64,000 nt of DNA, taken from the NCBI RefSeq assembly GCF_000442255.1, contig NZ_KE557283.1, positions 24,300 through 88,299 on the forward strand, written 5' to 3'. This DNA is from Salipiger mucosus DSM 16094. Its GTDB lineage: Bacteria > Pseudomonadota > Alphaproteobacteria > Rhodobacterales > Rhodobacteraceae. Made by a program: the position numbers and the translations under genes. Shown here piece by piece: positions 1 through 64,000 of the stretch; position 1 is the first letter of the stretch; each line of letters opens with the position of its first letter. The notes under the pieces are model-generated. The model ran no database searches. It saw only the letters and a list, made by a program, of their open reading frames with translations, and was not told the origin of the DNA.

Positions 1-335
1 GCACGGCGATAGGGGATCTGCACCTTCAGGGTCTTCTGCCTCCGGCTCAAGGTCGAATAGTCCGGAACGGGCCAGTCCAGCCCCGCGAGACGCAGCAGAC
101 TGGCGACCAGCCCGGCGGTCTGCCTGAGCGGCAGCTTGAACAGCACCTTGATCGACAGGCAGAACTGGATCGCCGCATTCGAGAACACCGGCGGGCGCCC
201 AGGGCGGCCCTCATGCGGCGCGTGCCAGACCATCTCCTTGTCCAGCCAGATCAGCAAAGACCCGCGCTTGCGGAGCGCAGCGTTGTAGGCGGACCAGTTC
301 GTCGTGCGGTAGCGGGCGGGCTTGGGCTTGCTCAT
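1..335 (-). CDS. IS5-family transposase, N-terminal part (runs off window)
   Basis: Translating leftward from the ATG at 333-335 gives a protein beginning MSKPKPARYRTTNWSAYNAA, the usual opening of IS5-group DDE transposases. It continues through a GRPPVFSNAAIQFC segment and a LDWPVPDYSTLSRRQKTL segment, both typical of the N-terminal DUF772-like region of that family. The DDE catalytic half lies beyond position 1, so activity cannot be judged. The stretch 336-467 should hold the terminus of this element, but I could not place its inverted repeat. An IS21 element starts at 468, so two insertion sequences abut here. The family call is firm; completeness is unknown. Confidence 0.85.
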   Translation of the reverse strand, partial: MSKPKPARYRTTNWSAYNAALRKRGSLLIWLDKEMVWHAPHEGRPGRPPVFSNAAIQFCLSIKVLFKLPLRQTAGLVASLLRLAGLDWPVPDYSTLSRRQKTLKVQIPYRR

Positions 336-475
336 GCTGCTCGTCTAATCGCATGGATTCCCGATGTGAATCCTTCACCCGCTGAGTTCTGCAACAACGC
401 CCTGCTGCTGCACTAATGCCCGGTTCGTGGCATCCCCCTCTTCTGGATGAGACGTTGCGCGCGCATGTGTCGGGC

Positions 476-520
476 GACATGGAAAAGTGACCCCCTGACG
501 ACATGAGGAACTGACCCCCT
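476..520 (+). repeat. Two IS21 terminal subrepeats
   Basis: Two 21-base copies beginning GACATG and ending TGACCCCCT sit at 476-496 and 500-520, with a 24-base period. Multiple internal repeats near the ends are typical of IS21 elements and are taken to be transposase (IstA) binding sites. The binding role is inferred from the family. Confidence 0.75.
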
Positions 521-537
521 CGTCGGAAGGAGGTCAC

Positions 538-1839
538 ATGACAGAAGCAATATCGCAGGGTTCTTCGCGAGGACGAGTTTCGCGGAGGATCGAGATGCGG
601 ACGCCCGAAGAAGTGTCGGCGATGCTGGCACTGAAGGCGCGTGGGTGGGGTTCGAAGCGCATCGCGACGGAACTCGGCTGCTCGCGGAACACCGTGAAGC
701 GATGGCTGGCTGCGGGAGGCTGGCGCGCGCCGTCTCCGGTGGTGCGGGCGAAGGTGCTCGACGGCTTGGAGGATTGGGTGGCGGAGCGCTTTCGGCAGCA
801 CGCCGGGAACGCGGATGTGGTGCGTCAGGAGCTGGCTGCGGAGAAGGGCATCACGGTCAGCCTCCGGACCGTGGAGCGGGCGGTCGCGCCGTTGCGGCAG
901 GAGCTGCGGGCGGAAGCGCGGGCCACGGTTCGCTTCGAGACCCGCCCCGGTCAGCAGTTGCAGATCGACTTCGGTGAGCGACGGGTGGAGATTGGCGGCG
1001 CGAAGGTGAAGGTGTTCTTCTTCGTAGCCACTCTCGGCTACTCCCGGCGGCTGCACGTGCGCGCCTTCTCCGGGGAGCGCCAGGAACACTGGTTCGAGGG
1101 CATGGAAGGAGCCTTCCGCCGCTTCGGCGGTGTGCCGGAGGAAGTGCTGCTCGACAACGCCCGCGCCCTGATCTCCCACCATGATCCGGTGACGCGGGAG
1201 GTGACGATCAATGCCCGGCTCCACGCCTTTGCCCGACACTGGGGCTTCCGGGTCCGGGCCTGCGCGCCTTACCGAGCCCGGACGAAGGGCAAGGACGAGC
1301 GCGGCGTGGGCTACGTGAAGCGCAATGCCATCGCCGGACGCAGATTCGAGAGCTTCGCCGCGCTCGAGGCGCATCTGGAAGCCTGGATCAGGGAGGTCGC
1401 GGACGTGCGTATCCACGGCACGACCGGTGAACCGCCCTCCCTGCGCTTCTCCCGGGACGAAGCCCACCGGCTCAAGCCTGCCGACAGTATCCCGGCCTTC
1501 CTGACGAGTCGCGATCTCGTCCGCCGGGTCTCTTCCGACTGCGCGGTCGAGGTCGACGGTAACACCTACTCGGTGCCTTGGCGGCTGATCGGAGAGAGGG
1601 TCAGCGTTCTGGTCAGCGGCACGGAGCTGCGCGTCAGCCATGCCGGTCAGGAGGTCGCGTGCCATCGGCTGAGACCGGGGCGCCGGGCCCGGATCGTGGA
1701 CAGGACCCACTTCGAAGGCATCACGGGCGGCCCGCTGACCAACGCCGGGGAGCAAACCGAAGCTGAGCTCGCTCCCGTATCGCCGGAGCTTCTGCGGCCC
1801 CTCAGCGAATACGAAGCCGTGGCGGGAGGAGCCTGGTGA
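538..1839 (+). CDS. istA: IS21-family transposase IstA
   Basis: This 433-residue protein is the DDE recombinase of the IS21 element. The N-terminal helix-turn-helix includes CSRNTVKRWL. The catalytic core shows QLQIDFGE (first Asp), LLDNARALI (second Asp) and KGKDERGVGYVKRN (Glu). A C-terminal VDGNTYSVPWRLIGERV segment is the usual IstA beta-rich tail. The start at 538 follows a GGAAGGAGG ribosome site; an internal ATG at 595 is an alternative. The stop overlaps the istB start as TGATG, implying coupled translation. The gene looks intact, but its partner IstB is truncated, so the element is probably not autonomous. Confidence 0.92.
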   Translation: MTEAISQGSSRGRVSRRIEMRTPEEVSAMLALKARGWGSKRIATELGCSRNTVKRWLAAGGWRAPSPVVRAKVLDGLEDWVAERFRQHAGNADVVRQELAAEKGITVSLRTVERAVAPLRQELRAEARATVRFETRPGQQLQIDFGERRVEIGGAKVKVFFFVATLGYSRRLHVRAFSGERQEHWFEGMEGAFRRFGGVPEEVLLDNARALISHHDPVTREVTINARLHAFARHWGFRVRACAPYRARTKGKDERGVGYVKRNAIAGRRFESFAALEAHLEAWIREVADVRIHGTTGEPPSLRFSRDEAHRLKPADSIPAFLTSRDLVRRVSSDCAVEVDGNTYSVPWRLIGERVSVLVSGTELRVSHAGQEVACHRLRPGRRARIVDRTHFEGITGGPLTNAGEQTEAELAPVSPELLRPLSEYEAVAGGAW

Positions 1840-2328
1840 TGGCCTTCGAGACCCCTGACCATCTCGAGCGGATGCTGACACGGCTCAAGCTGACCGCGAT
1901 CCGCGACCAGCTCGACGGGCTCCTCGACGAGGCCGGGCGTGGTGAGATGACGATCCGAGAGGCTCTGACGCTGTTCTGCGAGAGGGAGATAGCCCGCAAG
2001 GATCAGCGGCGGATCGAGATGAGCTTCGGCCTGGCCCGCTTCCCCTTCGTGCGGGATCTCTCCGGCTTCGACTTTGAGGCCCAGCCTTCGGTCGACAAGG
2101 GACAGGTTCGCGACCTGGCCACCGGGCGCTTCATAGCGAACGGCGAGGCCGTGCTCCTGCTTGGGCCTCCCGGGGTGGGCAAGACCCACCTTGCTGTCGC
2201 CATAGGCCGGGAGGTGATCGTGGCGGGCTATACCGTGCTCTTCGTCCCGGCCATGACGCTGGTCGCCACTCTGGCCAAGGCGCACGCGGACGGGAAACTG
2301 GAGGAGAAGCTGGCGCACTTTGCCAAGA
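1839..2328 (+). pseudogene. istB: IS21 IstB ATPase, C-terminally truncated
   Basis: The reading frame starts with ATG at 1839, overlapping the istA stop, and encodes the first ~163 residues of an IstB helper ATPase. The Walker A motif is LLGPPGVGKTHLAVAIG. Homology ends at LEEKLAHFAK; in intact IstB proteins the Walker B segment (LLIVDELGY type) follows directly. After about 2328 the frame stays open to 2849 only because it runs antisense through a helicase gene. IstB proteins are normally about 250 residues, so roughly the last third, including Walker B, is gone. Loss of function is inferred. Confidence 0.88.
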
Positions 2329-3764
2329 GCCTCGAGCAGTCGCCCCTCTTCACGCTCCCAGCTGTAGGTTTCGACCAGAATCGTCTCGTGCTCGGCATGG
2401 ACTTGCCGCTTCCAATCCATGCCCTCAAGGTATTCATCGCGGTCGATATAGGGCGCCGTGGTCAACTCCTCCTTACCATCCCTGCCGCGTTTCTTGCGCA
2501 CGCCGAAATGCTCGATGTAGGCGCCGCTCTCGATCAGCCGGAAATCGGGCGTGTAGACGCGACGCCCGGTCTTCTGGAGCTTGTGCTCGTAGTTCGGCTC
2601 GTATTCGTAGGCGATGCCGTTCCGGAACAGCCAGTTGGCGATCAGAAGCTCTTCGAAGCTGTTCACCGTCTCGCCTTGCAGCGTCCGCAGGTTGCGGCTT
2701 TCGATCTGCGCATACCATTCGTGCTTCGTCTTGAAGTCCCACTCTGTCGGGAAGTCGTCGAAGAAACCGGCGAACCAGCCGATCACGGTTTGCGCGATGT
2801 CACTGGCGGTCGCGACGATGTGCCGAAGGATCTCCTTCATGAGGGATAGGAAGGCCTTGTCGTCCGTCGCGGTCGGCGCCAAGGGGGGCTTCTCCCCCTC
2901 CACTTCACCGATGATCTCGTAGGCCAATGCGTGGAAGGTGCGCGCCGCCACGGGGACCCCGCACCGCGCCTCGATGCGCTCGGACATCTCGGTTGCAGCA
3001 TCTTTGGCGAAGGCCAGGAGCAGGAGCTCGCTTGGCTTCCGTATCTCCGCCTTCACCAGGTATGCGGCCTTGGCCGTGATAACGCTGGTCTTGCCGGACC
3101 CCGCGCCGGCCAGAACCAACGTTGCGTCCTCGTCAACGACCACCGACAGGCGCTGCTCCGGTGTCAGCGGCATGGATTCGACCGTGTCGAAGAAGTCTTT
3201 CCACCGAAGCAGCTGAGCTTCCACGAACGTCTCGATAGCCGCGTCCCGGACGGTGTTCGGATCGGCAGCGAAGGCCACGATAGGGGCGATCCGGGACATC
3301 ACCTCGTTGCCGACGGCCTCCGCGTTCAGCTTGGAAAGCACACGGCTGTTTAGATCGGCAGCGTCGCGCGCCAGCGGCGCTACGTGGCATGCGGCAGGAT
3401 AAACATCCGGCACCTTGAGCGCATCGAGCGTGTGAAGGATGCGCCGGACCGCTGCGTCTTCCTTTTGCAGCTCCGCCCAATTGAAATTCGTCCAGGCGGT
3501 CGTAACCGCCTCTGCGAAGGTTCTGGCCGCAGAGGCATCCACCGCTGGCAAGGTCAGGTTGCCGCCGCCACCAAGATCGAGCGATAGCGACGACGAAAGA
3601 AGGCCTTTCTTCACTGAGGGTCGCGCTGCGAGAGCGTCAAACCCTATGCGGGGCGAACCCGCCCCGCGTGCCGCAATGCCCCTGTCTTGCAGAGTTAGGG
3701 ACCTTGGATGTCGGCCGAGAGGGTCAACCAGGAACCTCAGGAAAGGTTTTGAGGCGAGGTTCAT
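2329..3764 (-). pseudogene. UvrD/HelD-like superfamily 1 helicase, 3' end lost to IS21
   Basis: This leftward gene encodes the N-terminal ~478 residues of an SF1 DNA helicase. A PLTPEQ Q-motif precedes Walker A (LVLAGAGSGKTSVITAKAAY, GxGSGKT near residues 220-226 from the start used here). Motif Ia follows (LLLAFAKDAATEMSERI), then an insert with a nuclease-like EYEPNYEH..YTPDF segment seen in UvrD/HelD-type proteins. Homology stops at SWEREEGRLLEAL, exactly where truncated istB begins on the other strand. Motifs III-VI are missing. The frame continues antisense through istB and istA to 1647, giving a 739-residue chimera that should not be taken as real. The start chosen is MNLASKPFLRF at 3764; an upstream in-frame ATG at 3866 is possible. 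Confidence 0.82.
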
Positions 3765-4095
3765 TTGCACCAAACTACCAGTCTTTTCCAAGGTGTAGCA
3801 GATTTCGGACAGCCGGGAACCTTTCCGGACCCATTTCAAACGCGAATGGGTGCCTGCCCTGTTCATTTATTTCCGAGAATGCATCTGACCGGCGACTTGC
3901 TGGGCCGGGACACCCGATTGCCACGGGCAATGGCGAACTTTTTTCTTCGCCCCGCAGACTATTGGCCAATCTCCATTTCGAGGACCGACACAAAGACCAG
4001 CGAGCCCAAGAGATGAGAAGGAGGCCCCCCGGAAACGACTGCGGACAGGCTTGATGCTGCCACGAACGGCAGACGCGCAACCAAGGAGGACCACC
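3765..4095. other. Intergenic region without a recognised gene
   Basis: This stretch separates the start of the leftward helicase remnant from the first small rightward gene. Open frames in it lack ribosome sites and familiar sequence. The only clear element is the AAGGAGG ribosome site at 4083-4089 for the gene starting at 4096. Both promoters of this divergent pair should lie here, but none stood out. Confidence 0.5.
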
Positions 4096-4509
4096 ATGCT
4101 GCGTAAGTTCCCGACGAAGACCCTGTCCGCAGATCTGCAACTCGCTGCCGTTCGCGCGCAATTTGACAAGCACGGATCCGCGCTGTGCAACGCCGCGGGC
4201 CTGATCGACGGCGACGCCGGAACGGCCCGTGTCCTGCGCCTCATATCCCGCTTGCGCGAAGCCGCGCGCCTGGACTGGGCGACGCGCCGCAGGCTGGTCG
4301 ATCTGCACCGCCTTTTGTCTCTCGACCCGGTCATCGATGAGTTCGAACCCGACCTTTCGTCCTGGGTTTTTCTCGATCCCGCGAGCCCGGAGGTGGAAGA
4401 GCTCTGCCTTCTAACTGACCGGCTCTACGACCTCCTGGTCGAGATCGGAGAACTGGACGATGAGCGGGATGCGCTGGCACTTGCCCTCCCGGTGCAGGAC
4501 GCGGCCTGA
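4096..4509 (+). CDS. Small hypothetical protein, acidic and helical
   Basis: I do not recognise this 137-residue protein. The start at 4096 is set by a strong AAGGAGG site six bases upstream; an upstream ATG in frame at 4051 lacks one. It has no signal peptide, membrane segment or cysteine cluster and looks alpha-helical, with an acidic C-terminal half (EVEELCLLTDRLYDLLVEIG). A KHGSALC segment followed by an aspartate-rich turn resembles RHGASLC in the next gene, so the two may be distant relatives. It is followed by two more small genes and a terminator, suggesting one transcription unit. Function unknown. Confidence 0.7.
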   Translation: MLRKFPTKTLSADLQLAAVRAQFDKHGSALCNAAGLIDGDAGTARVLRLISRLREAARLDWATRRRLVDLHRLLSLDPVIDEFEPDLSSWVFLDPASPEVEELCLLTDRLYDLLVEIGELDDERDALALALPVQDAA

Positions 4510-4822
4510 ACTGCGGCGCCGACCATGCGCAGTTTGCACGGTCGGCGTCATGCTCCGGGATGACCGCAAAGCGCAGTCTTCCGACAGGGCACCGACGGCG
4601 GCGGCACGGCCCAGGAACAGAAAAAATCATGCCCCCAGCAGATTTCCTCTTCGTCATCCCGATGAACGACCAATGTTCTCGTCACCAGCACCCAAGACCA
4701 GCTTCGCAACCAACCGAAAGGACCCTGCCAACGCCCCCGCGTCTCCCCGCGACGGAACATGACGCCGATGAATCAGGCACACCAGCACACCGTTTCCGCC
4801 ACCGCATGAAAGGGAGATCATC
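4510..4822. other. Intergenic region, nothing recognised
   Basis: These 313 bases lie between two small rightward genes. I see no convincing coding frame or hairpin. A GGGAGA site at 4811-4816 serves the gene at 4823. The length is unusual for an operon, so a separate promoter may lie here. Confidence 0.45.
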
Positions 4823-5173
4823 ATGCTCAACACCACCGCACTCGACACCGCCGAGGCGCGTCTTGGCGCCGCCTATGCGGTGGAGCAGCACCTCCGCCGC
4901 CATGGTGCGAGCCTCTGCGACCTGCTCGACGCGCTCGATGATCCGAGTGGGTTCGCGGCGCTCTGCGATCTGCATGGTGCCTTCGGGCAGCCGATCCCGG
5001 ATGCCGATGCCGTCGAGGCCGCGCTGCGCGATATCCGTCGTATCCTGGCCGACCAGGCGCCGACGTCGCTCGACAGGATCGGGCATGAGAGGGGCCTGCC
5101 AGCTTCCGACATGACCCGGTGGCATGGCGCGCGCGTCAGCGAGCTTCTCGGGCGATTCCGCCATGCCGACTGA
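4823..5173 (+). CDS. Small hypothetical protein
   Basis: This unrecognised 116-residue protein starts at ATG 4823 after an AAGGGAGA ribosome site. It is helical and soluble, without signal peptide or membrane segment. The N-terminal half contains YAVEQHLRRHGASLCDLLDA, which echoes a similar His-Gly-x-x-Leu-Cys stretch in the protein at 4096-4509. The stop at 5171-5173 overlaps the next gene start (5163) by 11 bases, so the two are probably translated together. Function unknown; conserved context would be the best clue. Confidence 0.7.
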   Translation: MLNTTALDTAEARLGAAYAVEQHLRRHGASLCDLLDALDDPSGFAALCDLHGAFGQPIPDADAVEAALRDIRRILADQAPTSLDRIGHERGLPASDMTRWHGARVSELLGRFRHAD

Positions 5174-5561
5174 GACCGGGGCACGCTGTGTCCTTCAGCT
5201 GGCGCGCCGGCGCCGCTTGAGCGTCCATCCCGATCAGTTCGGGATGGAGCAGGACATCTGCGACGTGACGCTGTGGCTCATCGAGAAGCACAGCCTGTCT
5301 CGTGTTCACGTCTGGGTGGACCGGCACTACACGCAGATCGGACCGGAGATCGCCGGCGTGACTGTCATCACTTCGCCGCGCCATCCAGCGCGACTGACCG
5401 AGGCGGCGCACGAGGCGTTTCTCGCGCTCGGCTACAGGATCGAAGATACCCGCGCAGACACCTACGGCCATCAGTTTTGCGACGGCCATCACTCGAAGCA
5501 CGAAGTCATCCAAGCCTATACGCGCATCGAAGACGCGCTGAAGCTCTGGCGATCACAATAA
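5163..5561 (+). CDS. Small hypothetical protein, operon partner of the preceding gene
   Basis: The 132-residue product starts at ATG 5163, inside the end of the preceding gene, which favours translational coupling. The sequence mixes beta and alpha character (HVWVDRHYTQIGPEIAGVTV, then a helix). It carries a His/Asp-rich stretch near the C-terminus (DTYGHQFCDGHHSKHEV) that could bind a metal; that is inference only. No known family was recognised. A strong intrinsic terminator starts 25 bases after the stop, marking the end of this small-protein unit. Confidence 0.68.
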   Translation: MPTETGARCVLQLARRRRLSVHPDQFGMEQDICDVTLWLIEKHSLSRVHVWVDRHYTQIGPEIAGVTVITSPRHPARLTEAAHEAFLALGYRIEDTRADTYGHQFCDGHHSKHEVIQAYTRIEDALKLWRSQ

Positions 5562-5585
5562 CAAATACTCGGACATCTCGGACGA

Positions 5586-5608
5586 GGGCGGCGAAAGCCG
5601 CCCTTTTT
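5586..5608 (+). terminator. Rho-independent terminator
   Basis: A perfect 7-bp stem GGGCGGC/GCCGCCC with a GAAA tetraloop is followed directly by TTTTT. It ends the three-gene small-protein unit at 4096-5561. Confidence 0.92.
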
Positions 5609-6114
5609 GCATGCCTTGCGCTCGTTGGTGCAAGGCATGCCGACATTGTACATCAACTTCACGGCCAGACTTCGAAAAAGTCGCTGTTGTGCTCGTTCCG
5701 GAGAAGTGGCTCGCGATAACCGGCGGCGGAAACTACGCTGCCAACCCAAGAACGCCACGGCCACGATCAAGCCCGAGAAAGTTTACGAAAATCGTTTCTG
5801 CCGCCTGCTTCTGATGCCTATATCCCTCAGGACAGAGTCGAACCCTCGTTCCCGCGAGAAAAGGCCGAAAAAACGGAAAATCGGGCGCCTACGCCCGATT
5901 GACCTTATTCGCTTGCGAAATGGACCTTATAAGCCCGCCGGTGGCCACTAATTGGTAGTGGCGATAATGTCGGACCAACCGTCAAATGGCCATCGACCAC
6001 GGCAATTCCCTTATTTTACTGGGCTCCGAATCGTCATCCGGCGGGCTCCCTGTCCATCCTACAACCATTTCTTGTCCATCGGCTTCCGGCGCCCGGTATG
6101 CCAATTCCAACGAA
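5609..6114. other. Intergenic region, possible left flank of Tn7-like element
   Basis: No gene is supported here. The region holds the palindrome GCCACTA-ATTGG-TAGTGGC at 5944-5962, two TGTCCATC copies 22 bases apart near 6050 and 6072, and the hairpin listed at 5879-5900. Short repeats spaced about one TnsB footprint apart could belong to a transposon end, but I could not match them to the other flank with confidence. Confidence 0.4.
5879..5900 (-). terminator. Hairpin, probable leftward terminator
   Basis: A perfect 9-bp stem AATCGGGCG/CGCCCGATT with a 4-base loop. Read leftward it is followed by TTCCGTTTTTT, as expected of an intrinsic terminator. It could back up the tniQ-proximal terminator at 6115-6139. 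Confidence 0.6.
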
Positions 6115-6139
6115 AAATGCCGCCCGATGGGCGGCATTT
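6115..6139 (-). terminator. Rho-independent terminator after tniQ
   Basis: An 11-bp perfect stem AAATGCCGCCC/GGGCGGCATTT with a 3-base loop lies 26 bases beyond the tniQ stop. Read leftward it runs into TTTTTCG. It very likely ends the tnsA-tnsB-tnsC-tniQ transcript. Confidence 0.9.
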
Positions 6140-6164
6140 CGACTGATCGAAGATCGCGAAGTAC

Positions 6165-8003
6165 CTAGACCTCCCATGCCACCGGCAGATCCTTTCGAAA
6201 ATAGAGCGCGACTCCGAAGGGCTTGGGATCGAATACGGGTTCCACCCCGTGCCGCGCCAGAATCTGCTCGACCCGGTATTTCTTGAGTCCGGTCTCGAGC
6301 GGCAGACGTGTTTTTACGGCAAACCGTTTCCGAAACCTGCCCATCGCCTCCGGTGTCACCCACGTTCCATCATCGGTCTCGATCGTATCGAGAAGCGGAC
6401 CGCCCTCCCGATTATTGATCAGGTTCTTCGTCGCATTCTTCCCGATCCCCAGCATCGCGAGAGCGAGCTCCACCGTCATTCCAGGTCGACAGCCGGAGAG
6501 CACGGATTTCAGTTCGAGGGTATCGATGACCACTCCGTCGATCCCCGGGATATCGGACATCCGACAGACCCGCTTCAAACGTCCATCGAACAGCGCCGGG
6601 AGAATGACCCCGATTTTCTGGCGGGTCTTTTCCGCGGCTTTCGCAAGCGGAACCATCCCGCGCGGGCATTCGTCGATCTCTTCGCCGAGCTCTTGCAGCC
6701 GCGCCTCGAATTTCTCGACATCGATCCGGTCGACGGCCCGGCTCAATTTGCTGCCGGCGAGTTCGACATCCCCGAGAAGTCTCAGGTATCCCAGCCGGAT
6801 CACCGCCCGCACCATGGGCCGCGAGGCATTCAGGCGGTCCGGCAATGCCGACACCGACACCGCGCGTTTCATCGCGGCGGCGACCTCCACGCCCTGTTGA
6901 TAGTCGAGAACCACGTCACCCGCCCAGTGATCCTTCTCGCTTGCCGGGACGACGGCACGACTGACGAGCATGTTCTGCAACGTCCGCGGATCGACGTGCT
7001 CGGTCTTGGCGATGGCGGCGACACTGGAAAGCCGCGGCGCCTCGACAGGCTCGCCCATCAGCGTCTGCCCTGCCTTCAGCGGGAAGCCGTCCCGGATCTT
7101 GTCGCGCACGAGCGCCCGGATCGCCCCCGGGTCCTTCGCCATCTTGTGCCACGAGAGCCACCGGTAGAGCATGCCGAGAGCGCCCTGAGGGCGGTACCCC
7201 CGGCTACCGCTGGTCCGGGCCTGGACCAGCAGGCTGTCGAGAGCGGAATCGATCCCCTGCCGGCCTTCAGCGACGGCGGACCAGCCGGCGTGCTGAGCGA
7301 GTTCCCAGTCTTCCGGCGACATCTCCCCCGCCCGCTTGTCGGGGCCGAACGCGAGCACACCGCCGAGAAATGCACTCGCACGCCAGCCCTGTTCGATGTC
7401 CTGCGCGTCGAGCCAGTCGGGCCCCGCCTGCCCCGCGATGCGCCCGAGGATATAGGTTTGCATCGGCGAAACAGAACGGCTCTCGCATGAGCGCGCCAGC
7501 GACAGGAGCGAGTCGCGATCCTCCGGTACCTGCTGGCGCAGTTCGCCGAGAGTGTCGTCCCATCGCCCGGTCCGTCGATCGAGCAGTGCGATGCCGTGAC
7601 GCTCACATGTGCTGACCGCCGCCAGCGCCCAGGAGACGCGGTGACGCCGCTGCGCGTGCGGAGCCCCGGGGTCGGCCTCGTCTTCCGCGAGACACATCGG
7701 ACAGAACCGTGTCGACGGGGCGACCCGGAACTCGGCCGAGAACTCCTGGCCCCGCAGCACGTAGAGATGCCCGCCCAGCGACTTGATGACGTTGTGACGG
7801 ACCGGGGCAGAATCCTGGTCGGCGACATCGCAGAGGCGGTCCACGGCCGTGTCCACGCCACGGGCGAGATCCACCGCCGGAACGCCGATGTCGTTGAGGA
7901 AGGGGACAAGGCCACCGCTGGTGTGGAAGGCCGCCAGTCGCCCGGCCCAGGAGATCGGCGTCTCGTCATCGCAGAATGGCAGGTGGGGGTAGAGCTTAGC
8001 CAC
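6165..8003 (-). CDS. tniQ: TniQ/TnsD-family target-selection protein
   Basis: TniQ proteins choose the insertion site of Tn7-like elements and pass it to the AAA regulator. The start chosen is GTG at 8003, overlapping the tnsC stop by eight bases and giving 612 residues beginning VAKLYPHLPFCDDETPISWA; this opening matches the TniQ N-terminus. A zinc-binding set is visible: FCPMC (C101, C104) and CERHG (C133, H136). The roughly 470 residues after it resemble the long variable C-terminal part of TnsD-like proteins, which often reads a fixed attachment site. That length suggests a sequence-specific site rather than the short resolvase-targeted TniQ type, which is inference. A terminator follows. 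Confidence 0.85.
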   Translation of the reverse strand: MAKLYPHLPFCDDETPISWAGRLAAFHTSGGLVPFLNDIGVPAVDLARGVDTAVDRLCDVADQDSAPVRHNVIKSLGGHLYVLRGQEFSAEFRVAPSTRFCPMCLAEDEADPGAPHAQRRHRVSWALAAVSTCERHGIALLDRRTGRWDDTLGELRQQVPEDRDSLLSLARSCESRSVSPMQTYILGRIAGQAGPDWLDAQDIEQGWRASAFLGGVLAFGPDKRAGEMSPEDWELAQHAGWSAVAEGRQGIDSALDSLLVQARTSGSRGYRPQGALGMLYRWLSWHKMAKDPGAIRALVRDKIRDGFPLKAGQTLMGEPVEAPRLSSVAAIAKTEHVDPRTLQNMLVSRAVVPASEKDHWAGDVVLDYQQGVEVAAAMKRAVSVSALPDRLNASRPMVRAVIRLGYLRLLGDVELAGSKLSRAVDRIDVEKFEARLQELGEEIDECPRGMVPLAKAAEKTRQKIGVILPALFDGRLKRVCRMSDIPGIDGVVIDTLELKSVLSGCRPGMTVELALAMLGIGKNATKNLINNREGGPLLDTIETDDGTWVTPEAMGRFRKRFAVKTRLPLETGLKKYRVEQILARHGVEPVFDPKPFGVALYFRKDLPVAWEV

Positions 8004-8967
8004 GACGGGTCCTCCGCTTGCGTTGTCTGGGGAGAGCCTCCGGTTCCTCGCGATGATCCGGGTCGATGAGATTCCACTCGTCGGCGCGGAAGATGTTGCG
8101 CGAGAGGGGACAACCTTCCTGCATGGCCCAGGCATCGGCGAAGTGATCCAGGTCCAGCGAGGCGTCGTCGGAGATCAATGCCCGTTCAATGGCACCGATG
8201 ATGGTCTCGATCACGCGACCGAACCTGTAGCGTGAGGCGTGGAACAGCCTGTCCAGGAGGTCTTCGTCGGACGGAGGTTCCAGCCCCGCCCTGGCGCAGA
8301 AGTGCTCGATCACCCCATCGAACGTGTCGCCGTCCGCCACGACGGAAACGGGTGGCAGTTGAACGGAGGAGAACCGCCGCTGGACCTGGGGGTCGGAGCG
8401 GACGATATCGCGCAATTGCTCGGTGCCCGAGAGTACCACGATGATCGGATGGTCGCCCTGCATGAGGGCCTTCACCGCCCGCAGGATGAGATTCCGGTCG
8501 GCACAGAAGAGATCGTGCGCCTCGTCGATCCAGAGGACCGTCACACCCAGCATCGTCAGGCGGTCGCGCAGGAGCTGCCACATGCCCCAGGCCTCTCGGC
8601 GCGAGGACACTTCGGGGTAGCCGCTGCGCTCCAGCAGCTCGAGCGTCATGCTCTTGAACGTGGCCGGGCTCGGCACGACGCTGGAGAGGTAGTGCGGTCG
8701 CCCGTCCTGTCCTTCCGCCAGCACGGGATGCTTTCGGAGCGCGCGTGCCACCAGCGTGGATTTCCCGCCCCCCCGGCCATCGACGACGAGTACGCCCCGG
8801 CTTTCGCCGGTGGATGTCATCCGCACCGGGTCGGGCAGCAGGTGCCCCTCCTCGTCGCGGCGGAGCAGGCGATCGAGCTGGGTGGTGAAGTCCGCATCCC
8901 GGTTCGTCCCGATATGGAGGCCCCGAAGGGCCTCCAATGTGCGGTCGATCTCTGCGAAGTCGGGCAT
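7996..8967 (-). CDS. tnsC: TnsC/TniB-family AAA+ ATPase
   Basis: This 323-residue AAA+ protein would link target selection by TniQ to the TnsA/TnsB transposase. Walker A is VVDGRGGGKSTLV (GRGGGKST, residues 64-71) and Walker B is VLWIDEAHDL (D148, E149). A sensor-like VVLSGTEQL segment follows. The length is that of TniB (about 300-330) rather than Tn7 TnsC (about 550). The C-terminus is very basic (RQRKRRTRRG), consistent with DNA or partner binding. The start at 8967 lies three bases after the tnsB stop, and the stop overlaps tniQ. Confidence 0.9.
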   Translation of the reverse strand: MPDFAEIDRTLEALRGLHIGTNRDADFTTQLDRLLRRDEEGHLLPDPVRMTSTGESRGVLVVDGRGGGKSTLVARALRKHPVLAEGQDGRPHYLSSVVPSPATFKSMTLELLERSGYPEVSSRREAWGMWQLLRDRLTMLGVTVLWIDEAHDLFCADRNLILRAVKALMQGDHPIIVVLSGTEQLRDIVRSDPQVQRRFSSVQLPPVSVVADGDTFDGVIEHFCARAGLEPPSDEDLLDRLFHASRYRFGRVIETIIGAIERALISDDASLDLDHFADAWAMQEGCPLSRNIFRADEWNLIDPDHREEPEALPRQRKRRTRRG

Positions 8968-8970
8968 GGC

Positions 8971-11118
8971 TCACTCCTCCTCGATCGAGAAGCCGCCACC
9001 GCCGCGGCGCGGGCGGGGCTTGACGGCGGCCGGATCTGAAGGCCGTGCCGACGAGGTCTCCGAGGTGGGCGCGGGGATCGCCTGGCCGGGCTCACCGTCG
9101 GAGGGATGATCGGGCTCGGACCGGCTGAACTCTGTTCCCAGAAAGACATTCTGCTCTGTGTGGGCCACGCGTTCCTCGCCCCAGTCTTCCACGAGCAGAC
9201 CTGCGAGCTGCGTCGCCTCGGCATTGCGTTGCTGGATCGCGTGTACGGCCTCGACGATGGCGTCCAGATTGAACGTCGTCGCATTCGGCCGGGAGGCCTT
9301 GGCGTCGTTGACAGCATTGAGCCAGCACTGCGCGGGCACACCTTCCAATCCATGGAAGACTGTCGGGATCTCGTACCAGTCGCTGCCGAGCCGGACACCG
9401 ATCGTGCCGATGTCCTTCGGATGCCAGCGGACATCCACCTTGTGAGGATCCTTTCGCATCATCCAGTCGGCGAGCAGCTTCGAGTGGTAGCGCACGCCCA
9501 TCATCGTGATGCCCTCCTTGGACAGGACACGCTTCTCGCGCCGGCCGAAGATGAGGCGGCACCGTCGCATGTCCGGCGGCGGCATGACGCCCCATTCCTT
9601 CGTCAGGCGACGCCAGCAAGCGACAGGCGTTTCGCCGCCCAGCCCGGAATGCGGCGTGTTGTGGTAGATATCGACCGTCCAGCGGACGAGCGCGAAGGAA
9701 AGATCCTCGAGAGTGAGCGACGCTCTCGTCTCGGGATCGGCGTCTCCCTTGCTGACGACATCGGAGAATGTCCGGCCGGCCAGGCGTGGGCAGAGGCCGA
9801 GAGCGATCGTACCGAAGATGCGCTCTCCGCGCCCCCTGAACTCCGGCAGTCCCGCGGCCGCGCGCATGAAGACAATCTCGAGATCCGAGCACGCGTTTCG
9901 GAACGCTTCGGATTTGAAGGCGGCGCCGCAGTCGGTCACGACCTGTTCGGGCGTCCCGTGCATGTCCCAGGAGCTCAGGGCGCCGACGGCGTCGGACCAC
10001 TTGCCCTTGTTGGTCGTGACCATCTGCAGAACCTGGACGGCTGCACTGGCCTTTGGTGACGGCGAAAGAACCATTCCAAGGATACAGCGCGTTGTCGCGC
10101 AGATCGCGAGTGTAAGCGTCCACCGCCTCTTGCTGTCGTCCAAACCGATCGCGTCGAGTTCAGCCTCGGTCATCATGTCGTAGAGACCGGTGGCCCGCAT
10201 CAATGTGATGACGTCGACAGTCCATTCATCGATCTCGACCCGCTCGAGCGGTCTCGTGAGCCCGAGCCCGTCTCCCACCGGGCGGAACTTCTTGCGTGCG
10301 GCGTCCTCGCCATCGCGCGCCGCCTTCACGACGAAGGGATCCAACGCCTTGATCGCACGGCGGACGGTCTCGCGGCTCGGTGTGCGAAGCGGCGGCAGGC
10401 CGTCTTCTTCGCGTTCCTCGTTGCATTGCCGGAACGCGATCTGGACATTCTCGTGGATGACCTTCTGCGTCGGGCGGTCGCGGCTGAGATACCCTCTGAC
10501 CTGCTCCAGCATGAGCCCGATCGCTTCGGGCTCCATCTCGCGGGAGCAGTTGCCGCGCTTGTGCATGGCATCAATCAGGCCGCCGGTTCCGAAGGTTTCG
10601 GACGCGCCAAGCCAGCGGCGCATCGTGCGGGGGCTCGGTTGTTCTCGGAAATCGTAGGACTTGCTGGGATCGCCCGCGCCAGTCGGGTTCAGGTTGCGCA
10701 CGTAGAAGACCGCGCGCGCCATGAGGACCTCGGAGTTTTCGGCGATCGACTTGTCCGTCCGCTTGATCTTTCCCTCGGCCTCCAGCTCGCGGAAGGCCTC
10801 GACATAGGCGGATTTCTTCGACACCCGGGCGGCACTCTTTGGGTCGAGCTCCGAGACCAGTGAAGAGCTGGCGACGAGTCGTTTTGCGGCCCTGTCCGGA
10901 AGGAAGTAGCCCGGATCGTGGCGGAGGCGCCCCTTCGCCCCAAGCCGGCTGAGCTGCGCGTGCGAAAACTGGCGCGAAAGGCCGGCCCCGGCCTCGGTGG
11001 CCATGACGTAGCCCTCCTCGTTGCTCGAGGTCGGACGGTAGGCGATGCCTTCGATCGTGACGCGATCGTAGGTGCCGAGGGCGTAGCGGGCATTGTCGAG
11101 ATCGAACTTCAGATCCAT
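8971..11118 (-). CDS. tnsB: TnsB/TniA-family DDE transposase
   Basis: This 715-residue Mu/TnsB-type transposase should bind the transposon ends and join their 3' ends to the target. Helix-turn-helix-like sequence fills the first 270 residues. The retroviral-integrase-like core shows VEIDEW (D297), VVTDCGAAF (D396) and RGRGERIFG (E432), so all three acidic residues are present. A Mu C-terminal-like beta domain follows, and the tail is proline/serine-rich with an acidic end (FSIEEE), a likely contact for TnsC. The ATG overlaps the tnsA stop as ATGA, so TnsA and TnsB are probably made in matched amounts. Confidence 0.93.
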   Translation of the reverse strand: MDLKFDLDNARYALGTYDRVTIEGIAYRPTSSNEEGYVMATEAGAGLSRQFSHAQLSRLGAKGRLRHDPGYFLPDRAAKRLVASSSLVSELDPKSAARVSKKSAYVEAFRELEAEGKIKRTDKSIAENSEVLMARAVFYVRNLNPTGAGDPSKSYDFREQPSPRTMRRWLGASETFGTGGLIDAMHKRGNCSREMEPEAIGLMLEQVRGYLSRDRPTQKVIHENVQIAFRQCNEEREEDGLPPLRTPSRETVRRAIKALDPFVVKAARDGEDAARKKFRPVGDGLGLTRPLERVEIDEWTVDVITLMRATGLYDMMTEAELDAIGLDDSKRRWTLTLAICATTRCILGMVLSPSPKASAAVQVLQMVTTNKGKWSDAVGALSSWDMHGTPEQVVTDCGAAFKSEAFRNACSDLEIVFMRAAAGLPEFRGRGERIFGTIALGLCPRLAGRTFSDVVSKGDADPETRASLTLEDLSFALVRWTVDIYHNTPHSGLGGETPVACWRRLTKEWGVMPPPDMRRCRLIFGRREKRVLSKEGITMMGVRYHSKLLADWMMRKDPHKVDVRWHPKDIGTIGVRLGSDWYEIPTVFHGLEGVPAQCWLNAVNDAKASRPNATTFNLDAIVEAVHAIQQRNAEATQLAGLLVEDWGEERVAHTEQNVFLGTEFSRSEPDHPSDGEPGQAIPAPTSETSSARPSDPAAVKPRPRRGGGGFSIEEE

Positions 11119-11795
11119 CAGACTTGCTTTCCGTTGAACACGTTGGAGGCGGGCGCGATGCGCTCGTGGCGCTCGAGTTCGAGATGGCGGGAGCGGACGA
11201 GACGCAGCAGGGCGCGGAAGCCCATCGCGCCGAGACCGATCTCTTGCGTGAGATCGGCGAGGGATCTGACCCCGGTCATTTCCCTGACGACGTCGGCCGC
11301 GGCGGCATCGGCCGCCGCGTCGCGTGCGCGCACCGCGTGGAGCAAGCGCGCGTTGTGGCGGGTGGTCGGGTCGAAGTCGTGCTTCGTCAGCAGGCGAAAA
11401 TCGGTGACGGCCCCGTATTCCACCGCCTGCGACGCGACCGTCGAGAGTTCCTCGAGGAAGGCGATCTTCTGGCGCGCCCGCGGGCGGACCGCGTAGGCAA
11501 CCCGCCGGCCGTCCCGTCGCACGACCAGGAAGTCGACGTAGTGAGAATGGACCTCCCCATCTTCGTCATGCCATTCGAGCTCGACCTGCTCGAACAGATC
11601 CTGTGTCTGCGGGTGGATCGCCAGGCACAGGCAGCATTCGAGCTCGTCATGGCTCTCGAGCTGGACCAGACGCCCATGGTCGTCGCCGAGGACGATCTGA
11701 CCGGTGAAGTGCCCCTTGCTGGCGATGGCCACGTCGCGATCGGCGAGGCTGGGATCGGGAAGCCGGACGGCCTCCTGGTTGGTAGAAAGAGACAT
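11118..11795 (-). CDS. tnsA: TnsA-like endonuclease, catalytic lysine position altered
   Basis: In Tn7, TnsA cuts the 5' ends so that the element is excised. The start chosen is ATG 11795 (MSLSTNQEAV), seven bases after a GAGGG site; a longer frame reaches 11885 without one. The 225-residue protein has the TnsA N-terminal nuclease layout: ESHDEL (acidic residues 47 and 51), then HYVDFLVV with D88. The strand that normally ends in a Q/E-x-K pattern reads VAYAVRPR here, so an Ala and an Arg (R104) occupy the positions expected for the acidic/Gln residue and the catalytic Lys. This may be a weakened or inactive nuclease, or my alignment may be off by a few residues. The family call rests on this motif order and on its place before tnsB. 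Confidence 0.75.
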   Translation of the reverse strand: MSLSTNQEAVRLPDPSLADRDVAIASKGHFTGQIVLGDDHGRLVQLESHDELECCLCLAIHPQTQDLFEQVELEWHDEDGEVHSHYVDFLVVRRDGRRVAYAVRPRARQKIAFLEELSTVASQAVEYGAVTDFRLLTKHDFDPTTRHNARLLHAVRARDAAADAAAADVVREMTGVRSLADLTQEIGLGAMGFRALLRLVRSRHLELERHERIAPASNVFNGKQV

Positions 11796-12792
11796 GGATA
11801 TGCCCTCGTGTTGATCGGTGGGATCGCCGCCCCCGGACGGGGCGACGCAAGCGATCATCGACGCGGCCGAGACGCGGCGCCGCATTGCACGGCATTAGCC
11901 GTGTCCGGGGCGCGCGATTGGCCACATCTTTCCCATTCTCCGAAGCGGTTTTGCCACGGAGCCGGGAGATCGAGTTTCGAGGGCGGAGGTCTTGCTTGAG
12001 GTCGAGTGCAGATCCTGCTACTCGTTCCTCCATGAAAACCAAGCGGGTTCCGATCCGCCCTACTTTCGAACGCTCGATCCGTTGCCGCGGATCGGGCGTT
12101 TTCGATTGAGATGGCTATCCTCTACATCAGACGCTCCTTTCATTTGCGAAACCACGAGGGCAAGTCGCGCTTCCCCTCCGTGGCCAGAAGCCTAGACAGC
12201 GGCGTACAGAGAGCAAGGTTTTTTTATGGTTTTTCATACACTTGTCCGATACGCCACCGCCTTTCATTATTCGCACAATGCTTTTCGCCAGTTCTGGTAC
12301 TGACGAATCCATCAAGCCCAACAATTGGTCGTTGGAGTGGGCCCGCTGGCAAATCCGAACACGAGAAAGCCGCCTGCGAAAAAGTCGTCAGGCGGCTCGC
12401 GTGCAATCGGTAGAGCTGTGCAGAAATCTCGATGACACGATCGCTCCGCCAGAAATTCCGCACGCTTCAGGGCGACGAATACCGGACAATTCAGGAGTGA
12501 TTCGTTGTTCGAGATGGCAGCTGAACACCGTCGAGCGCGCCGGGGCGGCTCAGCGTATTACGGCGTACACCGTGGTGACGATATGCGTGTTCAGGCTCAT
12601 GAAACGAGTCATATTGAATAGCCCTCGAATGGGTCAACACCGTTTTTCGCAAATTTATTGCGAGTCCGGTCGCGTTGCGTCATGACTTCACCGGCCAGTG
12701 CGCTGGCGGTGACCGCCGGGCATGCAGCATGCCAAGACAACAGCACGAGGCACGAGCCGCGCCTGCGCTCTGTCGCTGCCGGATGGAGCGTG
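11796..12792. other. Long non-coding region beyond tnsA
   Basis: Nearly 1 kb holds no convincing gene. It should contain the tnsA promoter and, by Tn7 analogy, the right transposon end with TnsB sites. I noticed AT-rich patches (around 12217-12240), TTTCATTTGCGAAA- and TTCATTATTCGCAC-like motifs near 12139 and 12271, a terminator-like hairpin (12069-12102, listed) and a second hairpin AGCCGCCTG/CAGGCGGCT at 12368-12397. None could be matched to the left flank well enough to call an end. Confidence 0.4.
12069..12102 (+). terminator. Rho-independent terminator with no gene upstream
   Basis: A 13-bp stem, AACGCTCGATCCG with CGGATCGGGCGTT (one G-T pair) and a 6-base loop, is followed by TTTT when read rightward. 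No rightward gene lies between tnsA and this point, so it may end a small untranslated RNA or limit read-through into the transposon flank. Confidence 0.65.
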
Positions 12793-14370
12793 TCAGCGGG
12801 ACATCGCACCAGCGCCGCGATCCTCCAGGGACTCCAGGAAGTCGATCAGCAGCTCTATCTGGTCATCAGTGATCAGCGCGTGTGATGCCAGGATCGGCGA
12901 TATCGCATCGATCTCTGCAGGCTCCATCAGGTGCGCCCCGTCCTCGGCATAGACACGCGCATTCCTATAGGGATCGAGATGCTGCCGTATGGCCTCGACG
13001 AGCGTTCCGGCTTGCCCATTGTGAAAGTAAGGCGCCGTGAGCGTCACGTTTCGCAAGGGCGGCGTCCGGAACAGGAAGCGATCACCGGGCATGCCGGTGG
13101 CGTAGACCCGGCCCAAGTCCTTCTCGTCGCGACGATCGGGCACGCCGACGGAATGAAATCCGAAATCGCTGAAGATGGCACCGGAATGGCAGACCGCGCA
13201 TTTGCCGATGCCATAGAAGAGAAGCGCGCCGCGTTTCTGGTCCTCCGAGATCGCGGACAGATCCCCGGCGAGGTACCGATCCCAGGGCGTGTCCCGGGAC
13301 TGGAATTCGATCTCGATGTAATGCGCGAGAGCATTGCCGAGATGGGAAGGGCGCACCTCGTCGGCGGTCGCAACTCCGTAGCTCTCGCGAAACAGCGCCC
13401 GGTAACTTTCCGCCTCGGATTGCCCGCGCGCGTCGTCGCCGAAAAGGCGGCGCGCAACGCGGGCGAGAACTGCCTCCGGTGCCGGCGTGCCTGCAGCATC
13501 AGGGGCGAGAGCGTTGGACGCGCCAGGCTCGCCGAGCATCTCGACCGGGACGAAGATCGGCCGCACGGATTGCAGCGCCATGAGGTTCTCGAACCTCCCC
13601 GTCACGAGCGTCTCGGGCAACACGAACGCGCCCTGACCTGCGGTCGTTAGGGCCTGCAGGCGGCCGTCCCAGAGCATCGCCGAGACATCGTTGTGATCGC
13701 GGTTCCACAAATCCGGCACGTTGCGCGCCGGCACGTTGGGCAACCACTCCGGCGACACGTCCAGACGTGCCTCCAATGCCGCGCCGCCGGCCGTCGCAGC
13801 AGCAAGCCCGTGGCAGGTGGCGCAAGAGCGCTCCCCCTGCCCGCTAAGCGCCGGATCAAAGAAGAGCCTCTTTCCGAGCCGGAACTTCGGGTCAGGGACA
13901 TCCTCCTTCACCGGCAGCGGCGCGAGCCCGTACAACCGGGCCGCGACACGCAGATGCGCATCGAGCGCCTCCACATCGGCACGCCCCGCCCGAAGGTCCG
14001 GGTAGGACGGATCCGCGGTCGCGGCGAGACGCAGAGCCGCGAGCGCATGCCGCGACACGCCCTCCGACAGCAGCTGTTCGGTCAGCGCTGCATAGCGCTT
14101 GCACGGCAGACGGCCGATCTCGAGGGCGTGCTCCAACCGGGACGCCTGCGCCGCATCGAGACGATCCCGGGTCTCCGCTGAAGCATCCGCGGTGCGCAGG
14201 GCCTGATCGCAGGCGGCGGCAAGGGCACGGAGGTCATCTCCCGCCCGGTGCATCAGGACCCGCGGACGCAGCTCTGCCAGGTACAGCCAGATCGGCATCG
14301 AGAGGCCAACGCCGATGATGGCGATCCGGAACAGGATGTCGAGCACGGCGCGAAGACGCACCGGTCTCAC
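12793..14370 (-). CDS. His-Xaa-Ser system-associated MauG-like di-heme protein, larger
   Basis: This 525-residue protein of the di-heme cytochrome c peroxidase/MauG family starts with a membrane segment (about residues 10-32), which would anchor it facing the periplasm. Two haem c motifs are visible: CATCH (C183-H187) and CAVCH (C391-H395). FRTPPLRNVTLTAPYFHNG is a typical family motif. The N-terminal ~150 residues before the first haem site are helical and unrecognised. MauG proteins use a high-valent di-haem state to oxidise protein side chains, so a role in finishing a peptide modification in the Hxs pathway is plausible. GTG at 14370 overlaps the stop of the gene before it (GTGA). It is the last gene of the operon. 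Confidence 0.82.
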   Translation of the reverse strand: MRPVRLRAVLDILFRIAIIGVGLSMPIWLYLAELRPRVLMHRAGDDLRALAAACDQALRTADASAETRDRLDAAQASRLEHALEIGRLPCKRYAALTEQLLSEGVSRHALAALRLAATADPSYPDLRAGRADVEALDAHLRVAARLYGLAPLPVKEDVPDPKFRLGKRLFFDPALSGQGERSCATCHGLAAATAGGAALEARLDVSPEWLPNVPARNVPDLWNRDHNDVSAMLWDGRLQALTTAGQGAFVLPETLVTGRFENLMALQSVRPIFVPVEMLGEPGASNALAPDAAGTPAPEAVLARVARRLFGDDARGQSEAESYRALFRESYGVATADEVRPSHLGNALAHYIEIEFQSRDTPWDRYLAGDLSAISEDQKRGALLFYGIGKCAVCHSGAIFSDFGFHSVGVPDRRDEKDLGRVYATGMPGDRFLFRTPPLRNVTLTAPYFHNGQAGTLVEAIRQHLDPYRNARVYAEDGAHLMEPAEIDAISPILASHALITDDQIELLIDFLESLEDRGAGAMSR

Positions 14371-15593
14371 CGATCATGCTCTGGATCGAAGTCCAGCGTC
14401 GCCAGGAACGCGACTAGGTCCTTGACCTCCTCGTCGCTGAGTTCGACCGCATAGCTCGGCTCCCCCGACCACCGCGCGATCTTCTGATAGAGTTCCGCCC
14501 GCTCGCGGGCCGACAACTTGCTGGTATTGATTTCTGCCAAGGGATCGACATGGGCGCTGATCGCGCCGGCGAGGTGCGGTTCGATGCCGGAATGGGAATA
14601 GGGCGCGGTCTTCGTGACGTTGTAAAGCGGCGGCGTGCGGAAGGCGTAGCGATCCCGCGGGTCCTGGGTGAAGTTGTAGCGGCCGTAATCGATCCCGAAC
14701 CCGTTAAAGCCGAAGCCGAACTGCGCGAACGGGATCGCGTGGAAGGTAAGATCCGAGAAATATGGACCGCTATGACAAGCGGCGCATTGCCCGCGCCCAT
14801 AGAAGAGCAGACCGCCGGCCAGCTCCCGATCCGTCAGCCTCTGCCCGTCGAACACGAAGCGATGGAGTTTCGTGTCCCGCACGCGGAATTCGGATCGTAT
14901 GAAGGCGGCGAGGGCCTCGGCGATCTGCAGGTAGGTCAGCTCATCGACCTTCAGGTCAAACGCCTCGGACAGGGGCGCGGCGATCTCTGGGCTGGCGCGG
15001 ATTCGGCGGGCGATCTCCTGGTGAACCTCGGCCGCGGCACCGACTTCGCCCTGGCGAAGCCATTCGGTATCATCGCTTTCCCCGATCATCTCGCGGAATT
15101 CCACCGGCGGCAGATGCGCGGTCACGACCAGCGGATCGTCGGACGGTGCCATCGTGCCGAACTGGCTCCGAATTTCGCCCGAGCTGGCATCCACCCGGCC
15201 ATCCCAGAAGAAGACATCGAAGCCGATCCCGCCGCGTCCCCAGAGCGCGAGCGTGTTGCGCGAGAGTACCCCGGCCGGGCTCTTCATCCGCTCGACTCCT
15301 TTGCCGATACCGCCCGCGCCATGGCCGAGCGGCAAGCCGTCGGCGGAGCCGAACTCGTCGAGGTGGCAGCTGCGGCAAGAGACGTTTCGCGTCAACGACA
15401 GGAGTTCGCTCTCGAAGAGGCGCTCACCAGCCGCCGCCTTTTCCGGGTCGAGTTCGGGCCAGAGCTCTTCGGCGGGACGCAGGCCGTTCTCGAGCACGGC
15501 CTCTCGCAGAACGGCCTCGCGCATGGTTTCGGCCATGGCGGGGACGGCGCAGCCCAGGGCGAGCGCGATCAGGAGCCTAGTAGCGGATTTCAT
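14367..15593 (-). CDS. His-Xaa-Ser system-associated MauG-like di-heme protein, smaller
   Basis: The 408-residue product has a cleavable signal peptide (about residues 1-21, ending AMAE) and two haem c sites, CRSCH (C73-H77) and CAACH (C270-H274), with the family motif FRTPPLYNVTKTAPYSHSG. It should be a periplasmic di-haem oxidase of the MauG/CcpA type. Its start overlaps the preceding gene by 17 bases, and its stop overlaps the next di-haem gene. Two MauG-like proteins side by side with HxsABCD match the gene neighbourhood described for His-Xaa-Ser loci. The actual substrate is unknown. Confidence 0.84.
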   Translation of the reverse strand: MKSATRLLIALALGCAVPAMAETMREAVLREAVLENGLRPAEELWPELDPEKAAAGERLFESELLSLTRNVSCRSCHLDEFGSADGLPLGHGAGGIGKGVERMKSPAGVLSRNTLALWGRGGIGFDVFFWDGRVDASSGEIRSQFGTMAPSDDPLVVTAHLPPVEFREMIGESDDTEWLRQGEVGAAAEVHQEIARRIRASPEIAAPLSEAFDLKVDELTYLQIAEALAAFIRSEFRVRDTKLHRFVFDGQRLTDRELAGGLLFYGRGQCAACHSGPYFSDLTFHAIPFAQFGFGFNGFGIDYGRYNFTQDPRDRYAFRTPPLYNVTKTAPYSHSGIEPHLAGAISAHVDPLAEINTSKLSARERAELYQKIARWSGEPSYAVELSDEEVKDLVAFLATLDFDPEHDR

Positions 15594-15975
15594 GGATTCC
15601 GATCACATCCTGCAGATCTGTGGCCTTTGCCTCGATGGCCCTGAGCGCCATGTAGCCGAGCGCCGCCTCGTCGAGACCGAGCAGCACCAATCGCTTCCGG
15701 AGCAGATCGTAGTCCTGGCAATCTATCAGCGCGATCTCGCTGGCCTCGAGCTCCCGGACGGTCTCCTCGGAGGGGGCGGCCTCCAGGTTCTGCTTGGCCA
15801 GGAGATGCGCGCGCATGGACCGATCGCAGCGATAGGTCGCTTCCTGGTAGGAGGGTTCAGCAATGAGGATCACCCCCCAGATCCAGAGCGGCGGAGCGAG
15901 CTGACCGATCAGCACGCCGCCGGCGAGGACCAAGGCATAGCGGACCCGGTTACTTCGCAACAATATTGAGCGCAT
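15577..15975 (-). CDS. Small membrane protein of the His-Xaa-Ser system (TIGR03982-like)
   Basis: This 132-residue protein has one N-terminal membrane segment (about residues 12-38, YALVLAGGVLIGQLAPPLWI) followed by a soluble, mostly helical, acidic domain with two cysteines (TYRCDRS and LIDCQDY). Its length and position between HxsA and the MauG-like genes fit the small accessory protein family known from Hxs loci; the exact family name is from memory. The start at 15975 overlaps the hxsA stop by 26 bases and has no obvious ribosome site, consistent with coupled translation. It might tether or chaperone periplasmic partners, which is a guess. Confidence 0.65.
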   Translation of the reverse strand: MRSILLRSNRVRYALVLAGGVLIGQLAPPLWIWGVILIAEPSYQEATYRCDRSMRAHLLAKQNLEAAPSEETVRELEASEIALIDCQDYDLLRKRLVLLGLDEAALGYMALRAIEAKATDLQDVIGIHEIRY

Positions 15976-16477
15976 CCAGGACCTCGGGAGTGATCGTGCC
16001 GGTGATCTTCAGGTCCCAATCCTTCTGGAACTTGCTGAGCGCGGTCTTGGTCCCGGTCCCGACGATCCCGTCGATCGCACCGGTATAATAGCCGTAAGTG
16101 TAGAGCGCCGTCTGGACGCGCTTGACGATCGCAGTGAAGGCCGCGCTGTTGCCCGGCAGCGTCTTCGGGGCCTGGGGCGCGCGCGGCAGGACATAGGAGG
16201 GGGGCGTGCTGTTGCTCGAGGGCGGCGACGGTCGATAGCTTCCGCCGCCCGAATAGCCCCCGCCGGAAGACGAGCGGTGACTGCCATGTGACCCGTGGCT
16301 CGAATGCGACCGGTGACCGGCAAGCGCGTAGCTGTGCTCGCCCCGGAGGATCTGGAAAAGCGAGGGCGAATGGTCGTCGTCGTGATCCAGCCGCGGTGGC
16401 GCGACGACGGCCTGCGCGGTCTGCGGCAAGTACCCGGCCGCCGCGAGCGTGATTGCGAACTTTCCGATCTTCTTCAT
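15950..16477 (-). CDS. hxsA: His-Xaa-Ser repeat protein HxsA, predicted modification target
   Basis: The 175-residue product begins with a clear signal peptide (MKKIGKFAITLAAAGYLPQT, cut near AQA). An acidic stretch follows (DHDDDHSP), then five perfect tandem His-Xaa-Ser triplets at residues 55-69 (HRS HSS HGS HGS HRS). Next come a Gly/Ser/Pro-rich linker and a C-terminal peptidoglycan-binding domain (residues about 115-174, VQTALYTYGYYTGAIDGIVG and LSKFQKDW). This is the architecture predicted for the substrate of the two radical SAM enzymes encoded just upstream. It is probably exported and held at the cell wall. ATG 16477 overlaps the hxsC stop as ATGA. Confidence 0.9.
   Translation of the reverse strand: MKKIGKFAITLAAAGYLPQTAQAVVAPPRLDHDDDHSPSLFQILRGEHSYALAGHRSHSSHGSHGSHRSSSGGGYSGGGSYRPSPPSSNSTPPSYVLPRAPQAPKTLPGNSAAFTAIVKRVQTALYTYGYYTGAIDGIVGTGTKTALSKFQKDWDLKITGTITPEVLDALNIVAK
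16271..16315 (-). repeat. Five tandem His-Xaa-Ser codon triplets in hxsA
   Basis: Forty-five bases encode HRS-HSS-HGS-HGS-HRS without interruption. The repeat unit is nine bases. In the Hxs model this is the stretch that is modified; the chemistry is unknown. Confidence 0.9.
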
Positions 16478-17553
16478 TGCGGCTGTATCTCCATGAAGCC
16501 GTCCTCGTCGCGGTACCACTCGAAGAACCCGGCGCAGCGCGCGCGGAGACTGCAGGACTCGCAGCCCGGTAGGTATTTCTGCTTCCAATCGGAAATCGAT
16601 CGGGCTGCGAGATCCCTGTATGCAGGAGGCACCGTGCAGAGCGGGAAGTTGTAGAGCGCGACGCTCTGGCGTCGCGCTCGCATCAGGTCGATCGCCGCGC
16701 CGAGGTCGGCGAAGTTGGTGCTGCTGTCGAAGAAGCAGCGGGTCCAGTTCATCCGGCCATAGCCGATACGCTCCATCTGCATGATCGCCCAGGTTGCCGC
16801 GAATGGCAGATGCCGCGTGATAAAATCGGCAAGGCCGGGGAGCCCTGACGCGTTCTGCTTCAGAACGACCGTTCGGAGCTCGAGCGCCGCGCCGGCGAGG
16901 CCCAGAAGCGAGAGCTTTTCGGAGAGTTCTGCGAAGGCGCCGGGTTTTCCGACGATCTCGTCATGCGTCGCGGCATTGTCGGAATAGATCGGCACGCCCC
17001 AGAGGAGGCGCTCCCGATGCTTGCGCAGCCAGGGCAGATCTTCGCGCTCGAAATGCTGTCCGTTGGTCAGGATGTGGAAGCCGAGATCGTCGCGCTCGGC
17101 GAACGCCGCATCGATGAAGTCGAACAATCCGCGCTTGTGCAGCAGCGGCTCACCGCCGGAGAGGCCGATCTGCGCCCCCGGCGGCGCAAGCCGGGCGGCG
17201 GTCCGGAAATGCCCGAACATGTCCTCGTGATGCGGCTTCGGCGGCTGGGAGCACATGAGGCAGAGCTGGTCGCATTGCTCGGTGATGAGAAACGTATTGT
17301 GCGGCGAGGCCGCCCGGATGAGACGATGGGCAACCTGTCGACGCGGGTCGATCAGCAGCACATCGCCCGCGATATCCGCAGGCGTGACATCCCGAAGCCG
17401 GAAGTCCGCGTAACCGGTTCGGAATCCCAGGACGCCCGCCTCCTGCCAGGCAAGAACCGCGTCCTCCGCGCATCGCGGCTCGCCATTGGCGATCCGGGTC
17501 ACGAATGGCGATAGCGCGCCGTCGCAGTCCGATCTGAGGCGGAGCTGGATCAT
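16474..17553 (-). CDS. hxsC: His-Xaa-Ser system radical SAM maturase HxsC
   Basis: This 359-residue radical SAM enzyme carries the 4Fe-4S motif CxxxCxxC at TEQCDQLCLMC (C94, C98, C101), a GLSGGEPLL motif 2 for SAM binding, and a C-terminal cysteine cluster (GCESCSLRARC) that could hold a second iron-sulfur centre. It is predicted to modify HxsA. The start is ATG 17553, overlapping the hxsB stop (ATGA); a longer open frame to 18024 lies inside hxsB antisense to nothing and is not used. The stop overlaps hxsA in the same way. Two different radical SAM proteins in one operon with a repeat target is the defining feature of the Hxs system. Confidence 0.9.
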   Translation of the reverse strand: MIQLRLRSDCDGALSPFVTRIANGEPRCAEDAVLAWQEAGVLGFRTGYADFRLRDVTPADIAGDVLLIDPRRQVAHRLIRAASPHNTFLITEQCDQLCLMCSQPPKPHHEDMFGHFRTAARLAPPGAQIGLSGGEPLLHKRGLFDFIDAAFAERDDLGFHILTNGQHFEREDLPWLRKHRERLLWGVPIYSDNAATHDEIVGKPGAFAELSEKLSLLGLAGAALELRTVVLKQNASGLPGLADFITRHLPFAATWAIMQMERIGYGRMNWTRCFFDSSTNFADLGAAIDLMRARRQSVALYNFPLCTVPPAYRDLAARSISDWKQKYLPGCESCSLRARCAGFFEWYRDEDGFMEIQPQ

Positions 17554-18962
17554 GGCGCGACCGGTCTCAAGGCTTCGGGAAGAGCTTCGAGCCCCAACCA
17601 GCGGGACAGGGTGAACTCGACCGCCGCTTCCCTGCTGTAGAGCAGCTCCATCGCGAGATCGAACAGGGCGAGGTGGCGCTGGCAGAACCAGCTCTCCTGC
17701 CTCGGCACATCGATGCGGCTGCTGCGCGAGAGATCGTCGATGGGATCGGTGCCGCAGAAGGGCTGATACGGGCAGTGAATGCAGTCGGGATCGAAACTGT
17801 TGATGTGGGCCGGCGCCAGAACAGCGATCTTCTCGGGATCCAGGCCGTCCGTCACGTTGCCGATCGCGAGATCGACCTGCCGGATTCGCGCGAGCATGCG
17901 GGCCTCGTCGCTGGGATAGATCTGCCCGTCGAAATCGATGACCGCGTTCGCGCCGCTGGGGAAATTGGGGTTCCGGAGGTCGGTGTGACTGTCCACGCCG
18001 GGAGCCAGGATGCGTCTCAGGCAATGGGCCAGGTAGAACTCTTCCATCACCCGGCCCGTCCGCGCGTTCCTCGCGATCAGCGTGTCGATGAATCCACCGT
18101 AGTATTCGATCCAGTCGGTCGAGGATCGGGCGGAAGCGTGGTTCTTACGGGCGAAGCCCTGGTAGTTGACGGGGCGCAGGTACAGCGAGGTGAAGCCGAA
18201 CGCCTCGTAGGCCGAGATCAGCGCCTCGGGGTCTGGCGGATCCTCCAGATCGATGGTCGGCAGGGCGGAGACGCGATCAGGCCCGACCAGGTCGATCACC
18301 CGTTCGAGATTTCGATGGAAGGTCCGGGTCAGCTCCGTGTCGCCGGTCCGGTTCCGGGTGTGGACCTGGTGCGGCCCATCGAGCGAAGTGCTGATCAGCA
18401 CGTCGTCGTGTGCGAGAAAGGCGAGGATGTCATCGTCGAGGTTCTGCAGGTTGGTGCAGACCACGAAGCGGACATTCCGAAATCGTCGGCGCGCGAATGT
18501 GGCGACAGCCTCCAGGTGATCTAGTCTCAGAAACGGCTCCCCGCCCTGGAATTCGATCTGGATCTCCTCGACCGGCAATGTGTCGAGAAATCCCAGCACC
18601 CTTTCGAGGGTCTCTTCATCCCAGTCGAAGCCCTTCGACGCGAACGGGGCCCGCGACACCTGGCAGTAGGAGCATTTCAGGTCACAGCGCAGCGTCGGGA
18701 TCAGGATGACATAGGCTAACCCGCCACCGACATGCTGACGTCGTGACCACCGCGTCAAAAAAGCGGTATGGGCGAGATCGCCTGTCCGATCGAAGGCGTG
18801 GCCCCTCTCCCGCAGAAACCGTTCGTCAGGGAGCGTCAGCGCGTCCCGGGCGTAGCGATCAACGAAATCGCCGTCGGCCAGGAAATAGGCCCCTGTCTCA
18901 TCTGCGAGGAGTGTCCGGCGATCATCGAGATCGCGAAACCGGAGCGGCCAGACCTGCTTCAC
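17550..18962 (-). CDS. hxsB: His-Xaa-Ser system radical SAM/SPASM maturase HxsB
   Basis: The 470-residue protein has a radical SAM core with LRCDLKCSYC (C93, C97, C100), a FQGGEPFLR SAM-binding motif, and a SPASM-like C-terminal cluster (DCIHCPYQPFCGTDP) for auxiliary iron-sulfur clusters. SPASM enzymes typically modify ribosomally made peptides. The first ~80 residues lack a known fold and could recognise the substrate. The start is GTG 18962, which overlaps the hxsD stop as GTGA, so hxsD-hxsB-hxsC-hxsA form one translationally coupled run. The assignment to HxsB rather than another SPASM family rests on the neighbours. Confidence 0.9.
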   Translation of the reverse strand: MKQVWPLRFRDLDDRRTLLADETGAYFLADGDFVDRYARDALTLPDERFLRERGHAFDRTGDLAHTAFLTRWSRRQHVGGGLAYVILIPTLRCDLKCSYCQVSRAPFASKGFDWDEETLERVLGFLDTLPVEEIQIEFQGGEPFLRLDHLEAVATFARRRFRNVRFVVCTNLQNLDDDILAFLAHDDVLISTSLDGPHQVHTRNRTGDTELTRTFHRNLERVIDLVGPDRVSALPTIDLEDPPDPEALISAYEAFGFTSLYLRPVNYQGFARKNHASARSSTDWIEYYGGFIDTLIARNARTGRVMEEFYLAHCLRRILAPGVDSHTDLRNPNFPSGANAVIDFDGQIYPSDEARMLARIRQVDLAIGNVTDGLDPEKIAVLAPAHINSFDPDCIHCPYQPFCGTDPIDDLSRSSRIDVPRQESWFCQRHLALFDLAMELLYSREAAVEFTLSRWLGLEALPEALRPVAP

Positions 18963-19216
18963 GTCGTCAGCATCTCGTAAAGGCTCTGCCGCATGGGCAA
19001 TGTCTGCTGAAAGATCTTCTCGCGATAGATCTGGTAGGTCACCTCGCGTTCGAGCCGCGCGGGATCGGCGCCGGACGTGCCGCTCACGTTCACGCCCTGT
19101 TCGGACGCCCCGAAGTCCAGCTCAGGATAGAGGTAGCTCAGGCGCAGGAGGGACGCGGGGATGTAGGGGTGAAATGCCGGGTCTATCGAGATATCGAGTA
19201 CGTGGCTCGCGGGCAT
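18959..19216 (-). CDS. hxsD: His-Xaa-Ser system protein HxsD
   Basis: The first gene of the Hxs operon encodes a small protein (85 residues from ATG 19216). A longer frame from TTG 19276 gives 105 residues; I prefer the ATG because known HxsD proteins are short and begin near this point. The sequence has a beta strand pattern at the start (ASHVLDISIDPAFHP) and a helical end (EREVTYQIYREKIFQQTLPM). Neither cofactor motif nor signal peptide is visible. It may be a peptide-recognition or partner protein for HxsB/HxsC, by analogy with small partners in other radical SAM peptide systems; that is inference. Confidence 0.78.
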   Translation of the reverse strand: MPASHVLDISIDPAFHPYIPASLLRLSYLYPELDFGASEQGVNVSGTSGADPARLEREVTYQIYREKIFQQTLPMRQSLYEMLTT

Positions 19217-19564
19217 ATCGGTGATCTCGGATCCTGCTGACAAGAAACTGGCGCATAACGCGGATATGCTGATCAATGCGCGCAGAATTTGGCGAAATTC
19301 AAGCCTAGGGCGTCAAAGGAGTTCGCATCGAGACATCTTTCGGCTCAGGGTGGTCGAGCTGCATCACTCGGCTGCCGCCCGTCGCGATCCGATCCTTCGG
19401 CGTGCCGCGGGCGGGAGCGAAAGTGTCCTCCGATCACGCCAGCCGAGGCGCGACGCGCGGCATGCCGCGACGAAGTTTTCGACGCGAGAGAATCCATTCT
19501 TGCCAATCCCGCATCGGACCTGACAATTTCGACCGGCAACAAGGCATTCGGAGGAATTGATCGG
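19217..19564. other. Intergenic region between hxs operon and DUF1508 gene
   Basis: These 348 bases separate divergent genes. The hxs promoter should be at the left side and the promoter of the rightward gene at the right. A GGAGGAATT ribosome site at 19550-19558 belongs to the gene at 19565. No repeat or hairpin stood out. Confidence 0.5.
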
Positions 19565-19900
19565 ATGGCGGGTAAATTCGAACTCTACAAGGACAAGGCG
19601 GGAGAGTTCCGGTTTCGTTTGAAGGCGGGAAACGGCGAAATCATCCTGGTCGGCGAAGGCTACAAGCAAAAGGCCGGCGCCGAGAACGGTGTCGCCTCGG
19701 TGCGCACCAACGCGCCGCTGGACGACCGCTACGAGCGCAAGACCAACTCAGGTGGAGACCCCATGTTCAACCTCAAGGCCAGCAACGGCCAGGTCATCGG
19801 GACCAGCGAGGCCTATAGCAGCGTAGCGGCGCGCGACAACGGCATCGCATCGGTGAAGTCGAACGCGCCCGACGCTAAGCTCGACGACCAGACCGACTGA
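19565..19900 (+). CDS. DUF1508 (YegP-like) protein with two repeats
   Basis: This 111-residue protein consists of two DUF1508 units: GKFELYKDKAGEFRFRLKAG..ENGVASVRTNAP and DPMFNLKASNGQVIGTSEAY..DNGIASVKSNAP. YegP-type proteins are small soluble beta/alpha folds of unknown role, often linked to stress in other bacteria. The start at 19565 follows a strong GGAGG site seven bases upstream; an open frame reaching back to 19289 lacks one. It stands alone between the hxs operon and a leftward phosphoesterase. Confidence 0.88.
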   Translation: MAGKFELYKDKAGEFRFRLKAGNGEIILVGEGYKQKAGAENGVASVRTNAPLDDRYERKTNSGGDPMFNLKASNGQVIGTSEAYSSVAARDNGIASVKSNAPDAKLDDQTD

Positions 19901-20207
19901 AAGCCCGCGCGGCGCTTTGCCGCTCTGAGCAGAGCGCCACGCCCGCCGCAACAGCGACGGTGCCCGACGGGAAGCCGATCATGCAGAACAGGATCGACCC
20001 GGCCTCGGTGCAGATCACTGACAGGAACTCCGGCGGTCGCAACATCGTCGGTCGCCAACCACCAAGCGATCCCGCACGATAAAGCCGCGAAGCGAAGGCG
20101 TTCATTCCTACGATCACGATTGGGGAGTGACGCCGTAAGACTGGCCTTCGGCTAGTTGGCGACGTCGACTACTCCGGCAACGGGAGGAGCGAAGCGAAGC
20201 AGCCCCG
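19901..20207. other. Intergenic region, nothing recognised
   Basis: This gap lies between convergent genes. Leftward open frames here have no ribosome sites or known sequence. No terminator of the usual stem plus T-run type was seen. Confidence 0.45.
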
Positions 20208-21005
20208 TCAGAAGAATTCTAGCAGCCCACTCGAAAACCACTCGTCCTGCCGACCTTTAGCTTCATCCGGGTATCCGACCGAGCAGTTTCGCAGCGCCGT
20301 GCGCCCGACAACTGCCGAGCCGGGCCAATGCGTGTGTCCGAACAGCCACGCCGCGGGCTGAAACTCCCCGATCAATGCACGTAGATCGGACGCATAGGCG
20401 GGAGCGACAGCGTCCGCGGGCTCCGGAACGAGATCCGGGTGCGGGCAATGATGGGTCACGACGATCGTCTTGCCGTCGAACGGCATGGATAGTCGGTCCG
20501 AGAGCCAGGACAGATGGTTTGCATGCACATGTTCGGTATCGGTCGGCTTCGCGCGCCGGTAGCCATCGGAGGCCACTCGGATGTAGCGATAGTCGTTCAT
20601 GCGTCCGCGTGCTTCGCGCATGGCCTCGGCGCGACCTCCGCCGAGACGGAAATCCGTCCAGAGCGTACAGCAGAGGAAGCGGTGATCGCGGATGACGAAC
20701 TCGGACTTTTGCGCGAAATGCGCGCCCTCCGCGCGCGCCAGCTCGGCCAGGCGGTCATCGCCATCGAGGACGTGATGGTAGTAGTCGTGATTGCCGGGGA
20801 AGACATGGACGCGGTCGAGCGGCATGTACCGTCCGATGTGGCGCAACATGATCGGCCAGCGGACCTTCGGCTTGTTCGTGAGATCGCCCGCGAGGATCAG
20901 GGCATCGAGGCGCAGCCAGATGTCCGGCGAGACCGCGGCCAGCGGGTCGCGGCCATGCTCCAGCCAGAGGTCGAGATGGAGATCGGCGACGACGAGGACG
21001 GGCAA
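20208..21005 (-). CDS. Calcineurin-like metallophosphoesterase
   Basis: The 265-residue protein has the full metal-binding set of this fold: VADLHLD, LAGDLTNK, FPGNHDYY, VVTHHCPHP and LFGHTHW. It should hydrolyse a phosphodiester or phosphomonoester with two metal ions, in the cytoplasm, since no signal peptide is present. The start is probably TTG at 21005, because an AAGGAG site lies six bases before it; an in-frame ATG at 21038 has no such site. Substrate unknown. It is monocistronic as far as I can see. Confidence 0.85.
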   Translation of the reverse strand: MPVLVVADLHLDLWLEHGRDPLAAVSPDIWLRLDALILAGDLTNKPKVRWPIMLRHIGRYMPLDRVHVFPGNHDYYHHVLDGDDRLAELARAEGAHFAQKSEFVIRDHRFLCCTLWTDFRLGGGRAEAMREARGRMNDYRYIRVASDGYRRAKPTDTEHVHANHLSWLSDRLSMPFDGKTIVVTHHCPHPDLVPEPADAVAPAYASDLRALIGEFQPAAWLFGHTHWPGSAVVGRTALRNCSVGYPDEAKGRQDEWFSSGLLEFF

Positions 21006-21171
21006 GGCGCACTCCTTCGTGACTTTCGCGGAGCACACTTACCCGGACGACGCCGCGACCCGTCAAGTACGGGACATCAGACAAAGGATCGACTGCGCCG
21101 TGCCGGTCGCAGGGCCAATCTCCGCGGCGCCCCGTGACCGCTTCGAGCCCTCAACAGACGTTGATCAAACG

Positions 21172-21804
21172 CTATGCGGCACCTCGGCCGGGTTGGCGGC
21201 TGAAAAGAAGAAGCAGTCCAAAGGCAATCATACCGCCCCCGGAGGCTCGCTGAAACCAATGGAGCTTTGTTGAAGCGAAGGCTGCCGCAAAACACCCAGC
21301 TGTCGCATAGATGAGGATAGCGACGGCTTCGAGCAAAATAAAGGTCGCACCAAGAAGCGCGTAGCTCGTCCAGTAGTTCGAGGTATCGATGAATTGGGGG
21401 AAGAAGGCCGCGAAGATCAGGATCGCCTTTGGATTGCTGACGGCCACAAGGGCTTCGCCCCGGAACGCTTTCTGAAGCGTCGGCTTCATGGCTTCGGCGT
21501 CCCAATCTGCCTTTCCCGGCGCACTAATTAGCAGCCTGATGCCCAGCCAGACGAGGTACGCAGCGCCGATGATCTTAACCGCGTTGAAGACCAGTGCCGA
21601 GGCCGACAGCAGGAGGCCGAGTCCCAGGGCACTTGCCGTGATCATCGGGACGAAGATACCCAGGCGGGCAAGGCTTGCCGTAAACGCAAAGGGGACCCCC
21701 TTTTGCGCCCCGTGGGTCATGGCGAGAAGGTTGTTCGGACCGAATGCGATGTTCAGTGCAAAGCACGCGGGCAAAAACAGGAGCAGATCGGGCATGGTAG
21801 ACAT
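21172..21804 (-). CDS. LysE/RhtB-family amino-acid exporter
   Basis: About 210 residues with the LysE-family opening LFLPACFALNIAFGPNNLLAM (first membrane segment and GPN motif) and five or six hydrophobic helices in all. VAVSNPKAILIFAAFFPQF is the conserved middle motif. These inner-membrane proteins export amino acids or related small molecules. Candidate starts are ATG 21804 and ATG 21795. It ends 166 bases before the leftward phosphoesterase gene and lies downstream of a LysR gene pointing the same way, from which it is separated by about 200 bases, so co-regulation is possible. Confidence 0.88.
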   Translation of the reverse strand: MSTMPDLLLFLPACFALNIAFGPNNLLAMTHGAQKGVPFAFTASLARLGIFVPMITASALGLGLLLSASALVFNAVKIIGAAYLVWLGIRLLISAPGKADWDAEAMKPTLQKAFRGEALVAVSNPKAILIFAAFFPQFIDTSNYWTSYALLGATFILLEAVAILIYATAGCFAAAFASTKLHWFQRASGGGMIAFGLLLLFSRQPGRGAA

Positions 21805-22011
21805 ATCCTCGTTTTTCCCCACGGTATGAGTGATCGCGGCTCAGAGTGCAAAGGCTCCGCCTCAGCCGATGACCGAACGGCACCTTCGTCCCACGGTGCC
21901 GTCGCCCAGAAGAGCCGGGGGATGGCTGAGAGCCCATTCTACCGAATGCCGCAGAGCGCACGAATGGTACATTTTTCTCAGAGACCCTCTGTGTAGGTAC
22001 GCGGAGCCGTC

Positions 22012-22884
22012 TCAAGAGGCGATCTCCGCAAACGCCGCCACCGCAGGGCTTGGCTCAAGGACGGCCAGACATAGCGGGAAGTCCGCCCCGTCTGCAGCAG
22101 TGGATCGATACGTGATTTGTTCCGGCCGGAACGGCCTCATGCTTTCAGGGACCACCGCCACGCCTGCGCCGACCGCGACGAGCGACAGGACGGCATGCAT
22201 TCCGTGGGCCTCCTGCGCCACCCGCGGCACGAACCCGGCGTCCGCACACAGGCGAATGACCTGGAGGTGAAAACCACGGCCCTCGACCATGGGCCACAGC
22301 ACGAAATCCTCGTCCGCAATGTCGGATAGGCAAAGATCAACTTTATCGGCCAGATGATGGTCCGATGACAGGGCGATACAGAGCCTATCATGGTCAAAAT
22401 CGTGAAGATCGATGCCTGCGACCTGCGCGATCGGGGGGATTACGACACCGGCATCCAAAGTGCCATCCCGTAGCCCTGCCACCTGGCTGGCCGTCGTTGT
22501 CTCACGCAATTCCAGCCGAACGTCTGGTCGCGCCGTTCTGAACGCCCGGATGGTGTCAGGCAGCCGACCATAGAGCGCGCTCCCGACGTAACCGAGCCGG
22601 ATGAGCCCCGTCCGGCCTGCGGCTGTCTCACGCGCTGTCGTGATCGCGTGGTCGGCTTGGCGTAGCGTCTCGCGGGCTTCTCGGAGGAACGTCAGGCCGG
22701 CCGCGGTCAGTCCCAGGACACGGTTCTGCCCTCGTTCGATCAGGCCGACGCCGAGATCCTCCTCGAGCTTTCGGATCGCGACCGTCAGGGGAGGCTGCGA
22801 CATGCCGAGCCGATTGGCGGCCCGGTGGAAATGACGCTCCTCGGCCACGGCGACGAACTGCTCCATCTTCCGGAGATCAATCAT
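22012..22884 (-). CDS. LysR-family transcriptional regulator
   Basis: The 290-residue protein (start MIDLRKMEQFVAVAEERHFH, ATG 22884; an upstream in-frame ATG at 22926 is possible) has the classical LysR helix-turn-helix AANRLGMSQPPLTVAIRKLE and a periplasmic-binding-protein-like effector domain. It is divergent from the SDR/lactonase pair at 22999-24728, with 114 bases between starts, so it very likely controls them and itself. The intergenic AT-rich stretch near 22915-22965 contains ATTGAATCA..TGATTTAT-type half sites that could be its operator. Confidence 0.9.
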   Translation of the reverse strand: MIDLRKMEQFVAVAEERHFHRAANRLGMSQPPLTVAIRKLEEDLGVGLIERGQNRVLGLTAAGLTFLREARETLRQADHAITTARETAAGRTGLIRLGYVGSALYGRLPDTIRAFRTARPDVRLELRETTTASQVAGLRDGTLDAGVVIPPIAQVAGIDLHDFDHDRLCIALSSDHHLADKVDLCLSDIADEDFVLWPMVEGRGFHLQVIRLCADAGFVPRVAQEAHGMHAVLSLVAVGAGVAVVPESMRPFRPEQITYRSTAADGADFPLCLAVLEPSPAVAAFAEIAS

Positions 22885-22998
22885 TCCGCGCCCGAGTGCA
22901 GGCACAATTTTTGATATGTCAGGCATATTGAATCAGGCCATGATTTATATTGGACGTATCATACCGACATGGCCATCTTCCCCGCAATGGAGGATGCC

Positions 22999-23871
22999 AT
23001 GATGAAAGAACCAAATTTCAAAGGACAGGCCGTACTCGTTACCGGCGCCGGCCGGGGCTTGGGATTCGCCTATGCCCGCAATATCGGTCAGCTCGGGGCG
23101 ACGGTCCTGCTGCATGACGTAGGTGCGGAGTCCGATGGACGCGGCCGGGACGGCAAGGTCGCAGAAACCGCAACGGCCGCGCTTCGCGCGGAAGGGATCG
23201 ACGCCCATCCCTTTGCGGGCGCGATCGACACGCCGGACGGGTGCCGTGCGCTTGTCTACGACTGCATCGCGGTGCGCGGCCGACTGGATGCGCTGATCCA
23301 CAACGCCGGCTGGGTCGCTTACGAACGGGTCGAGGATCTTAAAGAGCCGTCCTTCGACCACATGATGGCGGTCACGGCAAAGGCGCCGCTCTGGCTCGTT
23401 CAAGCTGCATGGCCCGGCATGCGTGACGCCGGTTATGGCAGAATCGTCATAACCACCTCCTGCCGCGCCCTCTATCCGCAATACGTCCAGAAAGGCCTTA
23501 CCTCCTATGCGGCCGCCAAGATGGCCGCTGTGGGGGTCGTGAATGTCCTGGCCGACGAAGGCGCCGAGCATGGAATTGTCGTCAACGCAGTCTCTCCGGT
23601 CGCCAAGACCCGCATGTGGGGCGTCGAGGGTGAGCCGGAAGACCTGAAGCCATCGGCCGTCGCACCCGGTGTCGCGTTCTTGGCCTCCAACGCCTGCACG
23701 GAAGGAGGCTGGGTGCTGCGAGCGGCGAACGGCCAGTTTCACGCCACCCGTGCTGTCGAGGCGGAGGGTGTCGATTATCCTCGCAACCTGAGCGCGGTTG
23801 CCGCCGACAGCCCGGGCGCGGTGGCCGCTGCGTGGGACAAGATCGCATCCGCCGCACCGGAGGCAAGATAA
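22999..23871 (+). CDS. Short-chain dehydrogenase/reductase
   Basis: This 290-residue oxidoreductase has the NAD(P)-binding GAGRGLGFAYA motif, an HNAGW segment (NNAG-type), catalytic Tyr and Lys in SYAAAKM, and a Ser-rich strand before it (IVITTSCRAL). The start at ATG 22999 is favoured by a GGAGG five bases upstream; the frame is open from 22969. Its stop overlaps the lactonase start (TAATG). With an SMP-30-type lactonase next to it, it likely oxidises a sugar or polyol to a lactone that the partner hydrolyses. Exact substrate not determinable. Compared with typical SDRs (250 residues) it is slightly long. Confidence 0.88.
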   Translation: MMKEPNFKGQAVLVTGAGRGLGFAYARNIGQLGATVLLHDVGAESDGRGRDGKVAETATAALRAEGIDAHPFAGAIDTPDGCRALVYDCIAVRGRLDALIHNAGWVAYERVEDLKEPSFDHMMAVTAKAPLWLVQAAWPGMRDAGYGRIVITTSCRALYPQYVQKGLTSYAAAKMAAVGVVNVLADEGAEHGIVVNAVSPVAKTRMWGVEGEPEDLKPSAVAPGVAFLASNACTEGGWVLRAANGQFHATRAVEAEGVDYPRNLSAVAADSPGAVAAAWDKIASAAPEAR

Positions 23872-24728
23872 TGAGCGAGGCCAGTTTAGAAGTTGACGTA
23901 GCGGCTGGCGCCGACGCGACGATTGGAGAAAGCCCGGTATGGAGTGCGCGGCACGAGCGCTTGCTATGGATCGACATCACTGGGACACAGCTCCACGTCC
24001 ACGATCCCGCGGAAGGGACCAGCGAGGTCGTCACGACTCCTTCCAGTATCGGTTTCCTTGCGGAGGACCCGTCAGGCGACCTTGTCCTCGGCCTTGAGGA
24101 TGGGCTTGCTCGCTTGGGCGCTGACGGTAAGATCGAGCGCTTCGCCGGGGCTCCGCACGCCAATCCGGCCTTCCGCTTCAACGACGGGAAGTTCGATGCG
24201 CATGGCCGGTTGTGGACCGGGCTCATGAGCAGGGAAGGGAAGAAGCTGAGCGGTATCCTCTACCGGTTCGATCCCGATGGAACGTGGAATGTCGCCGATA
24301 CCGGCTTCGACCTGCCCAACGGCCTGGAGTGGAGCCGTGACGGTCGAACCTTCTACTTTACGGACTCGCACAAGGGAGAAATCTACGCCTACGACTTCGA
24401 TGCCGCCTCAGGCGCAATCGAAAACCGGCGATTGTTCTTCAGTATGGACCCGGCCGAGGGCAAGCCGGACGGACTGACGAGAGATGCTGAGGGTTACCTC
24501 CTCAGCGTACTGTTCGATGGTTCAGCAATCGCCCGTCTCGCACCGGACGGGCCGCTTGAACGATTGGTCCCCCTGCCGGTGCCGCGCCCGACAAGCTGCG
24601 CCTTCGGCGGCGATGGCCGAACGCTGTTCGTCACGACCGCTCGCATCGGGCTATCGGACGCGCAGCTCGAAGACGCTTCTCTGTCCGGCTCACTCTTGCA
24701 ATTGGATTACGATGACGCCGTCCGATGA
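23871..24728 (+). CDS. SMP-30/gluconolactonase-family lactonase
   Basis: The 285-residue beta-propeller protein shows family motifs: GESPVWSARHERLLWIDI (Glu metal ligand), RFNDGKFDAHGRLWTG, LPNGLEWSRDGRTFYFTDS and KPDGLTRDAEG. These carry the metal ligands (Glu, Asn, Asn, Asp) of sugar lactonases and senescence marker protein 30. It starts at ATG 23871, overlapping the SDR stop, after a GGAGG. The pair resembles pentose or hexose oxidation modules that feed an aldonic acid into catabolism. The divergent LysR gene is the probable regulator. Confidence 0.9.
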   Translation: MSEASLEVDVAAGADATIGESPVWSARHERLLWIDITGTQLHVHDPAEGTSEVVTTPSSIGFLAEDPSGDLVLGLEDGLARLGADGKIERFAGAPHANPAFRFNDGKFDAHGRLWTGLMSREGKKLSGILYRFDPDGTWNVADTGFDLPNGLEWSRDGRTFYFTDSHKGEIYAYDFDAASGAIENRRLFFSMDPAEGKPDGLTRDAEGYLLSVLFDGSAIARLAPDGPLERLVPLPVPRPTSCAFGGDGRTLFVTTARIGLSDAQLEDASLSGSLLQLDYDDAVR

Positions 24729-25106
24729 AGAGCGCACCGCTCATTTCCATCGCATCGAATTGCGCGGCCGACAACCAAAGCGGACCTTGAACATGGTATG
24801 GTGCAGCGAACGGTCGGAAAGTCCGCGTTGCCGTCGTTCCGGCCACCCACAGTGAAACTCCGCTTCGATGAAGATTTTCCAACGCGGGCCGCCGTCGGTC
24901 CGGCCATCAACCTCGCACTCCGGCCCGCATCGGAAAATCTTCATCGTTACCGACCTTGGGTGCGGCTCTGCCGAGCGTCGGCACTGCGGACCTGGATTAA
25001 TCGCGGCAGGGTGCCCGGTCCGACTGTTCGAGACTGAACCGCACTCCGCGCTTCTCCGATCACGTTCTTCGGGCTGACGATTGAGACCTTCTCAAACGTC
25101 AGATCG
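24729..25106. other. Intergenic region with palindromes, left flank of IS91-type element
   Basis: No gene is supported. The region has a decayed inverted repeat (GCGGACCTT near 24778 and AAAGTCCGC near 24828) and a strong 26-bp palindrome (24866-24946, listed). The integrase remnant starts near the right edge. This is probably the left flank of the IS91-type unit. Confidence 0.5.
24866..24946. repeat. Long imperfect palindrome, left copy
   Basis: The arms 24866-24891 and 24921-24946 are 26 bases each with two mismatches; the outer 15 bases (CGATGAAGATTTTCC) match perfectly. The loop is 29 bases. A related palindrome with the same core and the same loop length lies at 26756-26822, on the other side of the IS91-type transposase. 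Confidence 0.88.
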
Positions 25107-25290
25107 GAGGCTCCCATGTCCGGGTGATCCAGGTCCTTCTGGGCCACGCCAAGGTGACCACGACCCAGCGATACGCCCATGTCGCGACCAGAACGATCCG
25201 CGACATCGTCAGCCCCTTCGAGGCGCTGGCCGGGAGTCGCCGGACAGAGCGCGCCCCCAACGGCCGGGACCGGAGTAGATCGCGCCGGGG
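25107..25290 (+). pseudogene. Tyrosine recombinase C-terminal remnant
   Basis: The frame reads HVRVIQVLLGHAKVTTTQRY then AHVATRTIRDIVSPFEAL, the C-terminal end of a tyrosine recombinase, including the LLGHxxxxTTxxY signature with the catalytic Tyr. The region before it, with the core Arg and His boxes, is missing. The remnant runs up to the IS91 transposase start at 25291. In alphaproteobacteria an integrase gene often precedes the IS91-family transposase in the same element, which fits. The reading after about 25245 is uncertain. Confidence 0.8.
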
Positions 25291-26488
25291 ATGTCCCGGC
25301 CGACGCTTGAGCTTGCCGACATCTTCCGTGCCCATGGGCCTGCGTGGCGGCGGGCCAACAAGGGGCATGTCAGCCTGACCCAGCTCAAGGTGATGTCGGC
25401 CATCGAAGCTTGCCGAACCGAGGCGCTCGGCGGACACGTGGCGGCCTGCACTAAGTGCGGGCACCAGCACGTCGCCTACAATTCCTGCAAGAACCGTCAT
25501 TGCCCGAAGTGCCAGGGTCCGGCGGCGCGGGACTGGATAGCCGCGCGGGCCGAGGACTTGCTGCCGGTGGAGTATTTCCACGTCGTCTTCACCCTGCCGG
25601 CGGAGATCGCGCGGATCGCCTACTGGAACAAGCGGGCGGTCTACGGGCTGCTGTTCCGCGCCTCGGCCGAGACAGTCGCGACCATCGCTGCCGATCCGCG
25701 CCGTGTCGGAGTCCGGGTCGGCATGACCAGCGTGCTCCACACCTGGGGCTCGGCGCTCACTCACCATCCGCATGTCCATATGATCGTGCCGGGCGGCGGC
25801 TTGTCGCCCGACGGCGCCCGATGGATATCCTGCCGCAGGGGCTTCTTTCTGCCCGTCCGGGGCCTGTCGCGGCTGTTTCGGCGCCTTTTCCTGGACGGGC
25901 TCTCGGCACTGCACCGGGCCGGCAAGCTGTCTTTATTCGGCGACCTCGCACACCTCGCGGACCCTGCCGCATTCGCCGCCTGGCTCGCATCGCTGAGCAA
26001 GGCCGAATGGGTGGTCTACGCCAAGCCCCCGTTCGGCGGGCCCGAGGCCATCCTGGCCTATCTCGGCCGCTACACCCACCGCGTTGCGATATCCAACCAC
26101 CGCCTTGTCAGCGCCAATGCCGAGATCGTCGCGTTCCACTGGAAGGATTACAGGATCAAACGCGGAGATCGGATGAAGGTCATGCGCCTCTCGACCGACG
26201 AGTTCATCCGCCGGTTCCTGATCCACGTCCTGCCGGACGGCTTCCATCGCATCCGGCATTACGGCTTCCTCGCCAGTGGCGCCTGCAAACGCAATGTCGA
26301 GGCGATCCGCCCTCTGCTCGGCGCCGAGGCGCCTGTTGCGACCGAAGCGACGGACACCGATCCCGCCCCAACCACTCACTCTCAGGGAGCCGTGCCCCGA
26401 GTGCGGCGGGGCAATGCGGATCGTCGAGACCTTCCGGCGTGGCGAACGCCCCGTGACCCGCGCTCCGCCTCGAAAGGCCGCTGCATGA
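25291..26488 (+). pseudogene. IS91-family transposase, frameshifted near the C-terminus
   Basis: The ATG at 25291 opens an HUH-type rolling-circle transposase. It has an N-terminal zinc-finger (CTKCGHQHVAYNSCKNRHCP with KC after it), the HUH motif in THHPHVHMIVPGG, and YLGRYTHRVAISNHRL, the conserved tyrosine region. Homology in this frame stops at about 26350. The next frame over (+1) continues with REPCPECGGAMRIVETFRRG and ends at 26488, the expected C-terminal Cys-Cys motif. So a single-base insertion (or two-base loss) between about 26350 and 26385 separates the last ~40 residues. The first frame runs open to 26898, but that tail is not protein-like. Intact members are about 400 residues. 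Confidence 0.87.
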
Positions 26489-26755
26489 TGACAGCGCCAG
26501 CCATACCCCGACCCCGATCCGGAACGCTACCTCGTTCCGGACACAGGGACGCCGTGCGCCGGTCGTACTCCAAGGCCGAAACGGTGCCACCGCAGCGTCG
26601 CCGCACACCCTCTGCCGACTACGGACACCCCCTATGGAACGCAGGAAAGCTGTCCGAAACCAGATCGAGACCCGGCGCTCGGCCCAAACCGCCAACGACG
26701 CCGTGCCGCTTTCTCCATAGGGCACCGCCAGACCCCCGCGGCTTCCTCCTTGTCA

Positions 26756-26822
26756 GGTTTTCCAACGTGGGCCGCCACCGCGCAGAACACCGCCATCACG
26801 CCGCGGCCCACATCGAAAAACC
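26756..26822. repeat. Long imperfect palindrome, right copy
   Basis: The arms 26756-26774 and 26804-26822 are 19 bases with three mismatches (core TTTTCCAACGTGGGCCG against CGGCCCACATCGAAAAA) around a 29-base loop. Arm core, loop length and the loop tract GCCATCA are shared with the palindrome at 24866-24946. The stretch 26489-26755 between the transposase end and this palindrome holds no other recognised feature. Confidence 0.85.
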
Positions 26823-26835
26823 TCCGACGAACCGG

Positions 26836-27084
26836 TCATTCCGCCGGAGACTCGGCCAGTTCCTCGCGAAGCCACGCGAGCAGGGCATCCGTCTATGAGT
26901 GCTTCCCGCCTCGGGGACCGCGGAAGACCGAGATCTCGGCGGGGCGGAAGTCGGCCTACTCGCAGACCCTCACGAGCTTGCCGTCGGCGATGAGCCCCCT
27001 CACAGTGTCGCGCCACCCGAGCGCGATCCCTTGGCCCGCCACCGCCGCCTGAAGGACCAGCGGAAAGCTGTCGAAGCCGGTAAT
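26836..27084 (-). pseudogene. LysR-family regulator C-terminal remnant with two in-frame stops
   Basis: Read leftward from about 27084 the frame gives ITGFDSFPLVLQAAVAGQGI, ALGWRDTVRGLIADGKLVRV, a TAG, ADFRPAEISVFRGPRGGKHS, another TAG, then TDALLAWLREELAESPAE and TGA at 26836-26838. This matches the C-terminal end of a GcvA-like LysR effector domain. The N-terminal DNA-binding domain is absent. The remnant ends 14 bases from the palindrome at 26822. It may be the gene into which the neighbouring mobile element inserted, later decayed. Confidence 0.75.
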
Positions 27085-27234
27085 CTTCGCTTCTCTTGGC
27101 TCGAAAGCCTATCAGGGGCGTCCACTCAAGCGGGGCAGGATCATTCCAGCCACGTGCCTGGGTTGCAAGTGTTGCGGCCCACTCGTTCGCGTGTGACGCT
27201 TGGGTCAATCCGAAGCAATCGAAAGACCAATCGA

Positions 27235-27885
27235 ATGACATCCGACACCTCGAAGCGCGAGCAATCGTTCGACCTCAAGAGCGGCACGACCAATGCAGCG
27301 GCCGTTTCAGGCTACTACGACGACTGGGCCTCGACCTACGACGACACGCTGAAGTCTTGGAACTACCAGGCGCCCTCGGACGCCGCCCAACGTCTCGCCC
27401 CGTACCTGAAGGCCGGGGATGCCGTCCTCGATGTTGGCTGCGGCACAGGTCTATTCGGGCAGGCATTGGCGAACCACGGCGCGTTCCGTTTGTTCGGCCT
27501 CGATATCTCCACGGAGAGTTTGCGTCTGGCGAAGGGCCTCGATCTTTACGACCGGCTGATCGAACACGACCTCCAGAAGCTGCCGCTGCCCGTTAAGGAC
27601 AACTCCCTGGCTGCTGCCGCCTCCATCGGCGTGCTCACCTACATTGAGAACGTATCGGACATGCTCCACGACTTGTGCCGATGCGTCGGTCCCGGCGGGG
27701 TAATTGCCTTCACCCAAAGAACGGACCGCTGGGCGGATCTCGACTTCGGCAAGACGGTCGAGCAGATCGCCCAGGACGGCCACTGGACCGTTCTCGAGAT
27801 GAGCGAACCCCACGACTACCTTCCGGGGAACGAGGACTTCGGCCCAGACATCAAGATCATCCATACCATTTGCAGGGTAATCTGA
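27235..27885 (+). CDS. Class I SAM-dependent methyltransferase
   Basis: A 216-residue methyltransferase of the Methyltransf_11/25 type. Motif I is AVLDVGCGTGLFGQAL, followed by FGLDIS (acidic end of strand 2) and LPVKDNSLAAAASIGVLTYI. YYDDWASTYDDTLKSWNY near the N-terminus is a common lead-in helix of small-molecule methyltransferases. The start is ATG 27235; the open frame continues upstream through unrelated sequence to 26899. No ribosome site is obvious. No neighbour suggests a substrate. Confidence 0.85.
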   Translation: MTSDTSKREQSFDLKSGTTNAAAVSGYYDDWASTYDDTLKSWNYQAPSDAAQRLAPYLKAGDAVLDVGCGTGLFGQALANHGAFRLFGLDISTESLRLAKGLDLYDRLIEHDLQKLPLPVKDNSLAAAASIGVLTYIENVSDMLHDLCRCVGPGGVIAFTQRTDRWADLDFGKTVEQIAQDGHWTVLEMSEPHDYLPGNEDFGPDIKIIHTICRVI

Positions 27886-27922
27886 CGCGAGCGGCGCAAT
27901 GCATTCCTTAGCTGAGCTGTAC

Positions 27923-28103
27923 GGATTGGTACCCAACTGCGACCCAGACCGAACCGCGCTCAAGCCAATGAATACAGGGAGCTACTGCATCGGGGGCGTG
28001 GTCACGGTCGACGCCGATCGTGACGCCGCTACGATCTTCAAGATCTGCAATAAGCCAACGAGTTAGCCTCCGCTCGGACAGGGTCGCGATTGGGTACCGA
28101 TCC
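27923..28103. repeat. 181-bp inverted-repeat element (MITE-like)
   Basis: The ends 27923-27945 and 28081-28103 are inverted repeats identical at 20 of 23 positions (GGAT-GGTACCCAA--GCGACCC), with weaker matching for about 13 more bases inward. Between them is about 110 bp with one 32-codon open frame (27968-28066) of doubtful meaning. The unit fills most of the 351-base gap 27886-28236, where no gene is recognised. No target duplication was found. Confidence 0.7.
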
Positions 28104-28236
28104 ACACTTATACAGAGCCTGTAACAATCTCGAGTATACGCAAGGAAGAAATCCTAGCTTCTCACTCTGTACACGTGCTTGCCTGCTGAGCTCCACGTCG
28201 CGCTCGACACCGGCGGGGTCGTCCTTGAAGAGGAAG

Positions 28237-29157
28237 TCACGCCACAGCTTTGCCGTTTCGATCGAAGTCTTCGCCAGCTTGGATGACCCAGTCGAGGAAG
28301 CCGCGGACGAATGAATTCTGCGACCGGTTCTGGATTGCCGTCGCCCAGTAGGCTGTCCCGAAATCATGGTCGCCGTTCGGAAGGGGCGCGAGCCGGCCTT
28401 CGGCCAGCATAGCTTCGTTGATTGATCGCCAGCCAAGCATGATGCCATAGCCATCAAGTGCCGCTTGCGTCGCCTGGACGTAGTTGTCGAAAGTTTGCCG
28501 CTGCCTGTTCGGATCGCCAAGGCCTTTTGCCTCGAAATAATCCCGCCATTCCGGCCAATGGCTGGCTTTCGGCGTCGTCACATGGATCAACGGAAACGAC
28601 TGAAGCTCCCGAAGCTCTCCTTCGAGGGTTGTGATCCGATCCGACCGGCCGACGGGAAACGCGCGCTCGTCGAAGAGCTTCACGGTCTCGCCGTCGTCCC
28701 AGCGCCCTGGTCCATAGCGAAGGGCAATGTCGATCCCGGCGGAAAAAGCAGGCATATCCGATGGCGGCGTCTGGACGCTGACCATCGCATCCGGGAAGCG
28801 CGCGTAGAATCCGGAAAGCCGCGGCATCAGCCAGTAGGTTGCCATCCCGATGGTGCAGGAAATCGTGACTTGGCGCTCGGCCGCACTGGCACTGGCGCGG
28901 ATATCCTCGATGGCGGAAGCTATCTGGCCCAGTCCCGCTCGCGTCGCGCGTGCCAACCGATCCCCCGCCTCCGTCGGCCGGGCAGGCTTGGCGCTGCGGT
29001 CGAACAGGGGTACGCCGAGCTCCGCCTCGAGCGTCTTCAGCGCCTGCGTCACGGCAGGCCGTGTGACGTTCAGTTCGGCGGCGGCAAGCTGCATGGAGCC
29101 CAACCGATGCACGGTGTCGAACGTGGTCAGAAGGCGAAGCTGCGGCAGGCGCTCCAT
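28237..29157 (-). CDS. LysR-family regulator (GcvA-like)
   Basis: A 306-residue LysR protein with the helix-turn-helix AAAELNVTRPAVTQALKTLE and an effector-binding domain of the GcvA type (IALRYGPGRWDD, MLGWRSINEAMLAEGRLAPL). It is divergent from the dioxygenase gene at 29262, 104 bases away, so the dioxygenase/aldolase pair is its probable target. The intergenic region contains AACTCCTAGCTTAACTTGGA, with TCC-TAGCTTAACTT half sites that could be an operator. Confidence 0.9.
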   Translation of the reverse strand: MERLPQLRLLTTFDTVHRLGSMQLAAAELNVTRPAVTQALKTLEAELGVPLFDRSAKPARPTEAGDRLARATRAGLGQIASAIEDIRASASAAERQVTISCTIGMATYWLMPRLSGFYARFPDAMVSVQTPPSDMPAFSAGIDIALRYGPGRWDDGETVKLFDERAFPVGRSDRITTLEGELRELQSFPLIHVTTPKASHWPEWRDYFEAKGLGDPNRQRQTFDNYVQATQAALDGYGIMLGWRSINEAMLAEGRLAPLPNGDHDFGTAYWATAIQNRSQNSFVRGFLDWVIQAGEDFDRNGKAVA

Positions 29158-29261
29158 GTAAACTCCTAGCTTAACTTGGAGTCAGAGATATCCGCCTTTT
29201 TCCCGAGGTCCATGAGGTTGATGGTCGAGCCAGATTCAACGACCTGCCACCGGAGCCTCCG

Positions 29262-30401
29262 ATGAACGTTATGACCCAAACCACAGAAGCGGCAATTTCC
29301 TTGGGGGAGAAGGGCTTAACACTGCCCGTTTCGAACCGGAGCGCCTATTTCAATTATTACTGGCTGCGGGACAACGATCCCACGAGCTTCAATGCCGACA
29401 CGCGCGAGCGCAGCTTCGACATCTTCCACCTGGCAGAGGCCCCGGTGGCGAAGAGCGCCAGCGTCGAGGGTGATGCGCTCGTCATCGACTGGGCCAACGA
29501 GGATCATATCACGCGGATGCCGCTGGCCTGGCTTGACGCCTATGCCGACGGGACGCGTCGCCCCGATCCTGCCGACCTGCCGCGCCGCCCGTGGTACGGC
29601 GACCACTATCCCAATGTCGCCCGCTTCACCCATACCGAGGTAATGTCGGACCCCACCAAACGGCGCGCATGGCTCGAGGCAATGATCGTGGAAGGCCTCG
29701 CCGTCATCAAAGACATGCCCGATAGCGACGAGGGTCTGACCGAACTGGCCCGCGTGATGGGACAGGTGCGGCCCACCTTCTTCGGCGATTATTTCGACGT
29801 GAAGACCCATATCAACCCGACGAACACCGCCTACACGGCCTCGGCGCTGGAGTTACACACAGACACTCCCGCCGAGGAACATGCCCCCGGCATTCAGCTC
29901 CTGCACATGCGCGCTAATACCGTGGAAGGTGGCCGTAACCTCTTCGGCGACGGCGTGGCGGCGGCCAATGATTATCGCGAGATCGATCCCGAGGGCTTCC
30001 GCCTTCTGGCCGAGACCGACGTGCCGTTCTTCTGCGAGCATGACGATTACGACATGCGCTCGTGGCAGCGGATCATCGAGCTCGATCAGCACGGCGAAGT
30101 ATCGGGCCTGACCTTCAGCCAGCACATGCTGGACCTGATGGATCTGCCGCAGGAGTTCCTCGATGACTGGTACCCGGCCTTCTGCCGCTTCGGCAAGCTG
30201 CTGCAGGACGACAAGTACATCATGCGCTTCACCCTGCAGGCCGGCGAGTGCATCGTGTTCGACAACCACCGCATCGTACACGGCCGGGCGGGCTATACCG
30301 CCTCGAGCGGCGACCGCTACATCCGGGGCTGCTACACCGACCGCGCCGAAATGCGCTCAACCTACCGCGCCCTCGTGAGCGAAGGGCGGTTCAAGCGATG
30401 A
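29262..30401 (+). CDS. Gamma-butyrobetaine hydroxylase-like 2-oxoglutarate dioxygenase
   Basis: A 379-residue Fe(II)/2-oxoglutarate oxygenase of the TauD/BBOX/trimethyllysine dioxygenase group. The N-terminal ~100 residues match the DUF971-like domain of BBOX (YFNYYWLRDNDP), though the cysteine zinc ligands of that domain are not seen. The iron triad is visible: ALELHTDTP (H199, D201) and NHRIVHGRAGY (H340), with the 2-oxoglutarate-binding Arg in DRYIRGCY. Start 29262 follows GGAG by seven bases. It would hydroxylate a carnitine-related or similar quaternary amine; the substrate is inferred. Its stop overlaps the aldolase start as ATGA. Confidence 0.85.
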   Translation: MNVMTQTTEAAISLGEKGLTLPVSNRSAYFNYYWLRDNDPTSFNADTRERSFDIFHLAEAPVAKSASVEGDALVIDWANEDHITRMPLAWLDAYADGTRRPDPADLPRRPWYGDHYPNVARFTHTEVMSDPTKRRAWLEAMIVEGLAVIKDMPDSDEGLTELARVMGQVRPTFFGDYFDVKTHINPTNTAYTASALELHTDTPAEEHAPGIQLLHMRANTVEGGRNLFGDGVAAANDYREIDPEGFRLLAETDVPFFCEHDDYDMRSWQRIIELDQHGEVSGLTFSQHMLDLMDLPQEFLDDWYPAFCRFGKLLQDDKYIMRFTLQAGECIVFDNHRIVHGRAGYTASSGDRYIRGCYTDRAEMRSTYRALVSEGRFKR

Positions 30402-31153
30402 ACATGGCCAGTCCCCTCGAGCCCGTCACCGATCCTGCCGCCCTGCGGCAGGATCTCGCCGCGGCGTTCCGGCTGTGCCACCGTTTCGGTTGGTCGGAAT
30501 CCGTGGGCAATCATTTCAGCGCGGCCATCTCCAACGATGGCCGCCGCTTCCTGCTGAACCGCCGTTGGCAGCACTTCGCGACGATCAAGCCAGGAGACCT
30601 GCTCGAATTGGACGTCGACGCGCCGCCGGACATGGACGGACCCGACGCGCCGGATCGGTCTGCCTGGGCCGTCCATGGCACGCTGCACCGCGAGGCGCCG
30701 CAGGCGCGTGTGGTGCTGCACTGTCATTCGCCCTACGCCACGGCGCTTGCGTGCCTCAAGGATCCGACCCTTCTTCCTATCGACAACAATACTGCGCGGT
30801 TCTTTGGGCGTGTGGGCTACGATCTGGAGTTTGGAGGCATCTCCGACAGCGATGCGGAAGGCGCGCATCTGGTCAAGGCACTCGGTGACAAATCCGTTCT
30901 GGTCATGGGCAATCACGGCGTCACCATCACTGGCGAAAGCGTGGCGGATGCGTTCGAGGACCTCTACTTCTTCGAGAAGGCCGCACAGACCTTGGTCCTG
31001 GCCCGCTCGACTGGACAGCCGCTTTCGATCCTGGACGATACCATCGCCATGAACACTGCCGAAGGGTGGCGCGCCTACCGGGGCATGGGCGTGCGCCATT
31101 TCGAATACCTCAAATCGACACTCGACCGGGAGGAGCCCGACTGGCGCGGATAG
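30398..31153 (+). CDS. Class II aldolase/adducin-family protein
   Basis: The 251-residue product has the class II aldolase fold: SVGNHFSAAIS, the zinc ligands in VVLHCHSPYATAL, and MGNHGVTITG with the later His. It is related to L-fuculose-phosphate aldolase-like and ketoamide/adducin-like lyases. ATG 30398 overlaps the dioxygenase stop, so both are translated together. The pairing suggests that the dioxygenase product is cleaved by retro-aldol or otherwise processed here. No carnitine dehydrogenase or transporter gene is nearby, so the pathway stays open. Confidence 0.85.
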   Translation: MNMASPLEPVTDPAALRQDLAAAFRLCHRFGWSESVGNHFSAAISNDGRRFLLNRRWQHFATIKPGDLLELDVDAPPDMDGPDAPDRSAWAVHGTLHREAPQARVVLHCHSPYATALACLKDPTLLPIDNNTARFFGRVGYDLEFGGISDSDAEGAHLVKALGDKSVLVMGNHGVTITGESVADAFEDLYFFEKAAQTLVLARSTGQPLSILDDTIAMNTAEGWRAYRGMGVRHFEYLKSTLDREEPDWRG

Positions 31154-31178
31154 CATCGTGCCGCGCACGCGAGGCGGA

Positions 31179-31715
31179 TCAGTCCGTCTCGTCCAGTCCG
31201 GCGACCTCGGCACTGAGCGCCAACGACACCAGCACGTCGCATGGGCTGGCCCCTTCACCCAGGGCGTCGCCCATGGCGGTCATCATGGGACGCTCGACGC
31301 GCTGCACGGCCGCCATCGCGCGCTCGACCAGGTCGGTGCCCAATGCGGTCAAGGCGACCGGCCTTGAGCGCCGGTCGCCGGTGCTGGACGGACGCGCAAT
31401 CAGGTCGCGCTCCTCGAGCTTGCCAAGCACCTTCGTCAACCCGCCCGAGGAGATCAGCATCGCGTCATAAAGCGCAGAGGGCGTCAGACGGTGCGGCGGG
31501 GGCTGAGAGCGCAGCGCACACAGCAGCTCGAACTCCGTCAGGCTCAGATCGAATGGCCCCAGCCCCACCTGCGCCGCACGCTCGAGCAACCGTGAAAGCC
31601 GTTGGACCGCTATGTTCACGCCCGCATGCTCCGCAGCCATGCCAGGCCAGTTCTCTCGCTGGAGCGCCAGCATCTCCGATATCTTGTCCAAGGCATCCGT
31701 TTTCATGTCCGTCAT
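31179..31715 (-). CDS. MarR-family transcriptional regulator
   Basis: A 178-residue winged-helix regulator: LSLTEFELLCALRSQPPPHR, SALYDAMLISSGGLTKVLGK and LEERDLIARPSSTGDRRSRP are the MarR helix 2, recognition helix and wing. Start is ATG 31715 (MTDMKTDAL) or 31706. Two palindromes (31732-31749 and 31763-31780) sit directly in front of it and between it and the divergent cytochrome b561 gene, strongly suggesting that it represses both directions. Typical MarR ligands are phenolics or oxidants; the redox-type neighbours fit, but the signal is unknown. Confidence 0.92.
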   Translation of the reverse strand: MTDMKTDALDKISEMLALQRENWPGMAAEHAGVNIAVQRLSRLLERAAQVGLGPFDLSLTEFELLCALRSQPPPHRLTPSALYDAMLISSGGLTKVLGKLEERDLIARPSSTGDRRSRPVALTALGTDLVERAMAAVQRVERPMMTAMGDALGEGASPCDVLVSLALSAEVAGLDETD

Positions 31716-31731
31716 GGTAGCAAGCAAAGTT

Positions 31732-31780
31732 TATCTTGCAAGGAAGATAAATAGCACCCATATATCTTTCCAGAAAGATA
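31732..31780. promoter_or_regulatory. Twin MarR operator palindromes
   Basis: TATCTTGCAAGGAAGATA (31732-31749; one mismatch) and TATCTTTCCAGAAAGATA (31763-31780; perfect 8-base arms) have the same consensus and lie 31 bp centre to centre, about three helix turns. They occupy the gap between the MarR start and the cytochrome b561 gene. Confidence 0.85.
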
Positions 31781-31804
31781 AAATGCCGCCAAGGATGCAC
31801 GCCA

Positions 31805-32398
31805 ATGACCTTCTCTTCCTCTTCGCCCCGCCAAGGCTCCTCTCCGTCCCGCCGAAGCGCGCCCAGTTCCTACGGTTGCGTCTCCCGTTTCAACCATTGG
31901 CTCACTGCCACCCTGTTCATCGGCGCACTCGGCCTAGGCCTCGTGATGGCTTATGGCGGATTGCCGCGCGAAAGCGTCGGCGCGCTGATGGGCTGGCACA
32001 AGGCACTGGGCGTCGCGACCATCGCCTACGGCCTCTGGCGTGTCGGCTGGCGCATTGCGAAAGGCTTCCCGCCGCCCGCCTCCAAAACACCCGCCTGGCA
32101 AATCGCGGCGTCGAAAGCGGTCCATGTTGGGCTGCTCGCCGCGATCCTCGCGATGCCGCTTTCGGGGATCCTGATGACCGTATCCTCGGGCCGCGCGCTG
32201 AGCATCTGGGGCGTGACCCTGCTGCCATCCCTAGGCGAGATCGGCTGGCTCGAGACCGCCGCCGAAGCGGTTCACGCGCAACTTCCCTTCGCGGTTTTTG
32301 CTATGCTGGCACTCCATATCGGAGCGGCGCTGAAGCACCATTTCATCGATCACGATGCCACGCTGGCCCGCATGACATCAGGCCGCATCCGCGCCTGA
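31805..32398 (+). CDS. Cytochrome b561-family membrane protein
   Basis: A 197-residue four-helix di-haem b protein. Family signatures are FNHWLTATLFIGALGLG (helix 1 His), MGWHKALGV, KAVHVGLLAAILAMP and LALHIGAALKHHFID; these give the usual haem-ligating histidines. Such proteins pass electrons from quinol to periplasmic acceptors or superoxide. It is the first gene after the MarR operators and the next two genes encode exported proteins, so the unit may handle a periplasmic redox stress. ATG 31805 was used; ATG 31794 is out of frame. Confidence 0.88.
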   Translation: MTFSSSSPRQGSSPSRRSAPSSYGCVSRFNHWLTATLFIGALGLGLVMAYGGLPRESVGALMGWHKALGVATIAYGLWRVGWRIAKGFPPPASKTPAWQIAASKAVHVGLLAAILAMPLSGILMTVSSGRALSIWGVTLLPSLGEIGWLETAAEAVHAQLPFAVFAMLALHIGAALKHHFIDHDATLARMTSGRIRA

Positions 32399-32464
32399 TG
32401 CCTTGTTCTCATTGCGGACGGCACTCCGCCGCTCTGCTTCCATACCGACATCCGGAAACCAGAA

Positions 32465-33565
32465 ATGACCTGTAAACTGCATCTAACCGCTTCCGCCTTG
32501 GCCGGCGCACTGGCCATCTCGGCCGTGACCGCCAGCGCCCAGCCTATTGAACCACCCGCCGGCGAAACGGTCGCGCTGCCCCTCGCCGACGTGGCGGAGC
32601 TGGCACCTGCAAACGCCACCGCCGAGGCCATCGTGACGGCCGCGCAGGATTTTCTGGACACGCTCGAAGCGGACCAGCGAGAGTCGGTGATATTCGCCTT
32701 CGACGACAACACCCAGCGCGCGCGCTGGTCGAACCTGCCAGACAGCCTTTCCCCGCGTGCGGGGTTGAGCCGAGAGGATATGAGCGAAGATCAACGCGCC
32801 GCTCTCGACTCTTTGTTGGCTCAGGTGCTGAGCGCCGACGGCGTCCGCAACGAGACATTGCAGCGCCACGCTGACGGCCAGCTGACCGACGGCGGCCCCA
32901 TCGGCAACGGCGACACGCTCGAGTTTGGGGAAGACCTCTATTACGTATCGATCCTCGGGCAGCCCGAGACCGACGCGCCGTGGATGCTGCAATATGGCGG
33001 CCACCACCTCGCCATCAACGCGACCTTCGCAGGCGGCCAAGCTTCGTTTTCGCCCATGCTGACAGGCGGGCAGCCGTTGACCGTCGATTACGATGGCGAA
33101 ACCGTCTACATCACTCGGGAGGAGGTCCAGGCGTCCCGGGATTTCCTCGCCACGCTCGATGAGGACCAGCGCGACTCCGCCATTGTGAGCGATCAGCCGG
33201 CCCAGCTCCTACTCGGTCCCGGAGCGCACGGGACCACCATCGCAGCTGAAGGCATCTCGGGCGCGGACCTCTCCGATGCCCAGCAGGAGGCGCTTTTGGC
33301 CGTCATCGAGGCGCGGATCGGCCAGTTCAACGACCGCGACGCCGGTGCCGTGATGGACAAAGTCCGCGAGACCTTGGACCAGACGACATTCGGGTGGTGG
33401 GGGCCTCAAGAGCCCTTCGGGGCCGCCTACCTTCGCGTGGTCGGCCCGACGATCATGCTTGAATACTCCCCGCAGAGCATGGGGAGCGATGGGACCGAGC
33501 ACACGCACAACATGTACCGGGACCCGACGAACGATTACGGAAGCGCCTGGGTCGGAGCAGAATGA
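32465..33565 (+). CDS. DUF3500-family exported protein
   Basis: The 366-residue product has a signal peptide (TASALAGALAISAVTASAQP). The body contains two copies of a repeated pattern, AAQDFLDTLEADQRESVIFA and ASRDFLATLDEDQRDSAIVS, characteristic of DUF3500 proteins. WMLQYGGHHLAINATFAGGQ and LEYSPQSMGSDGTEHTHNMY supply many histidines and suggest metal or haem binding, which is speculative. It follows the cytochrome b561 gene by 66 bases and overlaps the next start as ATGA, so it is part of the MarR-controlled unit. Confidence 0.82.
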   Translation: MTCKLHLTASALAGALAISAVTASAQPIEPPAGETVALPLADVAELAPANATAEAIVTAAQDFLDTLEADQRESVIFAFDDNTQRARWSNLPDSLSPRAGLSREDMSEDQRAALDSLLAQVLSADGVRNETLQRHADGQLTDGGPIGNGDTLEFGEDLYYVSILGQPETDAPWMLQYGGHHLAINATFAGGQASFSPMLTGGQPLTVDYDGETVYITREEVQASRDFLATLDEDQRDSAIVSDQPAQLLLGPGAHGTTIAAEGISGADLSDAQQEALLAVIEARIGQFNDRDAGAVMDKVRETLDQTTFGWWGPQEPFGAAYLRVVGPTIMLEYSPQSMGSDGTEHTHNMYRDPTNDYGSAWVGAE

Positions 33566-34095
33566 TGAAATACTACCTTTTCGCCGCGGCGCTCTTTCCG
33601 GCGCTCGCCGACGCCCACCCTCACGGAACGGTGGAGCAGCAGCTGCATCTTTCCCTGGGCCGCGACATGGCGGAACTGACTTGGATCATTGTGCCGCCTG
33701 CCGAGCAGGCCGGTCATCTTCTCGCCCATCTCGACCTTGATGGCGACAGCGCACTGGACGAAGCGGAACGTGCCGCATTCGCGCAGGCTCTTGTCGACGC
33801 GACCTTGCTGTCGGTGAACGGTGAGGAGGTCGCCCTGGCAGAGAGCGAGGCGATAGTGCCGGACGCGACCGCCATCAGCCAGGACGCGGGCAGGCTTGAA
33901 ATGACTGCACGGTCGAACCTGGTGCTGCCAACGGAGTCGTTCGCCACGCTGTCGGTCGAGGTCAGCTATTCCGAGTTCTCGGAAGACTGGTTCATCCAGC
34001 CCTTTTATTTCGAGAACCTCGCGGACGGCGCATCGCCCCGGATCGAGCGAGCGCCCAACGCGCTGACGGTCTCGATCCCGGCAGTGGCACGGTGA
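33562..34095 (+). CDS. Exported protein with an EF-hand-like motif
   Basis: A 177-residue protein with a short signal peptide (MKYYLFAAALFPALADA) so that the mature N-terminus would begin HPHGT, a possible metal-binding amino end. A DLDGDSALDEAE loop at about residues 57-68 matches an EF-hand calcium loop. The rest is beta-rich. I do not recognise a named family; it resembles exported proteins with DUF1007-like starts. ATG 33562 overlaps the DUF3500 stop (ATGATG). It is the last gene of the MarR-linked unit. Confidence 0.7.
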   Translation: MMKYYLFAAALFPALADAHPHGTVEQQLHLSLGRDMAELTWIIVPPAEQAGHLLAHLDLDGDSALDEAERAAFAQALVDATLLSVNGEEVALAESEAIVPDATAISQDAGRLEMTARSNLVLPTESFATLSVEVSYSEFSEDWFIQPFYFENLADGASPRIERAPNALTVSIPAVAR

Positions 34096-34144
34096 CCAGT
34101 CGACGATACCTACGGCACAACCGCGCGGCAGGGTGCATCCTTGC

Positions 34145-34378
34145 TTATCGAAGGGCCCGATAGACGGCGTCGACACAGGTCAGAACGTCGCTTTGATCAT
34201 TGTAGAAGTGTGGGGAAAGCCGCAAGTTCTCTCCCCGGACGGAGGCCGCGACCCCATGCGCCTTGAGCGTCTTGAGCACATGGTGGACTGACCGGCCCCC
34301 GAGGGGAACCGAGACGATCGGGCTGAGATTTTCCCGGGGGATGTTCGCGGTCGCGGTCTTGCGGTCGCGAAGGCCAAA
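34145..34378 (-). pseudogene. Class V aminotransferase C-terminal remnant
   Basis: Reading leftward from the IS21 boundary, about 77 codons give IVSVPLGGRSVHHVLKTLKA, HGVAASVRGENLRLSPHFYN and DQSDVLTCVDAVYRALR, then TAA at 34145. The LRLSPHFYND stretch is the C-terminal signature of class V (NifS/isopenicillin-N-epimerase-like) aminotransferases. The PLP-lysine half is absent; the IS21 end at 34379 is the breakpoint. No piece of the gene is seen on the other side of the IS. Confidence 0.78.
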
Positions 34379-34524
34379 TGTCAACGGCGGAGCAAAAACC
34401 GGCCACGTGGCGGCGCAATACCAGGCCAGTGGCGGGGCGCGAGGCGCCATGGCGCGCGCGCTCCCCAGATAGCTGGCGCGTGCCATGGCGCATTGGCCCG
34501 CAGGGCCAATCCCGTTGTGGATGA

Positions 34525-35289
34525 TCAGGTTGGGGCTTCTGCCTTTCGGGCGCGGCTCTGGGCAAGCCTGTAGCTCTCGCCGTTCATCTCGATGATGTTG
34601 ACGTGGTGGGTCAGCCGGTCGAGGAGAGCGCCAGTGAGGCGCTCGGTTCCGAAGGTTTCGGTCCATTCGTCGAATGGCAGATTACTGGTGATCATCGTGG
34701 CGCCACGCTCGTAACGCTGCGAGATCAACTCGAACAGGAGTTCGGCGCCGGTCTTGGACAGCGGCACGAAGCCCAACTCGTCGATGATCAGCAGCTTGAC
34801 GCCGGCCATCTGTTTCTGGACGCGCAGGAGGCGGCGTTCATCGCGCGCTTCCATCAGCTCGTTGACGAGTGCGGCGGCGGTGGTGAAGCCGACTGCCATG
34901 CCCTTCTGGCAGGCGGCCAGCCCGAGCCCGAGGGCCACATGCGTCTTGCCCGTGCCGCTCGGGCCGAGGGCGATGACATTCTCGCGCCGGTCGATCCATT
35001 CGCAGCGAGCGAGTTCCAGCACCTGCATCTTGTTCAGCTTGGGGATCGCCTTGAAGTCGAAGCTGTCGAGGCTCTTGGTCGCCGGGAACTTCGCGGCCTT
35101 GATGCGGCGCTCCACCATTCGCCGTTCACGATCGATCAGCTCCAGCTCGACCAGACGGGCCAGGAACTGGACATGGTCCACCCCCTCGGCCGCGCACTGG
35201 CGGCCCAGCTTCTCATATTCCCGCAGGAAGGTGGGGAGCTTCAGCGTCTTCAGATGATCCGCGAGCAGGATCTTCGGGGTGTCGGTCAT
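34525..35289 (-). CDS. istB: IS21 helper ATPase IstB
   Basis: A full-length 254-residue IstB. Walker A is ALGPSGTGKTHVALGLG, Walker B is LLIIDELGFVPL, and the C-terminal SNLPFDEWTETFGTERLTGA and ALLDRLTHHVNIIEMNGESY segments are standard. The start ATG 35289 overlaps the istA stop (ATGA). It would bring the transposase complex to target DNA. It belongs to a different IS21 subgroup from the truncated copy near position 1839, judging by the N-terminal sequence. Confidence 0.95.
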   Translation of the reverse strand: MTDTPKILLADHLKTLKLPTFLREYEKLGRQCAAEGVDHVQFLARLVELELIDRERRMVERRIKAAKFPATKSLDSFDFKAIPKLNKMQVLELARCEWIDRRENVIALGPSGTGKTHVALGLGLAACQKGMAVGFTTAAALVNELMEARDERRLLRVQKQMAGVKLLIIDELGFVPLSKTGAELLFELISQRYERGATMITSNLPFDEWTETFGTERLTGALLDRLTHHVNIIEMNGESYRLAQSRARKAEAPT

Positions 35290-36773
35290 GCCACATCCCG
35301 CGACAGCAGGGACATGTAGCTGGCCGCCGAGGTGGTCCCGACAGTTGCGCGTGGCAGGTAGGGATAGATATCGAGGTCCAGCTTCGGCGGCCGTTTCTCG
35401 ACATGGCAGAGAACGAGGTGCTTCACGGCATCGAAGCCGACCGCGCCCAATTGCAGCGCCTTCTTCACCGCCGCGTGGAGATCGTCGATGTCGAAGGTCT
35501 CGAGCAGGCGCAGGACCTGGACGTATTCCCGGCGCCCGGCCTTGACCATCCGCGCTTCCATCAGGCGGCGCAGGGTTGCGAACTCGGGTGGCAGATCCCA
35601 CTCGGCCAAGGGAGCTGCCTGATCCAGGGCGTTGATCTTCCGCTCGATCAGCGGAAGGTAGTGGACCGGATCGAAGACCATGTCCTCGCGGTCGTAGCAG
35701 CGGGGATGGCGTGCGATGAGTTCGCCACCGCAGCCGATCACGACCTCGTCGACATAGCCCCTGACCCAGACGTCGCGGTGGCCGTAAGCGACCGGCACCG
35801 AGTAATCGTTGGTCTTGTAGCGCACCAGCGCTTGGGAGCTGACCCGCCCCGTAGCCTGATCGCAGGCTTCGAACGGCGACGCCGGAAGGTCGGACATTGC
35901 GGCCAGATCCCGCGCGAGCCGTTCCCCGATGGTCTCTGACTGGCCGCGGAGCACGTCCGCCTGACGCCTGCGGCACTGACCCTCAAGGCGGACGTTGAAT
36001 GCGTCCCACATCGCGAACCGCGGGACCGGCACCATGAAGTTGCGGCGGGAATAGCCGACCAATCCCTCCACGTTGCCCTTGTCGTTCCCCTTGCCGGGGC
36101 GGCCGTAGCGGTCGCGGAACAGGTAGTGGGACAGGAACCCGCTGAAGAGAGTGGCTCGCTGACGCGTGCCGTCCGGCAGGATCTTCGCAACCAGGCAGCG
36201 GTCGTTGTCGTAGAGGACCGACGCGGGCACCTTGCCGAAGAACGCGAAGGCGTGGACGTGGCCATCGACCCAGGCTTCCGCTGTCGCCGCGGGATAAGCC
36301 CGCACGAAGCAGGCATCGCTGTGCGGCAGGTCCAGGACGAAGAAATGCGCCTTCTGTTCGACCCCGCCGATGATGACCACCGCCTCGCCGAAGTCGGCCT
36401 GAGCATGGCCGGGCGGATGCGCCAAGGGCACGAACAGTTCGCGGCCGTGCCGTTCCCGCTCCCGCATGTAATCCTTGACGATGGTGTAGCCGCCGGTGAA
36501 CCCGTGCTCATCGCGGAGCCGCTCGAACACCCGCTTGGCTGTATGCCGTTGCTTGCGATGGCCCCCGCGATCGTTCTCCAGCCAGCCGTCGATGATGCCC
36601 GTGAAGGCATCCAGCTTCGGCCGCTTCACCGGGGCCGTTCGCCGGTAACCAGGCGGTACCGAGAACGCCATCATCTTGGCTACGGTGTCGCGCGAGACGT
36701 TGAAATGCCGGGCCGCCTCTCGCTGGCTCATCCCCTCGGCACAGGCCAGTCGCACCTTCCGATACAAGTCCAC
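35286..36773 (-). CDS. istA: IS21-family transposase IstA
   Basis: The 495-residue transposase starts at GTG 36773 with a helix-turn-helix (MSQREAARHFNVSRDTVAKM). Catalytic-core motifs include HAQADFGEAVV (Asp), LYDNDRCLVAK (Asp) and KGNDKGNVEGLVGYSRRNF (Glu). It ends in a SVPVAYGHRDVWVRGYVDEV beta segment. It is leftward, with istB downstream. Both genes look intact, so this copy may still be able to move. A more upstream start is not available before the terminal repeat. Confidence 0.94.
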   Translation of the reverse strand: MDLYRKVRLACAEGMSQREAARHFNVSRDTVAKMMAFSVPPGYRRTAPVKRPKLDAFTGIIDGWLENDRGGHRKQRHTAKRVFERLRDEHGFTGGYTIVKDYMRERERHGRELFVPLAHPPGHAQADFGEAVVIIGGVEQKAHFFVLDLPHSDACFVRAYPAATAEAWVDGHVHAFAFFGKVPASVLYDNDRCLVAKILPDGTRQRATLFSGFLSHYLFRDRYGRPGKGNDKGNVEGLVGYSRRNFMVPVPRFAMWDAFNVRLEGQCRRRQADVLRGQSETIGERLARDLAAMSDLPASPFEACDQATGRVSSQALVRYKTNDYSVPVAYGHRDVWVRGYVDEVVIGCGGELIARHPRCYDREDMVFDPVHYLPLIERKINALDQAAPLAEWDLPPEFATLRRLMEARMVKAGRREYVQVLRLLETFDIDDLHAAVKKALQLGAVGFDAVKHLVLCHVEKRPPKLDLDIYPYLPRATVGTTSAASYMSLLSRDVA

Positions 36774-36894
36774 GGTGAAAATCCTCCCGCCCTCCCTGCC
36801 GCCAGAAAGGGTAAAGGTGGACGACTTTTACGCCGCCCGCAGCAGGGTCACCCCGCCGCTACCGTGGCCGACTTTCTCACCGCCGTTCTCACAT

Positions 36895-37806
36895 TCATAC
36901 CACCGGGGACGGACCATCAACTCCGTCGATGGCCTGCAGGGCCACGCGGACCTTTACGCTATCGGCAGGCGACAACGGAAGAACGGGGCGCGGAGGAAGA
37001 GCGTCGGTGAGGCCGATCTCGTGCGCCATGGCGTAGACCACGCGGAGGCTTCCGAACGCGCGGAAGAGATCCCAGAGCGGTGCGAGCCGTGCGTCCATAG
37101 CCATTGCCGCCTCGGCGTCGCCACTCCGGGCCACCTCCGTGATCTGCATGGCCGGACCCGGGAGGATGCCGCCGAGGACGCTGAACCAGGCGTCCGCGCC
37201 GGCCAGAAGTGCCTCTGTGCAGCCCCAGTCGCCGCTGTAGCCGATGGCAAAGTCGCGCGGCACACGGCCGCGGAGGTCGTCCAGCTCGTCGGCGATGGTG
37301 CGATCCGCGGGCAGGGGCATCTTGACCGCCGCGACGTGGTCCAACCGCGACAATCGCTCGATCAGGTCCGGCGTGAAGGTGAAATGCGTGGTCGAGGGAT
37401 TGTTGTAGAGGCAGAGCGGCAGCTCCCCGGCCTCCGCCACGGCGCGAGCATGCGCGAAGACCTCGTCCTCCGTCAGCGGCGTGTAGGAGACGGGGGCGAG
37501 CAACAGCCCGTCCGCTCCGGCGTCTCTTGCATCCCGCGCCAGCGCCGCGGCCGCGTCGGTACGAAGCGCGCCGACGCCGACGATCAACGGGATCGCGCCC
37601 GCCAGCCGGCCGCCCGTGTCGATGGCCCGTCGCCGCTCGGCGCGGCTGAGATACATGTAGCCGCCGGTGCTGCCCAGAAGGCCCACGGAGTCCACGCCTG
37701 CGGCGACGAGGCGATCCAGCACACGGCCGAGCGCTTCGGCATCGACGCGGCCCTCGGAATCGGCCGGTGTGATCGGAAAGGCCGAGAGGCCGTGAAAGAG
37801 GGTCAT
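36895..37806 (-). CDS. Dihydrodipicolinate synthase-family lyase
   Basis: A 303-residue TIM-barrel lyase or synthase of the DapA/NanA family. The phosphate-binding-like loop reads VGLLGSTGGYMYLSRAERRR, the Schiff-base Lys is in HVAAVKMPLP, and LPLCLYNNPSTTHF carries the Tyr motif. The first loop is STGG rather than the GTTG of true DapA, so an aldolase for another 2-keto acid is more likely. It is translated with the upstream MocR regulator (ATGA overlap). Its stop at 36895 lies one base from the IS21 end, so the last few residues may have been changed by the insertion. Confidence 0.85.
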   Translation of the reverse strand: MTLFHGLSAFPITPADSEGRVDAEALGRVLDRLVAAGVDSVGLLGSTGGYMYLSRAERRRAIDTGGRLAGAIPLIVGVGALRTDAAAALARDARDAGADGLLLAPVSYTPLTEDEVFAHARAVAEAGELPLCLYNNPSTTHFTFTPDLIERLSRLDHVAAVKMPLPADRTIADELDDLRGRVPRDFAIGYSGDWGCTEALLAGADAWFSVLGGILPGPAMQITEVARSGDAEAAMAMDARLAPLWDLFRAFGSLRVVYAMAHEIGLTDALPPRPVLPLSPADSVKVRVALQAIDGVDGPSPVV

Positions 37807-39140
37807 GGTAGCGTCTCCTGCGCGTGGGTCAGTTCTCGGCGGATCGTCGTCAGGGCCGCAGTGAGATCAGAGAGGGGCACGCCACCGAAGGCGAGGCGAA
37901 TGGCCTGCGGCGGATCTCCGACGGCGTAGGGGGCGCCGGGGGACACGGCGACGCCGCACTCTCGAAGCCGGGCCACCAGCGGGTCGGCGCGGCGCCCCGT
38001 GGGCAGCGGCATCCAGGCGAAGCCCGCGTTGCGATGGGCGACGAGGGCGAGATCGGCGAGCGTCTCCCGGCAGAGGCGCTGGCGCTCGGCCCCGTCGCGC
38101 CGCCGTGTATCTTCGCTCGCCCCCAGCGTCCCATCCTCGATCCAGGCGGTGACAAGTGCGGTGATCAGCGCGGGCGTATTCCATGTGGTCGCCCGGATGG
38201 CGCCGGTCAGCCGGCCAAGCTGCGTCTCGGGCGCGATCAGAAAGCCGACGCGTAGCCCCGTTCCGAGGCTCTTGGAGACTCCACCAACATGGATCGTCCG
38301 CTCCGGAGCAAGCTCGCGAAGGCTCGGGGGCGGATCGGTCTCGAGGAAGGCGTAGGCGCTGTCTTCTATGATCAGTAGGTCGCGGCGCCGGGTCACCTCG
38401 ACGATCCGGCGCCGCGTGGCCTCGTTCATGACCGCGCCGAGAGGGTTCTGCACCGTCGGCATCAGGTAGACGGCGCGCAATCCGTGCGACCGGCACGCGT
38501 GATCGAGTGCGTCCGGGTCCATCACGCCCGCATCGCCCTCGACAGGGACCAGCGACGTGCCTCGCAGGGCAGCGACCGATTTGATCCCCGCATAGGTGAG
38601 CGGATCCGTCCCGACCGCGTCGCCGGGACCGAACAAGCCCAACATAATCAGTGACAGCGCGTGCTGCGCCCCCGAGGTGACCAGCAGGGTCTCTGGCGCT
38701 ACCGGTCCGAGGCGCGCGGACGCCCAGTCTGCAAGGACTTTCCGCTCGTGTGGCCGGCCGTCATGCGGCTGGTAGCGCAGCATCGCGTCGAGATCACCGC
38801 CCGCAGCGAGCCGCTTCAGCCCTGCGCGCAGCATGTCCGCGTCGGCGGCGCTCCCCGGCATGTTGAAAACGAGATCGATGAGGCCGTCCGAGGCCGCCTG
38901 CTCCACGCCGACGCCCGCAGGGACAGAGGCGTCCCGCACGAACATACCGCGGCCGCGCTCTCCGACGATCAGATTGCGGCGCTCGAGCTCCCGATAGGCG
39001 CGCGTCGCGGTCGCGAGCGCGACGCCGTGCCGTTCGGCAAAGGCGCGGTGTGGCGGCAGCTTCGCGCCGGGCGGCAGAGTCCCGTCGGCGATCTGTGCCG
39101 CAACCCTGTCGGCGAGGTCGATGAACTGTGTGCGGGGCAT
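37803..39140 (-). CDS. MocR/PdxR-like GntR-aminotransferase regulator
   Basis: This 445-residue protein joins an N-terminal GntR winged helix (KLPPHRAFAERHGVALATAT and AYRELERRNLIVGERGRGMF) to a fold-type I aminotransferase domain with the PLP Lys in IHVGGVSKSLGTGLRVGFLI. MocR regulators usually sense PLP or an aminated metabolite. The chosen start is MPRTQFIDLADRV (ATG 39140); the frame also opens upstream at 39197. It is divergent from an MFS gene (39230), with the palindrome at 39159-39176 in between, and is co-transcribed with the DapA-like lyase. Confidence 0.9.
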   Translation of the reverse strand: MPRTQFIDLADRVAAQIADGTLPPGAKLPPHRAFAERHGVALATATRAYRELERRNLIVGERGRGMFVRDASVPAGVGVEQAASDGLIDLVFNMPGSAADADMLRAGLKRLAAGGDLDAMLRYQPHDGRPHERKVLADWASARLGPVAPETLLVTSGAQHALSLIMLGLFGPGDAVGTDPLTYAGIKSVAALRGTSLVPVEGDAGVMDPDALDHACRSHGLRAVYLMPTVQNPLGAVMNEATRRRIVEVTRRRDLLIIEDSAYAFLETDPPPSLRELAPERTIHVGGVSKSLGTGLRVGFLIAPETQLGRLTGAIRATTWNTPALITALVTAWIEDGTLGASEDTRRRDGAERQRLCRETLADLALVAHRNAGFAWMPLPTGRRADPLVARLRECGVAVSPGAPYAVGDPPQAIRLAFGGVPLSDLTAALTTIRRELTHAQETLP

Positions 39141-39158
39141 GGGGCCAACTGTATCTAG

Positions 39159-39176
39159 TACAATAAAAATATTGTA
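39159..39176. promoter_or_regulatory. Palindromic operator between MocR and MFS genes
   Basis: TACAATAAAAATATTGTA is a perfect 7-base-arm palindrome with a 4-base spacer. It lies in the 89-base gap between divergent starts in otherwise GC-rich DNA. It is a good candidate binding site for the adjacent MocR regulator; that is inference from position. Confidence 0.75.
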
Positions 39177-39229
39177 TTGAATCGTGTCGGGTGTCAACGA
39201 GCGGCTAGCAACCAGCCGAAAGATCGCCC

Positions 39230-40390
39230 ATGTCCCGCCCCGCCGCCGCGCTCTGCCTTGCCGTCTCGCTCTTTCTCGTCACCTACGCGGTCAACCTGCA
39301 GGCGCCGCTCTACGACGCCTACGCCGCGGCCAGCGGGCGAGGGCCAGCCGCGGTCACGATCGCCTTCGCGGCCTATGTGGCAGGCCTGATGCCGACGCTG
39401 CTCTGTCTCGGCGGGCTGTCGGACCGTATCGGACGGCGCATTCCACTGGCGATGGCGCTCCTTCTCGGCGCGGCGGCGACTGCCCTGCTTGTCGTCTCGC
39501 CCTCCTGGACCACGCTCGTCGTCGCCCGCATGCTCCTCGGGGTCGGGACAGGCCTCGCCACCACAGCAGGGACAGCGTTCATGGTCGAACTGATGGGCGC
39601 TGACCGGAGCCGCAGCGCGGCCTTGGCGGTCACATCGGCGACCTCGCTCGGCTTCGGCGGCGGTGCGCTCGCCACCGGGATGAGCTTGTCGCTGACCGGC
39701 CCGTCGTTCTTTCCCGCGAGCTTCGCGATCCTCTTCGTCCTGGCACCACTCTTGGCGGTCTGCATGATCTGCGCGCCAAAAGGTGCGCAGGCGCAAGGCG
39801 GTGCCCTCGTGCGTCTTCCCGTCTTTCCGCGAGGCACGTGGATTTTCGGAGCAACGCTCGCGCTCGCCTGGTCGGCCACGGGCATGATCATTGCCGTCGT
39901 CCCGCTCGAACTCGCGATGCACGGCCTGTTTGGATGGACCGGTCCGGTGATCTTCCTCGCGATCTTCGTCGGCTTTCTGTGCCAGCCTGTCGCCAAGCGC
40001 CTGAGCGACAAGGCATCGCTCGCACTGGGACTTGCCCTCATCCCGTCGGGCTTTGGCCTCATCCTCTTCGGGAGCTGGATGCAAGCGATTGCACCCGTCC
40101 TGATCGGAACGGCCCTTTCGAGCGCGGCCAGCTACGGCTTCGTCTTCCTCGCCGCGCTCTCAGAGGTCTCGGACCGCGCAGGCCAGGACAGGTCCCGCGC
40201 CACCGCGGGACTTTTCGTCTACGCCTATGCCGGGTTTTCCCTGCCGGTCATCGGGAGCGGCGTGCTTGCCGAAACCATGGGGCTGGTCCCGGCAATGGCT
40301 GTCTTCCTCGGTCTGCTCATCGTCGGCTCTATTGCGTTGGCCGGTTTCTTGACGGCGAGATCGACCGCACCAGTGGAGCAGCCGACATGA
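39230..40390 (+). CDS. MFS transporter
   Basis: A 386-residue major facilitator with about 12 hydrophobic segments. The loop 2-3 signature GGLSDRIGRRIPLAMALLLG is clear, and helix 4 reads MLLGVGTGLATTAGTAFMVE. It belongs to the drug or metabolite efflux/uptake type; substrate unknown. It is divergent from the MocR/lyase operon and probably shares its control, so it may move the compound that the DapA-like enzyme cleaves. The start ATG 39230 is the only plausible one near the first helix. Confidence 0.9.
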   Translation: MSRPAAALCLAVSLFLVTYAVNLQAPLYDAYAAASGRGPAAVTIAFAAYVAGLMPTLLCLGGLSDRIGRRIPLAMALLLGAAATALLVVSPSWTTLVVARMLLGVGTGLATTAGTAFMVELMGADRSRSAALAVTSATSLGFGGGALATGMSLSLTGPSFFPASFAILFVLAPLLAVCMICAPKGAQAQGGALVRLPVFPRGTWIFGATLALAWSATGMIIAVVPLELAMHGLFGWTGPVIFLAIFVGFLCQPVAKRLSDKASLALGLALIPSGFGLILFGSWMQAIAPVLIGTALSSAASYGFVFLAALSEVSDRAGQDRSRATAGLFVYAYAGFSLPVIGSGVLAETMGLVPAMAVFLGLLIVGSIALAGFLTARSTAPVEQPT

Positions 40391-40483
40391 GTTCTTCGCT
40401 TATTCCGCCACGCGTCGGGTCGGTGCAGTTAGGTACCCCGCGCGTCCTCCGTCGTTTGCCAATCTCCAACACTCCGAGATCTA

Positions 40484-40976
40484 ATGATTGAAGCTGCCGG
40501 TCATCTTTTCCCTCACTTCGGCGCATGGACCGCATGCGCCGCATCGGTTCTTTGCGGCACTGTACTCCAGAGGCTGTCTGGCGCAGGCTTCGGGATGATC
40601 GCCGCGCCAACTTTTGTGATCTTCGCCCCCGAGTTTCTTCCGGGGAAGATCCTCCTCCTCGGGCTCGTTATCGGTCTCGGGGCGTTCATGGGTAGGCGCG
40701 ATGCGGTCGTGCGCTCCTAATCTGGCCCCGGGACTTCCCGGCCGCGTCATCGGCGCAATCATCGCGGCCTCTGTCGCGCGTCTGATCGTCGGCACTGACA
40801 TGCTTCCCGTGATTCTAGCCCTGATCGTATTGCTCGCCGTCGGTTTGACGGTCGCGGTGGTAGCGCTTTTTGGGTTCTGCCCACTTGTCCAGCGGTTCGA
40901 ACGTGGTGCGATCCGTCCTTGGGCCTTGGGATTGGCTACGCTCTCGGCCTTCGTTCTGCTCGCGCGCACACTGTCG
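40484..40976 (+). pseudogene. TauE/SafE-family sulfite exporter, frameshifted and internally deleted
   Basis: The first frame (40484-40720) encodes VLQRLSGAGFGMIAAPTFVI and FAPEFLPGKILLLGLVIGLG, the start of a TauE/SafE permease. After about 40700 the match moves to another frame: APGLPGRVIGAIIAASVARL, IVGTDMLPVILALIVLLAVG, then, without the middle of the protein, VQRFERGAIRPWALGLATLS and AFVLLARTL, the usual C-terminus. So the gene has one frameshift and lost roughly 90 codons. It is about half the normal 240-260 residues. Confidence 0.78.
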
Positions 40977-41185
40977 TGGGGTGCCGTATCACTTGATTCG
41001 TCATGGCGCCGGCGCGGAGGGGGGCGACATAAACGGACTTTCGAGCATGCCGCAGCGAACGGCAGTACCGTCCCGACTCCTGCCGCTCAGGCAAGGGTCC
41101 TGTCCTATGACGAGGCTCGGTGGATCCCGGCTTCGCCCTCTGTCGCTGCCTTGCTCGGTTCCGACTCCTCAGGCAGCCTCGCGCC

Positions 41186-42001
41186 ATGATCACGACCGAC
41201 TGGCGGCCCAACAACGGCGCGGAATTCCTGCGGCATACCTTCGCCATCGGCGACGTCCATGGACGGGCAACGACCCTCAACCAGCTTCTCGATCACCTCG
41301 AAGATCTTCCGGTCTACGGCCGCGTGCGCGAGATCATCTTCGCCGGCGACCTGACGGACCGGGGACCCGACAGCCTGGGATCGATCCAGCGCGCCTGGGA
41401 GGCGCTCGACCGTTTTGATTATGGAACGCTCCTGCCCGGGAACCACGAACTCATGATGGTCAGCGCACTCGACTTCGATCCCTTCATGCTCCGGAACTGG
41501 CTCGCCAACGGCGGGAACACCGCCCTGAAGCAGGTCGATCCGCGCGAGGCACTCGATATCCCGGAAAGGCTCAGGGCGTTTCGGGCGGCCCTCCCCTTGG
41601 GGTTCGAGGAGTTGATGCGGACAGGACCCACCCATCTCGTGCGCAACGGCTGTCTGTTCGTGCATGCCGGCCTGCATCCTCACATGGACCGTAACGAGTT
41701 CCTCGCCGCGCCGCGCTTCGAGGTAGGCGACACCCACTGGGCATGGATCCGGCAGCCCTTCCTAAGCTGGGAGGGCGGATGGGAGCACCTGGGTCTGCGC
41801 CTCGTGGTCCATGGACATTCGCCGGCCATCACCCGACTGTTCGAGGACAAGGAGCAAGCTGAGCGATACCTCGACGTGGTGACGGAACATGCCGCCATCT
41901 GCGTCGACGCCGGGGCCGCGGCGGTGCCACAGGTCGCGGCAGTCGAGTTTGCTGGATGGTATCACCGTCTTCATGTCGCTCAGGGAAGCGACGGAAATTA
42001 A
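41186..42001 (+). CDS. Metallophosphoesterase, Ser/Thr phosphatase-like
   Basis: The 271-residue protein has the PPP-family layout: TFAIGDVHGRATTL, IIFAGDLTDRGPDSLGSI, TLLPGNHELMMVS, FVHAGLHPHMDRNEF and LVVHGHSPA. These are the metal and phosphate ligands of diadenosine tetraphosphatase (ApaH)/PrpE-like and serine/threonine protein phosphatases. The start is ATG 41186 (MITTDWRPNNGAEF). It is a separate family branch from the phosphoesterase at 20208. No partner gene is evident; an IS66 element follows. The 262 bases after it hold only a short hairpin (AGAGCCGC/GCGGCTCT, about 42220). Confidence 0.88.
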   Translation: MITTDWRPNNGAEFLRHTFAIGDVHGRATTLNQLLDHLEDLPVYGRVREIIFAGDLTDRGPDSLGSIQRAWEALDRFDYGTLLPGNHELMMVSALDFDPFMLRNWLANGGNTALKQVDPREALDIPERLRAFRAALPLGFEELMRTGPTHLVRNGCLFVHAGLHPHMDRNEFLAAPRFEVGDTHWAWIRQPFLSWEGGWEHLGLRLVVHGHSPAITRLFEDKEQAERYLDVVTEHAAICVDAGAAAVPQVAAVEFAGWYHRLHVAQGSDGN

Positions 42002-42263
42002 CGTCAGAAGATTTTTCGAACTCTAACCGGAAGGGAGGTCGCTGAACGCCTTCATGCTCCAATGGCACCTTCCTTGACTGAATCGGCGACGAAGCGTGTG
42101 TCGCGGCGAGCAGGAGCGTCCCAGCGCCCGGAAGCGAGCCCCCTCCACTTGAAGTACCTCGCGGAGCACAACGCTGTATCGCTCGAAGAGACGAGGTTAC
42201 CAGGGTAATGCTCCGGTGAGAGCCGCCTGACGCGGCTCTGAGGGCAGTGATAGGTCCGACCTT

Positions 42264-42665
42264 ATGGCCGACCTTACGTTCGAACCCGAGATCGAAGTCC
42301 TATCCGCTGCCGATGGGGTGCGCCGCCGCTATTGGAGCGACGATGACAAGCTCCGGATCGTCGAGGAGAGCTTTCTCGGCCACCGGCAGGCGAGTGCCAC
42401 GGCGCGGCGCCACGGTGTCTCGCGCTCCTTGCTGACGACCTGGCGACGGCAATACCGGGAGGGGGAGTTGGGAGGCGTGGGCCCGGCGTTTACGCCGCTT
42501 GCGCTTGCAGCAGAGCCTCGCGGCGCGGCCGCCGAAGGCTCGCACTCGCCGGTTTCGCAGGGCACCATGGAGATCGTGCTGGTGAACGGGCGGCGCCTCG
42601 TAGTGCCGGTCGATGTAGTGCCGGAGACGTTGGCCCGGTTGCTGCCGGTGGTGGACGGGCCATGA
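42264..42665 (+). CDS. tnpA: IS66 accessory protein TnpA
   Basis: The 133-residue protein has a helix-turn-helix of the IS66 OrfA/TnpA type: RRRYWSDDDKLRIVEESFLG, ATARRHGVSRSLLTTWRRQY. The C-terminal half holds MEIVLVNGRRLVVPVDV, also typical. TnpA helps bind the IS ends. Start is ATG 42264. The stop overlaps the tnpB start (ATGATC) by four bases, giving coupled translation. Confidence 0.92.
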   Translation: MADLTFEPEIEVLSAADGVRRRYWSDDDKLRIVEESFLGHRQASATARRHGVSRSLLTTWRRQYREGELGGVGPAFTPLALAAEPRGAAAEGSHSPVSQGTMEIVLVNGRRLVVPVDVVPETLARLLPVVDGP

Positions 42666-43012
42666 TCGCCTTTCCGGCGGGGGTGCGCGTGTGGATCGCG
42701 GGCGGGGTGACGGATATGCGCCGTGGTATGAACACGCTGGCGTTGCAGGTTCAGGAGGGTCTCGGGCGCGACCCGCATGCCGGCGAGATCTTCTGCTTCC
42801 GCGGCCGCAAGGGCGACCTGGTCAAGCTGCTCTGGCACGACGGGGTCGGCATGTCGCTCTACACCAAGCGGCTGGAGGCGGGCAAATTCATCTGGCCCGT
42901 CAGCCGCAGCGGCGAAGCGGTGCAGGTCTCCGCGGCCCAGCTCGGCTATCTCCTGGAGGGGATCGACTGGCGCAATCCGCGTTGGACACAACGCCCTGCG
43001 AAGGCCGGATAA
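42662..43012 (+). CDS. tnpB: IS66 accessory protein TnpB
   Basis: The 116-residue product matches the highly conserved IS66 Orf2/TnpB family: VRVWIAGGVTDMRRGMNTLA, FCFRGRKGDLVKLLWHDGVG and LEAGKFIWPV. It is required along with TnpA for IS66 transposition; its biochemical role is not settled. It starts inside the tnpA stop and is followed by tnpC after 60 bases. Confidence 0.95.
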   Translation: MIAFPAGVRVWIAGGVTDMRRGMNTLALQVQEGLGRDPHAGEIFCFRGRKGDLVKLLWHDGVGMSLYTKRLEAGKFIWPVSRSGEAVQVSAAQLGYLLEGIDWRNPRWTQRPAKAG

Positions 43013-44445
43013 ATCAGCCTCGCAGGCCTTATTTTCATGGGCATCAAGAGTGCCGCATGGTAGGTCTCTGCCATGCCGGATGCCGCTTCGGAGATCGCCA
43101 GATTGCGTGCCGCGCTCGCGGCCTCGGAGGCCCGTGCCGAGACCGCCGAGAGTGAGCTGGCGCAGGCCCGCGCGGTGGTCTCGACCTCCGAGGCGATGAT
43201 CAAGCATCTCAGGCTCGAGATCGCCAAGCTACGGCGGGAGCAATACGGCCATCGCTCGGAACGCCGCGCTCGCCTGATCGATCAGATGGAGTTGCAGCTC
43301 GAGGAGCTCGAGGCGGCCGCCACCGAGGACGAACTCGCCGCGGAGGTTGCGGCACAGTCCACGCCTGTTGCGGGCTTCCAGCGCCGCCGTCCGGCCCGCA
43401 AGCCCTTCCCGGAACATCTCCCACGGGAGCGGGTGGTGATCGAGGCGCCATCGGCCTGTTCGTGCTGCGGCTCCGAGCGTCTCGCGAAGCTGGGCGAGGA
43501 CATCACCGAGACGCTGGAGGTCATTCCGCGGCAGTGGAAGGTGGTCCAGACCGTTCGCGAGAAGGTCACCTGCCGCGCCTGCGAGGCGATCAGCCAGCCG
43601 CCGGCGCCCTTCCACGCGACCCCGCGCGGATGGGCCGGGCCGAACCTTCTGGCGACGATCCTGTTCGAGAAGTTCGGCCAGCATCAGCCCCTGAACCGGC
43701 AGGCCGAGCGCTATGCCCGGGAAGGTGTCGAGCTCAGCCTCTCGACCCTGGCCGACCAGGTCGGTGCCTGCACCGCTGCGCTCGAGCCCGTCCATGCGCT
43801 GATCCGCGACCACGTCCTGCGCGCCGAGCGGCTGCACGGGGACGACACCACGGTGCCGCTGCTGGCAAAGGGCGGGACGCGCACGGCGCGGCTCTGGACC
43901 TATGTCCGCGACGATCGCCCCTTCGCGGGCGGCGCGCCGCCCGCAGCCCTGTTCCACTTTTCGTGCGACCGGGAGATGGCCCATCCGAACCGGCATCTCG
44001 CGGGATGGCAGGGTATCCTGCAAGCCGATGCCTATGGCGGATACAACGATCTCTATCGTGGCAATCGCGATCCCGGTCCGGTGAGCAGCGCGCTGTGTTG
44101 GAGCCATGCCCGCCGGAAGTTCTTCGAACTTGCTGACATCAAGGAGAAGGCCCGCAAGAGGAAGCCGGACCACGACATCTCGCCCGTCGCATTGGAAGCC
44201 GTGAAGCGGATCGATGCCATCTTCGACATCGAGCGTGAGATCAACGGTCTGGATGCGGGCTCGCGGCTGGAAGTCCGACACCACCGGTCACGCCCACTGG
44301 TGGAGGACTTGCGCGACTGGATGCAGAGCGAGCGCGACACGATGTCGAAGCACAATCCAGTGGCCAAGGCGATCGCCTACATGTTCAAGGCGGACCGCTG
44401 GGAGGCCTTTACCCGCTTCCTCGAGGATGGCCGGGTCTGTCTGAC

Positions 44446-45926
44446 GACGGATGATGTTGAGAAGCCCCTTTCTCGACCATTCTCACGACGGCTTTGGCTT
44501 TGGCGGCTTGTCCTTCCATGCTTCGACCATCCTTGCATAGGATTCTTCGGCATTGGCGACGAGCTCCATCTCTCGATGGCGGATCTCCTTGATCCAATAG
44601 TCGCGCCCCGGACCGGGCTTGTTGCCGTGCTGTTTGGGCGCCCCGGCGCGCAGGGCCAGCTTGCGCATCTTCATCCCGACGAAGGCCGGTCGCGCCCAGC
44701 GGTAGGGCTCGTCCTTCTTGAGAAGATGCCAAATCAGCGTGGCGATCTTGCGCGCCGTCGCGACGGCGGCGACGTTCGCTCCCTTCCGGTCCTTCATGCG
44801 CAGGAAGAACGCCCTCAGTGGCCCCGGAGCGCTCGCCGCCGACCACGCCGCCTCGACCAGCATGGTGCGGGCCGTCGCGTTCCCATGCTGGAGATGCGAC
44901 CGTGGATGGCTCGGCCGGCGCCGGACTGCCGTACTCTCGGCGTCAGGCCGAAGTAGCTCGCCAGCTTCTGCGGCGTGGCGAAGCGCTCGATGTCGCCGAT
45001 GGATGCCACGACGGCGGTGGCGATGACGGCGCTGATGCCCGCCACGCTCATCAGCTTGCGGGTCCGCGCATCGTCCAGAGCGAAGGCGATGAGGTCGCGC
45101 TCAAGGCCCTCGAGCCGCGCCCTGAGCCAATCCAGCTCGTCGAGGTGCCGTCTGAGCAGATCGCGCTCGGACTTCGGCAGCGGCGCCTTCTCCAGCCAGC
45201 GCCGGCCGCCCTTGCCGAAGAGATGGCCCTCGTACTTCGGAATCAGGTTGGCATGCAGCACTGCGTGAACACGGCTCTTGGCTCGCCGGATCGATCGGAC
45301 CACAGCCACCCGCTCGGACACCAGGCGCCGCAATGCCAGAGTGGCGTCGTCGGCCGCCCAGACCTCCGGCAGGAAGCCCGCGGCGTGCAGCTGCGCCAGG
45401 ATCGCGGCGTCGACCTTGTCGGTCTTCACCCGCGCATGCGCGATCGCCTTCACCTGAAGCGGGTTGGCGATCACCACCCGCGCGACGAACGGCGTCAGCA
45501 GTCGCACGATCGCCGCCGTGTTTTCCGTGGCTTCCAGCACGACCTCGTCATCGGGCCGCAGGGTGCGGCCGAAGGCCACGACAGCGTCATGTTCCAGGTC
45601 GACCCTGAAGTTTTCCGTCACCGCCCCGTCCGAGAGGACCGCGACCTGCGCGAAGCTCCGGTGAACGTCCATTCCGATCGATCTCATTCCTCGCTCTCCC
45701 AGTCGTTGTCAGGGGAGTGCTCGGGCTGTGCGACATCTACGGATACGCGCTCTCGGCGCACACGGGCTGGTCGCAGGGGCGGCCAGATAACAACGCGAGC
45801 TCGCAGCTCAAAGTCAATTCGGCCTGCCCGGGTCTTCGCACTCCAGCGCCCCTGTCCCGCAGCACCCCTCTACCACGACAGAGGAAAGAACGGACCGCTG
45901 GATCGAAGCGCCATAGACAGCATGCC
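44446..45926 (-). mobile_element. IS110-family element inserted in tnpC
   Basis: About 1.48 kb between the two halves of tnpC contains a leftward IS110-type transposase. The boundaries are placed where the TnpC homology stops (after GTCTGTCTGAC, 44445) and resumes (CGATAACAACGC, about 45926); the uncertainty is a few bases. IS110 elements lack long inverted repeats, and none was seen. Confidence 0.82.
44483..45687 (-). pseudogene. IS110-family transposase, frameshifted
   Basis: The N-terminal DEDD domain starts at ATG 45687: MRSIGMDVHRSFAQVAVL (Asp), VVLEATENTA (Glu) and VKTDKVDAAILAQL (two Asp). The C-terminal transposase_20 domain follows: LMSVAGISAVIATAVVASIG, ATPQKLASYFGLTPRVRQSG. After HGRISS at about 44893 the homology shifts to another frame, with HGNATARTMLVEAAWSAA, and continues to 44483. 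One base appears to be missing near 44888-44895. This position lies by the catalytic serine region. The first frame ends at 44815. So the enzyme is likely inactive, unless recoding occurs. Confidence 0.87.
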
Positions 45927-46184
45927 CGATAACAACGCGGCGGAACGAGCACTGCGCGGCATCGCCCTCGGTCGCAAGTCATGGCTCTTCGCCGGCTCCG
46001 AGCGCGGCGGCGATCGTGCCGCCTTCATGTATTCCCTGATCGTCACCGCGAAGATGAACGACATCGATCCCCAGGCATGGCTGGCCGATGTTCTCGCCCG
46101 GCTGCCCGAGATGACCGCCTCGCAGGTGCCGGATCTGCTTCCCTGGCACTGGCGCTCGGCTTCATCCGAAGACAGGAGGGCCGC

Positions 46185-46781
46185 ATGACCCAGATCGCCC
46201 GTCTCCGGATCACGCTCAACGACGTCGAGCCACAGGTCGTGCGCCAGATCGAGGTCCCCCTGAAGATCAGGCTCGACCGGCTGCACGAAGCCGTGCAGGC
46301 CGCCATGGGCTGGACGGATAGCCATCTCTACGAGTTCCGCGCGGAGGGGATCGGTTGGGGCGAACCCGACCCCGAGGGCTTCTTCGATGGCCCGCTGCCG
46401 GCGAAGAAGACGACGCTTCAGGATGTCATGACGGACACCGGAAGCAGGACACTGCAATACATCTACGACTATGGCGACGACTGGGACCACGTGATCCGCA
46501 TCGAACGGTTCGATGATGACGCCGCCGACACCTCGTATCCCCGCCTTCTCAAGGCGACAGGCGCCTGTCCTCCGGAAGATGTCGGCGGCGCCTGGGGCTA
46601 CGAGGAGTTCCTCGAAGCGATAGCCGAACCCGACCACGAGCAGCACGACGACATGATCCGCTGGGCTGGAGGCCCCTTCGATCCCAACGATCCGCGAATA
46701 GACCGGATTGAGCACCGGCTGGCGCTGCTGGCAAAGAAGTGGGCGCCACGGGCCCGCAAGCCCAAAGCACCCGGCACCTAA
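46185..46781 (+). CDS. Plasmid pRiA4b ORF-3 family protein
   Basis: The 198-residue protein matches this family throughout: IARLRITLNDVEPQVVRQIE, LDRLHEAVQAAMGWTDSHLY, YIYDYGDDWDHVIRIERF, and the GACPPEDVGGAWGYEEFLEA box. The family is widespread, often carried by IS66 elements, and has no proven role. ATG 46185 overlaps the tnpC stop (ATGA) after a GGAGG, so it is a passenger translated with tnpC. With tnpC split by IS110, its normal upstream transcription is interrupted. Confidence 0.92.
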   Translation: MTQIARLRITLNDVEPQVVRQIEVPLKIRLDRLHEAVQAAMGWTDSHLYEFRAEGIGWGEPDPEGFFDGPLPAKKTTLQDVMTDTGSRTLQYIYDYGDDWDHVIRIERFDDDAADTSYPRLLKATGACPPEDVGGAWGYEEFLEAIAEPDHEQHDDMIRWAGGPFDPNDPRIDRIEHRLALLAKKWAPRARKPKAPGT

Positions 46782-46889
46782 GCGCCAGACCGCTCCACGT
46801 CCGCGGTCCAGCCCGCATGCTTACTTACCAGGCAGTTCAGCGTCAGGAGATAACCCGCCAGAGAGAGCCTCTATGCCCCCGAAAAGTTT

Positions 46890-46958
46890 GAATTATCATG
46901 AATTATCCCGAGGTCGATAATTCATCTCGCGAGGTATGAATGGATGCCTCTCGCGAGA
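46890..46958. repeat. Cluster of short palindromic repeats
   Basis: GAATTATC occurs at 46890-46897 and 46900-46907 and its inverse GATAATTC at 46916-46923. CTCGCGAG, itself palindromic, occurs at 46926-46933 and 46950-46957. The cluster lies between the IS66 right end and the 3' end of the antitoxin-like gene. Role unknown; a binding site or decayed terminus is possible. Confidence 0.55.
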
Positions 46959-47011
46959 CGGCTCAATACCAGCGGCGACCGGCTATGACGTGATAGGAGG
47001 TGAGGTAGTGG

Positions 47012-47413
47012 CTAGCCCTGCTGAACGACGGCTTCGAGGTACCTCTCCAGGTTCCACATCCCGGAGATGTCCGACCGCGACATGACGGCGAGCGCCGTCT
47101 CACCACCCAGACCCCGGTTCGGAGCGCGGATCCACCTCTTTCTCCGAGCCGCCGACCGAAACAACAGCCTCAGGCACCGATGAATGCCCAGCAGTAGGCC
47201 AAGGCGCTCGGCCAAGTCACCGGTCGTCGGAACCAGTTCGCCTTCCTGCAGGCTTTGAAACTCACGCTCGGTGAGCCCACCGAGAACTTCGCGGCTCTCC
47301 TTCTCCGAAAGGTCCCAGACCATGAACAGACGGAAGATGGTGCGGGTTGCGGCCCGTGCCTCTTCCTCGGTGAGCTTGGGCGCTTCGCCCGCAGGACTGG
47401 CTTCATCGGTCAT
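47012..47413 (-). CDS. MbcA/ParS/Xre-type antitoxin, no toxin partner seen
   Basis: The 133-residue protein (start MTDEASPAGEAPKL, ATG 47413; the frame opens at 47446) has a helix-turn-helix part, TRTIFRLFMVWDLSEKESRE with VLGGLTEREFQ, followed by the DUF2384 toxin-binding domain (LGLLLGIHRCLRLLF, NRGLGGETALAVMSRSDISG and MWNLERYLEAV). Proteins of this type neutralise RES-domain toxins, and the toxin gene normally follows directly. Here only about 190 non-coding bases lie downstream before the IS66 end, so the toxin has probably been lost. A free-standing regulatory role is the alternative. Confidence 0.85.
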   Translation of the reverse strand: MTDEASPAGEAPKLTEEEARAATRTIFRLFMVWDLSEKESREVLGGLTEREFQSLQEGELVPTTGDLAERLGLLLGIHRCLRLLFRSAARRKRWIRAPNRGLGGETALAVMSRSDISGMWNLERYLEAVVQQG

Positions 47414-48161
47414 GCCTACGCCCCTCGTGACGCTTGCTCGGTTCAATGGGGCTTCCCGGGCTCATGGAGCACCACCATGGGCGCCTCACCGGCTTAGCCA
47501 TCGTCCGGGCTCGAACGTGTCTCAGGGCAGCGCCGCACGCCTTGCCGTGCCCGCGGACTTGCCGACGCGGTCGCGCCCCGTTACCGGCGGGGCACCACTC
47601 CGCCCGTATGCGCTGCCCACCAGCTCGGGTGTGAACGTCGAGTTCCGGCATTCCATTCGCCCACTTGATGACCCTCGAATCGGACGACAAGACCTCGTCT
47701 TCGTGGTGCCCATCCAAGCCCATTCATGCGGATCGTCCTATCGCTTCCTTCCGCTGGCGGGGCGATCGCTCCCACGCCGTGCCGCCGTCCCTACAGCGTA
47801 ATTGTGCGAAAAGCTCCACCGCCGCTTAGGCATCTCCAAGCCCTGCCTGCACTTCCGTCAACATTCGCATGTGCGAAAATTTTAGAGCCGCGAAGCCGGT
47901 TTGCCTTTTCGACAAGGAAGCCGGCGGATCGCGCTTGACCCGCTGTCGCGGTTCGGCCTAGCTCGCAGTGTCGAAAGGACCTCCTCGTGACCGTACGCCG
48001 CCTCATACGCCAGGTATCTAATACCTACTGACCCCGACGCCCGGGGCTGCGGATGATCCGTGCGGCCATTTCGGCTTCCCTGCCAGACATGCTCGACCGA
48101 TCCGGGAGCGCTACGCTCCAAGGCAGCCCCGTACGACCGCCCCCTCGCCTCGGAGCACGAC
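47414..48161. other. Long gap without a recognised gene
   Basis: About 750 bases between divergent genes. Several open frames exist on both strands (for example 47403-47723 leftward), but none has a ribosome site or known sequence. A 14-base palindrome TTCGCATGTGCGAA lies at 47864-47877. The GGAG at 48151-48154 serves the gene at 48162. Decayed mobile DNA is likely but was not identified. Confidence 0.4.
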
Positions 48162-49280
48162 ATGTACGACGACAACATCACCCCTCGCGCCGACGAGGCA
48201 TCGTCGATCGCAACGCGACCTTTCGACTGGCACGGCCACGTTCCGCCACGCTTTCCGGTCCTCGCACCGGACCTGAACCTGGACTCGCAGGACGCCTACA
48301 TCGCCCGGTTCCAGGCCTTCGCCCTGAAGCTCAAGCGCAATCTCAACCCGAACCGCGGCGCGCTGCGCTCCGGAGAAGAGTATCGCCCCAGCTTCCTCGG
48401 CAAGACGGCCTATCGTCGCCGCGTGGCCGAACTGGGGCTGTCGCGCCTGGATCATGAGGATTTTCTGCAAGTCAAGCGCCTGGCTCGAAGCGGTGGTGCG
48501 CTCCACGGCCCTCGAACCGGGCATCACGCCGACGAGCTGGCAGCGGCGCTGCATGCCGAGAGCCCCTGGATGTCCGAGGTGGGCACGCACCTCATGAAGG
48601 CCATGCGCGCGACAGCAAGTGCCGGGATCGCTGGTCTCGCGGTGTCGCCGATGATCCTGGTCGGTCCGCCCGGCTGCGGCAAGTCGCACTACGCCCGCAA
48701 GCTCGGCGAACTGGCCGGCACACCGGTTCGCCAGATCGATGTCGGCTCCGGCACCTCCGCACACCGGTTGGCCGGCACCGAGAAGGGCTGGTCGAGCCGC
48801 CAGAGCGGCGTGCCGACCGAGACCGTGCTCGATCGCAAGGTCGCCAACCCGCTGATGGTTGTCGACGAGATCGACAAGGCGGGCACGATCTACTCGACCA
48901 GCGGCAACCCGAGCTCGCTGATCACGGCCCTGCTGACTCTGCTGGAGCCCTCGACTGCCAGGGTCTTCGAGTGCCCTGCCCTGCGGGTCACCTTCAATCT
49001 GTCCCGCGTGAACTGGGTGCTCACCGCGAACGTGCTGGAAGAGATCCCTGCGGTGCTGCGCGACCGCTGCCGCATCTTCCTCATGCCCGAGGTGACCCCG
49101 GAGGTGGCTGGGATGATGGTCGACGCCATGGCCCGGGACGTTCCGCAGCTCGACGTCGAAACCTTCGCGCTGGTGCGCCGCGAGGTCATGCGAATGGCCG
49201 CTTGCGGCAAGATGAGCCTGCGGATCATCCGGCGCATCCTCGAGGATGTCTCGCGGCCTTCGGGGCGCGTCCTGCACTGA
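48162..49280 (+). CDS. Lon-like/MoxR-like AAA ATPase
   Basis: The 372-residue protein has one AAA+ module: Walker A ILVGPPGCGKSHYARKLGEL (residues 168-175), Walker B LMVVDEIDKAG (D235-D238), sensor 1 VNWVLTANVLEEIP and an arginine finger-like LRDRCRIFLMP. The segment SGTSAHRLAGTEKGWSSRQS resembles the pore loop region of Lon. The N-terminal ~150 residues are unfamiliar. There is no protease or second ATPase domain. The start at ATG 48162 follows GGAG; the open frame extends to 48060. Neighbours give no pathway; it may remodel a protein target. Confidence 0.8.
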   Translation: MYDDNITPRADEASSIATRPFDWHGHVPPRFPVLAPDLNLDSQDAYIARFQAFALKLKRNLNPNRGALRSGEEYRPSFLGKTAYRRRVAELGLSRLDHEDFLQVKRLARSGGALHGPRTGHHADELAAALHAESPWMSEVGTHLMKAMRATASAGIAGLAVSPMILVGPPGCGKSHYARKLGELAGTPVRQIDVGSGTSAHRLAGTEKGWSSRQSGVPTETVLDRKVANPLMVVDEIDKAGTIYSTSGNPSSLITALLTLLEPSTARVFECPALRVTFNLSRVNWVLTANVLEEIPAVLRDRCRIFLMPEVTPEVAGMMVDAMARDVPQLDVETFALVRREVMRMAACGKMSLRIIRRILEDVSRPSGRVLH

Positions 49281-49361
49281 TCCAGAGAACGCCACCGCGT
49301 GCGCCCGAAGGCGTGCCAGGCACAGCAGGCAGCCGGTCGATCAACTTGCGGGAGGAGCGCG

Positions 49362-49729
49362 ATGGGACAGGATCCGCCATACGAAGTGGGGCTCGACCTC
49401 GCACGGGAAGTCGAGCGCCTCGTCGGCCTCTGCGAGGCAGAGCTCGGCGCTCTCGAAATCTATCTGTTCGGCAGCAGAGCGCGCGGGAATCATCGCGAGG
49501 AGAGCGACTACGACCTCCTGGCAATCCTTCCCGACGGCGCGCCGCCGGAGGCCGATGATCCGATGACGCTCTACAAGCTTCGTCGACGGTCCGGCGCTAA
49601 TGCCGACCTATTCGCAGTGCGACGCGCAGAATTCCTCGGGCCCGGTCAGTGGTGAACACCCTCTCCTACGCCGTGGCGAGGGAGGGGGTCCGCCTCGACA
49701 CGGGAAAACGCACCGCGAGTCACGACTAG
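49362..49729 (+). pseudogene. MNT-type nucleotidyltransferase, frameshifted at the C-terminus
   Basis: From ATG 49362 (after GGGAGGAG) the frame gives 97 residues with the minimal nucleotidyltransferase motif IYLFGSRARGNHREESDYDL (GSxxxG then D-x-D). It ends in TGA at 49653-49655 after EFLGPGQW. In the -1 frame the expected C-terminal strand continues: VVNTLSYAVAREGVRLDTGK, stopping at 49727-49729. Loss of one base near 49640-49650 would explain this. MNT proteins act as antitoxins for HEPN toxins by AMP transfer; a HEPN gene was not found in the 239 bases that follow. Confidence 0.7.
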
Positions 49730-49968
49730 CGATGGAGGATCCCATGGCCAAACCGAGCACGACCGCCGAGGTGCTCGAGGCCTGCTCCTGGACCTCCGCT
49801 CAACTCCCACGGAACGATCGTCGGCATCAGGGTCCCCAGCTTCCGGGACTTCCAACAGCGGGTCGATTATCCACAATTGAGTTCCAGCTACGACGGGTTT
49901 CGGCGAGACCCGCGCATCGGTGCGTCCCATATGGATTCTATCTGAAGCCAGCCAATAGGAGGCCCCTG

Positions 49969-50502
49969 ATGAAAGAAGATACCCGCTGGAACCCCGCCAC
50001 CGACGACCCCTACTCGTGGAACCGTCCCGTCGAAGTGGACATCGAGCCGCTCACCACGCCCCACGATCTCTGGTCCTACTTCGACGAAATCGCGCCGGAT
50101 CCGGAGAGCGCCAGGTTCGCATGGGCCGAGGTCCTCGCCTCCATCGATGTACCCCTGCCCGCCAATGGGCCGGTTGCGGCCCTCATGATCGTCTCGATCC
50201 CGGACGCGACCCACGATCATCTAGGCCTGGGCGTAGAGGACGTCATCGCCAAGCTCAGCAATTGGGCTCAAGTCTGGAGCACGGGGGGCCTGCGCTGGGT
50301 GACCCACTGCGAGGATGGTCCGGTGATCCGCTACGAGTTCCTGCTGATGCCGATCGAGGAGATCGATCATGCGGACGGGACCACGACGCGCGAGATCGTC
50401 GTGGAGAGCTCGATCCAGATCTGCCGGCGGGAATCCGTGCTGTGTCCGATCGATGGGGCCGATCTCACGAGTCAATGCTGCTGCGAGGTGCTGGCAGCGT
50501 AG
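49969..50502 (+). CDS. Hypothetical protein, acidic, cysteine-rich end
   Basis: This 177-residue protein is not recognised. The start at ATG 49969 follows AGGAGG by six bases; an open frame reaching back to 49600 covers unrelated sequence. It is acidic (WNRPVEVDIEPLTTPHDLWS, DEIAPDPESARFAWAEVLAS) with mixed beta and alpha segments and a C-terminal CCC run (DLTSQCCCEVL). No signal peptide or membrane helix. It follows the decayed nucleotidyltransferase and may be an independent gene. Confidence 0.65.
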   Translation: MKEDTRWNPATDDPYSWNRPVEVDIEPLTTPHDLWSYFDEIAPDPESARFAWAEVLASIDVPLPANGPVAALMIVSIPDATHDHLGLGVEDVIAKLSNWAQVWSTGGLRWVTHCEDGPVIRYEFLLMPIEEIDHADGTTTREIVVESSIQICRRESVLCPIDGADLTSQCCCEVLAA

Positions 50503-50921
50503 TGTAACTTCACGCACAGCGTCGAGGAACTTGGGCGAGGAGGTCGCGCCAGCCGACAATGTCTTCGCCGCACTCGAGATCATGAATGGCATCGCGGCCG
50601 CCTTGGGACTTCCGTGCCACACCGATGACGCTCGCCAGAGTCGCCTTGAGTCCTGAACGCGCCTGATTGCTTCCACTGCCATCGTCAGGGCAGGCACTAT
50701 CTGCGTCTGTCCACCAGACCACGCGCCGCCTCGATCAAGCTCGCGACATACCCAACGGCGTCAGAACGCGTTGGACGATCACGAATCGGGCGACCGCAGA
50801 CCATTCGCGCTGAAATTCGCGGCGACGACACCTGCGGGCCCCGGTCGACCTCTGACAATTTTGACGCGGGAGCGACCGAAGACCCAGCCTATAGGCAACA
50901 ACCTACGGATGGAGCGCTGCC
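50503..50921. other. Intergenic region before the ECF transporter operon
   Basis: No gene is supported in these 419 bases; short frames on both strands lack ribosome sites. The transporter promoter should lie near the right edge. I looked for a riboswitch-like fold ahead of the transporter and saw no convincing one. GGATGGAG at 50908-50915 serves as ribosome site. Confidence 0.45.
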
Positions 50922-51488
50922 ATGCAGGATGCAACAATCACCCAAGGATCGAGGCTTTTCCCGATCGTGCTGGCAATCGTCGCGGCGGCGGCGACGGGGG
51001 TTCTCTGGGCCTATGCCAACCCCATCCAGCTGGTCCCCGGCGTGATCCAGTGGCGCATCTTCGCGTTTCTTCCGCCGCTCATCGGCATCCTGCTCGGCTG
51101 GAAGAGCGGCTTCATCTGCGGCTACCTGGGCACAATCGTCTGGTCGCTGTTGGCCGGCACCTTCATCCCTGCGCATTCGCTGATCGTCGACGGCATCATG
51201 GTCGGGCTGACCGGCGCGGTGCCCGGCTGGATGTTCAACCCGCGCACCACGACATTCGATCGCAACACGCTTCTCCGGATCGCCGTCGTCTGCCTGGTCA
51301 CCGGGCTGGTCATGGTCGCGGTCGTCTCGGCCAGCCTCGCCGTCCTCGGCATATTCCCCTACTTCTGGGCGCTTCTCTACCTCGGTCTGTCGGACATCGT
51401 GCCGATGCTGATCGGAACGCCGGTGCTGGTGAAGCCCGCCTTGCGCATCCTCGACGCGGCGCATCCGTCGGGTTTCACACGCTTCTGA
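50922..51488 (+). CDS. ECF-type transporter substrate-binding (S) component
   Basis: A 188-residue membrane protein with about six hydrophobic helices, for example FPIVLAIVAAAATGVLWAYA and FAFLPPLIGILLGWKSGFIC. A soluble cytoplasmic loop (MFNPRTTTFDRNTLL) lies in the middle. Its size and place before a double ATPase and an EcfT-like protein identify it as the S component that binds the substrate in an ECF transporter. The phosphoribosyltransferase gene at the operon end suggests a nucleobase as substrate. It is encoded 9 bases before the ATPase gene. Confidence 0.75.
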   Translation: MQDATITQGSRLFPIVLAIVAAAATGVLWAYANPIQLVPGVIQWRIFAFLPPLIGILLGWKSGFICGYLGTIVWSLLAGTFIPAHSLIVDGIMVGLTGAVPGWMFNPRTTTFDRNTLLRIAVVCLVTGLVMVAVVSASLAVLGIFPYFWALLYLGLSDIVPMLIGTPVLVKPALRILDAAHPSGFTRF

Positions 51489-51497
51489 AGGCCGGTC

Positions 51498-53030
51498 ATG
51501 CTCACCATCGAAAACGCTGCCGTGGCCTATGCCCGCGGCGGCGATGCCCTTGAACGGGCCAGTCTCGACGTTTCTTCGGGCACGCGCCACCTCGTCTGCG
51601 GGGCGGCGGGCAGCGGCAAGACCACGCTCCTGCACCTCGCGACCGGGATCATCCCGCGCCTCATCACGCCCGAGCGCATCTCCGGGCAGGTCCGGATCGG
51701 TGGCGCGGCGACCGCCACCGCCGATGCCGAGGCAATCTTCGGTCGGGTGGGCTATGTGGCGCAGTCGGTGGAGGATCAGCTCTGGGACCTGTCGCTCGAG
51801 GACCTGATCGCCTTTCCGCTCGAGAACCGTGCCGTGCCACCCGCGCGGCTCCGCGAACGGATGGGTGAGCTGATCGACGGCCTTAAACTCCGCCCTCTCT
51901 CGGGCCGGCGTGTCCTGACCCTGTCCGGCGGGGAACGCCGCATGGCGGCACTTGCCGCGGCGCTGGCAACGCGTCCGGACCTCGTTGTCCTCGATGAGCC
52001 GACGACCGGCCTCGACCCGGAAGCACGTGCCCGGCTTGTCGCCGTGTTGAACGGGCCCGAACTGCGGAACGCCGCACTGCTGATGAGCGCACAAGACCCC
52101 GGATCACTCAGGTCCTGCACGGACATCGTCACGCTGCTCTCCGGCGGTACCACAAACGCCCCTGAGCGGGCCGCGACGCTCTGGCCCGAGGACGACCGCT
52201 GGCGCGCCGCCGGCATCCTGCCGCCACGACACGCGCCGTCGCCACCGCCCGCCCCGGAGCCGGGCGCCGAGGTTTTTGGAGTGGCGGGCCTGGCGAGCAT
52301 GCTCGCCCGCAATGACGGGCAGCCCGTGCTCAGAGATGTTGGCTTCTCGCTCCGGGCGGGCGAGGTCGTCGGCCTTGTCGGGCGCAACGGCGCCGGCAAG
52401 ACGACGCTGATCCGCACCTTGCTCCGCCTTGCGCAGGCGCGGCATGGGCGCATCATCCTTGGTGGACAGGACGCCGGAGAGTGGAGCCCGGCGCGGCGCG
52501 CCCGCTCGATCGCCTACCTCCCCCAGGAAATGCGCCGCATCCTGTTCAACATGAGTGTGGCTGAAGAGATCGCCTTTGCCATGACCGCAAAGAGCGGCAT
52601 GGCCCGTGACCCGGACGTCGCGGCTCGATGCTCGGAAGTGCTGGCCCGCTACGGGCTGGCGGATCATGCCGAGACCAACCCATTCGCGCTCTCCGCGCGA
52701 CAACAGGCCGTTCTGGGTCTGGTCTGCGCCGAGGCGGCCGGCGCGCCGGTCGCCGTCCTGGACGAACCGCTGCTGGGCCGGGACATCGCCGGCCGGGCGC
52801 ACCTGGAGCGGTTCCTCCGAACCGCGCGCGAGAACGAGCGCGCGGTGCTGATGGTCTCCCACGACCTCGAGATGATCGACTCCCTTTGCCCACGCCTGCT
52901 GGTGCTCGACGCGGGACGGATCACCTTCGACGGACCTACGCGGGACGGCTGGTCAAGCCCCGGCTTCGGGGCCCTGAACTGGCCCGCGCCCGCCCCCGGA
53001 ACGCCTGCACCGGTTCCGGAGCGCGCCTGA
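51498..53030 (+). CDS. ECF transporter ATPase, fused EcfA-EcfA'
   Basis: The 510-residue protein has two ABC ATPase domains in tandem. Domain 1: Walker A GAAGSGKTTLL (residues 35-42), signature LTLSGGERRMAALAAALATR, Walker B LVVLDEPTTGLDPEAR. Domain 2: Walker A GRNGAGKTTLI (295-302), an atypical signature NPFALSARQQAVLGLVCAEA in place of LSGGQ, and VAVLDEPLLGRDIAG. A Pro-rich linker (APSPPPAPEPGAEVF) separates them. The second site, with its weak signature, would make one degenerate ATP site. Its stop overlaps ecfT (TGATG). Confidence 0.88.
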   Translation: MLTIENAAVAYARGGDALERASLDVSSGTRHLVCGAAGSGKTTLLHLATGIIPRLITPERISGQVRIGGAATATADAEAIFGRVGYVAQSVEDQLWDLSLEDLIAFPLENRAVPPARLRERMGELIDGLKLRPLSGRRVLTLSGGERRMAALAAALATRPDLVVLDEPTTGLDPEARARLVAVLNGPELRNAALLMSAQDPGSLRSCTDIVTLLSGGTTNAPERAATLWPEDDRWRAAGILPPRHAPSPPPAPEPGAEVFGVAGLASMLARNDGQPVLRDVGFSLRAGEVVGLVGRNGAGKTTLIRTLLRLAQARHGRIILGGQDAGEWSPARRARSIAYLPQEMRRILFNMSVAEEIAFAMTAKSGMARDPDVAARCSEVLARYGLADHAETNPFALSARQQAVLGLVCAEAAGAPVAVLDEPLLGRDIAGRAHLERFLRTARENERAVLMVSHDLEMIDSLCPRLLVLDAGRITFDGPTRDGWSSPGFGALNWPAPAPGTPAPVPERA

Positions 53031-53710
53031 TGACAGCGATCCACCGTGCGAACTTCTTCCTCAAGATCGGCGTCGGGCTGGTCCTGTCGACGCTTGCCTG
53101 GCTCATTCCCGAGTGGTGGGCGGGTGCAGCGCTCTCGGCCCTCGTCCTGATCACCCTTTGGCTTGTGGGGACGCCGGGGCTGCGCGGCTACCTGCGGGGG
53201 GCCGCGCTGCTGGTCCTGCTTGTCATGGCCAGCTGGCTGGTCAACCTCTCGATTCAGGGCGTGCCGGTGTCCGAGGCGCTGACCACCGGGATCAAGCTGG
53301 CCTCGCGCCTCGTCACCACGACAGCGGCGTTCTTCTTCATCATGGCCACCACCTCGCCCGGCGCGATCCTTGCCGCCTGCAGTGCCGCCCGGCTGCCGCC
53401 GATCGCAACCCTGACCCTCTCGCTGCTGTTCGGCGTGATCCCGATGCTGCAGGAGGATTTCGCGCGGATTGCCGACGCACAGCGCGCCCGCGGGATGGAG
53501 ATCGACGAGGTCGGCTTCCTGCAGAGGCTGCGCTTCGCGCTGGCCCGGGGGGTGCCCCTGCTGGTCCAGGCGATCCGAATGGCCCATGCGATTTCCCTCA
53601 CTCTCGAACTCGGCGGCTTCGACCTGGGCCGAAAGCGCACGACATGGCGCGAAGTCGGGCTGCTGGTTGACTCCCCCTCGCCCCGACACGTCCAGGAGAA
53701 TGATCCATGA
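53030..53710 (+). CDS. ECF transporter transmembrane component EcfT
   Basis: A 226-residue membrane protein with four to six helices (LVLSTLAWLIPEWWAGAALS, LVLLVMASWLVNLSI). The ECF coupling motifs are ADAQRARGME (A-R-G) and LELGGFDLGRKRT, typical of EcfT proteins that dock onto the EcfA ATPases. Start is ATG 53030, overlapping the ATPase stop. It ends four bases into the phosphoribosyltransferase gene (ATGA), so the whole operon is tightly coupled. Confidence 0.88.
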   Translation: MTAIHRANFFLKIGVGLVLSTLAWLIPEWWAGAALSALVLITLWLVGTPGLRGYLRGAALLVLLVMASWLVNLSIQGVPVSEALTTGIKLASRLVTTTAAFFFIMATTSPGAILAACSAARLPPIATLTLSLLFGVIPMLQEDFARIADAQRARGMEIDEVGFLQRLRFALARGVPLLVQAIRMAHAISLTLELGGFDLGRKRTTWREVGLLVDSPSPRHVQENDP

Positions 53711-54339
53711 AACTGCCTCTGCCAGCCGCGTCCGACCAGACCTGGAATGTCGATGTCGACGGGCGGGAGATCGACCTGCCGATTGTCCCGATCTCCGAGG
53801 ATCTGGCCATCGCGCTGCTGATGATCATCGATGTGGGCGTCCGCTTCGGCGAGCATGTCGGCGCACGCCTGGCCGAAAAGCTGCGCCCCCATGATCCTGA
53901 GATCATCGTCGGCACGGCCACCCTGGGCATCCCGGTAGCGATCGAGACGACGCGGGCGCTGGGGCTGGACAACTACGTGATCCTGCAGAAATCGCCGAAG
54001 ATCCATCTCGGCGATGCGCTGACGCAGACGATCACATCAATCACCTCGACCGGCGACCAGCGTCTCCTGCTAGACCGCAGGGCCGTCCCGCTGCTTGAGG
54101 GGCGGCGCGTCGCCGTGGTCGACGATGTGGTCGCGTCGGGCTCGAGCCTGAAGGGCTCGATCGAGCTGGTCCGGCAGGCCGGCGGAACCGTCGTCGCCGC
54201 CGGCGTGATCCTGACCGAGGCCCGCGACTGGGAAGAGACGCTCGGCGCGGATGCCGAGCTGATCGTCCCGCTGGCGCATATCCCGCAATTCTCACGCGGG
54301 CCCAACGGCTGGGAGCCCGATCCGGCCACCTTCCGGTAG
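53707..54339 (+). CDS. Purine/adenine phosphoribosyltransferase-like protein
   Basis: This 210-residue type I PRTase has the PRPP-binding motif VAVVDDVVASGSSLKGSIEL and an EIIVGTATLGIPVAIETTRA segment. It resembles adenine/xanthine phosphoribosyltransferases. The enzyme converts a nucleobase and PRPP to a nucleotide and would trap the base imported by the ECF transporter encoded ahead of it. ATG 53707 overlaps ecfT. Exact base specificity is not readable from sequence. It is the last gene of the operon. Confidence 0.85.
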   Translation: MKLPLPAASDQTWNVDVDGREIDLPIVPISEDLAIALLMIIDVGVRFGEHVGARLAEKLRPHDPEIIVGTATLGIPVAIETTRALGLDNYVILQKSPKIHLGDALTQTITSITSTGDQRLLLDRRAVPLLEGRRVAVVDDVVASGSSLKGSIELVRQAGGTVVAAGVILTEARDWEETLGADAELIVPLAHIPQFSRGPNGWEPDPATFR

Positions 54340-54603
54340 GTGAGGCGGCCGAGCCTTCGAGTTGGCTGTTTGTCGTCGCCACCGGGAATCGGGTCACCGG
54401 GAGCGTCAGTCTGCATTCTCCGTCCCCGGAGCCCTAGTGCGAAATGATCCGCATCCGATTCTTCGGAAGCCAGACACGAGAACTGATTTCGAGGTCCGGT
54501 GAACCTCTCGGCAGATGAGTGTGGCGCCGATCGGGCAAGTCGCCGACACTGGTCGCCACGGAGTCATCGCCCTGCGACCCGAGTCCACCCAACCTGGACT
54601 GTT

Positions 54604-55449
54604 TCACCTCAGGTTGAGCGCTCCGACCTTTCCCGACATCATGTTTGGCAAGTAGACGATTCCGTCCAATGCCGAGATGTCAGCAAGCCCCGCTGACAAC
54701 GTCGCGACAGTTTCGGCGGCACCGGTTTTGGGATCGACCATGTGCAGTTCCCCCGTGATCCAATCGCTCACGACGAGAACTTCTCCAAAGCCGGCGATGC
54801 CATCGATGTTACCGAGGTCCGGTGCAATCTGCGAAATTGCCTGATCGGTAAGCGACACCGAAAGGAGCCCGCCCGGCCTCTCGGTAGTGAAATCCTGAGC
54901 TAGCCCCTGCCCCCACGAGGCCACGATAAGCCGTCCGCCATCGGAAAGAATTCCGTTCGGATGCGAGAGAGCCGGCTCTGTGAGCCAAGGGCTCATCTCG
55001 CCCCCTTTATAGCGCCAGATCGTATGCGTCATCATGTCGGTCACGAAGGCGACGTCTCCAGCAACCGTGATGTCGTTCAGGAACACGGCGCCGTCCGGCG
55101 AGTGAGCCTCGACCACTTCGCCTGTGATTGCGTCGATGACACGCAAGGTGTCCATGTCGGCGACCAGCACATGACTGCCGAGGAGTGCCATACCTTTCGG
55201 TGCATTCATGTGGCTCACCCAGACGGGGTCGATCACGCTCCCGTCATACCCGACTAACGACAGATAACCCTCCCCGTCGAGACCATCGGGCTGGCCGACC
55301 ACATTGCTCACAATCAGCCGGTCCCGTGCCGGATCTGGGAGGACCGATTCCGGCGTATCGAAACCTTCGGTCTCCCAAAGCATCTGTGCCTGTGCGGAAC
55401 TCGCGGCAATCACGAGGCTTGCTGCGGCAGTCAGAATGATCCTGTTCAT
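54604..55449 (-). CDS. Periplasmic SMP-30-like beta-propeller protein
   Basis: A 281-residue exported protein (signal peptide AASLVIAASSAQAQ) whose body has repeated beta-propeller blades with SNVVGQPDGLDGEGYLSLVG, NDITVAGDVAFVTDMMTHTI and ILSDGGRLIVASWGQG. It belongs to the SMP-30/gluconolactonase/LRE-like superfamily. NGILSDGG and IDGIAGFGE hold likely metal ligands. The substrate is unknown. It is divergent from the XRE regulator, with palindromic sites between them, and likely under its control. Confidence 0.8.
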   Translation of the reverse strand: MNRIILTAAASLVIAASSAQAQMLWETEGFDTPESVLPDPARDRLIVSNVVGQPDGLDGEGYLSLVGYDGSVIDPVWVSHMNAPKGMALLGSHVLVADMDTLRVIDAITGEVVEAHSPDGAVFLNDITVAGDVAFVTDMMTHTIWRYKGGEMSPWLTEPALSHPNGILSDGGRLIVASWGQGLAQDFTTERPGGLLSVSLTDQAISQIAPDLGNIDGIAGFGEVLVVSDWITGELHMVDPKTGAAETVATLSAGLADISALDGIVYLPNMMSGKVGALNLR

Positions 55450-55470
55450 CGAGCTATCTCCTTAGGGCCA

Positions 55471-55544
55471 AGATACCCGATTCACGTATCTAATATTGAG
55501 CCTAGCTTTCTACTTGTTTCTCGTTGGTATCATTTTCTGATACC
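55471..55544. promoter_or_regulatory. Two palindromic sites between the SMP-30-like gene and XRE gene
   Basis: GGTATCATTTTCTGATACC (55526-55544) is a perfect 7-base-arm palindrome; AGATAC..GTATCT (55471-55491) shares the GATAC half site. They lie between divergent starts at 55449 and 55574 and are good operator candidates for the XRE protein. Confidence 0.75.
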
Positions 55545-55573
55545 CTACAGGTAAAACCAGTATTGGATCCTGC

Positions 55574-56344
55574 ATGACGGCTTCGATCTTCGCCATCCTT
55601 CGAGCACATTTGAGGGCGCGTCGCATGAGCTATGCCGATCTCGCCGCGCGCATGGAACTCTCGGAACCGACCGTGAAACGGATCTTTGCCGCAGCCGACT
55701 GCAAGCTGAGTCGGCTGACCGAGATTTGTGCGGCCCTGGAGATCCCGCTCGACGATGTTCTGGAAGCCGCACGCCATCCGCGAGACGATCTTCGCGAACT
55801 GACGGTAGGTGCCGAGCGCGCACTTGCTGACCGGCCGATTCTGTTCCACCTCCTCCTGCTGCTTCGCGATGGGCTCGACCAGGTGGCTGCCGCGTCTCGG
55901 CTGGGGCTCGACGAAGCCGGACTCTTCCGGGCCGGGTTCGAGCTCGACCGGCTCGGTGTCGCCGAATTACGAAGCGACGGTGCCATCGACGTGAACTCGG
56001 CACGCGCGATCCGCTTCCGTCGTGACGGCCCGCTCAACCCGTTGCTGCGCACGATCAACCAACGTTTCTTGTCCGACATCCTTGCCCGCGCCGAAGCCCC
56101 CGATACGGCTTTCGTAGTGGCCTCGCGGCGCATGCGAAGAGACACGGCCCGCCGCATTCGACAAGAACTGGAGGACTTACGACAGCGTATCGGCACGCTC
56201 GCCAAGCGCGATCAGCTTACGGCGCAGGACGAGGAACTCGAGACCTACAAACTGACCTGTGCCTGGGGCCAAGTGGATTTTTCCGAGTTGCTGTCACAAG
56301 AACGCGAAGCTGCGGGCAATCCGATGCCTTATCCACCCCCATGA
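55574..56344 (+). CDS. XRE-family transcriptional regulator with a long C-terminal domain
   Basis: A 256-residue protein with an N-terminal helix-turn-helix (LRARRMSYADLAARMELSEP, TVKRIFAAADCKLSRLTEIC) and about 180 helical residues after it. A winged-helix-like domain follows (FHLLLLLRDGLDQVAAASRL) with an antiparallel coiled-coil-like C-terminal region (RQELEDLRQRIGTLAKRDQL). The structure suggests a ligand or dimer domain. Position implies that it controls the periplasmic SMP-30-like gene and itself. It converges with RidA, overlapping its end by 16 bases. Confidence 0.82.
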   Translation: MTASIFAILRAHLRARRMSYADLAARMELSEPTVKRIFAAADCKLSRLTEICAALEIPLDDVLEAARHPRDDLRELTVGAERALADRPILFHLLLLLRDGLDQVAAASRLGLDEAGLFRAGFELDRLGVAELRSDGAIDVNSARAIRFRRDGPLNPLLRTINQRFLSDILARAEAPDTAFVVASRRMRRDTARRIRQELEDLRQRIGTLAKRDQLTAQDEELETYKLTCAWGQVDFSELLSQEREAAGNPMPYPPP

Positions 56345-56769
56345 AACCGTGCAGCGCCAAGCGGCATGACGAAGCGGTCGCGCGGCACCTCGGCCGCAGC
56401 CGTGATCTCGAGCATGAGATCGGGGTGATAGAGCGCTTTCACCTCAACCGTCGTCGTAGCCGGATAGGGTGGTCGGAAGTACGCACTTCGGATATCGCTG
56501 ACCTGGATGAAGGCGGCGATGTCGGTCGTAAAATGCGTCAACGAGAGTACGTCAGTCATCTCTCCGCCGACGCTCTTGAGAACCGCCTGGATATTGTCGA
56601 GGACCTGACGCAGCTGAGCCCGCATATCACTTTTCCCGACGACGATCCCGTCACGGTTCAAAGCGACCTGCCCCTTGAGGTGAAGAGGCTGTCCCTTGCC
56701 CGCGATCACAAGTTGCGAGAACGCGCCAAACGGTTGCCAGATCGCCTCGGGATCAAATGCGTAAGCCAT
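56329..56769 (-). CDS. RidA-family protein
   Basis: A 146-residue member of the RidA/YjgF/UK114 family, with KGQPLHLKGQVALNRDGIVV, QLRQVLDNIQAVLKSVGGEM and PATTTVEVKALYHPDLMLEI. RidA proteins hydrolyse reactive enamine or imine intermediates from PLP enzymes. The Arg expected before P-A-T-T is replaced by Tyr-Pro, so activity on imines is doubtful. Start ATG 56769 follows GGAGG by six bases. It is the last gene of a leftward unit with PhzF- and PNPOx-like genes, next to a MocR regulator. Confidence 0.85.
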   Translation of the reverse strand: MAYAFDPEAIWQPFGAFSQLVIAGKGQPLHLKGQVALNRDGIVVGKSDMRAQLRQVLDNIQAVLKSVGGEMTDVLSLTHFTTDIAAFIQVSDIRSAYFRPPYPATTTVEVKALYHPDLMLEITAAAEVPRDRFVMPLGAARFHGGG

Positions 56770-56836
56770 GCGGGACCTCCTACGCCATGTCGATGCATTG
56801 CTTCTGGGCGAGCCACTCGCCGATCGAGTCGGAGAC

Positions 56837-57738
56837 TCAAATCCCAGACAAGAAATAGGTGCCGGTCAGCAGCTTGCGAACCTGGCCGCCAACGCGGAGC
56901 TCCGAGATGGCGCCGCCCCGACACACCAGTTCGGTCGTCACGCGGCTCGGTCTCCCCATTTCGACGCCCTGTTCGGCTGTCACGACAACCCGGCCGTTCC
57001 CGTCCGGATCAATCCTGCCCGACTTGTGCAGCAAGCCGGCAAGGGCCGCATTCGTTGTCCCACTCGCCGCCTCCTCGGGATCCCCCACGCCATGGCACAA
57101 GTCGCGCAACTGCAAATTGGCGCTACCCGTTCCTGAGCCCATGAATGCCCAGAGGCCCAACGTGTCGATCCGATGCGCGGCACAGAAGGCGAAGAGAGCC
57201 TTGTCGTCCCGCTTTATCGCACCGAGCGCCGCGACGCTTTCGGCTTCGACAAACAGATGGCGGAGCGAGGCCCGCGCGACGTTCAGTTCGAGGATACGGC
57301 ATTGGGAAAGCCCGATAAGTGTGGCGACCTCGTCAATCGAGATCGCGCAGGTCTCGGTGTCGGGCACCGGCTGCGTCATGGAGATAAGCCCGTCGGCCGC
57401 CAAGGTGACCCCGATGGTGCCGGCGAGGCCACGTTGCCGGTAGGTTCCCACGGAAACGCGCCCGGTGTCCCGTAAAGCCGCGACGGCCGCGATTGTCACA
57501 TGACCGCACATGTCCATTTCACCCCGGGTCGAGTGGAACCTGATATCGATGAGGTCGGGCGCGGTCTGCCACACGAACCCCGTCGTCGGCGCCCCAGGTC
57601 GCAGGCGATCCTCTGACGGTCCCAGGCCGGCAAAGGTTCAGCGTCGAGCATGACCGCGCCCAGGTTGCCGCCATTTACCGTGCTCGCAAAGACCGAGTAG
57701 AACCCCGTCGGGAACTCCGTCCTGCGCCTCCCGCTCAT
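56837..57738 (-). pseudogene. PhzF-family isomerase-like gene, frameshifted
   Basis: The N-terminal frame (57738 to about 57585) reads FYSVFASTVNGGNLGAVMLD, AEPLPAWDRQRIACDLG. The rest continues in the next frame as APTTGFVWQTAPDLIDIRFH, RGEMDMCGHVTIAAVAALR and so on to the stop at 56837. The break lies around 57583-57595, where one base appears to be lost after GACCT. The APTTGFV motif of PhzF/diaminopimelate epimerase-like proteins is therefore split. Joined, the two parts give the normal length of about 300 residues. The start overlaps the PNPOx-like stop (ATGA). Confidence 0.85.
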
Positions 57739-58388
57739 GCGAACCTGCGACGCGCGGCCGAAAGCGAGTCGGGCTCCGCTGCTCCCTCGGGCGTGTGCGC
57801 ATCAGCCACCCCGGCACCGAGCCCGGTCGTGACCGGGACCACACCGCCCCAGAGCCCCGATTCCAGATCTTTGACATCGTCGACGGGCGGCCCGCTCCGC
57901 TGCTTTACGCTCGCATGCAGCACATCGAGTGCGACCACGCCCGTGGCCTTCCGTTCCTGCGGGGTCATCGGCCGGATCTCAGCGGTTCGGCCAGGCAGGA
58001 GGTGGTCAGTGATCGCCGTGAGCGCCGCCTCGAACTCCGCCCCGGTTACCTTGCGCGCCGTCGCGTGGACCACCGCCGACCGATAATTGACGGAATGATG
58101 AAATCCGGACCGGGCGATCACCAGCCCGGTCAGCTCGGTGACCGTCAGGCAGACGGCGCAGCCGTCGAGCCCGGCGATCCGCGTCTTCGACGCGCCGTGG
58201 ATGTAAAGCGTTTCGCCCAGACGCGCATAGGCCATCGGCATCACCATCGGACGCCCCTCGGACAGGAAGCCGACATGTCCCACCAGCCCGGCATCCAGGA
58301 TGGCGTTGAGGTCCTCCGGATCATCGCTGGCCCGCTTGGCCTGACGGATCTTCGCGTAGCTGGGGATCATCGAGTGCATCCTTTCCAT
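57735..58388 (-). CDS. Pyridoxamine 5'-phosphate oxidase-family protein
   Basis: The 217-residue protein has the split-barrel flavin fold: ILDAGLVGHVGFLSEGRPMV, MPMAYARLGETLYIHGASKT and VCLTVTELTGLVIARSGFHH, characteristic of the PNPOx-like group that often binds FMN or haem. The C-terminal LWGGVVPVTTGLGAGVADAH is common to this subgroup. Start is ATG 58388, or 58370 where a ribosome-like AAAGGA lies eight bases upstream. It is divergent from a MocR-type gene, a common pairing, with 59 bases between starts. Confidence 0.87.
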   Translation of the reverse strand: MERMHSMIPSYAKIRQAKRASDDPEDLNAILDAGLVGHVGFLSEGRPMVMPMAYARLGETLYIHGASKTRIAGLDGCAVCLTVTELTGLVIARSGFHHSVNYRSAVVHATARKVTGAEFEAALTAITDHLLPGRTAEIRPMTPQERKATGVVALDVLHASVKQRSGPPVDDVKDLESGLWGGVVPVTTGLGAGVADAHTPEGAAEPDSLSAARRRFA

Positions 58389-58447
58389 TGATCCTGGCGC
58401 CGGATATCGCTTTTATTGGTATGAAACGCGATCCAGTTTGACGAAGA

Positions 58448-59884
58448 ATGCCTAGACCAGTTCTTCTTTCCGCCCTGACGCGCCCGGATCGGGCCGAGGG
58501 CGGCACAATGCCGGTGCAGCTCTATCGGGATCTCCTCTCGGCCATTCGCGGCGGCGAGCTGGCTGCGGGCGCGCTCCTGCCATCAAGCCGCGCCGCGGCG
58601 GGTCAGCTGGATGTGTCGCGCAGCACGATCAATGAGGCCTACGATCTGCTGCGGTCGGAAGGCGTGCTCCGCATCCGTCCCGGAGCGGTGCCCGAAGTCC
58701 TCCCGGTGCAGGCTGTCGGGGCGTCGAAGCGCCCGGCGGCAGCGCCGAGCCCGTCGGCGCGCGGTGCGGCGCTGGCGGAGGAACGCAACACCGACAGCGA
58801 TCGGTCGGAGGACGGGACATTCATCCCCGGTCTTCCCGACGAGGCGCTCTTTCCTGCCGACGAATGGGCGCGGCTGCTGCGTCGTGCGGCGCGGAGCCGG
58901 CCGGGTGGACTTGCCGGCTATAGAGAGACCTTCGGCCATCCCGCGCTCCGCGCGGCGCTGGCGGAACGGCTGGCGGCCGATCGCGGCGTCCGCGCGGCTC
59001 CGGAACAGATTCTGATCACGCCGGGAACCCAGGCCTCGCTGCATCTCATTGCGCAGGTGATGACCGATCCGGGTGCGCGGGCAGCGATGGAGGATCCGGG
59101 GTTTCCCGGTGCGCGGGCGGCGCTTCACGGCGCCGGCCTGCGGATCGCTCCGGTGCCGATCGACGGCGACGGGATGCGGCCAGACCGGATCCCGAAAGAT
59201 GCCCGGCTGATCTATGTCACACCGTCGAACCAGTATCCGCTTGGCGCCCGTCTTTCGCTGCCGCGGCGGCTGGACCTGCTAGAGCGTGCGCGACACCAGG
59301 ACGCGCTGATCCTCGAGGACGATTACGACAGCGAATTCCTGTGGCGCGGACGCGAGATCGCGGCACTCGCGGCGCATGGCGTAGGCGGCGAGGTCGTCTA
59401 CATGGGGTCTGCCGCCAAGGTGCTGATGCCGGCGCTTCGGATCGGCTGGATGAAGGTGCCCGAGGCACTGGTCGAACCGCTTCGGCGCGCGCATCGCAAC
59501 ATGGGTCTGGCGGTCAACCTGCACGCCCAGGCGGCACTGGCCGAGATGATGCGCTCGGGCCGCTACCGCGCGCATCTCCGCCGTATTGCGCGCAGCTACG
59601 AGGCCCGCGGGATGGCGCTGGCGGATGCCCTGCAAGGCATTGACGCGCTCGATGTCACCCGGCCCGATGGTGGCGTCCAGCTTTCGGCCCGGTTCGTTGA
59701 CGGGCGACCGGAATCCGCGGTCCTTTCCAGATTGGCAATCGCGGGCTATCGACCGGCCGCGTTGTCCTCCTACGCCATTTCCGACCCGGCGACCGGCCTC
59801 GTCGCGGGCTACTCGGACGCCACACCGGACCGCGTCCGCAGGTTCACCGCGGTTCTCGCCGACGCCTTGCGCGGCGTAGGCTGA
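58448..59884 (+). CDS. MocR/PdxR-like GntR-aminotransferase regulator, second copy
   Basis: A 478-residue protein with the GntR winged helix (SRAAAGQLDVSRSTINEAYD and LLRSEGVLRIRPGAVPE) and a fold-type I aminotransferase domain with PLP Lys in VYMGSAAKVLMPALRIGWMK. It is distinct from the MocR protein at 37803-39140. It is divergent from the PNPOx-like/PhzF/RidA unit and likely regulates it in response to PLP or a related metabolite; this is inferred. MPRPVLLSALTRPDRAEGGT is its N-terminus from ATG 58448. Confidence 0.9.
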   Translation: MPRPVLLSALTRPDRAEGGTMPVQLYRDLLSAIRGGELAAGALLPSSRAAAGQLDVSRSTINEAYDLLRSEGVLRIRPGAVPEVLPVQAVGASKRPAAAPSPSARGAALAEERNTDSDRSEDGTFIPGLPDEALFPADEWARLLRRAARSRPGGLAGYRETFGHPALRAALAERLAADRGVRAAPEQILITPGTQASLHLIAQVMTDPGARAAMEDPGFPGARAALHGAGLRIAPVPIDGDGMRPDRIPKDARLIYVTPSNQYPLGARLSLPRRLDLLERARHQDALILEDDYDSEFLWRGREIAALAAHGVGGEVVYMGSAAKVLMPALRIGWMKVPEALVEPLRRAHRNMGLAVNLHAQAALAEMMRSGRYRAHLRRIARSYEARGMALADALQGIDALDVTRPDGGVQLSARFVDGRPESAVLSRLAIAGYRPAALSSYAISDPATGLVAGYSDATPDRVRRFTAVLADALRGVG

Positions 59885-59979
59885 CCCGGCCCGACGCGGT
59901 GCGACCGAGATCGAAGACCAGTTCCTTGCCCGCGACCGATCACGCGCCCCCAGAGCCCCACCCTCACCGGGAAGAACAG

Positions 59980-60357
59980 ATGCCCCAATCCCGCGAGACA
60001 GACAGATTCATTGTGTTTTCCGGCTGCTCGGTCGGTAGAAAGTCAAGCGTGCTCGACCGCGGTCTGATCGACGCCGTTGCCGCCCATGAACATGACACGG
60101 GAGATACCGTCTTTCGGGGGCATCTCGCCCGATCCCGCTACGGTCCAACGGTCTTTTTCACCCCGCCCTGGAGCGAGATCTTCGCAACCATCTTCGCAAC
60201 CAGTGCGGAGCGCTGGCACGGTTTTCACGAGGCAAGCCGGGAATACGAGCTGCTGCGGTCGGTCTACGCGAACCTCGGCTACGACCTGCGCGAACTCGCA
60301 AGCGCGCCGGTTCCGAACCGAGCCGACGCCCTGCTATCCACGCTCGGGCTGTCATGA
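59980..60357 (+). pseudogene. AAA_28 family ATPase with internal deletion
   Basis: From ATG 59980 the frame reads RFIVFSGCSVGRKSSVLDRG and then LIDAVAAHEHDTGDTVFRGH. Later comes TVFFTPPWSEIFATIFATSA and EREL-like helices (FHEASREYELLRSVYANLGY, DLRELASAPVPNRADALLST). In intact AAA_28/NadR-like ATPases the P-loop (TGGPGSGKST) is about 60 residues before the DRG motif; here they nearly touch, the P-loop is distorted (GCSVGRKS), and a 12-bp tandem copy ATCTTCGCAACC (60178-60201) duplicates IFAT. The 125-residue product is therefore a decayed form. Its end overlaps the leftward LysR gene. Confidence 0.7.
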
Positions 60358-61265
60358 GCGGGCATGTCGACCCGGCCTTGCGCCGACAGGAAATCCAGAA
60401 CGACGCGCAACCGCGCGGGTAGCTTTCCCCCGGCGCCAAGCCAGATGGCATGAAACGGCTCGCAATTGCCTGTGTTGACCTCGGGCAACAACGCGACAAG
60501 CCGCCCGTCGCTCAGATCGGCCTCTACCGTAAAGCGGGCCAGGCGCGCGATTCCTAGCCCGTGAAGCGCCATGCGTCGCGCTGCCTCGCCGTCACTGGCC
60601 AGAAGCCGGGGCCGCAGCGACAGGTCCATGCATGCTCCGTCCTTCAGAATCGGCCAGGCGACCGATCGGCGGCGATAGGACAAGCCGATCAGATCGTGAC
60701 GCGACAACGCCTCCGGGTCCTCAGGCCGTCCGGCCCGCGCAAGATAGGCCGGGGCGGCGGCGAATATCAGCGGCGAGGCGCCAAGACGCCGCGCGATCAG
60801 GCTCGAGGACGGCATTGGTCCCGCCCGGATCGCGATATCCGCCTCGGCCCCGATCAGATCCACGACCTCGTCGGTCTGGCCGACGGTGATCGAAAGGCCG
60901 GGATGCTCGGCCAGCAGGCGGCCGAGCGCGGGATAGAGCACGTGTTCGGCATAGGAGGCCGAGGTGCTAATATGCACCCGGCCCTCGGGAGACTGCGCAC
61001 GTCCCGCCGCGCATTCGGCCTCGTGGAGCTCTTCGAGGATCGTCAGCGCGCGTCGATGCAGGTCCTCTCCCTCCGCGGTCAGGGTCAGCCTCCGAGTGTT
61101 GCGGACGATAAGACGTGCGCCAAGCCGTCCCTCGAGCCGGGAAATCGTCTTGGAGACGGCTGAGGGGGTCAGTCCGCCCGCGCGGGCGGCCGCCGAAAAG
61201 CTGCCCTCAGCAGCGACCAGAGCGAAGATCTCCAGCTCGCGAAGCCGTCCGGGATCGCCAAGCAT
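60279..61265 (-). CDS. LysR-family transcriptional regulator
   Basis: The 328-residue protein has a LysR helix-turn-helix (FSAAARAGGLTPSAVSKTIS, RLEGRLGARLIVRNTRRLTL) and effector domain. Its C-terminal ~30 residues (SPSVDSRASARFGTGALASS) extend past the usual end and overlap the decayed AAA_28 gene, so the stop may have been displaced. It is divergent from the MFS gene at 61366, 100 bases apart, the usual arrangement for a regulator and its exporter. Confidence 0.88.
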   Translation of the reverse strand: MLGDPGRLRELEIFALVAAEGSFSAAARAGGLTPSAVSKTISRLEGRLGARLIVRNTRRLTLTAEGEDLHRRALTILEELHEAECAAGRAQSPEGRVHISTSASYAEHVLYPALGRLLAEHPGLSITVGQTDEVVDLIGAEADIAIRAGPMPSSSLIARRLGASPLIFAAAPAYLARAGRPEDPEALSRHDLIGLSYRRRSVAWPILKDGACMDLSLRPRLLASDGEAARRMALHGLGIARLARFTVEADLSDGRLVALLPEVNTGNCEPFHAIWLGAGGKLPARLRVVLDFLSAQGRVDMPAHDSPSVDSRASARFGTGALASSRRS

Positions 61266-61365
61266 TGTTCCTCCGGTTCACAAAACTTGTTCCGCGTTTC
61301 CTTCTAGTCGCAAACGGGCCGCGTCGCCAGTTTCGCGTCAATTGACACCGGAAAGGGGGAACATC

Positions 61366-62511
61366 ATGCCGAAGGGACTCTATGCGCTTGCCGTCGGTGC
61401 CTTCGGAATCGGCATCACCGAATTCGTCATCATGGGGCTCCTCGTGGAGGTCGCGGAAGATCTCGGGGTCTCCATAGCGTCGGCGGGCACGCTGATCTCG
61501 GGCTATGCAATGGGCGTGGTGGTCGGCGCGCCGATCCTGACCGTCCTGACGGCCCGATGGCAGCGTCGTCGAGCACTACTTGCGCTGATGGCGATCTTCG
61601 TGGCCGGAAATGCGGCCTGTGCGCTGGCGCCGGGCTTCTGGTCACTGTTCGCGGCACGGGTGCTGACGGCGCTGACCCACGGAACCTTCTTCGGCGTCGG
61701 GTCGGTCGTCGCGCAAAAGCTCGTCCCGAGCGACCGCAAGGCCTCGGCCATCGCAGTTGTCTTCACTGGCCTGACGCTTGCCAATGTGCTGGGAGTCCCG
61801 GTGGGAACCTGGCTCGGCCAGCAGGCCGGATGGCGCACGACATTCTGGGCGGTTTCAGCGATCGGCGTTCTTGCCCTTTGGGTAATGTGGCGTGCCCTGC
61901 CCCGGACCGGAACTGCCGGAAAGGGCAGCGACTGGCGCGAGGACCTTCGTGTGCTGACCCGCGGCCCGGTCCTGAGCGGGCTGGCCGTGACGGTGCTCGG
62001 CTATGCAGGGGTCTTCGCCGTCTTCACCTATGTCACGCCGCTCCTTACCGTCTCGGCGGGCCTCTTGGAGGCAGCGATCGCCCCCATCCTGCTGGGCTTC
62101 GGCGGCGGCTTGGTGATCGGCAACGTCGCAGGCGGCCGCCTCGCCGACCGCAGCTTGGTACCGGCCGTGCTGTCGACGCTCGCCGCACTGGCCCTCGTGC
62201 TGCTGCTGCTCGGAGCCGGCGCGAAAAACCCTGTCGCCGCCACAGTGTTGATCGTGGCGCTGGGGGCAGCAGGATTTTCCACGGTACCTCCGCTGCAGGC
62301 CTGGGTCATCGCGCAGGCGGACGGCGTCGGTCAGGCTCTCGCCGCCTCTGTTAACATCGCAGCCTTCAACCTCGGCAACGCCATTGGCGCGTGGACCGGC
62401 GGCCTACTGATCGACCGTGGAACGCCCTACGCGGACCTGCCCTATGTCGCTGCACTCTTCCCGCTCGGCGCGCTCGCTCTGGCCGTCGCCGCGACGCGCC
62501 GCGCAACCTAA
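61366..62511 (+). CDS. MFS efflux transporter (DHA1, AraJ/YdhP-like)
   Basis: A 381-residue 12-helix major facilitator. The N-terminus GAFGIGITEFVIMGLLVEVA is typical of the arabinose-efflux-like DHA1 group, with VLTARWQRRRALLALMAIF (loop 2-3) and LTHGTFFGVGSVVAQ (helix 4). Substrates are likely small drugs or sugars. Start is ATG 61366 after GGAAAGGGGGA; the frame is open further upstream, antisense to the LysR gene. It is followed after 24 bases by an aldo/keto reductase. Confidence 0.9.
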   Translation: MPKGLYALAVGAFGIGITEFVIMGLLVEVAEDLGVSIASAGTLISGYAMGVVVGAPILTVLTARWQRRRALLALMAIFVAGNAACALAPGFWSLFAARVLTALTHGTFFGVGSVVAQKLVPSDRKASAIAVVFTGLTLANVLGVPVGTWLGQQAGWRTTFWAVSAIGVLALWVMWRALPRTGTAGKGSDWREDLRVLTRGPVLSGLAVTVLGYAGVFAVFTYVTPLLTVSAGLLEAAIAPILLGFGGGLVIGNVAGGRLADRSLVPAVLSTLAALALVLLLLGAGAKNPVAATVLIVALGAAGFSTVPPLQAWVIAQADGVGQALAASVNIAAFNLGNAIGAWTGGLLIDRGTPYADLPYVAALFPLGALALAVAATRRAT

Positions 62512-62535
62512 CCTCACAGCAAAGGAGCTCAACTT

Positions 62536-63570
62536 ATGGACTATCGTCAACTCGGCCGCTCGGGCCTGCGCATTCCCGCGCTGAGCTTCGGGGCCGGCAC
62601 CTTCGGCGGAAGCGGCCCGCTCTTCTCGAACTGGGGAACCACGGGGGTGGAAGAAGCCCGTCGCCTGATCGAAATCTGCCTCGAGGCCGGGGTCACGCTT
62701 TTCGACACGGCAGACGTCTATTCCGAAGGCCGCTCCGAGGAGGTCTTGGGCGCGGCGCTCGAAGGGCGCCGTGACAGCGCCATGATCTCGACCAAGACCG
62801 CCCTGCCGATGGGCGACGGGCCGGGCGATTGGGGCAATTCGCGCCCCCGGCTGCTGGCCTCAGTCGACACGGCGCTGCGACGCCTCCGCACCGACAGGAT
62901 AGATCTCCTGCAACTCCACGCCTTCGACAGCTTCACGCCAGTCGAGGAGTTGCTCGGCACCCTCGAAATACTGGTAAGGTCGGGCAAGGTGCTGCACTGG
63001 GGCGTGTCGAACTATCCTGGCTGGGCACTGATGCAGGCGATCGAACGCGCTGACCGGCACGGCTGGCCACGCCCCGTGGTGCAGCAGGTCTACTATTCGC
63101 TCGTCGGTCGCGACTATGAATGGGACCTGATGCCACTCGGCGCGCGCGAGGGTGTAGGCGCGATGATCTGGAGCCCCCTGGGTTGGGGCCGGCTGACGGG
63201 GAAAATCCGCCGCGGCACGCCACGGCCTGGGACCAGCCGCCTACACGAAACCGAAAGCTTCGGGCCCCCGGTTGCCGACGAGCATCTCTTCGCGGTGGTC
63301 AACGCGCTCGACACAGTTGCCGAGGAAACCGGAAAGAGCGTGCCGCAAATCGCCCTCAACTGGCTGACGCGACAACCCACCGTGTCCAGCGTGATCATCG
63401 GTGCGCGCGACGAAGCACAGCTTCGGCAAAATCTGGGGGCTATCGGCTGGTCACTGAGCGACACACAGGTCCAACGTCTAAATGCCGCCTCGACGCGCGA
63501 CGCGCCCTATCCGGCCTTCCCATATCGGCGGCAGGAGGCGTTCGCCCGGCTGTTTCCACCGATGGTCTAG
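62536..63570 (+). CDS. Aldo/keto reductase
   Basis: The 344-residue (beta/alpha)8 NADPH oxidoreductase has the catalytic set: LFDTADVYSEGRSEEVLG (Asp, Tyr), MISTKTA (Lys) and LLQLHAFD (His). Later motifs are GVSNYPGWALMQ and NWLTRQPTVSSVIIGARDEA (NADPH site). It reduces aldehydes or ketones of unknown identity. With the adjacent MFS exporter and divergent LysR regulator it forms a compact detoxification-type module. ATG 62536 follows AAAGGAG. Confidence 0.92.
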   Translation: MDYRQLGRSGLRIPALSFGAGTFGGSGPLFSNWGTTGVEEARRLIEICLEAGVTLFDTADVYSEGRSEEVLGAALEGRRDSAMISTKTALPMGDGPGDWGNSRPRLLASVDTALRRLRTDRIDLLQLHAFDSFTPVEELLGTLEILVRSGKVLHWGVSNYPGWALMQAIERADRHGWPRPVVQQVYYSLVGRDYEWDLMPLGAREGVGAMIWSPLGWGRLTGKIRRGTPRPGTSRLHETESFGPPVADEHLFAVVNALDTVAEETGKSVPQIALNWLTRQPTVSSVIIGARDEAQLRQNLGAIGWSLSDTQVQRLNAASTRDAPYPAFPYRRQEAFARLFPPMV

Positions 63571-64000
63571 GCTTGGCAACATACCTTCGCAGCGACGCTC
63601 CGGTCGCCGCCGGAAGCGATAGCCCTGCTTGGCCGGACGCAAGCAATACTCGTTTGCGACCTTCGCCTCTTCTCCACCAGCCTGCTTTGGGGATCAGAGG
63701 CGTTATCGAAAAGGGACGCGTGATGAATGGACGACTGCTCTTCGTCTTGTTGATGGTGGAAGATGCCGACCGGACCAGGCGCCGGAACGAGGATCAGGCG
63801 GCGCACATCTACGCCGCCTGGCGGTTCGCGAAGCGCGGGACCGCCAGACTGCGCGACGTTGCCGTTTCCGTACTGTTTGCCATCTTCCGAATGCGTCGCA
63901 GTTCGCCTCCGAAACAGCGGAGCCCAGAAGAGTCATGCTACTCCTAAGTACATACGATCATGACCTTTTCGGAAGTCGACGGGCATGGTGGCACCGACGA
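63571..64000. other. Right edge, no recognised gene
   Basis: Short open frames occur on both strands (for example 63723-63947 rightward), but none has recognisable sequence or a clear ribosome site. Nothing else was seen up to the window edge. Confidence 0.4.

Follow-up and report, generated by a model that had tools for sequence, protein, structure and literature searches.

Closest in composition to the locus described here are the His-Xaa-Ser (Hxs) systems, reportedly recognised by Haft and Basu in 2011. MauG-like members included, they constitute an already known set of computationally defined families (TIGR03976 to TIGR03979, TIGR03981 and TIGR03982). A literature search found no experiment on any Hxs protein and no described product, in agreement with the initial annotation of this DNA, which had held these systems to be known mainly from computational families; its further suggestion, that the product would be a novel type of modified and exported polypeptide, goes beyond the evidence, the family set being already defined. 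For the chemistry, two other groups of enzymes offer themselves for comparison. The triceptide-forming enzymes (HaaB, YhhB, MscB) act on a three-residue motif whose first residue is aromatic, HaaB linking C2 of His to Cb of Ala and MscB linking C4 of Phe to Cb of Ser, as given in an excerpt of PMC11002830. In the second group, represented by MauG, which serves tryptophan tryptophylquinone biosynthesis, and by BthA, the six-coordinate haem has Tyr-His ligation in MauG, as against Met-His in bCCPs, according to a section of PMC6405878.

The window, i.e. the whole stretch of 64,000 nucleotides from Salipiger mucosus DSM 16094 that was analysed, contains at 12793-19216 a set of genes whose identification as an Hxs locus is supported: it encodes a pair of radical SAM enzymes, an exported protein with HxS triplets and two di-haem proteins. 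Just as had been annotated, this segment is filled by seven minus-strand ORFs, each of which overlaps its neighbour (following transcription, by 4, 4, 4, 26, 17 and 4 bases; the 26 bases are counted from the first ATG of the TIGR03982 gene, whose relatives start 15 bases further in, at what is here a TTG). The order D-B-C-A-TIGR03982-MauG-MauG recurs in loci L008, L009, L010, L011 and L012, and annotated plasmid Hxs loci, with one MauG, have the same gene order. The locus probably modifies a His/Ser repeat inside the cell, after which haem enzymes would re-oxidise it at the wall. Its features are as follows.

18959 to 19216, minus strand: hxsD (candidate), 85 aa, accessory protein; precedes hxsB in relatives
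17550 to 18962, minus strand: hxsB, 470 aa, radical SAM maturase, from TIGR03978 and cysteine conservation
16474 to 17553, minus strand: hxsC, 359 aa, the other radical SAM maturase, from TIGR03977 and cysteine conservation
15950 to 16477, minus strand: hxsA, 175 aa, precursor comprising a signal peptide, the five HxS triplets, a linker with the STPP box and a peptidoglycan-binding domain, from TIGR03979
16271 to 16315, minus strand: HRS-HSS-HGS-HGS-HRS repeat core, HxsA residues 55-69, from the sequence
16187 to 16213, minus strand: STPPSYVLP box, HxsA residues 89-97, seen only in HxsA of MauG-positive loci
15968 to 16126, minus strand: peptidoglycan-binding domain of HxsA, residues 118-170, Pfam PF01471
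15577 to 15975, minus strand: TIGR03982 gene, membrane helix at the N terminus plus a helical part, from profile match, alignment and AlphaFold2
14367 to 15593, minus strand: mauG1, 408 aa, di-haem MauG-like protein, from TIGR03981 and alignments
12793 to 14370, minus strand: mauG2, 525 aa, the other MauG-like di-haem protein, which begins with a TIGR03982-like membrane domain, from TIGR03981 and TIGR03982 matches and alignments
14020 to 14313, minus strand: TIGR03982-like domain of mauG2, residues 20-117, E 1.3e-4

Identities were assigned by profile (HMM) searches against NCBIfam cut-offs, plus Pfam, and HxsB, HxsC, HxsA, the TIGR03982 protein and one MauG score above those of the Hxs families. 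In contrast to known Hxs sets, the window has a second MauG module, in which the MauG protein is joined to a TIGR03982-like domain and stays under the TIGR03981 cut-off, as well as an HxsA with an STPP box and an HxsD without a match to its model. The two radical SAM enzymes foreseen by the initial annotation are borne out by HxsB (TIGR03978, 395.7 bits, cut-off 370; cysteines 93/97/100 and 394/397/403/427) and HxsC (TIGR03977, 298.3 bits, cut-off 267.9; cysteines 96/100/103 and 308/333/336/342, numbered as in P0003, which begins two codons upstream of the ATG). The usual SPASM motif comprises seven cysteines and two auxiliary clusters. HxsB departs from it in having just four invariant C-terminal cysteines (394, 397, 403 and 427, in 42 of 42 sequences), which fits one auxiliary cluster; of the label 'SPASM-like', the part that stands is these four, the remainder of the motif being absent. 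The names HxsA, HxsB and HxsC are supported and that of HxsD weakly so. The HxsD candidate matched nothing at E <= 1 in the NCBIfam and Pfam profile searches. TIGR03976 (HxsD) is matched by 3 of the 23 sequences in the alignment of this candidate (best 3.9e-5), the window protein not being one of them, and a profile comparison with two annotated HxsD gave a weak result (probability 9.9%, E 0.0032) aligned via the C-terminal helix. An AlphaFold2 model (pLDDT 92.1, pTM 0.79) predicts a beta-alpha-beta-beta-alpha fold with a conserved long C-terminal helix. Position and family evidence together point weakly to HxsD.

HxsA has the parts earlier ascribed to it, namely a signal peptide (judged by eye), five HxS triplets and a PG_binding_1 domain (E 8.7e-14). 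Its TIGR03979 score of 122.3 bits is barely over the cut-off of 121.65, and falls just under it (120.5) in the whole-genome scan. The triplets are contiguous, a run of five being reached by none of 200,000 residue shuffles, and their serine codons (in order TCG, AGC, TCA, AGT and TCG) are mixed, which indicates that the repeat is maintained at the protein level. In 260 triplets from 46 distinct cores, the middle residue is of 12 types; the fixed H and S are partly a selection effect, the cores having been chosen by the HxS pattern. The wall-binding domain, recognised by pattern, is kept in 37 of 47 distinct HxsA. These comparisons draw on a discovery set of 36 sequences (31 distinct) and an enlarged set of 53 (47 distinct). 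HxsA matches below 100 bits were dropped, L128 excepted, and the HxsA start codons of L012 and L126 were trimmed by hand.

The haem genes form an accessory module, newly noted here, that is missing from many Hxs loci. TIGR03982 adjoins MauG in all 17 MauG-positive loci and gave no match in the remaining Hxs loci examined, where 'MauG-less' means that no MauG lies within the sequence stretch examined for that locus; L031, L016, L022 and L150, which meet contig ends, were given no MauG status. Among 385 genomes of the class, two have TIGR03982 over the cut-off, both within the six with HxsB over its own. Three further genomes, all from a single genus (G185, G279 and G357), gave weak TIGR03982 matches under the cut-off. 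The window protein, annotated beforehand as a small membrane protein, scores 104.4 bits (cut-off 40) and is modelled by AlphaFold2 as four helices (pLDDT 86.5, pTM 0.66); its cysteines 50 and 86 are invariant, both being retained in 21 of 21 aligned rows, fused domains included. We propose that it is the membrane anchor of the oxidase. Where there is a second MauG, it is fused with TIGR03982 in nine of ten cases, the tenth (L015) having adjacent separate genes, and the curated model detects the fused domain in the window's mauG2 and in G523. By this arrangement the second MauG is a second copy of the TIGR03982-MauG pair, likewise newly noted here.

Of the two MauG-like di-haem proteins that had been claimed, the first passes the TIGR03981 cut-off of 340 (438.2 bits), whereas the second stays below it (234.3 bits) and is recognised by Pfam CCP_MauG (6.1e-28). 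MauG1 has CxxCH at 73 and 270, Trp130 and a predicted axial His348, and MauG2 has CxxCH at 183 and 391, Trp234 and a predicted axial His464, so that both share with MauG and BthA, to which they are related in sequence, two c-haem motifs and a Trp at the inter-haem place. Their scores are 65.2 and 119 bits against TIGR03791 (MauG, tryptophan tryptophylquinone biosynthesis; cut-off 443.85) and 96.5 and 107.6 bits against the MbnH family (TIGR04039; cut-off 362.85), which both match below that cut-off; methanobactin and MbnP models found no match among the seven operon proteins. At the second-ligand place, which is Tyr in MauG, 57 of 57 aligned sequences have His, including 32 of 32 generic relatives, and the window's His aligns with the Tyr of di-heme enzyme 6e1c, which we take to be BthA, and with a Met of peroxidase 3o5c. 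This His would be the axial ligand of the second haem in Hxs MauGs. A bis-His second haem as an Hxs-specific adaptation was considered and is ruled out, because the generic relatives have the same His. Three Cytochrom_C_asm genes score over the cut-off in the genome.

How might these parts work together? We favour a two-compartment model, which we consider about evenly balanced between right and wrong, of a cytoplasmic radical SAM step, export, and box-guided haem oxidation at the wall. HxsB and HxsC would modify the HxS triplets in the cytoplasm, with HxsD as a substrate-handling partner, the likeliest modification being a bond between His i and Ser i+2 of the kind formed in triceptide (three-residue cyclophane) chemistry. 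The modified HxsA would then be exported and fixed in the wall by its C-terminal domain. The MauG-like proteins, receiving c haem outside the cytoplasmic membrane and anchored there by TIGR03982, would bind HxsA at its STPP box and oxidise the histidines already modified in the first step, so that the wall would bear a segment with redox activity or the ability to bind metal. This oxidation would be an optional second step, many Hxs loci having the radical SAM stage alone. A bolder and tentative version, which we think rather doubtful, makes HxsA a new class of wall-anchored protein-derived cofactor, in which a tandem array of linked His-Ser units, built in the cytoplasm by the two radical SAM enzymes, would be oxidised in the periplasm by two membrane-bound MauGs with a bis-His second haem, directed by the docking box, to yield a redox-active or copper-binding ribbon on the wall.

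We infer that the haem proteins act on HxsA, in support of which stands the MauG-linked box; comparison with relatives suggests that the second step may locate its substrate via this box. Its consensus, STPPxx[VI][LM]P, occurs in 14 of 16 distinct MauG-positive HxsA versus 0 of 30 MauG-less ones. It was defined on the discovery set of 31 distinct HxsA (13/14 versus 0/17), and among the held-out loci it was present in L156, missing from L147 and free of false positives in 13; an insertion of some 90 residues interrupts the box of L018. Which residues would be oxidised? None of the residues found at every occurrence of the box is oxidisable, and in L118 HxsA the part that separates the repeats from the wall domain is devoid of Tyr, Trp, Cys and Met, which together favour the repeats as the target. 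Tyr or Trp in the linker as a universal MauG target finds no support, L118 having neither. A Gly-Tyr in the wall domain, common to MauG-positive and MauG-less HxsA, could also be a target.

MauG and box also follow descent, MauG requiring 6 changes on the tree versus a mean of 11.6 with shuffled labels (the tree was reduced at 95% identity from 53 to 41 tips, and L019 and L115 were left out for their short HxsB). The box may be an inherited linker remnant, associated with MauG by descent and not by function, a reading that we regard as possible though rather unlikely. It would accommodate L147, which is MauG-positive with TIGR03982 and has no box, and L137, which is MauG-less in the stretch examined and retains a partial NSTSPR; moreover, nodes interleaving MauG-positive and MauG-less lineages have weak support, 42-58, so that it is uncertain how many times MauG and box were lost together independently. 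However, the box is kept in the distant MauG-positive loci L117 (38% HxsB identity), L118 (40%), L116 and L156, whereas the MauG-less tips that share this half of the tree with them are without it, and over 250 bootstrap trees the box changes 3-5 times and MauG 5-6 times.

Do the haem proteins need HxsA at all? They might be peroxidases that leave HxsA unmodified and guard the cell, or the product, against hydrogen peroxide, as their sequence kinship with di-haem cytochrome c peroxidases and the commonness of generic relatives (TIGR03981 at E <= 1e-60 in 226 of 394 family genomes, over the cut-off in 2 of 394) would allow. This is unlikely in our estimation, for the MauG-linked box would be superfluous to a stand-alone peroxidase, and Hxs MauGs form clades of their own, separate from the generic relatives (bootstrap 100 for each type, 99 combined). 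The inter-haem Trp, too, is present in 25 of 25 Hxs MauGs (15/15 first-type, 10/10 second-type) and lacking in 32 of 32 generic relatives.

With regard to the first step, the radical SAM enzymes might instead turn the repeat serines into formylglycine-like aldehydes (cf. anaerobic sulfatase maturases) on which the haem proteins would act. The fixed Ser beside a variable middle residue would suit this, as would the 59.1 bits (E 3.8e-16) that HxsB reaches with TIGR03942, the model of the anaerobic sulfatase maturases. That score, however, lies far under the cut-off of 349.45 and is no better than those with other families. His is as fixed as Ser and would be unneeded for serine oxidation alone, and two radical SAM enzymes are retained; we thus hold aldehyde formation to be improbable. 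The His-Ser link of the two-compartment model is itself an analogy, drawn from motif spacing alone, i/i+2 being the same in triceptides and HxS; the models of cyclophane-forming enzymes give 49.2 bits for YhhB (cut-off 445), 31.8 for XyeB (450), 38.7 for AmcB (425) and 38.8 for FxsB (370), all under the cut-off. In contrast to triceptide systems, Hxs pairs one radical SAM enzyme with another, carries its motif as tandem repeats within a wall protein of 175 residues, and has a smaller auxiliary cysteine set and no family-level match.

HxsB is found at E <= 1e-40 in 398 plasmid records, of which Klebsiella contributes 304, as well as in one Leptospira phage record and 16 viral-contig loci; no mauG1 relatives were found in viral contigs. 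CBASS genes adjoin two plasmid Hxs loci, and among five genomes of the window's genus (one sample) TIGR03982 occurs only in the window's own. That Hxs is a mobile conflict system for defence or competition, with modified HxsA as effector, might draw on all these occurrences but is very unlikely, since the two CBASS loci have common neighbours and count as one observation, and the wall-binding domain is so widely kept. Directly downstream of the operon lie TniA, TniB, TniQ and a TnsA-like ORF; the operon as cargo of a Tni transposon is rejected, tblastn having found none of these genes in the other 42 loci and 11880-12800 having no inverted or direct repeats of at least 14 nt, and we regard them as an accidental neighbour.

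What is new here, in addition to the accessory haem module and the duplicated fused pair, is the MauG-linked box and the inter-haem Trp contrast with generic relatives, in genes that are widespread, as the plasmid records attest. Hxs MauGs appear to pair the inter-haem Trp with a predicted second axial His, which bears on the high-valent state of MauG. If the two-compartment model is true, one exported protein would undergo radical SAM chemistry, which is sensitive to oxygen, within the cell and haem chemistry, which uses peroxide, outside it, and a short substrate box would couple intracellular and extracellular modification; the split between MauG-positive and MauG-less loci provides matched systems in which the two steps may be separated.

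The seven genes of the window's operon lie on the minus strand from 19216 to 12793 in the order hxsD-hxsB-hxsC-hxsA-TIGR03982 gene-mauG1-mauG2, overlapping in turn by 4, 4, 4, 26, 17 and 4 bases. HxsB, HxsC, HxsA (by a margin of 0.65 bits), the TIGR03982 protein and MauG1 pass their curated NCBIfam cut-offs, MauG2 scores under its own, and the HxsD candidate found no family match of its own in the model search of the operon proteins. The initial annotation had claimed a complete His-Xaa-Ser (Hxs) locus; these overlapping leftward genes and five family matches bear out an Hxs operon that is genuine and complete-looking, with HxsD provisional. The host genome (5.69 Mb, 30 contigs) holds a single HxsC over the cut-off, and its six further TIGR03979 matches are all confined to profile positions >=86. 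The closest hxsB loci, at 76-82% identity, are from Pseudooceanicola, Primorskyibacter, Thioclava, Roseovarius, Paracoccus and other alphaproteobacteria. The window operon belongs to a rarer, MauG-bearing sort of Hxs, with its haem module doubled.

Tn7/Tn5090-like genes (TniQ, TniB and a Mu-type transposase by Pfam matches, and a TnsA-like ORF with no Pfam match) lie directly downstream of the operon (6165-11885); in the other loci searched, hxs has no such neighbours. A DUF1508 (YegP-like) gene divergent to hxsD (19289-19900) occupies the same place, at 61% identity, in loci L009 and L010 (9079-9678), and an IS21-type pair (transposase and IstB; 538-3866) extends over the end of a UvrD-like helicase ORF and seems to interrupt it. 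Beyond the window, HxsB matches at E <= 1e-40 occur in 398 plasmid records (304 Klebsiella, mostly conjugative); one Klebsiella plasmid locus read in detail is hxsD-B-C-A without MauG. In L123 and L130 (Aminobacter and Mesorhizobium plasmids), which have neighbours in common, hxs adjoins a CBASS defence operon.

Is the haem module an integral part of Hxs? MauG is present in 14 of the 42 loci first compared and in two of 17 further loci, making with the window 17 MauG-positive loci (the nearly identical L009 and L010 counted separately). All 17 have a TIGR03982 gene 5' of MauG1, and no match to TIGR03982 was found in any other of the compared loci (42 + 17). HxsB is over cut-off in 6/385 class genomes and TIGR03982 in 2/385, both among those six; another genus has three weaker TIGR03982 matches. 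TIGR03982 is also over cut-off in 3/390 order genomes, and TIGR03981 in 2/394 family and 1/398 phylum genomes; a generic TIGR03981 match at E <= 1e-60 occurs in 226/394 family genomes. By its distribution, the haem module is an accessory to Hxs loci.

A second MauG is found in ten loci (the window, L008 to L015 and L117). In nine, MauG2 carries a fused N-terminal TIGR03982-like domain, and in L015 this domain is a separate gene directly 5' of MauG2; in L117 the fused mauG2 (6662-8353) is divergent and upstream of hxsD rather than last in the operon. The fused domain is recognised by the curated TIGR03982 model in the window protein (E 1.3e-4) and in that of L117 (genome G523; 3.7e-7). Fusion in certain genomes and separate genes in others argue for a physical partnership of TIGR03982 and MauG; with the membrane helix of TIGR03982, the best reading of this protein is as a subunit that anchors or docks the oxidase. 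Across 21 rows (12 stand-alone, nine second copies) its residues C50, C86 and Y89 never vary, and the cysteine pair would be suited to forming a disulfide in the periplasm. Transposase genes, IS256-like by eye, split mauG1 at two different places in L013 (14110-15442) and L014 (3937-5455); MauG2 is intact in both, and the HxsA box described below is kept. In L115 (Thioclava plasmid p5; 5989-6948), HxsB lacks ~135 core profile positions, with HxsC, HxsA, TIGR03982 and MauG all present beside it.

Every full-length Hxs MauG has two CxxCH motifs. The site aligned with a Met of peroxidase 3o5c and a Tyr of di-heme enzyme 6e1c is His in 15/15 MauG1-type and 10/10 MauG2-type sequences, as in 32/32 generic relatives. 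A MauG variant with His at the Tyr of the six-coordinate haem has reportedly been the subject of a study. The Trp of an xxWDG[RK] motif distinguishes the Hxs MauGs (25/25) from the generic relatives (0/32, with His in 28, Ala in 2, Leu in 1 and Tyr in 1). A MauG-like family common in the window's family (226/394 genomes; L066-L096, L107) has an xxHDGR motif and the axial-position His. The six-coordinate haem is described as Tyr-His in MauG and Met-His in bCCPs, and MauG Trp93, between the haems, as supporting charge resonance (PMC6405878). The Hxs proteins have a Trp at the place of the inter-haem Trp of MauG; their aligned His, a predicted axial ligand, differs from the Tyr of MauG and the Met of bCCPs. 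MauG1-type sequences, including that of L147, form one clade (bootstrap 100), as do MauG2-type sequences (100), and the two types together stand apart from the generic relatives (99).

The presumed substrate of these enzymes has the following layout.

HxsA, minus strand: Sec-type signal peptide (by eye), HRS-HSS-HGS-HGS-HRS run, linker, PG_binding_1 (wall) domain

Five contiguous HxS triplets were reached in 0/200,000 shuffles of HxsA. Among 46 distinct repeat cores, all picked for having at least four HxS repeats in a row, runs are 4 to 8 long (5 or 6 in 40) and the middle residue is of 12 types; TCN and AGY serine codons are mixed in 46/55 cores, duplicates counted. This codon mixture and the variety of middle residues suggest that protein-level selection holds the His/Ser spacing and leaves the middle residue free, as expected if the modification links residues i and i+2 or depends on both. 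In five distinct HxsA (L128, L140, L141, L142, L148) the repeats lie near the C-terminus, without a wall domain; L128 and L142 are of Leptospira phage LE1 type.

HxsA of MauG-positive loci carries, between repeats and wall domain, a box of pattern S-T-[PS]-[PR]-x(2,3)-[VI]-[LM]-P (STPPSYVLP in the window). It occurs in 13/14 distinct MauG-positive HxsA of the discovery set versus 0/17 MauG-less ones (one-sided Fisher 6.8e-8, ignoring descent). In L018 (Breoghania), STPP and SSILP flank an insertion of ~90 residues inside the box region. Among newly found loci, MauG-positive L156 has STPPVSILP, and the box is absent from MauG-positive L147, in the other half of the tree, and from 13 MauG-less HxsA; the totals are 14/16 versus 0/30, and L150, of uncertain MauG status, has no box. 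On the HxsB+HxsC tree (41 tips), MauG changes six times on the best tree (5 or 6 over 250 bootstrap trees) and the box four times (3 to 5), and MauG labels shuffled 500 times require a mean of 11.6 changes and never fewer than 6, so both traits partly follow descent. Within the half of the tree that holds the window, the box is absent from the MauG-less tips (L137/L138, L139, the Rhizobium group and the L017/L123/L130 group) and present in the MauG-positive tips among them, in split form in L018; the nodes interleaving the two kinds have weak support (42-58).

Cysteines 93, 97 and 100 of HxsB are kept in 41/42 sequences (one gap) and 394, 397, 403 and 427 in 42/42; in HxsC, 96, 100 and 103 are kept in 40/40 and 308, 333, 336 and 342 in 39/40 (one gap). 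In each protein these cysteines fit one radical SAM cluster and a single auxiliary one. Below threshold, HxsB also matches numerous peptide maturases, including sulfatase maturase and cyclophane enzymes, from which its chemistry cannot be told. Triceptide enzymes are described as joining residue i to i+2, HaaB making a C2(His)-Cb(Ala) and MscB a C4(Phe)-Cb(Ser) link (PMC11002830). By likeness of spacing alone, a His-Ser link would be the most economical prediction for HxsB/HxsC. In the 23 aligned HxsD-position sequences two arginines never vary and the C-terminal helix is conserved; three match TIGR03976 (best 3.9e-5), and their profile matches two annotated HxsD proteins weakly (probability 9.9%). 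The structure, predicted with confidence as beta-alpha-beta-beta-alpha (pLDDT 92.1), had no convincing match among the solved structures searched.

Sequence shows the precursor anatomy, two radical SAM enzymes, haem motifs, a membrane partner and a substrate box. HxsB and HxsC would act on HxsA before export, since by eye neither carries a signal peptide and both require the reducing conditions of the cytoplasm, and the MauG-like enzymes after it, since the attachment of c haem takes place beyond the cytoplasmic membrane; c-haem assembly genes are present in the genome. The haem enzymes may dock on HxsA through the box, and the HxS repeats would, by exclusion, be the target of haem oxidation. 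Our guess is that the product binds metal or is redox-active at the wall, which is helped by noursin, a His cross-linked peptide described as needing its cross-link for copper binding (PMC10206099).

HxsB has been named as previously annotated, the motif putatively relying on HxsB and HxsC (PMC9062424); hxsABCD is listed in a Pseudomonas aeruginosa genomic region (PMC8446631), a Vibrio parahaemolyticus Hxs island is noted (PMC6537148), and Hxs goes unmentioned in the available portion of PMC8326336. Our literature search, with most subscription journals outside its coverage, found no experimental study of Hxs. Hxs is an already known, unexplored kind of system, and the window's locus, with its doubled haem module, is a new variation on it. 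Two additions are the most useful: TIGR03982 as a partner of MauG, and the box in HxsA that accompanies MauG. They make a vague association testable at the bench.
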